This document shows positions 1-25,641 of a stretch of DNA of 25,641 bases, piece by piece (positions within the stretch are counted from its first letter, which is position 1; each line of letters begins with the position of its first letter). This stretch comes from a virus. The notes under the pieces are model-generated. The model did no database searches and was not told the origin of the DNA. It saw nothing but the letters and a program-made list of their open reading frames with translations. The stretch spans positions 1 to 25,641 of IMG/VR virus record IMGVR_UViG_3300046004_001429, one strand, 5' to 3'. Position numbers and translations under genes: made by a program.

Positions 1-1
1 A

Positions 2-328
2 AAAGTAATTGGCTTGTATGAGCAAGCATTAAATTTTGTTGATAATGAAGAATGGAGCGTTGAAATTATCAAAAAAGAAGATGATAGCAATGACGCTCTC
101 TTGAAAGAACGTGAAGCTCTTTTGGCTCGTCTTGCAGAAATAGATAGTCAGCTAAATTTAACAACGGAAGTTAAAGTTGTAGCAAAAAAAGTAGTGAAAA
201 ATGGCGCAGGCGTGATGAAAAAAGCGTGGGTGATTGTTAAGGAAATGATTAAAAATTTCGGCGGTAAATCCCATGATTATTTATCTAAAGCATTAAAAAT
301 TTCATGGTCAGAAGCAAGTTTTGCTTAA
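2..328 (+). CDS. Partial hypothetical protein, first gene of the putative anti-CRISPR operon (5' end outside window)
   Basis: The reading frame is open to the left edge of the window, so the real start is upstream; a TTG at 14 is the first possible internal start but has no convincing ribosome-binding site. The visible part is about 108 residues. It has a charged, probably helical stretch rich in Glu/Leu in its first half. The C-terminal end is Lys/Trp/Ala-rich, with a pattern like KKAWVIVKEM followed by YLSKALKISW. Short Lys/Trp-containing tails of this style recur at the ends of unrelated small phage proteins, but I cannot assign a family. It stops 16 bases before the start of the next gene and reads in the same direction as the AcrIF11-like gene, so it is probably part of the same transcript. 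Function unknown. Confidence 0.6.
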   Translation, partial: KVIGLYEQALNFVDNEEWSVEIIKKEDDSNDALLKEREALLARLAEIDSQLNLTTEVKVVAKKVVKNGAGVMKKAWVIVKEMIKNFGGKSHDYLSKALKISWSEASFA

Positions 329-344
329 TTCTGGAGATAGGAAA

Positions 345-914
345 ATGGTAAATTTAACTTTAGATATAAAAGCGGTAATTAAATCTGAAATCGATTTCAG
401 AGAGGTGTCGAGTACAAAGCTGTATGTAGATAGCTTTCATGATGACGTGATGCAAAAAAAATCTTGTGGCTCGGTTGATTGGCATAAGGGAAAGACCGTA
501 GAAATTTTTGAAAATTTTGAAAGCGGCATGGATGACTTAGATAAAGAATACTTTCTGACTTTTGAATTTGACGGCAAAAAGTACAGCGTAGGTTTTTATA
601 GCGAAGAAGAACAAAAATTAGCATTTCAAAAAATTTTAAAATTTTCCGACAAATTTTGCGGAATTTCAGTTGAGCTACATAAAGGATGCGGAGCTTTGGC
701 AGCAATCAAGCACAAAGTAAAAGAAATTTATGATGACGAAGATTATGAGACGGAAGGATTCGTAGCTTTCGTCGATAAAGATGGGCTGATATGGAACGAA
801 GAAAGATTTTTCTTCGGTAAAGAAATTATTGAAAAAATTCGAGACATTTTTTTACTCAGTTATTTACATCCCGATTCAAAAACTGGTCGTTTTTATTACA
901 AACCCATCAATTAA
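345..914 (+). CDS. Hypothetical 189-aa protein in the anti-CRISPR operon
   Basis: I chose the ATG at 345 because a GGAG lies eight bases upstream; an in-frame start at 321 would overlap the preceding gene and lacks such a site. The protein is soluble-looking and acidic, with no signal peptide or membrane segment. It alternates short beta-like runs (for example EYFLTFEFDGKKYSVGFY) with helices, and has a late stretch rich in Phe and Glu (ERFFFGKEIIEKI). No family is recognised. It sits 12 bases upstream of the AcrIF11-like gene in the same direction. By position it is a candidate inhibitor of a host defence system, but that is inference from context only. Confidence 0.75.
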   Translation: MVNLTLDIKAVIKSEIDFREVSSTKLYVDSFHDDVMQKKSCGSVDWHKGKTVEIFENFESGMDDLDKEYFLTFEFDGKKYSVGFYSEEEQKLAFQKILKFSDKFCGISVELHKGCGALAAIKHKVKEIYDDEDYETEGFVAFVDKDGLIWNEERFFFGKEIIEKIRDIFLLSYLHPDSKTGRFYYKPIN

Positions 915-926
915 AAGAATAAGAAA

Positions 927-1373
927 ATGTTTCATAATGGCGATTTAGAAAATATGAAAGAATGGAACGCAGATAATGGTGTTTTTGGTGATTTTGCGTT
1001 TTTTTCTGGTGAAGAAAATTGTTCTTTTGTTAATAGCGGTTCATTCACTTATGAACTTGATGATGATTTAATCGAAAATGATATTTCGGCTTGGCGTTTA
1101 GAATATGAACATAATGTTTTAGAAAATGCCGATGCAGTTAAATATCTTGAATTTATTGCGATTCGTTTTGATTGTGACACTGAACAAGCATTACGTTATT
1201 TAACTGAAGAAGATGATTATTTAGGTGAAGCAGAATTAAGTTGGGAATTACAAAAACATCAAGCGCATTTGTGCAAAATTTTTGGTTATGATTGTGTCAG
1301 AGTACATGATGAGAATGGTGTTGTATCAATGATTGATATGACAAAATACCTAAATAATCTTGTAAGAATATAG
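927..1373 (+). CDS. acrIF11: AcrIF11-like anti-CRISPR protein (ADP-ribosyltransferase type)
   Basis: The 148-residue product matches my memory of the AcrIF11 family over its whole length. It has an N-terminal FH followed by FGDFAFF (residues 20-26), AELSWELQ (102-109), and a C-terminal DENGVVSMIDM (128-138) leading to LVRI. Known of the family: AcrIF11 is an ADP-ribosyltransferase-fold enzyme that modifies the Cas8f (Csy1) subunit of the type I-F Cascade and stops PAM recognition. The gene starts 12 bases after the preceding gene and ends one base before a GTG-started helix-turn-helix gene, which is the usual acr-aca arrangement. The fit is by eye, so activity against a specific I-F system is inferred. 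A diverged ADP-ribosyltransferase-fold protein with another target is the main alternative. Confidence 0.83.
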   Translation: MFHNGDLENMKEWNADNGVFGDFAFFSGEENCSFVNSGSFTYELDDDLIENDISAWRLEYEHNVLENADAVKYLEFIAIRFDCDTEQALRYLTEEDDYLGEAELSWELQKHQAHLCKIFGYDCVRVHDENGVVSMIDMTKYLNNLVRI

Positions 1374-1374
1374 A

Positions 1375-1983
1375 GTGAACGATAAACAAGAATTAAAAGA
1401 CGCTTATAAAAAAGCAGTTTCAATCAATAAAATAAGCGCAAGCAACCTTTTATATTTGCACAAAATAACGCAAAACACGCTTGATAAATGGCTTTATGTT
1501 GCTGATAGATACCCCGATTTTCAAGCGTGCTACGAGTTGTATAAATTTATTAGAGGCTTACACGGCAAGTTACCCGTTGAGTTGCAGCGAATTATTGCGC
1601 GTTCAAATACTCGCGTAAATGATGCCATTTCACGATTAGAAAAAAATCCAATCAGTGATTTTGAAATTATTGGTGGCAGAAAACAAGCTGGTGCAAAACC
1701 TGCAAAACGTTTTGTTTTAAACAAAATAGAACTGTCTATTTCAGAAATAGCAGATAATTTTGGAATCACTGCAAATAGTGTCTTTTGTAGAACTAAGCAT
1801 TTGGATTACGGCGCAGATGTTTCAGAAATCGATTTTTCCTTTAAAAAAATAGGGCGACAAGAAAAAAAGTATTTATTTGAAAATGAAGAATTAACAATAA
1901 AAGAAATTTCTGAAAAGCTAAATATAGAGCGAAACAAGACTTATCAGATAATCAAAAAATTAAACCTAAAAGAAATTAAATAA
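1375..1983 (+). CDS. Helix-turn-helix protein with tandem HTH units, candidate anti-CRISPR-associated regulator
   Basis: The 202-residue protein starts at a GTG one base after the AcrIF11-like stop codon, so translation is probably coupled. Three parts are visible. Residues about 25-60 contain KITQNTLDKW, a motif shared in outline with the 57-aa protein encoded just downstream. Residues about 118-145 (LSISEIADNFGITANSVFCR) and about 174-198 (LTIKEISEKLNIERNKTYQI) are two similar helix-turn-helix units, apparently a duplication. Anti-CRISPR operons normally end in a small HTH repressor (Aca) that shuts off the acr promoter, and this gene's position fits that role. At 202 residues it is much longer than most described Aca proteins. 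The operator cannot be checked because the operon promoter lies upstream of the window. Confidence 0.75.
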   Translation: MNDKQELKDAYKKAVSINKISASNLLYLHKITQNTLDKWLYVADRYPDFQACYELYKFIRGLHGKLPVELQRIIARSNTRVNDAISRLEKNPISDFEIIGGRKQAGAKPAKRFVLNKIELSISEIADNFGITANSVFCRTKHLDYGADVSEIDFSFKKIGRQEKKYLFENEELTIKEISEKLNIERNKTYQIIKKLNLKEIK

Positions 1984-1994
1984 GAGTTCAAAAA

Positions 1995-2168
1995 ATGACT
2001 AAAAAGACATTGCTCGAAACAGTTCGCGAATACGACCTTTTTGAAGTAAAAGAAGTTATCTCTGCAACGAAAGTACAGAGAGCAACGTTGCAAAACTGGG
2101 TTGAATCAAGACCCGAATTGCTAAGACTTATTTTGATTGGAATGCAAGCAGATAAAAAAGCAAAATAA
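1995..2168 (+). CDS. Small 57-aa HTH-like protein, candidate Aca repressor
   Basis: The ORF runs ATG 1995 to TAA 2168, 11 bases after the 202-aa HTH gene. Its second half contains TKVQRATLQNWVESRPELL, which has the T-x3-TL-x2-W layout seen near the N terminus of the preceding protein; a short helix followed by a recognition-like helix is plausible. The size is close to that of known small Aca proteins (roughly 50-80 residues). It is the last gene of the plus-strand operon. Its 3' end is overlapped antisense by the putative minus-strand peptide ORF at 2121-2228. A DNA-binding role is inferred from the weak HTH-like pattern and the neighbourhood. Other than that, the function is unknown. Confidence 0.6.
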   Translation: MTKKTLLETVREYDLFEVKEVISATKVQRATLQNWVESRPELLRLILIGMQADKKAK

Positions 2169-2228
2169 CAACGCACTAAAAAAAGCGTTGCTAATAAACT
2201 CAATGAATTTTATAAATCTAAAACTCAT
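2121..2228 (-). CDS. Putative 35-aa hydrophobic membrane peptide
   Basis: A GGAGG at 2236-2240 stands seven bases before an ATG at 2226-2228, on a transcript that would start at the extended -10 at 2273-2278. The peptide begins MSFRFIKFIEF and has one very hydrophobic segment (FFSALLFCFFICL) followed by a polar tail, which is the look of a small single-pass membrane peptide. The start codon lies inside an 11-bp hairpin. The first 14 bases of the transcript can pair with codons 12-16, so translation should be tightly controlled. The ORF runs antisense through the end of the 57-aa HTH gene. It could be a type I toxin-like peptide, a small inner-membrane protein, or a coincidence inside a non-coding RNA. 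Confidence 0.4.
   Translation of the reverse strand: MSFRFIKFIEFISNAFFSALLFCFFICLHSNQNKS
2169..2190 (-). promoter_or_regulatory. Alternative antiterminator-like hairpin
   Basis: CAACGC at 2190-2185 can pair with GCGTTG at 2174-2169 (minus-strand order), placing the T-tract in the loop. Because 2185-2190 also belongs to the 14-bp terminator stem, the two structures exclude each other, which is the usual geometry of an attenuator. Confidence 0.35.
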
Positions 2229-2267
2229 TGAAACACCTCCACACAAGTGAAGAATTAGCAACGCTTT
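2178..2267 (-). ncRNA. Putative ~90-nt structured RNA closed by a 14-bp stem and U-tract
   Basis: The sequence at 2254-2267 and that at 2182-2195 form a perfect 14-bp inverted repeat. On the minus strand the first arm begins about six bases after a TATAAT and the second arm runs directly into seven T residues (2184-2178), so a transcript would start and stop at the two arms of its own closing stem. Inside lies a second hairpin (2201-2230, 11 bp with one G-U pair, 8-base loop) and an unpaired 23-base strand carrying a GGAGG. A third copy of the core (2169-2174) can pair with 2185-2190 instead and would break the terminator stem. The structure is read directly from sequence; transcription and function are inferred. 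Confidence 0.5.
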
Positions 2268-2272
2268 GGAGA

Positions 2273-2301
2273 ATTATAACACATATAAATAGGGATTTAA
2301 G
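2273..2301 (-). promoter_or_regulatory. Extended -10 promoter for the minus-strand RNA/peptide
   Basis: On the minus strand there is a perfect TATAAT (2278-2273) preceded by TGT, giving the TGN-TATAAT extended -10 form. The best -35 match at 17-bp spacing is CTTAAA (2301-2296), which is poor, as expected when an extended -10 is used. A start about six bases downstream would coincide with the outer arm of the 14-bp inverted repeat. It lies downstream of the tail-operon terminator, so it would drive an independent transcript. Confidence 0.5.
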
Positions 2302-2309
2302 CATCCATG

Positions 2310-2334
2310 TAAAGCCCAAACCTGTTGGGCTTTA
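2310..2334. terminator. Bidirectional terminator-like hairpin between convergent operons
   Basis: AAAGCCCAA (2311-2319) and TTGGGCTTT (2325-2333) form a perfect 9-bp stem with a 5-base loop, flanked by one more A-T pair. It lies 15 bases past the 44-aa gene that ends the tail operon and also downstream of the plus-strand operon. The U-tract is short in both directions, so efficiency may be modest. Together with the RNA element it accounts for the gene-free stretch 2169-2348. Confidence 0.65.
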
Positions 2335-2348
2335 GGAACTAACGTGGC

Positions 2349-2483
2349 TTAGGCAGAAAAACGCGCTTTCGCTTCTTTCAAGCCAGCAATGACATTTTCA
2401 ATATCATCATAACCAACCCGGAAGTCTGAATAAACAAATCCGTTATTCGTATCTACAAAATTTTTCAACTGTTCAAAAACCAT
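2349..2483 (-). CDS. Hypothetical 44-aa protein, last gene of the tail operon
   Basis: An ATG at 2483 follows the fibre stop codon by one base and has AGGAA at a good distance upstream. The small acidic protein begins MVFEQLKNFVDTNNG and ends in a helix with KEAKARF. I recognise no family. Its placement directly after a tail fibre gene suggests a fibre accessory or assembly factor, but nothing in the sequence proves that. It is followed by the hairpin at 2310-2334. Confidence 0.6.
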   Translation of the reverse strand: MVFEQLKNFVDTNNGFVYSDFRVGYDDIENVIAGLKEAKARFSA

Positions 2484-2484
2484 A

Positions 2485-4101
2485 TTAAATTCCTAAATGT
2501 TTTTTCAAAATTGTATTTTCTTCGGCTAATTGCTGAACCGCTTTTACTAACGGCGCAATCATTTCTTCGTAGCCAATTGAATACACATCGTCACCGCCGC
2601 TTATTGCGTGGTGTTGTAACCCGCCAAAGTCCGCGTTTAACGCTTCAACTTCTTGGGCGATAAAACCATGATGGTAACGTGACCGTTTGTGTGCGCCATC
2701 ATGGGCGATATTTTTCAACTTGTTGCTTTCCAACCATTCTGCGTGAATCACAGCGTAGTCAGCATCAAGTTTGTCCACGATTTCTTTGTAAGCTAAATCC
2801 TCTGCCTCAACACGCAATGCGTAGTCTTCGTCAGATTCATCCTCTTCACGTTCAACGTGGACTTTTTCGGGGTGTACTGGTGTATTTGGAGCAGGTGTAC
2901 GATAACTTTCACGGTTATCCCATTTGAAATCAACGGGACGCAAAGAAAGTACGAAATCTAAACCGAGTACGGTATCACGAACATCAGCTTTATCTCGAAT
3001 ATCTGAACGGTTTTGAATTGCGCCATAAGCATAAGTTGTTGTAGCTGTATCACCTAATTGAACTTGGTTTGAACCTGTTACTGCCGTGCTTGCGCCTACA
3101 CCTGTGACGTTATAGAAGGTAGTATTAGCTACTAAAGCCTGATACCCAATAGCCGTATTACCACCACCTGTAGTATTAGCCTTTAAAGCAGAGTCACCAA
3201 CAGAGGTGTTATTACTGCCACTACTATTAACTAACAAAGCCTGATACCCAACAGCTGTATTATTCGTACCAGAATTATTAGCAGGAGTAGCACTACCTTT
3301 TAATGCTTCATATCCTATACCTACTTGGTTTGATACTGCTTGTTGGTTGTAGCCTGAGTTGTATCCGTAGAAGGTGTTGTTTGAACCTGTGGTGTTAAAT
3401 CGAAGCGAACTAACACCTGTAGCTGTATTATTAGCCCCCCCATAGTCAGTGGCTAATGCTAATCCACCAATCGCTGTATTATTAGCTCCTGTGACATGAG
3501 CAGTCAACGCTTGGTAACCATTAGCGGTATTGTAGCTGGCGTTAGTGTTAGATAAAAGCGTTTGATACCCAACAGCAGTATTACCTGTACCAGTATTACT
3601 AGCAGGAGTAACACTACCTCTTAATGCTTCATACCCAATGCCTACTTGATTTGAGGCTGCTTGTTGATTATAGCCTGCGTTATAACCAACAAACGAATTT
3701 CCTGAACCAGTGGTGTTATTGTTTATAGAGCCAGCCCCTAACGCTGTGTTATGTGATCCTGCGGTTGAGCTAAGTAACGCTGCAGAACCAACCGCACAAT
3801 TAAACGACCCTGTTGTGTTTGAAGCACCTGCTACATACCCTATCGCAACATTGGAACTCCCTGTTGTTGTCGAAGCTGAAGCTCGGTATCCAATAGCTAT
3901 ATTTATATAACCAGTCGTATTTGCTGTTAAAACACCACCCTTGCCGATAGCAATGTTTGATTTAGACAAATCGGCCCATGTAACAGGAGATGCGTTATTC
4001 CCAGCACCTCTCCCGAACGAAACCCCGTTTATTATTAAATCCCTTGCCCAGTAAAAATCATTCTTATTTTCACGTTTTAAGTTAGGTAAATTCGAGCGCA
4101 T
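2485..4101 (-). CDS. Tail fibre/spike with YadA-like head repeats and C-terminal intramolecular chaperone (peptidase S74-type)
   Basis: The 538-residue protein has three parts. Residues about 35-350 are made of Asn/Gly/Thr-rich repeats of roughly 14 residues of the form G-x2-NTA-x-GY-x-AL, as in the left-handed head domain of trimeric autotransporter adhesins. From Ser366 (NRSDIRDK) the sequence becomes an endosialidase-type intramolecular chaperone, with LRPVDFKW and, after a roughly 75-residue acidic insert, HHGFIAQEVEAL and a final coiled coil (LVKAVQQLAEENTILKKHL). In this family the chaperone aids trimerisation and then cuts itself off before a Ser, here most likely Ser366. The protein should form a trimeric receptor-binding fibre at the tail tip. 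Two neighbouring blocks of the repeat region look like a 107-residue duplication. Confidence 0.85.
   Translation of the reverse strand: MRSNLPNLKRENKNDFYWARDLIINGVSFGRGAGNNASPVTWADLSKSNIAIGKGGVLTANTTGYINIAIGYRASASTTTGSSNVAIGYVAGASNTTGSFNCAVGSAALLSSTAGSHNTALGAGSINNNTTGSGNSFVGYNAGYNQQAASNQVGIGYEALRGSVTPASNTGTGNTAVGYQTLLSNTNASYNTANGYQALTAHVTGANNTAIGGLALATDYGGANNTATGVSSLRFNTTGSNNTFYGYNSGYNQQAVSNQVGIGYEALKGSATPANNSGTNNTAVGYQALLVNSSGSNNTSVGDSALKANTTGGGNTAIGYQALVANTTFYNVTGVGASTAVTGSNQVQLGDTATTTYAYGAIQNRSDIRDKADVRDTVLGLDFVLSLRPVDFKWDNRESYRTPAPNTPVHPEKVHVEREEDESDEDYALRVEAEDLAYKEIVDKLDADYAVIHAEWLESNKLKNIAHDGAHKRSRYHHGFIAQEVEALNADFGGLQHHAISGGDDVYSIGYEEMIAPLVKAVQQLAEENTILKKHLGI
3239..3684 (-). repeat. 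107-codon imperfect duplication inside the fibre gene
   Basis: The stretches around 3239-3361 and 3558-3684 are clearly related at DNA level and are offset by 321 bases, i.e. 107 codons. Both encode GYN-x-GYNQQA-x-SNQVGIGYEAL followed by NTAVGYQ. A shorter third relative of the start of the unit is seen near 3138. Unequal crossing over between the copies would change fibre length in frame. Confidence 0.7.
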
Positions 4102-4103
4102 AA

Positions 4104-4520
4104 TCAGTAATCCATTCCACGAGCTTCGACGACAATACCACTTGCTAAACTAACTGAAGCAGCCACATACAATTGTTCATTCGCTTCTAAACGCAATGGA
4201 TAGTCTTCGGTGTAGTTCGTGAACACTGTTTGTGTAACTGCTGCTGTTGTAGATAGGGTTTGCGCTGCCATAAGCACACAATCAATCAGGCGTTTTGTAG
4301 TACCACCATCAGTGGAGCTAAATAAATAGATATTCGTTGCTGTAACCGTAGCTCTAGGCATAGCTTCAATTACTGAAACCACAGAACCTTCTGCCCCCGC
4401 TGTAAAAAGTAAGACCGAGTTAGTAGGGGTATCTGTAGCGATACCACCAGTTAAGGTAGCTAGAACACAGTTCGAGTTATTGATAGTTTGAGCGAAAGGT
4501 GCAGTGAAAATTTTAGCCAT
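4104..4520 (-). CDS. Small beta-rich tail-tip/fibre-associated protein
   Basis: The 138-residue product begins MAKIFTAPFAQTINNSN. It is rich in Thr, Val and Ala, with alternating hydrophobic residues that suggest a beta-sandwich, and has no signal peptide. It starts after an AGGAG and one base after the upstream stop. Proteins of this look are common beside tail fibre genes of AT-rich and GC-rich siphophages and are thought to be tail-tip subunits. I cannot give a family name. Its ATG lies two bases before the fibre gene's reading frame partner in the same operon, so it is probably co-produced with the 538-aa fibre. Confidence 0.65.
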   Translation of the reverse strand: MAKIFTAPFAQTINNSNCVLATLTGGIATDTPTNSVLLFTAGAEGSVVSVIEAMPRATVTATNIYLFSSTDGGTTKRLIDCVLMAAQTLSTTAAVTQTVFTNYTEDYPLRLEANEQLYVAASVSLASGIVVEARGMDY

Positions 4521-4521
4521 G

Positions 4522-5016
4522 TTAGTAAACTCCTAATGTTAGTGCGTGAAATGTCCGGAGATTTGTACCATCTCCACTTGAAACAGTAATATCCCCGTAA
4601 CCATACGACACATTTAATGTCATACCTTCTTTTGTCGGGTCGGTAATTGTCACGATGTTGTCAGTGATGGGCGGGAAAGGATAATTTATACACTCGCCCG
4701 TTGCAGGGTTTGAGATGAACGCATCCCATAAAACGCCGTCGTGTGGCGTGTAAGTCAATTCAACTTGTCCGTTCACGATAACAAAGGCCTCTTTTTTCAA
4801 GCGCAACGTATCAACCGATTCGCGGTTTGTCATAACGAATTTACTTCGGTCTGCAAACCACTTGTACTCTGCCCAGCCCGTGCGTGCGATAGGGTCTGCA
4901 CTTGCGTCAGTGACCATTACAGTCATGCCTTCGAACCGCGCAAGCAGTGCATCACGCGCAGCAATGTTTGGAACTGTTGCGTGTCCTGCGTCGAATCGTA
5001 AAATTTTTGATGTCAT
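4522..5016 (-). CDS. Tail fibre/tip protein of unknown role
   Basis: A 164-residue protein starting MTSKILRFDAGHATVPN, preceded by GGAG at proper spacing. The middle has RTGWAEYKWFADRSKF, an aromatic-rich stretch, and the end is a likely beta domain (NIVTITDPTKEGMTLNVSYG). Within a run of tail-tip genes it is most likely a fibre or adhesin subunit. It follows an internal terminator-like hairpin (5031-5061), so its level may be lower than that of the upstream structural genes. No family recognised. Confidence 0.65.
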   Translation of the reverse strand: MTSKILRFDAGHATVPNIAARDALLARFEGMTVMVTDASADPIARTGWAEYKWFADRSKFVMTNRESVDTLRLKKEAFVIVNGQVELTYTPHDGVLWDAFISNPATGECINYPFPPITDNIVTITDPTKEGMTLNVSYGYGDITVSSGDGTNLRTFHALTLGVY

Positions 5017-5030
5017 ATTTTTCTCCAGTT

Positions 5031-5061
5031 AAAACGCCCCTTGCTTCAGTAAACAAGAGGC
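5031..5061 (-). terminator. Internal terminator-like hairpin in the tail operon
   Basis: On the minus strand GCCTCTTG and CAAGGGGC form an 8-bp stem with one G-U pair and a 10-base loop, followed by GTTTT. It lies in the 53-base gap between two tail-tip genes. It may lower expression of the last four genes of the operon or stabilise an upstream mRNA end. Confidence 0.5.
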
Positions 5062-5069
5062 TAAGATGG

Positions 5070-5906
5070 TTACGCCGCAGAGATGTACTCGTAGTACGCC
5101 TGCGTTGTGCGACCATTCCAGAGATTTGATGGAACATCCACGACAAAGGTTTTGCCAGTCGCATCAGCCGTATCAAGATAAACAGGTGCAGTTGTGATTG
5201 TGCCGTCCGCGTCGATTGCTTCAATTCGGCAATTATTGATACCCAAAACGCCATCTTTTGGCGCATTTGCTAACACAATTCTGCCAGCCGAATTCACAAC
5301 AGGAAATTCAATTGCTTTTTTAGAGCCGCCCAAACGTGCTGCATTTACCGCAAACGCTTGCAAATCTGTACGCAACGTAGCGAGATTTTGGGTTGTTGCT
5401 TGAATGAAGGCGTTTAACGTGGTTTCGATTTCGCCCAATGTGTCCATTGCACCAGTAACCGTACCGCGCAATTCGGCTTTAGCGGATGCAATAGAATCAA
5501 TAATCGCCTGACCGAGCGTTAATTCACCCGATGCAACGCCATCTTGAATTTCTTTTAACGTATCCCACGCACCACCTGCGCCGTTAATAATGGCATCTTT
5601 AATCGCATCGCCATAAATTTTTGCAAAATTACGAATCGAGCCTGTGGTTGTTTCGCTGGCATTCGCTAAATCAAAATCCGCTTTTAGCGGTGCAAAGTCA
5701 TTGGTTTTATGTGCAGCTAGTGCATCAATTTGCACTTGGTTTTTGGTGTTAACATCAGTTTGCAGATTGCTGACAGCCGTTGCGCGGTCTTGCGCTTCTT
5801 TTGCTGCAGCGGCATCAATGCGCGTGATGGTTTCTGTCAAGCCTTTTACTGAACCGACAGCATATTTCATTTCGCCTGAGAACAGGCTTGTGACGGGATT
5901 TGCCAT
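5070..5906 (-). CDS. Tail fibre-like structural protein with helical shaft
   Basis: The 278-residue protein has an Ala-rich, probably coiled-coil N-terminal half (ITRIDAAAAKEAQDRATAV at about 28-46). It is followed by repeated Ala/Leu/Thr helices and a C-terminal beta-like domain (KAIEFPVVNSAGRIVLANAP onward) ending in YYEYISAA. This order, helical shaft then compact end domain, is typical of short phage tail fibres or their attachment partners. The start ATG has AGG eight bases upstream, and a small hairpin (5910-5929) overlaps that region. Exact partner unknown. Confidence 0.7.
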   Translation of the reverse strand: MANPVTSLFSGEMKYAVGSVKGLTETITRIDAAAAKEAQDRATAVSNLQTDVNTKNQVQIDALAAHKTNDFAPLKADFDLANASETTTGSIRNFAKIYGDAIKDAIINGAGGAWDTLKEIQDGVASGELTLGQAIIDSIASAKAELRGTVTGAMDTLGEIETTLNAFIQATTQNLATLRTDLQAFAVNAARLGGSKKAIEFPVVNSAGRIVLANAPKDGVLGINNCRIEAIDADGTITTAPVYLDTADATGKTFVVDVPSNLWNGRTTQAYYEYISAA

Positions 5907-5909
5907 TTT

Positions 5910-5929
5910 GAATACCTATTTTTGTATTC
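5910..5929 (-). promoter_or_regulatory. Small hairpin overlapping a ribosome-binding region
   Basis: GAATAC and GTATTC flank an 8-base A-rich loop directly before the start of the 278-aa fibre-like gene, with the last G of the AGG Shine-Dalgarno element in the stem. The stem is only 6 bp and AT-rich, so an effect on translation is uncertain. Confidence 0.25.
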
Positions 5930-5941
5930 CGACGGTGTTAC

Positions 5942-6160
5942 TTAGTCCGACAACTGATTTTGACGTTTGTCTTGCGACAAAGAGGTGAGCAAACTTTTTA
6001 CCTTTTCGGCATGGCGTTTGATTCCACTTTTTTCATACTGTCTTCTGAGTTTTGAAAATTCAGTATGAGAAATATCGAATTTTATTTTTTCATTTTGAAT
6101 GCAGATAGCATAGCCTGAATCTTCTATGAATACCGCAAAATTAACATCTCTAATAATCAT
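5942..6160 (-). CDS. Hypothetical 72-aa protein in tail-tip cassette
   Basis: Starts MIIRDVNFAVFIEDSG; its ATG overlaps the upstream TGA (ATGA). The N-terminal half looks like two or three beta strands (including YAICIQNEKIKFD) and the C-terminal half is basic and helical (KRHAEKVKSLLTSLSQDK). No family recognised. Overlap with its neighbour implies translational coupling with the 113-aa gene. Confidence 0.6.
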   Translation of the reverse strand: MIIRDVNFAVFIEDSGYAICIQNEKIKFDISHTEFSKLRRQYEKSGIKRHAEKVKSLLTSLSQDKRQNQLSD

Positions 6161-6498
6161 GATTTAACTAGATAAGATACAACACCAAGTCCATCAATAA
6201 CGTCATCTCTGGTCAAAACGGCATAAAAAATACCGTCTTCTTCTACAACAGAAACATTATTGAACATCCTAAATCCGTCTTCCAAGTCATACACATACAT
6301 CATTCCAAAAAGTAAGTCACCCGCTGGAATTGACGGCAAAATCATTCTATTGCTATCAAGTGCTGTCTTTTGTGTCGTCACAATATCAAAACGAGCAATA
6401 TCTTTAACAATTGTCGTCCCAATTACCTCAACGCTTGATTTGACTTGCGTGATAGTAACTTCGGACTTCAAAAGAGATATGCTTACTTCTGAAATCAT
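6157..6498 (-). CDS. Hypothetical 113-aa protein in tail-tip cassette
   Basis: Starts MISEVSISLLKSEVTITQ; the ATG overlaps the stop of the BppU-like gene upstream (ATGA). It is beta-rich with no cysteine and no membrane segment. A conspicuous segment, PAGDLLFGMMYVYDLEDGFRM, lies around residues 58-78. Probably a structural partner of the preceding protein; function not recognised. Confidence 0.6.
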   Translation of the reverse strand: MISEVSISLLKSEVTITQVKSSVEVIGTTIVKDIARFDIVTTQKTALDSNRMILPSIPAGDLLFGMMYVYDLEDGFRMFNNVSVVEEDGIFYAVLTRDDVIDGLGVVSYLVKS

Positions 6499-6854
6499 AA
6501 CGACGCGAGCGTAACGCTTGGAATAACCGCAATTTTTTGCGTATAGTCACCAATCGGTGGTGCAAGCGTTTCTATCTCTCCAGACGCGCTAATTGCTTGC
6601 AAGCCATAAAGATAGCCGCCTTTTTTTAATTTCTCAGTTTTAGATGCTGGAACTGTCAAAAAACAACTGCTTTTTGAATCCAAATCTCCAGAGCCAGCGA
6701 CATGAGAAACTTGCAAAACCGCATCTGAATCGAGATCGCTAAACGACTTTTTTAGTGTCAAATAAAATTTAAACCCCCTTATATCAACATCAGCTGGGTA
6801 ATTTATTTTTAGCGTGTAATCGTCGCCAATTCTAATGTCTGGAATAACTGCCAT
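6495..6854 (-). CDS. Ig-like tail/baseplate protein resembling the N-terminal domain of BppU
   Basis: The 119-residue protein has the pattern DIRIGDDYTLKI, then DIRGFKFYLTLKK, then a Tyr-containing GGYLYGLQAIS near residue 83, then ETLAPPIGDYTQ. This is the layout of small immunoglobulin-like domains found in phage baseplate upper proteins and in many stand-alone tail-tip proteins. They act as adaptors that hold fibres on the tail tip. The match is by eye and moderate. Start: ATG with AGG upstream, 70 bases after the previous long gene. Confidence 0.6.
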   Translation of the reverse strand: MAVIPDIRIGDDYTLKINYPADVDIRGFKFYLTLKKSFSDLDSDAVLQVSHVAGSGDLDSKSSCFLTVPASKTEKLKKGGYLYGLQAISASGEIETLAPPIGDYTQKIAVIPSVTLASL

Positions 6855-6856
6855 TT

Positions 6857-6934
6857 TTATGCCTGATTTTTTTCCAAAATTTCTAATTTTCTATCTTTTG
6901 TCAATAAATTCAAATCAACAAGATTTACACCCAA
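6857..6934 (-). CDS. Possible 25-aa micro-ORF or remnant
   Basis: A TTG-started frame fills the 70-base gap between two tail genes and overlaps the end of the upstream one in the -1 frame; it reads VDLNLLTKDRKLEILEKN near its end. There is no clear Shine-Dalgarno sequence. It could be a tiny real gene, a decayed C-terminus, or an alternative end of the upstream protein; the evidence is weak. Confidence 0.2.
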   Translation of the reverse strand: MGVNLVDLNLLTKDRKLEILEKNQA

Positions 6935-7287
6935 TTCAAAACAGGCAATGCTTCATTTTTATAAAACGCTTGCCATGTTGCATCCCATAATTCGACTGCC
7001 CGTTGCGCCTCTGCTTTCCAATCTGCATTTGTTGATTTTAATAACGCCGTCGCTTCCCCGATAGAATCAATGTTTTTCAAATCTAAAAACGCTTGAAAAT
7101 CTGATTCGATTTGCGTTTCGGGATGAATCGCAAAAATTGGTGCATGAAAATTTAAGCCGTCATAAGTGCTACCAAGCAATGACACATCATAAGAATCAAC
7201 GGCAATTAAATCAGGTGATTCAGGCAATTCCTCGGCTGTTTCCGTGATGCTTGTCACGATTCCATTTGTAAGTTGTGCATAATACAT
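6925..7287 (-). CDS. Tail fibre-associated protein, possibly a fibre assembly protein
   Basis: The 120-residue product starts MYYAQLTNGIVTSITETAEE, a short beta-like N terminus of the kind seen in many fibre assembly or adaptor proteins. It then has a helical C-terminal half (DFQAFLDLKNIDSIGEA, then KAEAQRAVELWDATWQ) ending in PVLNWV. The combination of a short N-terminal strand region and a helical Trp-containing tail resembles small proteins next to fibre genes, but I cannot name the family. It starts one base after its upstream neighbour stops. Confidence 0.6.
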   Translation of the reverse strand: MYYAQLTNGIVTSITETAEELPESPDLIAVDSYDVSLLGSTYDGLNFHAPIFAIHPETQIESDFQAFLDLKNIDSIGEATALLKSTNADWKAEAQRAVELWDATWQAFYKNEALPVLNWV

Positions 7288-7288
7288 T

Positions 7289-7552
7289 TCAATAAAATTC
7301 CGTTAATTCCCAGCTAAAATAACTTCCGCCAGCAGTGTTAAATCTTGACGCAGTTATCGTTGTTGAGTTTGTTAATTGCCCGAAAGGTAGTTCATAACTG
7401 ACTGAACCCAACGACCCCAAAAATCTAAGTTCGGTTTTTACAGGATTTACAGCAGTAATCGTCTGTGTAAGATTTGTCGTTCCTGCCTGCAAATAAATAA
7501 CACCTCTTTGTATCGACTTAATTCCCGCAGGTGCCGTTATATTCTGTCCCAT
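7289..7552 (-). CDS. Small conserved-looking tail-tip protein (87 aa)
   Basis: Residues IKSIQRGVIYLQ near the N terminus, a central TELRFLGSLG, and LTNSTTITASRF before the end follow a pattern I recognise from small beta-rich proteins next to fibre genes in several tailed phages and prophages. No enzyme motif. It has a good GAGGAA ribosome-binding site made from the end of the upstream gene, two bases away. Confidence 0.65.
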   Translation of the reverse strand: MGQNITAPAGIKSIQRGVIYLQAGTTNLTQTITAVNPVKTELRFLGSLGSVSYELPFGQLTNSTTITASRFNTAGGSYFSWELTEFY

Positions 7553-7554
7553 CG

Positions 7555-7866
7555 TTATTCCTCGAAACCATAAACATTAACGCTAATACCTGTCGCACTT
7601 GCATAAGCCACGATGTTTTTTGCTGCAACAGCACTAAGACCAGACAGCTCTAATGCCGAATTTCCCACTAATGAAAAATCATAAAGTCGCCATTCTGCCA
7701 AAGCTGGCGTTGTCGTTGCAGCAGCATGAGCAAGTCTGATATTGATTGGTGATGCTGTGCGATTTGCAAAACTAACGCTAAAAACCCCCGTCAATCCCGC
7801 CGTAATCGTTCGCAAAGTTGTGTTTGTTGTTGCAGCTAAATCTGCTGAGTTATTGAAAAATGCCAC
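7555..7866 (-). CDS. Small beta-sandwich tail-tip protein (103 aa)
   Basis: GTG start immediately after the TAA of the preceding gene. The sequence has the pattern of short phage beta proteins: a hydrophobic strand (VFSVSFANRT), PINIRLAHA, AEWRLYDFSL, and the ending SVNVYGFEE. Similar proteins occur in pairs with the 87-aa type found just downstream here. They are assumed to be tail-tip or fibre-base subunits; a precise role is not known to me. Confidence 0.65.
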   Translation of the reverse strand: MAFFNNSADLAATTNTTLRTITAGLTGVFSVSFANRTASPINIRLAHAAATTTPALAEWRLYDFSLVGNSALELSGLSAVAAKNIVAYASATGISVNVYGFEE

Positions 7867-8532
7867 TTACTTACCCATTAAAAAAAGTGTTTTACTGCGC
7901 GAAAACTTCTCTGTGTCGAGTTCATTTAATGCCGCTTGAACAGTTGTTGCTGAAATCCCCCCTGCGGGCGTATTTGTTACGTTAGTTGCCGTTGTATTAT
8001 CACCTTTCGCGCCTGTCGCACCTTGAATTCCGCTGACACTGATATTCCAATCTGCAACCACTCCATCCCCTTTTGCCGCAAAAACATTTACAACAAGAGA
8101 AGTGCCGCTGTATGACGTGACTTGCCCATACATATTGGCTTCGTTTGGCATGTCAGGGAAAACCATCGTGACAAACTGTCCAGCTTGAAATTGTTTGCCG
8201 CTTTGCGTAGTAAATGTTTTTGAGCCAGTTCCGATTGCAAGAATTGTTGTTGATGTTGCCGTTAAGATTGCAGCACTATTTGCAGCGGCGGCGGCACTTG
8301 CAGCTGCCGCATTTGCACTCGCTGCTGCTGCATCAATGCTACTTGCAATACCTGATAATGATGTCGAAATTGAATTGATTACCCAATTGCAGACTGCAAT
8401 CATTTGAGCAAACATTGGAATCAATCTTATTGTTGCACCACCGTCTGCAAGCCCCGTCTCTGGATGATCATCATCAGTGACGGTCATTCCATTGCCGCCA
8501 AGCTCAGGCGGGAAAGTAACCCCATTTGCCAT
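7867..8532 (-). CDS. Tail fibre-type protein with Ala-rich coiled coil and short collagen-like stretch
   Basis: Domain order in the 221 residues: an N-terminal region with NGMTVTDDDHPETG; an almost pure Ala/Ser helix at about 68-92 (trimeric coiled-coil-like); a beta domain (FTTQSGKQFQAGQFVTMVF) of a type common in phage fibres; a short GATGAKGD collagen-like stretch; and ATTVQAALNELDTEKF near the end, another common fibre element. It probably forms the base of a side or central fibre attached to the tail tip. Its ATG abuts the TAA of the 323-aa tail protein. Confidence 0.75.
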   Translation of the reverse strand: MANGVTFPPELGGNGMTVTDDDHPETGLADGGATIRLIPMFAQMIAVCNWVINSISTSLSGIASSIDAAAASANAAAASAAAAANSAAILTATSTTILAIGTGSKTFTTQSGKQFQAGQFVTMVFPDMPNEANMYGQVTSYSGTSLVVNVFAAKGDGVVADWNISVSGIQGATGAKGDNTTATNVTNTPAGGISATTVQAALNELDTEKFSRSKTLFLMGK

Positions 8533-9504
8533 TTAAACTATCTCCTCAAGTTTTAGCGCAGTTGCAAAGCCGTTGACGTAAGGCATATCAACGGGTGATA
8601 AATCTGAAAAATTACACAAAAATGAACGCTGATAAAAAGACTTGTCGGTTGTCATATTGATGCCGCCGTCGCCATTGACACTGCCTTTATATTCAGGTTT
8701 TGAAAAGGCATAAAGCATTTCACCCGTCAAACCAACTTCGCGCTGTGCGTCGTAAAATCCACCAAATGCCTCATCTTTATCAAGATGTTTAAGCACACAA
8801 GAAAGTGTTCGCATTTTTGAGCGAACAAAATGATATTTCGTGCAGCTTTTCGCACGAGTTGTTTCACTTAAATCGAGATAACCCTGTGAAATATTGCCGT
8901 ATTCGGGATTGTTTTTTGGCTCAAGCGTGCGACCTAAAAACACCCGTCCGAATTCCAAATAATTATCCAAATTATTTGTGTCGGTAATAGTGATAAGTAG
9001 CGACATGATTTCGTAATTTTTATCAGGATAAAACGTGGCAAGTGGCGTGTATTCTCGCAATCTGTCACTTTCGATTGTGCCGTACCACCAATTCGGGTCG
9101 GTAAATGGGTATTTTCCGCTTTCAGGTGCAAATAAACGCGGATACGCAAAATAATTCAAACCGCTATCAAATTGTGAGGTTTTGCCATTTGAAATTTGAA
9201 TAGCCGTATTCGCAAAGTCGGAATTGTAAAAACCTAAAATTCGCACTTTTGCATTAGTTGTAAAATTGTGATTCGCAATGGCAATGCAACCAATTTCGCG
9301 TCGCTTTGGCAAAACCAAGCCGAACGTTATGCTAATTTCCGAGCCGTTTGCATTCACACCATTTACTGTGCGAGCAACTTTTTTCAACACAGGATTTTTG
9401 ATATTTGAAAGCGGCAATGTTGGCAGCCAATTTACGCCTGTTGCGCCTATCGTGCATTCGTCTACTCGATTTGGATAACTAAGTGAAATGTTGGATTGCG
9501 CCAT
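8533..9504 (-). CDS. Siphovirus tail-tip structural protein (323 aa)
   Basis: It begins MAQSNISLSYPNRVDECTIG, has a beta-rich core with many aromatic residues (NWWYGTIESDRLREY at about 138-152), and a C-terminal half containing TLSCVLKHLDKDEAFGGFYD and RSFLCNFSDLSPVDM. Its position two genes after the tape measure, between the hub-like protein and the fibre cassette, fits a distal tail or tip component of a non-contractile tail. Genes of this size and place occur in many Mu-like siphophages. Its start overlaps the upstream stop (TGATG). Confidence 0.65.
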   Translation of the reverse strand: MAQSNISLSYPNRVDECTIGATGVNWLPTLPLSNIKNPVLKKVARTVNGVNANGSEISITFGLVLPKRREIGCIAIANHNFTTNAKVRILGFYNSDFANTAIQISNGKTSQFDSGLNYFAYPRLFAPESGKYPFTDPNWWYGTIESDRLREYTPLATFYPDKNYEIMSLLITITDTNNLDNYLEFGRVFLGRTLEPKNNPEYGNISQGYLDLSETTRAKSCTKYHFVRSKMRTLSCVLKHLDKDEAFGGFYDAQREVGLTGEMLYAFSKPEYKGSVNGDGGINMTTDKSFYQRSFLCNFSDLSPVDMPYVNGFATALKLEEIV

Positions 9505-10985
9505 CAGCCAATTACTCCCAAAACAATTTCTTTTCTTTTAGCATCAACTTCATAAGAAATAACGGTCATCAGCCTGCCCATGCCATAACCCAAACTACTT
9601 GTCGAAACGGTGATTCCCTGCCCAATTTCCAATGCAGGTATTTCATGCACAATCGCGGTGATTTGCACTACGTCACAGCGGGAGGCGGATAAATTCAAAA
9701 GGCGCGTTGCCACAGCAATAGCATCCGCCTCATTAACCAGTACGCTTTCGATTTCAATTGCACTTGCAAGGGGATGACGAGCTAAAACGGCATCATCTTT
9801 GACGTAAGCACTTCGATAATCACGCGCAAGTAGCGATTTTCTCGAGGCTGTCACAGTGCTTGCGAGTTCGGTTTCTTGCTGTACGGTTTCTATTTTTCCA
9901 TATTTAATGAGACAGGACGTGTAAGGAATGCCATTTTTTCCCAGCCCAATGCCTGAACGCGAAATACCGTTTTCGGTGATTTCGCTATCTGTAACTTCAA
10001 AACTAGAAACCGTAGCGAGCCGGGTTAAATGCGCGTGCATCACATCAGCAATAAAAAACCAATGCGCCCCGCAACTTGAAATGATTTTATTGAGCAATTC
10101 AGCGGTCGAAGTTTCACTTGTGACATATAAGCCAACTTGCCCGACCGCATTTAAAGTTGCTTTTGATGTCGAATCAAATGAAATGGCGGGCGTTAATTCG
10201 CTCAAAATAGCGTCAAAAACATCACCCGCTAAAATCGCGCTATCGCTTGCATCGCCTGTCACGGTTCCAACTGGTGCTGCTCCCAATCTAATGTATCCGC
10301 AGCATCTAATGAACTGCCCAGCTGCAACAGTATCGGTTTGGAATGTAGCAAAGTTATCCCATGTGTAAGTCACTCCCAGAGTCAACGCCAAGCCCTTGTC
10401 ATAAACAGCATTAACAATGCAAGTCTGGCGATCTGAAAATTGATAAATCAAACGATAAGATGTGTTGACTAGCACGGGCGACGCATTCGCTACTTTGCCA
10501 AACACACGCGGCTTTACACTGCCTTTGATGTCAGTCGCAACACCCTCAATGCCCGCAGGCAAAACGTTAGAGCCTGCATATTTCGTATTAGGATGAGTGC
10601 GTTGCAACACTTCCGACATCGAGCGAATCGGAATAAAGATAGACCCAGATTCTTCGTGCGGTGCATCCGCTCTCACGCTCAAGTAATCGATAATTGTGCC
10701 GTCATCGCTGACCAGCGATAAAACGCAAGAGCTGTTATCAAGCGCGTAATCACACAAATAATTCAATTCACCGTCAATGTTAATGAGCTCAATTTCCCCA
10801 ACTGACGGATCAGCAAAAATATCAAGCACACCGCCATCATTGGGTGAAATCTTGATTAGTGCGGGCTGCAACATGCGTTGCTCGTAGAAAATGCCATCCA
10901 GAACAATCCCTTCATCACCAAAATGAAGTGTCACGGGATTGTTACTCGCATCAAGCGCGTTAATTTTAACTATCCAAACACTCAT
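9504..10985 (-). CDS. Tail-tip/baseplate hub-like protein (493 aa)
   Basis: The first half (VWIVKINALD, then LHFGDEGIVLDGIFYEQRM, then VGEIELINIDGELNYLCDYA) resembles N-terminal parts of siphovirus distal tail proteins, in which 'element, no, line' geometry is read from a beta-sandwich. The middle holds a domain with STAELLNKIISSCGAHWFF, like hub proteins that recruit the tip, and the end is beta-rich. Known siphoviruses encode such a protein right after the tape measure, where it closes the tube and anchors fibres. The ATG overlaps the tape measure stop. The detailed domain assignment is by eye. Confidence 0.7.
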   Translation of the reverse strand: MSVWIVKINALDASNNPVTLHFGDEGIVLDGIFYEQRMLQPALIKISPNDGGVLDIFADPSVGEIELINIDGELNYLCDYALDNSSCVLSLVSDDGTIIDYLSVRADAPHEESGSIFIPIRSMSEVLQRTHPNTKYAGSNVLPAGIEGVATDIKGSVKPRVFGKVANASPVLVNTSYRLIYQFSDRQTCIVNAVYDKGLALTLGVTYTWDNFATFQTDTVAAGQFIRCCGYIRLGAAPVGTVTGDASDSAILAGDVFDAILSELTPAISFDSTSKATLNAVGQVGLYVTSETSTAELLNKIISSCGAHWFFIADVMHAHLTRLATVSSFEVTDSEITENGISRSGIGLGKNGIPYTSCLIKYGKIETVQQETELASTVTASRKSLLARDYRSAYVKDDAVLARHPLASAIEIESVLVNEADAIAVATRLLNLSASRCDVVQITAIVHEIPALEIGQGITVSTSSLGYGMGRLMTVISYEVDAKRKEIVLGVIG

Positions 10986-13900
10986 TGACGTGCCTGTATT
11001 CTTGTTTTCGACTGAATTTTGTCGAGTGAATTTGCTTGCTTACGATTTTCTTGAAGCGCAGCCTGCATTACAGAAACTAACGCGGCTAAGTTACGATTTT
11101 GCTCATCCGATTGCTTTAGCTGCTCTTGTAATTTCCCGTTAATTTCTTCGAGTTTTTTAATCGTTTCAGCGTTATTGCTTGAACCCGAATCGTTTGAAGC
11201 AGGGCGATGTAACATCACAGGAATTGAATAGCCATTAGGCAATGTCGATAACGAGCCGGGAAAATGATTTGCGGTATTCGTACTGTAGTTGGCACCATCT
11301 GTAAGCGGTTGATTCATGAATGCTTGCGTAGCTGTAATATACTCCTGCATAGCTACAATGTTCGTGTAATCATCCCCGTAACCCGCATTGACCGCTTGCG
11401 ATTCTAAAAACGAGTTTCCTTGCGCTGTATTTGCTTGATTTTGCATTGCTTGAGCTTGCAAAATCAGCGCAGTATTAGCTTTATCAATCGCAATCTGCGC
11501 TTCATTTCCCATCTCAAAAAAAGCTGTTTTTAAATTAGCAACATTAGCGGTGGCTGTTGCGGTTTGAATATCGACAATCCTATCAACACTGATACCATTT
11601 AAGCCCATTAAGCTTATGTTAACATCGTGGATATTTAGCTTTGCGGCTTCGTTTTTAACTACTAAATCAATTGGATTTACAGCTAAATCAGCAAGCAATA
11701 AATCGTAAGATGTTTGGATTTTTCCAGCAGTATCCGTTGAGAATCTATCAGCAATACTTTTGAAAGCATCATCAATTTTCGAGAGTTTTTCCCCGGTATC
11801 AAAATTTGCTGAATTGATAACAAAATCCAAATAGGCTTGAATGCCATTTTTTTCAGTAAATGATTTCAGCAGCGCATCAATAAATTCGCTATTTGCACCT
11901 GCTGATTTTGCATTTACGACTGATAAAACGAGTTTGCTATCCGCATCTAATTTTAGCGCATTTATGGCATTTGGGTTTGCATCGTAAGCGGCTTTATCTT
12001 TAGCAACTTGCGAAACCAAGCCATCAAAAACAACACCTAATCCCACTGGCAAATCATAGATACCACTTTTAATTTGCTCCAAAGCACCAAGCTGTAATTG
12101 CTCAATTGGGATAGATTTTTCAAGCCCTGACACGTCACTAACAACTTGCTCAATCATTTTCATACCCGCTTCACTTGAGCCGTAATAGTTTTTGATTGAT
12201 TCAATAAACGTGTCGGCATATCCCGTAATTCCACCCAAGGCAGCGCGTTTTTCTTCGGCACTTGAACCTATACCTTTTGCGATACTGAGCTGTGCAGCAA
12301 AGGATTTTCCTGCATAGTCAATTTGTGTAGTTGGCGTGCCGATTTTGGTTGCTTGAGCAGCATCAACCCAAGTCTTAATTGAACGGCTAAAGTCCATAAG
12401 GTAATTTACTGCTTCGACTTTTACTTTTGAAAGTGCATCGTTATAGGCTTTTTGCGCGTCTTTTGCATCGCCAAGCAATGAAACGGTTCGCGCTAAATTC
12501 GCATCAAGCGGATGATTAAGATAAGCATTGATGACAGTATCGATTGTTTCGCCAACGCCACTTAATGCGGTGTCAAGCGAATTAGTCGCCGCATCTGCTT
12601 TCCATTTTAAAAATCCATTTTCGCCCAACGCCAACTTCATGTTTTCGTCGGTTATTTGCATTGCTTTGTCGATTCCACCCAATGCGTCTACAAATTTGTT
12701 TGCGCTTGAAATGAAATCACTGGCAGTCATTGAATCAGCTATTTTCTTATTTGTAGCGAGGTAAATGTTTTGTATGAATAACATATTATTCAGAATTTCA
12801 CCACCCGCTTTTGTTAAATAAGTTTCGAAATCTTTATTGTATTTTTTGAGTGCGTCATCATAAAAAACTTGTGCCTCTGCAACCCCAGACTTAGATTGTT
12901 GCGCTTTGACTAACGCTAAATTCGCATCATCTACAGACTTGTAAGCGTTATCTTTTTCAGCGTTTGTTTTGGCAACGCCCGAAATTACCCCCCCGAATAC
13001 ATCAAGCTTTCCTACACCCGCCAATCCTAAATCCTTTGAAAGCATCATGATATTAAGACTCGATTGAAATGCGCTTGCGGATTGCCCACCCGTTAATTTT
13101 TCATTCTTAACGTAATTATTCCAATCCAAGGTGATAGTTGACATAGCGTCTTGCAAGGATTTTTGTAATTCATCACCGACCAAATTACTGGCATTGCTAA
13201 AACTTTTTGACACCGCATCTGCGAGTGTCATTGTCATCGTGGCAGCTTCAAACATTGACATTCCCAATAAATCCATTGAATCCATTAACTCGATTGAAAA
13301 TGAATAATTGTCTTTGCCTGCTATTCCTAGCGCGTACATTTTAGCTGTTACAATTTCTAAAGCTGCCGAACTAGAACCCGCTGCATCCGAAACATCTTTT
13401 AAAATTTCTTCATTCGTTTTCCCCGATCTAGCCAACGCCTTTAAGCGCCTGCCAACATAATCAATAAATTCGACTGGCTTTTGCGCTAATTCAAAAAGCA
13501 GAGTATTTCCTGTTGTTGTTTTTGAACTTGTTAAGCTACTTATTACTGCCGCCGTGTATTCTTTTGGATAAGCATCAATAAAAATCTGTAACCATTGCGA
13601 TGCCTTTTTTGCAGAAGCCGTATCAACATAACTTAATCGAGCAACTACTTGACTAAACAAGGTATCCGCCATTAAGGCGGAATCAAAAGAATTAGCATCA
13701 ATTCGATTGTTAATAGGGTTTTTTACTAGCGAATCTCTAAAAAGACTATTTGTTGTATCCGTTAGCAATCCGTTTGAAATATCAATTGAATTCAGTGTAT
13801 TAGCTAATCCCTGGACAATATCAGCCAATCCTTTGGTATAGTCTTTTTCTTCTTGAGTGAGTGCGTAATTCAGTCCTTGAGTTCTACCGTAACCAACTGA

Positions 13901-16900
13901 ACCAAGTGCCGTATCCCATTCACCGCGCCGTCCCTTCCAATCCCCAGAAACATTGTAATTATCACTCACCGTTGTGATATTTTTATAATCTGGTTTAGTA
14001 ACTTGAGATTGCAAAATATCTAAATCAAATTTCTTTTGTTTTCCAAAAAATGACCCAATGAACTTTCCAAAAACATCGCCCAGCACATAACCAATCATTG
14101 TGCCTAATCCAGGAAAAATCATTGTTCCGATAGCTGCACCCACCAATGATGAACCTACACGAATTATATTTTGCGTGGTAAAGCCATCTTTTATGATACT
14201 TCCTACCTGACTAATGACCGTTGCAATCGCGGCAACAGCCGCCGAAACGGGATTCATGAATGCAATAGCATAGGTTCCCGCGATACCTGAAACAGCATCA
14301 GCAACCGCAATTACTTTACTTGTTACGCCTTTTAAACTACTCCATTCACTGACCAGTGAATACACTTCCGTACCAACTGAAACAATAACAGCGACTGTAC
14401 CCAGTAATTTCTCCATTGATTTCGCAGCCGCTCCACCTACTTTGTCAAACACGGCATTTAGTTTTGATTCAGACAGTGACTTAACCGCATCTGTTGTTAA
14501 TCCAACGGCATCAGCTCCTTTTGCAATTAATTCCTTGCCAGCACCAAGAACATCCGCAATTGTCGCACTAATTCCCGTACTTAACTCCCCCAATCCTTTC
14601 ATGAAATCAGGAAAATAAGTGTTAAGTGATGAGCTAATGAATCCACCAATGGATTCTGCATTTTTATGAATTATTCCAAAACCGCTTGAAAGTACATCAC
14701 GCAAATTTTCATTATATTGATCGGCAAACTTACTGGCTTGCAAAAACACCATATTGCTCACAGCGGCATCCGTTTTAAGCATTAAACTTGCGTCAGCAGG
14801 TACGCCGTTGGGGTATTTTGAAGTTTGTGAAATGGTTGCAGCAATGCCACTGCCGTGTTTTTGCAAGCCCATGTAAGTACCCAGCGCAACTGCACCGACT
14901 AAAGCCGTCACTGTTCCGCCCAATCCACTAAATAACCCGCCCGTTGCACCGCTAAAACCGCTAAACATCTTTTGCACTAATCCTTGCGCGATAAAATCAA
15001 GAATGGTTGAGGTGATGCGGTTCATCATGCTTTTGAACATATCGCCAAGTGCTTGTGTTGCCGATTTGCCATTTAACGCAATGTCTTTGAACATCGTACC
15101 GAATGATTCGCCGATTTTTTTAGCAGATAAACCTAGGTCATTAACGAGCGTCATACTTTTGTTTATGTCATATTCGCGCATTAAATTAGCAATTCTTTCA
15201 TCGCTAAATTTATTTGCCCGTTGACTTGCCTCATATTGCTCACGGTCATTCATTGTTAATTCACGGCGGATTTTTTGCAGAGCCTCAACTTCGTTTTCGT
15301 AAGCCTTTGTGATTTGCTCGCTATTATCTTTTGTAAAATTACCAGTATCTTTCAAATAAGCATCAACCATTTCTTTTTGCTTATTCAAATACTCGTTTTC
15401 AGACATACCGCTACGTCCAGCGCGTAACTCCACGTCTATTTTTTCAAATTTACCGCGTGCAGTTTGCTCAAAAACACGTTGACGCTCGCGCTCTGCCTCG
15501 GTTAGTTTTTCAATTCCGACAGTAGATTTTTCAAACTCTGCGGCGATTTTTTGCTCATTTAACAAAAAGGTTTCGGGTTCTAATTTGCCACGCACTGCTG
15601 CCAAGTCACGCATATCGGCTTGATATTTTTTTAACGGATCGTTGTCGCTAAATTTATCAATTGCAGCCTGTTCTTTTTTGGCGGCACGCATCGCGTCGGT
15701 TTCTTCTTTGTGTGCGACTTTTTTCGCGGCAGATTCATTTTTGCGAATTTCACTGGCAAAAACCGTGTTGTGAATCATCAGCTTTTCTTGTGCTGATAAT
15801 TCGCGCCCTAAAGCAGCCGTTTGCGCTTTGAGCGTTTCGCCTTCTTCAATCACTAATTTTTTATGACTATCAGCAAAAAGTTTATCGAAAGCGAGGCGTT
15901 TATCGTTAGATTCCTTAACTTTTTTATCGGAAATATCGGCGGCGGTTGGCTGCAAATCTTTTAGAAATTGGTCTTGATTTGCCGCCACAGCGTTAGCGGC
16001 TTGTTTATTGGCTAAGTCATTAAGCGAGGCGCGTTGCATAATTGAGCTGCCATTTGCAGCAACTTGTTTTACGCTATTGCGTTTTTCGTAATCTGATTGA
16101 CCTAAAAAGTAATCGTAAGAACCCGTAACCAAACCGATTGCGTTATCTTTAATGCTTTTTAAAAACGAAATGCGCTCAACGAATTTGTTTACCGCTGAAA
16201 TTGCTCGTGAAATGCCGTTTAAAATATCATTCCAAATGACTTTTATTGTGCTTCCAAGTGTGGCACTTGTGCCATTGACGCTAATGGTTGAGTCTCTAAA
16301 TTCATATAATGCCGTTGCCGCAATGCCGATTGCTGTAGCGACTGCCACAAACGGATTTAACTGCATAGTTCTAGTTAAAATCGCCGTGTGAATTTCCGCC
16401 GCAATAACAGCCGCTTTGTAAGCAACAAAACCACCCACAGCAATACCTAGCGCATTTGCCAATTCTGTAACATGACCTGCGGCAAAACGCATCGATTCTG
16501 CAATACCTTGCGCTACGCCGCTTGTTTGTCCACCTTTTCCGATAAATTCAGTTAGCGCGTTGCCAATTAACGTAAAAGATTGACCAATGGTTAAAGGCAT
16601 TTGTGAAAACTCTTTCTCGATGCGCGGTACCATTTTTGCGAGTGCATCGGTTGTAACTTGTGTGGTTAATGCGCCCGCTTCAGCCATACGCTTAAATTCA
16701 GCCGTTGTTGCGCCAAGCCCGTCACGAATTGCCATTACAAGGCGCGGCGTTTGCTCTACCATTGAGCGCAATTCATCACCACCTAAACGATTGGACGCTA
16801 ACGCCTGTCCAAATTGAATGAGTGCATTTTTTGCTTCAACCGCACCTGAACCGCCAATAATAATGGCTTTATTGGTCGTTTCGACAAGGCGCAATAATTC

Positions 16901-17464
16901 CTGCTGAGATTTACCCGCATCGCGTGTGGCTTGAGCCATTTTGAAATATAAATTTGTAGTGCTTTCTAAATCTGTGCGCGTGCTTTGTGCAATTTGTGAA
17001 AGTCCTACTTGCGCGGTTCTAAGTTCATTCATTGAACCCGAAACCAGCTTTAAACGACCTTCTAAACTTGCCCATGCGTCCATTTGCTTGATAATTTCTC
17101 GACCACTTAATACTGACATTAAACCCAGTGCAGCCGATTTAAGTGAATTCATCGAACCCGTTGCCGCATTCGTGACGCGCGTATTTTCAGCAAGGCTTTG
17201 ATTTAATCGGTTTGTACCGTTGATGGCTTCAATGGTTGAACGGCTTAAACCTGACACGCCACCCGTTAAGGAAGCCATTGCTGTTGTTGAGTTAGCCGAC
17301 CACCGACCTAAGTTTTGAACACCGCCTGACAAACTTGCCACGCCTGAATTTGAATTATTGCTTGCGTTGCCTAAGTTATTAACGGCTTGTGTGGTTTGTG
17401 AAATAACAGAAATCGCCCCGCTGGCATCAGCCGCGATTCTAATGGTTAGAGCTTGCGTTGACAT
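10982..17464 (-). CDS. Tail tape measure protein (2160 aa)
   Basis: The largest gene in the window. Residues about 115-260 match the classic tape measure N-terminal domain (KQMDAWASLEGRLKL, then STTNLYFKMAQATRD, then NRLGGDELRSMVEQTPRL). Long Ala/Gln/Lys-rich helical segments follow. Hydrophobic Gly-rich segments near residues 865 and 1100-1140 (VGAAIGTMIFPGLG) may insert in the host membrane during DNA entry. The C terminus is a coiled coil (LEEINGKLQEQLKQ). Using the usual 0.15 nm per residue, the tail would be about 320 nm. Start ATG has AGGAG upstream. It is much longer than tape measures I recall from other Mu-like siphophages (roughly 1100-1300 residues). Confidence 0.93.
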   Translation of the reverse strand: MSTQALTIRIAADASGAISVISQTTQAVNNLGNASNNSNSGVASLSGGVQNLGRWSANSTTAMASLTGGVSGLSRSTIEAINGTNRLNQSLAENTRVTNAATGSMNSLKSAALGLMSVLSGREIIKQMDAWASLEGRLKLVSGSMNELRTAQVGLSQIAQSTRTDLESTTNLYFKMAQATRDAGKSQQELLRLVETTNKAIIIGGSGAVEAKNALIQFGQALASNRLGGDELRSMVEQTPRLVMAIRDGLGATTAEFKRMAEAGALTTQVTTDALAKMVPRIEKEFSQMPLTIGQSFTLIGNALTEFIGKGGQTSGVAQGIAESMRFAAGHVTELANALGIAVGGFVAYKAAVIAAEIHTAILTRTMQLNPFVAVATAIGIAATALYEFRDSTISVNGTSATLGSTIKVIWNDILNGISRAISAVNKFVERISFLKSIKDNAIGLVTGSYDYFLGQSDYEKRNSVKQVAANGSSIMQRASLNDLANKQAANAVAANQDQFLKDLQPTAADISDKKVKESNDKRLAFDKLFADSHKKLVIEEGETLKAQTAALGRELSAQEKLMIHNTVFASEIRKNESAAKKVAHKEETDAMRAAKKEQAAIDKFSDNDPLKKYQADMRDLAAVRGKLEPETFLLNEQKIAAEFEKSTVGIEKLTEAERERQRVFEQTARGKFEKIDVELRAGRSGMSENEYLNKQKEMVDAYLKDTGNFTKDNSEQITKAYENEVEALQKIRRELTMNDREQYEASQRANKFSDERIANLMREYDINKSMTLVNDLGLSAKKIGESFGTMFKDIALNGKSATQALGDMFKSMMNRITSTILDFIAQGLVQKMFSGFSGATGGLFSGLGGTVTALVGAVALGTYMGLQKHGSGIAATISQTSKYPNGVPADASLMLKTDAAVSNMVFLQASKFADQYNENLRDVLSSGFGIIHKNAESIGGFISSSLNTYFPDFMKGLGELSTGISATIADVLGAGKELIAKGADAVGLTTDAVKSLSESKLNAVFDKVGGAAAKSMEKLLGTVAVIVSVGTEVYSLVSEWSSLKGVTSKVIAVADAVSGIAGTYAIAFMNPVSAAVAAIATVISQVGSIIKDGFTTQNIIRVGSSLVGAAIGTMIFPGLGTMIGYVLGDVFGKFIGSFFGKQKKFDLDILQSQVTKPDYKNITTVSDNYNVSGDWKGRRGEWDTALGSVGYGRTQGLNYALTQEEKDYTKGLADIVQGLANTLNSIDISNGLLTDTTNSLFRDSLVKNPINNRIDANSFDSALMADTLFSQVVARLSYVDTASAKKASQWLQIFIDAYPKEYTAAVISSLTSSKTTTGNTLLFELAQKPVEFIDYVGRRLKALARSGKTNEEILKDVSDAAGSSSAALEIVTAKMYALGIAGKDNYSFSIELMDSMDLLGMSMFEAATMTMTLADAVSKSFSNASNLVGDELQKSLQDAMSTITLDWNNYVKNEKLTGGQSASAFQSSLNIMMLSKDLGLAGVGKLDVFGGVISGVAKTNAEKDNAYKSVDDANLALVKAQQSKSGVAEAQVFYDDALKKYNKDFETYLTKAGGEILNNMLFIQNIYLATNKKIADSMTASDFISSANKFVDALGGIDKAMQITDENMKLALGENGFLKWKADAATNSLDTALSGVGETIDTVINAYLNHPLDANLARTVSLLGDAKDAQKAYNDALSKVKVEAVNYLMDFSRSIKTWVDAAQATKIGTPTTQIDYAGKSFAAQLSIAKGIGSSAEEKRAALGGITGYADTFIESIKNYYGSSEAGMKMIEQVVSDVSGLEKSIPIEQLQLGALEQIKSGIYDLPVGLGVVFDGLVSQVAKDKAAYDANPNAINALKLDADSKLVLSVVNAKSAGANSEFIDALLKSFTEKNGIQAYLDFVINSANFDTGEKLSKIDDAFKSIADRFSTDTAGKIQTSYDLLLADLAVNPIDLVVKNEAAKLNIHDVNISLMGLNGISVDRIVDIQTATATANVANLKTAFFEMGNEAQIAIDKANTALILQAQAMQNQANTAQGNSFLESQAVNAGYGDDYTNIVAMQEYITATQAFMNQPLTDGANYSTNTANHFPGSLSTLPNGYSIPVMLHRPASNDSGSSNNAETIKKLEEINGKLQEQLKQSDEQNRNLAALVSVMQAALQENRKQANSLDKIQSKTRIQARQ

Positions 17465-17475
17465 TGGGGCGACTC

Positions 17476-17892
17476 CTATTTTTTGTTACGTTTTTCTTGA
17501 ACTGCACTTAAAAATCCACGCTCAATCGCGCCGATTTCTTGAAGTAAATTATGTTTGTCTTTTTTAACACGCAGCTTTTTCCCGTATGGGAAATCAACAA
17601 ATTTCTCTGGAAAAAAAATCAGGTCAATGAATTCGGGTAAGGAATTGATAACGCCTAAAACGTTTGTATAATTCAACCCTGTAATGCCATCCATTGAATG
17701 GTTCCATTGCGTTTGAATGCTAAAAAACACCTCAAAAGCTAATGCGGCATCGTAGAAAACAATGAATTCTTCATCTTCTTTTTCTTCATCGGGAATCTCA
17801 CAAACAATGCCCCACGCTGCTGCGCTTTCTTCTAAACTTTGAGAATTTTGCGAGTTACCACCATTTGCATAGTGATAACCCGCTTCTTCTAG
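17476..17892 (-). CDS. Frameshift extension of the tail assembly chaperone (T part of GT-like protein)
   Basis: The -1 frame is open from the slippery site at 17892-17898 to a stop at 17476, giving 138 residues. It begins LEEAGYHYANGG, continues through an acidic stretch (IPDEEKEDEEFIVFYDAALAF), and ends basic (LLQEIGAIERGFLSAVQEKR). A GTG at 17730 would give only the last 84 residues and has no clear ribosome-binding site, so it is best read as the downstream part of a 260-residue frameshift product. In lambda-type phages the rare long form binds the tape measure and brings tube subunits to it, which fits the tape measure gene 11 bases downstream. Confidence 0.85.
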   Translation of the reverse strand, partial: LEEAGYHYANGGNSQNSQSLEESAAAWGIVCEIPDEEKEDEEFIVFYDAALAFEVFFSIQTQWNHSMDGITGLNYTNVLGVINSLPEFIDLIFFPEKFVDFPYGKKLRVKKDKHNLLQEIGAIERGFLSAVQEKRNKK

Positions 17893-17898
17893 TTTTTT
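17850..17898 (-). promoter_or_regulatory. Programmed -1 ribosomal frameshift signal
   Basis: In the zero frame the tail chaperone ends gcA AAA AAC TAG, so the heptamer A-AAA-AAC (17898-17892) lies immediately before the stop. Eight bases later a 12-bp stem begins: GCGGGTTATCAC (17883-17872) pairs with GTGGTAACTCGC (17861-17850) around a 10-base loop, with only two G-U pairs. Heptamer, spacer and stem all meet the rules for efficient -1 frameshifting. Confidence 0.9.
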
Positions 17899-18257
17899 GC
17901 TTTCAAGGCTTTGTAGACAGCGGCTTGTGTTTCACCGTTTTGAATATTGAAGAATGCTTGAATTAACGCATTGCGTACCCATGAAATTTCAAACAGTGCA
18001 TTAACTAATTCAGGGGTAAATTCAGCATCTGTACCATCTTCATTTTTAACACCGCTAATCGATACCAAATGACTTTTAACTGCGTCATCAAGCAATTCTG
18101 CATCACCTGAAATCGCGCGAATTTCAGCCACTTTACTGTTTGGCAATACATTAAATTCCACGTCAAAAACGTGTTTTTTCACTTCTAAGAAATCACCTGG
18201 TTCTTCAGCGGCAACTTTGAATTTACGGGTTTGTTTTTTACCAATTGCTAATTTCAT
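17889..18257 (-). CDS. Tail assembly chaperone (G-like short form)
   Basis: The 122-residue protein begins MKLAIGKKQTRKFKV and has a beta-like first half, then a helical region with TPELVNALFEISWVRNALIQAF. Its length, place between tail tube and tape measure genes, and overlap with a -1 frame are all typical of lambda gpG-type chaperones. These coat the tape measure before tube assembly and are not in the virion. AGAGGA precedes the ATG. The last sense codons form a slippery site, so a fraction of ribosomes should make a 260-residue fusion. Confidence 0.85.
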   Translation of the reverse strand: MKLAIGKKQTRKFKVAAEEPGDFLEVKKHVFDVEFNVLPNSKVAEIRAISGDAELLDDAVKSHLVSISGVKNEDGTDAEFTPELVNALFEISWVRNALIQAFFNIQNGETQAAVYKALKAKN

Positions 18258-18293
18258 TTTTTGTGTCCTCTTGTTGAATTTTTTGTTGAAAAG

Positions 18294-19253
18294 TTAAGAG
18301 AGTGTAATGATCAATTCGTCATTGCCTGCTGCTGCAACAGGGAACAAACTTAAATCCAAATCAATCATGTCAATGCCGTCTGTTGAAGAGTATTTGGGCG
18401 TACCAATGCTCATTCCGTTTGTTGCAGTTGAAATGGTTACGATATTGCCTGCTGTGACACCATGAACTACCGACAGTGTGCCGACCGCATTGGATCTTGC
18501 TAAATCAAAAAAGTTTTTAGCTCCAATGTTTGCTTCGATTTTTAGCGTCCCTTTAGGCTTTCGATTCAGCATAACAATGCGCTCATCACCGATGAGCTGG
18601 TGATATTTAATTTCGTTAGCAATATCAAACGTAATCGCTTCAATGCGTGGCGTAGCAATTGCACCACCCACGTTGAGCGCAGTGCTTGTATTTATCGTCC
18701 CAACTGGCACAGGAGCAGTTGATGCAGTGTAGGTTCCAGATGCAATTGTCCCCGCCGTAACCGCACCCATTAACCCTGTAAAGGTGAATTTCATGGTAGG
18801 ATTTTTTGCTTTTGTTAAATCGATGCTAAAAGTTCCTTTGGCACCAAACAAAACGTGCTTTGTTCCATCCGCAAAAAACCATAGCGTCAACGTTGTATTA
18901 GCATCAGCAATTGTCGTTGGCGTGGCAGGCGTATAAACAATTGGTGCTGTACCACCACCCGTTTTAGCAAATCCACACGCAAGCATTAAACTTTCGTAAT
19001 GCGGTGCCGTGCCTAGAACCCCACTGCCTGCTAACTCAACTTCAAAATCAACCGTGGCATGACTTGACACCACCATGCCTTGGTTTGCACCTAAAAATGG
19101 TCGGATGATATTTCGCTCAACCGTTTCCGCAACCATCGGCGTGATATTTAAACCTCCAACCATTACAGCGTTAGATGCAATCAAAGCAGTTTCAGCTGTG
19201 CTATTAACAGCTTCCAGCTTTGCGAGTAATAGTCTCTTATTTGACAAGCCCAT
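18294..19253 (-). CDS. Major tail tube protein (non-contractile tail)
   Basis: The 319-residue protein starts MGLSNKRLLLAKLEAVNSTAE, then has ERNIIRPFLGANQGM, FEVELAGSGVLGTAPHYESL and LACGF near residue 95, a layout I associate with tail tube proteins of siphophages with Mu-like heads. The rest is beta-rich with repeated Thr/Ala loops. Subunits stack as rings around the tape measure to form the DNA conduit. No tail sheath gene is next to it, which supports a flexible non-contractile tail. ATG overlaps the end of the 60-aa gene upstream by 17 bases. Confidence 0.85.
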   Translation of the reverse strand: MGLSNKRLLLAKLEAVNSTAETALIASNAVMVGGLNITPMVAETVERNIIRPFLGANQGMVVSSHATVDFEVELAGSGVLGTAPHYESLMLACGFAKTGGGTAPIVYTPATPTTIADANTTLTLWFFADGTKHVLFGAKGTFSIDLTKAKNPTMKFTFTGLMGAVTAGTIASGTYTASTAPVPVGTINTSTALNVGGAIATPRIEAITFDIANEIKYHQLIGDERIVMLNRKPKGTLKIEANIGAKNFFDLARSNAVGTLSVVHGVTAGNIVTISTATNGMSIGTPKYSSTDGIDMIDLDLSLFPVAAAGNDELIITLS

Positions 19254-19419
19254 TTTGCTTACCTTCTATTGTTCTTATTCCAGTGTAAGGGTCGTAAGTC
19301 AGGCTGATTCCTGCTACTCCCCAGTATTTATCTTGCTGCCAAATTTCTAAAAGCTCTTCTCGCGTGAGCGGCTTTTTAGTGCTGGCTGCCAATGCATTTA
19401 AAGACTCTGATTCATTCAT
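19237..19419 (-). CDS. Hypothetical 60-aa protein between tail terminator and tail tube
   Basis: The ATG at 19419 overlaps the upstream TGA (ATGA), which is why I prefer it to an earlier in-frame start. The product begins MNESESLNALAAS, has a helix (LTREELLEIWQQ) and ends with a possible beta hairpin (ISLTYDPYTGIRTIEG). No family recognised. Position suggests a small tail completion or chaperone role. Confidence 0.6.
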   Translation of the reverse strand: MNESESLNALAASTKKPLTREELLEIWQQDKYWGVAGISLTYDPYTGIRTIEGKQNGLVK

Positions 19420-19838
19420 TTTCTGTAGTGATAACTTGTTGTAAAAACATCTGCCCAAAATCGATTTAAATCATACGAACCACTTGATTGCCCTCTCACA
19501 TGCTCAAAAGGCGTGTTGAATTCAGAAACTTGCCAGCCGCAAAGCGCATCCCAAACCTGCCCTGACACATCCTGCAATTCTTCATGTGCAGCATGACCCG
19601 TTGTATCGCGCTGATTACTGATAATCATCATTACGCCAATTTGAAGCGTTACTTGCTGAGAATGACCGCTAATTAACGAATTTGGCTTTGATGATTTTGA
19701 AAGCTCAACAACGTAAGCGCATGGTGTGCTAAATCCGTTCTCTTCGATTGCTAAATCATAGGCGGCACTACCAGCAACACGCCCACCAAAAATTGGACAC
19801 TCACTTTTTAAGCGGTCAATAATTTCTTGTGTTTTCAT
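19416..19838 (-). CDS. Tail terminator / tail completion protein
   Basis: The 140-residue protein (MKTQEIIDRLKSECP at the start, AYVVELSKSSKPN in the middle, QIGVMMIISNQRD, then a closing FWADVFTTSYHYR) has the alpha-beta pattern of small tail terminator proteins that cap the tail tube and join it to the head. It lies directly after the DUF1320 connector gene, with an ATGA overlap, exactly where these proteins are usually encoded in Mu-like siphophages. Assignment by pattern and position. Confidence 0.75.
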   Translation of the reverse strand: MKTQEIIDRLKSECPIFGGRVAGSAAYDLAIEENGFSTPCAYVVELSKSSKPNSLISGHSQQVTLQIGVMMIISNQRDTTGHAAHEELQDVSGQVWDALCGWQVSEFNTPFEHVRGQSSGSYDLNRFWADVFTTSYHYRK

Positions 19839-20233
19839 CGTGAAAATACATTTTTTCCAGACACCATAACCGCTTCATTCGAGATAATTTGAGTAAGCTC
19901 AGTTGATGCAATCGGTAATTTGATTTTTCCGCTTGCAACTTGCTCAAGATAGCGAATCACTGCGTCATATCTTTTTTGAATAGCTTCAGTTGGCTTTTTC
20001 GATAGATAAAATCGCGTCACATCACAGGCTTTTTGTCTCAATGTTGGAATATCAACAGCTAAAGGAAGTTCATAGCGACCCGCTAAATAACCGTCAATGT
20101 CAGCAGTTGCATCATCAATCGCACGAGATACAATCACATCATCAATCATACCTACGCTTTCGGGGTCGCAGAGTTGCAATAACTCTTTCTCAAACCCTCT
20201 ATCAATCAAGTCTTGTTGCGTGCAATAAGCCAT
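19835..20233 (-). CDS. DUF1320 head-tail connector protein (Mu gp36-like)
   Basis: The 132 residues show the family signature: YCTQQDLIDR at the N terminus, DATADIDGYLAGRYELPL around 42-59, a helix with KACDVTRFYLSKKP, RYDAVIRYLEQVASGKI, and the typical ending VFSR. Known members (Mu gp36) belong to the head completion or connector group. The start overlaps the upstream stop codon (TAATG), so the operon is tightly packed here. Confidence 0.9.
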   Translation of the reverse strand: MAYCTQQDLIDRGFEKELLQLCDPESVGMIDDVIVSRAIDDATADIDGYLAGRYELPLAVDIPTLRQKACDVTRFYLSKKPTEAIQKRYDAVIRYLEQVASGKIKLPIASTELTQIISNEAVMVSGKNVFSR

Positions 20234-20544
20234 TAGTTAGCCTCAGATTCAGGCTTTACTTCAATTTCAGACTTAACCTCAACATCGGATTCAACCTCGC
20301 TCACAATCCCAATAATCTCAGACTTAATTTCAGTCGCATCATCAATCCGAGAGCTTGCTTCATCGTCAAAATCTTCGTCATCAACTTTGATTGCACCCAG
20401 CGCAAGTAATGGCACACCATCTCTTTCAGTCAGCGCAATAATTTCACCGATTTGATAATCTTCGCCGTTGTGCTTAATTGGTGTGACAACAACAAAATCC
20501 TCCGTATCCTCACTCACACCTTTTTTTATTTTTTTTGTTGCCAT
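20233..20544 (-). CDS. Small acidic head-region protein
   Basis: In the 103-residue protein, the first half (FVVVTPIKHNGEDYQIGEII, then ERDGVPLLALGAI) looks like a small conserved beta domain often found between capsid and connector genes of Mu-like phages. The second half is a highly acidic tail with repeated EIKSE/EVKSE/EVKPE units. ATG follows the major capsid stop directly, with GGTGGAG as ribosome-binding site. Role unknown; head completion is plausible. Confidence 0.65.
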   Translation of the reverse strand: MATKKIKKGVSEDTEDFVVVTPIKHNGEDYQIGEIIALTERDGVPLLALGAIKVDDEDFDDEASSRIDDATEIKSEIIGIVSEVESDVEVKSEIEVKPESEAN

Positions 20545-21465
20545 TTACTCCACCACATTGGTAAGCAAGAAACCAAATTCTTTTGCAGTAACAACTTCGC
20601 GTACCGATTCACCTGCACGCACTTTCACGCCGCCATACATACCGATATTTGGGTCAACGATAGTCCCTGCGATTCGCGTACCGAATTGCGCGGTATAGCC
20701 CCACATTCCGTTATCCGCTTGACTGACTGAACCACTGTAAATTCCTGCACAGAATTTCCCCCAAATTCGGGTTTTCACGGGTGTTTTGCCTTTCGGAGCG
20801 GTGTTAATCCAGCCATCGCCGACAATGATTTCGTCAATTTCAAGTAAATTTGCAAGCTCTTGGCGGGTAATTCGACGCGCCCCAGCGGTTGCACCTGCAA
20901 CAGCCGTTAATTTTGGATGCTGACTTAACACTGTCCATACCGCACGCCCCATGACTAACTTGTTTGGACGCATGAACGGCTGGTCTAAATAACTCAGCAA
21001 ATCCGCTAACGGATTAGAGTTCGCGTAATCTGACCACATTGATGTTCCCGATAAAGTAGCGGTATAAGCAAAATTAGCCGCATTATTAGCAATGGCAGCT
21101 GCACGGATTTCACGCCGTAATTCGACAAAGCCCATAACACGCTGTGTCGCACGCATCAACGCTGATTCAGCAGGGGCGTTTTTTGAATCTTGATTCGGCA
21201 CGGGTTCATCTAGCCCCTGGTTGATCGTCGCCAAATACACAGGGTCTTGAACGCTATTTGATAGCTGGTTTGGCATACCGACACGACCGACGTTGGTTTC
21301 GGGCGGTGTAATCCATTCCGCCATGCGGTCTGACAAATCAATGAATTCTTGTTTATCCACGCCGACACGCGGCAATACCAAATCTGCAATCAAACCCGAT
21401 TGACGAAATTTAATCGCAACGGCGGATAACGTAGGAATAATAACCAATGGTGAATTTGCACTCAT
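20545..21465 (-). CDS. Major capsid protein (HK97-fold type)
   Basis: 306 residues. The sequence has ADLVLPRVGVDKQEF near 27-41, an early LGLDEPVPNQ-like loop, VELRREIRAAAIANN around 115, LSGTSMWSDYANSNP, RPNKLVMGRAVWTVL, a DEIIVGDGWINT segment, and a long C-terminal beta region. This matches a class of major capsid proteins found in Mu-like siphoprophages. It is encoded just after the protease/scaffold and small cement-like gene, the standard head order. The shell is expected to assemble on the scaffold part of the upstream protein. Confidence 0.85.
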   Translation of the reverse strand: MSANSPLVIIPTLSAVAIKFRQSGLIADLVLPRVGVDKQEFIDLSDRMAEWITPPETNVGRVGMPNQLSNSVQDPVYLATINQGLDEPVPNQDSKNAPAESALMRATQRVMGFVELRREIRAAAIANNAANFAYTATLSGTSMWSDYANSNPLADLLSYLDQPFMRPNKLVMGRAVWTVLSQHPKLTAVAGATAGARRITRQELANLLEIDEIIVGDGWINTAPKGKTPVKTRIWGKFCAGIYSGSVSQADNGMWGYTAQFGTRIAGTIVDPNIGMYGGVKVRAGESVREVVTAKEFGFLLTNVVE

Positions 21466-21468
21466 GGC

Positions 21469-21864
21469 TTAACCTTGCATAATAGAACGTTGTAATAACA
21501 CAGGAATTTGCTCATCAACCGATGCGGCTGACTTGAGTGCGATTCCGATAATTTGCACATTAACGCCCGCCGCTGGGGCTGCTGTAATGACGCGCCCTGT
21601 TGCATCAATCGTTAAGCGTGAACCGCGTACAATTACTGCGCCTGCACGCCCTTCTGCAATGCCATCAATGACAACATCGACCAAATTACCTTTAGTAATA
21701 TCATCTGCAACCACTTCGATTTCATTAGTAAAACCAATCACTAAATCAGCAGTCGCTGTCGCTAACGTAATCGTGTTGTCATCTGCACCGAATTTTACTG
21801 CTGAAAACGGCACAATTGCCGCTGTCGGCGTGAAACTTTTAATTAAACCTGTGTTGTTATACAT
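21469..21864 (-). CDS. Small capsid cement/decoration-like protein
   Basis: The 131-residue protein starts MYNNTGLIKSFTPTAA and has alternating Val/Thr/Ala strands (NEIEVVADDITKGNLVDVV), ending in EQIPVLLQRSIMQG. This is the look of small capsid decoration proteins of the DUF2190-like kind encoded between protease/scaffold and capsid genes. I chose the ATG at 21864, which overlaps the upstream stop region; a start five codons earlier (21879) is possible. The name is tentative. Confidence 0.65.
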   Translation of the reverse strand: MYNNTGLIKSFTPTAAIVPFSAVKFGADDNTITLATATADLVIGFTNEIEVVADDITKGNLVDVVIDGIAEGRAGAVIVRGSRLTIDATGRVITAAPAAGVNVQIIGIALKSAASVDEQIPVLLQRSIMQG

Positions 21865-22966
21865 TTTGTACCCACTCATTCATGACATGGTTAATCGCGG
21901 CAATATCATCAATTTGATAACCCAATGCCGCTTGTTGTGTTTGATATGCTGTAGCCGCCGAAGCAACCTCGGTCGCACTTTTTTCACCTTTTTTGCCATT
22001 ACCCTCTGGTGCATTTCCGCCTGTTTGCGTGCCACTTAATGCGGCAATAGGTATGGCTTTATCCAAAAACGCGCTTAACGCTTCATGTGACAAACCTTTC
22101 GCCCAATCACTTAACGCTGGCGTGATGCGACCGTCAGATAATCCGACTTTTACTAAATCATCAACCGCGTTTTGATTGATTTTTGTATTTAAAGCGGCGA
22201 GTTCTTTTTGTAATTCATGAACTGCTGCAACGGGAACGTGCGTTGATAAATCAACGGTTTCTGTTTTTGACTCAGGCATCGTTTTGGCTTCCAAAATGGT
22301 GATAATTGAAGATGCCGCCGCCGTTTCGGTTGGCGTTGCATCCATAATTGTTCGTAATTTGTCCATTTGCGCTTTAACTTCTTCTACCGTTGCTAAAGTT
22401 GGCAAATTGAATAGATAGCGCAGTCTTTCGAGTAATTCATCTAAATCCACAGATAGAGCCTCTGTTGGTTGTTGAAAATAATCAGCCGCTAACGCGCATA
22501 AATCCTTCATCGAATCGAGCGCAGGATTATTCGTGAGAGCCGCCATGTGAATTTTGGTAATCACCCCCGTTTTAGGTTCAAACGATAAAACAGGAGAGAT
22601 GTAGCGGTATTCTTTGTTTTGAATAGCTAAAGCCGCACTATCAGTCCATTCAACTTGTGTTGCGAACAACCCCAAGCCTTCGCGATATTCGAGCTGTGAA
22701 AACCATCCAGCGGCATACGCGGGTTGACCATTTTGTTTTGCGTAAAGTGTTTGGTGTTCATAATCGATAACAAAAGCATCCGCTTGTGAATTGGCAAGTT
22801 GAACCACCGTCTGTGCGTTTTCATTGGTTAAAATCCATCCTGACAACCCCACAGGTCGCCCGTCTTTCGCTTTGAACAAGCCAGCGGGCGTGAGCTGAAT
22901 TTCAGTCGGAACAGCTCCACCCAAATCCGTTGAACACGCTGCTAATGTGATAATCTCTTTTTTCAT
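21857..22966 (-). CDS. Mu I-type protease/scaffold protein
   Basis: The 369-residue protein begins MKKEIITLAACSTDLG, then IQLTPAGLFKAKDGRPVGLSG-type sequence, AFVIDYEHQTLYAKQNG with the conserved D-x-EHQT motif, and IHMAALTNNPAL: these are hallmarks of Mu gpI proteases. The C-terminal part (LQKELAALNTKINQ, VGLSDGRITPALSDWAKGL) resembles the scaffold segment that in Mu is also made separately (Z). It should cut scaffold and capsid during maturation. An in-frame ATG at 23008 is rejected because residues before 22966 do not match the family. It is the first gene after the terminator that follows Mor. Confidence 0.92.
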   Translation of the reverse strand: MKKEIITLAACSTDLGGAVPTEIQLTPAGLFKAKDGRPVGLSGWILTNENAQTVVQLANSQADAFVIDYEHQTLYAKQNGQPAYAAGWFSQLEYREGLGLFATQVEWTDSAALAIQNKEYRYISPVLSFEPKTGVITKIHMAALTNNPALDSMKDLCALAADYFQQPTEALSVDLDELLERLRYLFNLPTLATVEEVKAQMDKLRTIMDATPTETAAASSIITILEAKTMPESKTETVDLSTHVPVAAVHELQKELAALNTKINQNAVDDLVKVGLSDGRITPALSDWAKGLSHEALSAFLDKAIPIAALSGTQTGGNAPEGNGKKGEKSATEVASAATAYQTQQAALGYQIDDIAAINHVMNEWVQNV

Positions 22967-23032
22967 GCTGATATTTTGCCAATTACACGTTTTTCTTGAT
23001 ATTCGCATGCGCTAGTGATTTTTAACGGGCAT

Positions 23033-23064
23033 AAAAAAACCCCGACATCGTTATGACATCGAGG
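23033..23064 (-). terminator. Intrinsic terminator after the Mor gene
   Basis: On the minus strand CCTCGATGTC and GATGTCGGGG pair over 10 bp (with three G-U pairs) around a 5-base loop and run directly into seven T residues. It separates the early/middle operon from the head operon, so a promoter for the late genes must lie in the roughly 65 bases before 22966 or transcription must read through. Confidence 0.8.
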
Positions 23065-23082
23065 CTTTAGGAGGTTGGTGCC

Positions 23083-23415
23083 TTACTTCTCCGCACACCA
23101 ATCAAGTTGATTTTTTTGCTGATATTCTTCAATGATTCGATAGACTTGCGATAAACATAAATCGAACCGCTTGGCGAGTTCACGATGATTTTTGCCATTG
23201 AAGGCTTGCCAAATTTCATCGTGTTTTTTTTTATTCACCCAAGCTGCCGCTTTGGGAATGTAGACGGGTTCACCGCCGTGATTTTCCCTGACTAACTCCA
23301 CTACCTCACGACTAATCTCGTCTATTTCATCATGATGCAACGCTACCCGCTCTTTGAGCTTGTTTGCAATAAATTCACGCATATCAATCAAAAATTGTGG
23401 GTAGTTGGCAGCCAT
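23083..23415 (-). CDS. mor: Mor/C-family middle/late transcription activator
   Basis: The 110-residue protein has a helical N-terminal half (YPQFLIDMREFIANKLKERV) used for dimer formation in Mu Mor. This is followed by GGEPVYIPKAAAW, and a C-terminal helix-turn-helix (HRELAKRFDLCLSQVYRII). In Mu, Mor activates the middle promoter and the related C protein the late promoters. I chose ATG 23415 (AAGGA upstream); a longer frame would overlap the DUF3164 gene by 59 bases. It ends just before a strong terminator, so it is the last gene of its operon. Confidence 0.9.
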   Translation of the reverse strand: MAANYPQFLIDMREFIANKLKERVALHHDEIDEISREVVELVRENHGGEPVYIPKAAAWVNKKKHDEIWQAFNGKNHRELAKRFDLCLSQVYRIIEEYQQKNQLDWCAEK

Positions 23416-23485
23416 CTTTATAAAATCCTTGGAAACATAAACCAGTAAAGAAATAGGGAGCAGGTGATAGCAAAAATCAAATCGT

Positions 23486-24133
23486 TCATAAGCCTGAAAA
23501 ATCCAGCGTGAGCGATTGATATTTACCGCTTTCATCACGTTCAAAAAAGCGCATATATTCGGTACTCCCCACGACTTTCACTGCGTCACTAATGGCTTGC
23601 ATGGCGTTTTTCCAGTCTTCATCGTCAATTTCAACACGGCGCAAACTCAAGATTCTACGCTGATCTAAATTTCCTTCTTTATCAACATTAAACGCATCGT
23701 GAATCAAGGCAATCAGGTTTGAATTACCGCCTTCACTCCATTTTTCAATACAAATATCAATTAAGGCTTTCGCGGCTTGGAGACGCTCATCAAAGGCGAT
23801 ACGGTCTTGCTGGGCGACTTGCACTTTGTATTTGCCGTCAAAGCTGTGCAGTGACAAATTGCCTTTTCTGCCGCCCATTTTCACGCCATATTTTTCAGCA
23901 CTCAATTCAATAAAGGCTTGCACGTCTTTAAAGGCACTACTTTTGAATTCTTGCACTAAGCTCGAGACGCATTTGGCATTGTTAATCAGCTGCGACACTA
24001 AATCATCACGCATCATATCAACGGGTTTAATTAAGTGTTCAGGCACTAAATAGCCTTTTTCGTTGGTGCGATAAATCGGTTTATTTACCGCTTCAACGGT
24101 GGTTTCCTGCGTTACTTCTTGCGACTCACTCAT
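23486..24133 (-). CDS. DUF3164 family protein
   Basis: The 215-residue protein carries the family pattern: DMMRDDLVSQLINNAK, FKDVQAFIELSAEKYGVK, MGGRKGNLSLHSFDGKYKVQ, FDERLQAAKALIDICIEKW, ALIHDAFNVDKEG and AMQAISDAVKVVGSTEYMRF. DUF3164 proteins are widespread in Mu-like phages, in the early/middle region near the gemA and mor genes. Their biochemical role is not established. The start overlaps the upstream stop (ATGA). Confidence 0.92.
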   Translation of the reverse strand: MSESQEVTQETTVEAVNKPIYRTNEKGYLVPEHLIKPVDMMRDDLVSQLINNAKCVSSLVQEFKSSAFKDVQAFIELSAEKYGVKMGGRKGNLSLHSFDGKYKVQVAQQDRIAFDERLQAAKALIDICIEKWSEGGNSNLIALIHDAFNVDKEGNLDQRRILSLRRVEIDDEDWKNAMQAISDAVKVVGSTEYMRFFERDESGKYQSLTLDFSGL

Positions 24134-24483
24134 TTCTTTACTCCAAATTTACCTAAAAGTTGTTGTACTTGTTGTTTGATTTCTGGGGGCATTGGTGTTC
24201 GCTCAGGACGTGGCAAACGAAATTCAATTGCACGGCGTGGCGGCATATAGTCCAGCACCTTTTTAGGCGCTGGAAAGGTTTCGCTATCCCCCAAAATTGC
24301 AAAAAATGCCTCTTGAATACGCCACAAATCCCGCTCTTCATTCCATACAATAGGTTGTCGTTCAAAAACGGCTATCCAAACTCGCGCAACTGGCTCTATA
24401 GTTTCAAGTGCGGGTGCATTACGCAATCTAACAGTAATACACATTTGCAATCCTTCAATAATCACATTTTTTAACCATGTCAT
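24130..24483 (-). CDS. Conserved Mu-like phage early protein of unknown function (117 aa)
   Basis: ATG at 24483 is preceded by GGAGG with seven bases between; a GTG six bases earlier overlapping the upstream stop is the alternative. The layout LRNAPALETIEPVARVWIAV, then VWNEERDLWRIQEAFF, FPAPKKVLDYMPPR, and PRPERTPMP recalls a family seen in the early operons of Mu-like prophages next to DUF3164. No catalytic motif is visible. Confidence 0.75.
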   Translation of the reverse strand: MTWLKNVIIEGLQMCITVRLRNAPALETIEPVARVWIAVFERQPIVWNEERDLWRIQEAFFAILGDSETFPAPKKVLDYMPPRRAIEFRLPRPERTPMPPEIKQQVQQLLGKFGVKK

Positions 24484-24485
24484 AG

Positions 24486-24968
24486 TCACCCCTCCGTTTT
24501 CATGCGCTCTAAAACTGCCAAGGCTTGCGCCGTTGCTGACAACGGCTTTACAATAGCATTTGGCTCAACCCGCGATGCTTGAATTGGCGCGTTTTTTTGA
24601 GACTCAGTGCAAATGACTTCAAAAAGATAACCGTGCGTTTTAATTGGCGTTTTTAGAGAACCCAAATCGCGTGCCAGCAACGTTTTTTCAAACGCGGATT
24701 TCCACACATGAATCGGTGCATCGACTTCGATACCGTTACGCTCGATTTTTCCCGCTTGAATTAACGGCAAAATCTCTCCCAAGATTTTATTGACCCGCGA
24801 CCAGCTCAATTTGCTTTTCGCGGGTCTAAATAACGACACATATTTCACAATCTCTTTCCCGCACGGTGTAAAACTTAACGCCAAACTCAAGGCTTGCGCG
24901 GCTTCATCGTGTTCAATTAGCGTTTCAAGACTGTTTTGTGCGCCACAAGATGGACATTGAATAATCAT
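24486..24968 (-). CDS. Hypothetical CxxC-containing early protein (160 aa)
   Basis: The chosen ATG at 24968 has GGAG eight bases upstream, one base past the previous stop. The protein opens MIIQCPSCGAQ, a zinc-knuckle-like CxxC, with a third Cys in FTPCGKE, so a full four-Cys zinc site is not evident. The remainder is helical with SWSRVNKILGEILPLIQAG and ends in an Ala-rich tail (LSATAQALAVLERM). It lies in the early operon. Nucleic acid binding is possible but not shown. Confidence 0.7.
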   Translation of the reverse strand: MIIQCPSCGAQNSLETLIEHDEAAQALSLALSFTPCGKEIVKYVSLFRPAKSKLSWSRVNKILGEILPLIQAGKIERNGIEVDAPIHVWKSAFEKTLLARDLGSLKTPIKTHGYLFEVICTESQKNAPIQASRVEPNAIVKPLSATAQALAVLERMKTEG

Positions 24969-24969
24969 C

Positions 24970-25134
24970 TCAATCACTCCAGTTTGCGTCATATTCAACA
25001 CCTAATGGCTTTGCTACTTTCCCCATTAGCTGATTCATTTGCGCCATGTAATCATCAAAATCCATCTTGGTTTCGAGTGCGTACTCGAATAATTCTTTAA
25101 TGCTTTGGAATGTTTTAGACTGCGGATTAGCCAT
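24970..25134 (-). CDS. Hypothetical 54-aa early protein
   Basis: ATGGCTAA at the start overlaps the stop of the 58-aa gene upstream, so I start at 25134 rather than at 25161. The product begins MANPQSKTFQSIKEL and is mostly helical (LFEYALETKMDFDDYMAQMNQ has 21 residues of this kind, shown here only as LFEYALETKM and FDDYMAQMNQ). No family recognised. Closely packed with its neighbours in the early operon. Confidence 0.6.
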   Translation of the reverse strand: MANPQSKTFQSIKELFEYALETKMDFDDYMAQMNQLMGKVAKPLGVEYDANWSD

Positions 25135-25303
25135 CATTTTCACCATCACCAAATTCAGCACATGAAATTACAATGTCGTACTTCTCATGTAGATTTTCAG
25201 AGCCGATGCTTTCAAATAACTCGCCTAAATCATGCAATGAAATTCCGCCTTGCGGTAAAGACACCTTAAAAACGATTTTCTTTTTATGTTGTGGATTGGT
25301 CAC
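25127..25303 (-). CDS. Hypothetical 58-aa early protein
   Basis: A GTG at 25303 follows GGAGG with five bases between (GGAGGCGATTGTG), and the frame ends at a TAA at 25127 that overlaps the next ATG. It starts MTNPQHKKKIVFKVSLPQGG and is basic at the N terminus and acidic at the end (FGDGENDG). It overlaps the 3' end of the GemA-like gene by 20 bases. No family recognised, but the ribosome-binding site and the fit between neighbours make it a real gene in my view. Confidence 0.65.
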   Translation of the reverse strand: MTNPQHKKKIVFKVSLPQGGISLHDLGELFESIGSENLHEKYDIVISCAEFGDGENDG

Positions 25304-25547
25304 AATCGCCTCCTTTTTTAACTACTTTTACAGGCTTGAAGCCTTTTGCTTTCAGTGTTTGAACGACTAGCTCCAACTGCTGCCAGTTCAATTCTGACGT
25401 GGATTCTTTGCCCGTTAAGCCTTTGAGCATTTCTTTGTACGTTGCATCATCTAAACCGAGCTGATTTTTAGCGATATGAATCTTTTGCTTGTTGGCTTGA
25501 TTGATTGCCAGCTTTTGCGCGGCACTGAGTTTTTGATTTTTAGCCAT
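25284..25547 (-). CDS. gemA: GemA-like protein (Mu gp16 family, N-terminal domain only)
   Basis: The 87-residue protein has IHIAKNQLGLDDATYKEML, LTGKESTSELNW and LELVVQTLKAKGFKP, which is the N-terminal signature of the Mu gp16/GemA (DUF1018) family. Family members are often around 140-190 residues; here the C-terminal half is absent and replaced by a short polar tail. In Mu, GemA affects host gene expression and DNA topology, but this is poorly understood. The start overlaps the stop of the partial gene at the right edge (ATGGCTAA). Confidence 0.85.
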   Translation of the reverse strand: MAKNQKLSAAQKLAINQANKQKIHIAKNQLGLDDATYKEMLKGLTGKESTSELNWQQLELVVQTLKAKGFKPVKVVKKGGDCDQSTT

Positions 25548-25641
25548 GTTTCACTCCTGTAACGCTTGCACCTTTAGATTCAACAAAATCCAAAAGCAAC
25601 TTCATCAACACGTCATAAATTACCAACTCACCCTCCGTGGT
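25540..25641 (-). CDS. Partial early protein at the right window edge (C terminus only)
   Basis: The frame is open to the window edge and encodes the last 33 residues of a protein: LVIYDVLMKLLLDFVESKG near its middle, ending GVKHG. Its TAA overlaps the ATG of the GemA-like gene, as expected of a neighbouring operon gene. Too short to assign. Confidence 0.5.
   Translation of the reverse strand, partial: TTEGELVIYDVLMKLLLDFVESKGASVTGVKHG

What the first reader, a model, noticed from the sequence alone, without database searches (positions are those of the whole stretch)
927..2168. AcrIF11-like anti-CRISPR with two helix-turn-helix genes at the end of a Mu-like phage tail operon
The 148-aa protein carries FGDFAFF, AELSWELQ and DENGVVSMIDM in the order I recall for AcrIF11. 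Two probable DNA-binding proteins follow it in the same direction, the usual acr-aca layout. In the D3112-like Pseudomonas phages known to me the acr locus sits between the head genes and the protease; here it is at the other end of the genome, convergent to the tail fibre. This predicts a host lineage with a type I-F CRISPR system.
Basis: partly seen in the sequence, partly recalled or inferred. Interest (0 to 1): 0.85.

Follow-up and report, generated by a model that had tools for sequence, protein, structure and literature searches.

The report
AcrIF11-type anti-CRISPR in a Mu-like phage
A Mu-like phage, probably of methane-eating bacteria, carries a divergent but apparently intact copy of a known CRISPR-disabling enzyme (AcrIF11), followed by a large multi-part DNA-binding protein that turns out to be an unnamed, recurring companion of anti-CRISPR genes in other phages and plasmids.

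Summary
ORF 927-1373 (148 aa) scores above the curated cut-off of NCBIfam NF052490 AcrIF11 (59.6 vs 50 bits). Its AlphaFold model retrieves the two solved AcrIF11 structures, 8DWQ and 6KYF, as the top two PDB matches. It keeps the catalytic Asp/Glu pair (D128/E129). Most likely it is a NAD-dependent ADP-ribosyltransferase that inactivates type I-F Cas8f; activity is inferred, not tested.

The next gene (1375-1983, 202 aa) has an N-terminal HTH-like domain plus two hairpin-HTH modules and belongs to an unnamed family. In nine other loci found by its own sequence it lies beside a probable aca5 in eight and beside acrIF11 in three: a candidate long Aca or Acr-Aca hybrid. The 57-aa ORF (1995-2168) resembles no Aca5 or HTH family.

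The window is a fragment; a sister contig supplies MuA, MuB and repressor genes. Capsid homologues place the host in Methylococcales (97% and 62% identity there; at most 45% in a Gammaproteobacteria sample). There, 69 of 301 genomes carry Csy1, and the AcrIF11 target Asn250 is conserved in 38 of 40 examined.

Position next to tail genes has a precedent in Moraxella phage Mcat24.

The parts
927..1373 (+). acrIF11-family gene, 148 aa; predicted ADP-ribosyltransferase; catalytic pair D128/E129, conserved H3, core motif 104-109 (LSWELQ)
   Evidence: NCBIfam NF052490 59.6 bits, cut-off 50; phmmer to 8DWQ E 9e-7; Foldseek top two hits 8DWQ and 6KYF; 16-sequence alignment
1375..1983 (+). 202-aa multi-HTH protein (N-terminal HTH-like domain plus two beta-hairpin-HTH modules); candidate long Aca or Acr-Aca
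   Evidence: Pfam HTH_24; AlphaFold secondary structure; family found in 9 other loci, 8 with a probable aca5, 3 with acrIF11; module HMM
1995..2168 (+). 57-aa ORF of unknown function, last gene of the operon, in the position where aca genes usually sit
   Evidence: ORF; no family match; not Aca5 by HMM
345..914 (+). 189-aa ORF of unknown function directly upstream of acr in the same cluster
   Evidence: phrog_36652 only at E 0.011; no PADLOC match
14..328 (+). Small ORF with PF07410 (Phage_Gp111) motif; frame open to the window edge, so probably truncated
   Evidence: Pfam 3.5e-10; same motif beside the 202-aa family in L046 and, weakly, L051
2182..2267 (.). 14-bp perfect inverted repeat enclosing two smaller hairpins, in the convergent intergenic region; possible terminator or structured RNA
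   Evidence: z -6.5; no Rfam match
2485..4101 (-). Tail spike/fibre with endosialidase chaperone (Peptidase_S74) C-terminus, end of the convergent tail operon
10982..17464 (-). Tail tape measure protein (2160 aa)
20545..21465 (-). Major capsid protein, D3112-like; used for host assignment
21857..23008 (-). Mu I-like head maturation protease
23083..23544 (-). Mor/C-like late transcription activator

Best explanation
The locus is an anti-defence island in a Mu-like (D3112-type) phage of a Methylococcales host. Gene 927-1373 is a divergent AcrIF11. By homology it uses NAD to attach ADP-ribose to the PAM-reading asparagine (N250 in P. [quoted passage not shown] The co-directional 202-aa multi-HTH protein most likely binds DNA and limits expression of the cluster (an Aca role), possibly together with the 57-aa protein. 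Shown here: gene order, family membership, fold match, conserved catalytic residues, recurrent acr/aca neighbourhood of the 202-aa family, likely host order, and conservation of the target residue there. Inferred: enzyme activity, target, and the repressor role.
For: NF052490 hit above the equivalog cut-off, reproduced by six-frame search of the record. Sequence match to 8DWQ. AlphaFold model (pTM 0.73) with 8DWQ (E 9e-5) and 6KYF (E 4e-4) as the only significant PDB matches, both probability 1.00. H3, W106, Q109, G120, D128, E129 and G131 invariant in 16 homologues; D128/E129 align with the mutationally essential D146/E147 of AcrIF11Pae2 (PMC12421852). Relatives of the 202-aa protein beside acrIF11 and a probable aca5. 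Cluster G+C 32.5% against 38.9-45.8% for every other window of that size, as expected of an acquired island. Capsid 97% identical in a Methylococcales genome contig. Csy1 in 69 of 301 genomes of that order; N250 conserved in 38 of 40.
Against: The score (59.6 bits) is much lower than for the other members examined (107-134 bits), and identity to any member is at most about 40%. The tyrosine at Pae2 Y46 (mutated together with H20) is N31 here, and the N-terminus is poorly modelled (pLDDT about 45 for residues 1-20). No copy was found in 261 Methylococcales genomes (no positive control in that set). The MAG with the closest capsid shows no csy1 or csy3. No type I-F spacer among 1,224 matches this phage. 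The promoter of the cluster seems to lie outside the window, so no Aca operator could be tested.
Confidence: 0.82

Rival explanations
1. The protein is an active AcrIF11-fold ADP-ribosyltransferase, but its target is not Cas8f: another CRISPR type, another defence protein, or host metabolism.
For: Divergent sequence, with the target-recognition helical region least conserved (PMC12421852 says the helical region is most variable). AcrIF11-like domains also occur in 273-328-aa phage proteins that do not look like Acrs (L067, L069, L072, L075). Closest-capsid MAG lacks csy genes.
Against: Over the equivalog cut-off. The synteny partner is a family otherwise tied to acrIF11 and aca5 loci. Type I-F is common in the host order, with the target Asn conserved.
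Confidence: 0.12
2. It is a toxin-antitoxin pair: an ART-type (RES/MbcT-like) toxin with a downstream HTH antitoxin.
For: ART gene followed by an HTH gene; MbcT (6FKG) is the next structural match (E 0.05).
Against: The MbcT match is weak and far below AcrIF11. Neighbourhoods in relatives are acr/aca loci in phages and plasmids. AcrIF11Pae2 modifies only Csy1 detectably in cells.
Confidence: 0.03
3. The 202-aa protein is not a regulator but a second anti-CRISPR, or a dual Acr-Aca like AcrIF24, and the operon is regulated by something else (the 57-aa protein or an upstream gene). This concerns the second gene and is compatible with the best explanation of the first.
For: In four loci its relatives lie upstream of a probable aca5, where acr genes normally sit (L049, L050, L051 and the P. 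versatile plasmid), and in eight of nine loci a probable Aca5 repressor is already present. AcrIF24 is an HTH-containing Acr (PMC7648647; PMC9001735).
Against: Several DNA-binding modules and no other recognisable domain. No sequence match to any solved protein, AcrIF24 included.
Confidence: 0.3
4. The acr is decayed and no longer active.
For: Only one copy of this allele is known; the Y46 equivalent is replaced.
Against: Open frame; all nine positions invariant across 16 divergent homologues are kept; Pae1-type sequences also lack the Tyr.
Confidence: 0.05

Closest known systems
AcrIF11Pae2 (PDB 8DWQ) and AcrIF11Pae1 (PDB 6KYF)
   Same: Same profile family, same fold as top two structural matches, catalytic Asp/Glu and N-terminal His conserved, encoded on a mobile element next to an HTH gene
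   Different: Low identity (26% and 17% over the structural alignment), Y46 replaced by N31, different host lineage, no Aca5 homologue detected
AcrIF11 of Vibrio chagasii plasmid p1 (WP_261900902.1)
   Same: Closest sequence found in the annotated collections (34% by tblastn, about 40% in alignment); 134-bit AcrIF11 family hit
   Different: Plasmid-borne, different neighbours
Erwinia phage phiEt88 gp67-gp66
   Same: acrIF11 followed by a homologue of the 202-aa multi-HTH protein (56% identity in the N-terminal 57 aa)
   Different: Three C-terminal modules instead of two, and an unannotated probable aca5 (L037:1367-1525) between them; phage not closely related
Aca5 (60 aa, Pectobacterium WP_039494319.1, PMC9410906)
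   Same: HTH gene in acrIF11 operons
   Different: The 202-aa protein is not homologous to the Aca5-like set by HMM and is over three times longer; its family usually accompanies Aca5 rather than replacing it
D3112-like Mu-like phages (JBD67, JD18)
   Same: Capsid 41% identical, I-like protease, Mor, GemA-like gene, and MuA/MuB-like ORFs on the sister contig
   Different: Terminase, portal, F and G genes are absent between Mor and protease; acr cluster is convergent to the tail genes
Moraxella phage Mcat24
   Same: acrIF11 gene converging on the phage's plate/tail genes
   Different: Different phage, and no multi-HTH gene seen beside it

Membership tests
AcrIF11 | Profile score above the curated equivalog cut-off | tested here: met
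   59.6 bits, cut-off 50; other members score 107-134
AcrIF11 | ART fold as in 6KYF and 8DWQ | tested here: met
   Foldseek top two, probability 1.00, TM about 0.5; N-terminal 20 residues poorly modelled
AcrIF11 | Catalytic acidic pair (D115/E116 or D146/E147) | tested here: met
   D128/E129, invariant in 16 sequences
AcrIF11 | H20/Y46 nicotinamide-pocket pair of Pae2 | tested here: inconclusive
   H3 aligned and invariant; Y46 position is N31, but Pae1-type members also lack Tyr
AcrIF11 | ADP-ribosylates Cas8f N250 and inhibits type I-F interference | not testable with these tools
   Only the conservation of the target Asn in 38 of 40 Methylococcales Csy1 was checked
Aca (202-aa protein) | Contains an HTH DNA-binding domain | tested here: met
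   Pfam HTH_24 8e-8; HTH-like secondary structure
Aca (202-aa protein) | Encoded in an acr operon, recurrently | tested here: met
   8 of 9 other loci carry a probable aca5, 3 of 9 carry acrIF11
Aca (202-aa protein) | Homology to one of the known Aca families | tested here: not met
   No match to the Aca5-like HMM, none to any PDB sequence (solved Acas such as Aca1 and Aca7 are in the PDB); structural matches to Aca1/Aca7 not significant. Reference sequences of the other Aca families were not at hand, so this test is incomplete
Aca (202-aa protein) | Represses its own promoter through an inverted repeat | not testable with these tools
   Promoter seems to lie outside the window; inverted repeats in relatives' promoters are more simply Aca5 sites
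Aca (57-aa protein) | HTH domain | tested here: inconclusive
   No match in Pfam, NCBIfam or PHROGs
Mu-like transposable phage | MuA/MuB transposition genes, Mor, I-like protease | tested here: met
   Mor and protease in window by profile; 696-aa transposase-like and MuB-like ORFs on sister contig L027, identical to the window over 10,524 bp (these two ORFs identified by reading, not by profile)

The most novel reading that the evidence does not exclude
The 202-aa protein represents an undescribed family of long, modular acr-operon proteins: an N-terminal HTH-like domain plus zero to three hairpin-HTH modules. They act as second-tier repressors, or as Acr-Aca hybrids, alongside or in place of Aca5, and the number of modules sets the DNA site that is read. 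Searches limited to small Acas (all 12 known are under 150 aa) would miss them.
Probability: 0.5. Interest if true: 0.6.

Novelty: new member of a known kind. Interest (0 to 1): 0.45.

Why it matters
It extends enzymatic anti-CRISPRs of the AcrIF11 family to phages of what are probably methane-oxidising bacteria, where type I-F systems are common (69 of 301 genomes). It gives a divergent natural variant for working out which residues matter for catalysis and target choice. The multi-HTH companion is a ready marker gene for finding new acr loci: its neighbours in L046, L048, L050 and L051 are untested acr candidates.

Tried and rejected
1) I first took the N-terminal part of the 202-aa protein for a fused Aca5; HMM comparison with the short Aca5-like set rejects this. 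2) I first thought four long-HTH loci lacked Aca5, so that inverted repeats in their promoters would be operators of the long protein. A six-frame search showed aca5-like genes in phiEt88, L048 and L051 too, missed by my ORF picker, so that argument was dropped. 3) The 57-aa ORF as a diverged Aca5: scores at noise level. 4) Search for the rest of the phage to the left of the window by an exact 30-mer: nothing. 5) CRISPR spacers: 1,224 spacers from 29 Methylococcales type I-F loci gave no hit on this phage. One spacer matched the related phage L033 at 29 of 32 positions, but without a canonical PAM. 6) Acr protein alone against phages and viral contigs: nothing; an alignment was needed. 7) AcrIF11 and 202-aa-family searches in Gammaproteobacteria and Methylococcales samples were empty apart from one sub-threshold AcrIF11 match, and the sets contained no known positive, so they are weak evidence. 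8) Rfam on the intergenic stem: no match.

Full report
OBSERVATION. The window is an IMG/VR virus record of 25,641 bp, not shown to be a complete genome. The three ORFs are present as described and run on the + strand towards the tail fibre gene on the - strand. Two more + strand ORFs precede them: 345-914, and 14-328, whose frame is open to the window's edge. The island therefore probably extends leftwards beyond the record. Its G+C content is 32.5%, below every other window of the same size in the record (38.9-45.8%).

THE ACR. The 148-aa protein is the only one of the five tested that NCBIfam recognises above a cut-off: NF052490 AcrIF11, 59.6 bits against 50, and the same match appears in a six-frame search of the record. 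phmmer against PDB sequences gives 8DWQ (AcrIF11Pae2) at E 9e-7. An alignment of 16 divergent homologues from IMG/VR keeps H3, F25, L58, W106, Q109, G120, D128, E129 and G131 invariant. D128/E129 line up with D146/E147 of AcrIF11Pae2, whose double mutant loses both ADP-ribosylation and phage protection (PMC12421852). An AlphaFold model from that alignment (mean pLDDT 77, pTM 0.73) has as its only significant PDB matches 8DWQ and 6KYF, the two solved AcrIF11 structures. Weak points: the score is the lowest of the members examined (others 107-134 bits), the N-terminal 20 residues are modelled poorly, and the position of Pae2 Y46 is N31. Pae1-type members also lack that tyrosine, so this does not exclude activity.

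THE 202-aa PROTEIN. Its C-terminus matches HTH profiles. The model shows an all-helical N-terminal domain and two repeats of beta hairpin plus two helices; a module HMM recovers both repeats in the window protein. The N-terminal domain is 56% identical to that of Erwinia phage phiEt88 gp66, whose neighbour gp67 is an AcrIF11 (134.6 bits). A scan seeded by this family's sequence, not by its neighbours, gave eight IMG/VR loci, one of them phiEt88; a Pectobacterium versatile plasmid makes nine. acrIF11 lies beside it in three (L047, L049, phiEt88). A short HTH protein of about 52-63 aa that I take for Aca5 lies beside it in eight. The Aca5 label is an inference from length, position after acrIF11 (PMC7648647) and the HTH_28 match (PMC9410906), because the reference sequence was not at hand. 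The number of C-terminal modules varies: none in L053, one in five loci, two in the window, L046 and L047, three in phiEt88. PF07410-motif ORFs accompany it in the window and in L046 (above cut-off) and L051 (below cut-off). All 12 known Acas are under 150 aa (PMC9765179). I found no paper describing this family in the library searched. Because Aca5 already accompanies most members, the family may be a second regulator or an Acr-Aca hybrid; the data do not decide.

THE 57-aa PROTEIN. It sits where an aca would be expected but matches no profile, and its score against an Aca5-like HMM is at the level of random ORFs.

THE PHAGE. The structural genes are D3112-like: capsid 41% identical to JBD67 and JD18, I-like protease, Mor and a GemA-like gene (the GemA name for phrog_286 is mine). 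Contig L027 is identical to window 15118-25641 over 10,524 bp and continues into MuB-like, MuA-like, Ner-like and repressor-like ORFs (named by reading), so this is a transposable phage. Both records lack terminase, portal, F and G between Mor and the protease. JBD67 and relative L031 have the usual portal-F-G-protease order. These genes must lie left of the window or be missing, so the statement that the acr cluster is at the genome end is unproven. Moraxella phage Mcat24 also has an acrIF11 gene converging on plate and tail genes, so the position is not unique.

THE HOST. A scan of about 85,000 species genomes with a tail protein found one relative, in a Methylomonas MAG (54%). In that MAG's order (Methylococcales) the capsid is 97% identical in one genome (6.6-kb contig) and 62% in another (64-kb contig). 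In a sample of 339 genomes of the class the best is 45%. Csy1/Cas8f is present in 69 of 301 genomes of the order. The residue corresponding to P. aeruginosa Csy1 N250, the AcrIF11 target (PMC12421852), is Asn in 38 of 40 Csy1 proteins examined. The genome with the 97% capsid shows neither csy1 nor csy3, which may reflect a draft genome or strain variation. None of 1,224 type I-F spacers hits this phage.

CONCLUSION. The finding is a true, divergent AcrIF11 locus, in a host lineage where I found no report of one, accompanied by a recurring, apparently unnamed multi-HTH gene family. Biochemical activity, target and regulatory role are inferred.

Noticed in passing
window 23008-23083; L027:1-8500: No terminase, portal, F or G genes between Mor and protease, in two contigs of the same phage; the packaging module is either relocated beyond the acr cluster or absent.
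   Followed up: partly
window 2182-2267: 14-bp perfect inverted repeat enclosing two hairpins between the convergent operons; RNA folding z-score -6.5, no Rfam family. CAACGC at 2169 could pair alternatively with the left arm.
   Followed up: partly
L067, L069, L072, L075: AcrIF11-like ART domains form the C-terminal part of 273-328-aa phage proteins, suggesting a wider phage ART family to which AcrIF11 belongs.
   Followed up: no
L037:1367-1525 (Erwinia phage phiEt88): Unannotated probable aca5 gene between gp67 (acrIF11) and gp66.
   Followed up: partly
L050:2059-2969, L038:2355-2843, L048:2553-2807, L051:2511-2792, L046:1956-2938: Small unknown ORFs directly upstream of the multi-HTH/aca5 genes: untested acr candidates; no NCBIfam Acr match.
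   Followed up: no
L117 spacer 20 against L033:1873-1904: A Methylococcales type I-F array carries a spacer matching a related phage at 29 of 32 positions, without a canonical PAM.
   Followed up: partly
L027:198-869: Nuclease-like reading frames (DGDTLTV...IDAPE and an excalibur-like C-terminus) left of the repressor, possibly host DNA at the insertion site or a phage accessory gene.
   Followed up: no
L044, plasmid collection: AcrIF11 homologues are very common on E. coli, Klebsiella and Shigella conjugative plasmids (511 plasmid records with a match).
   Followed up: no
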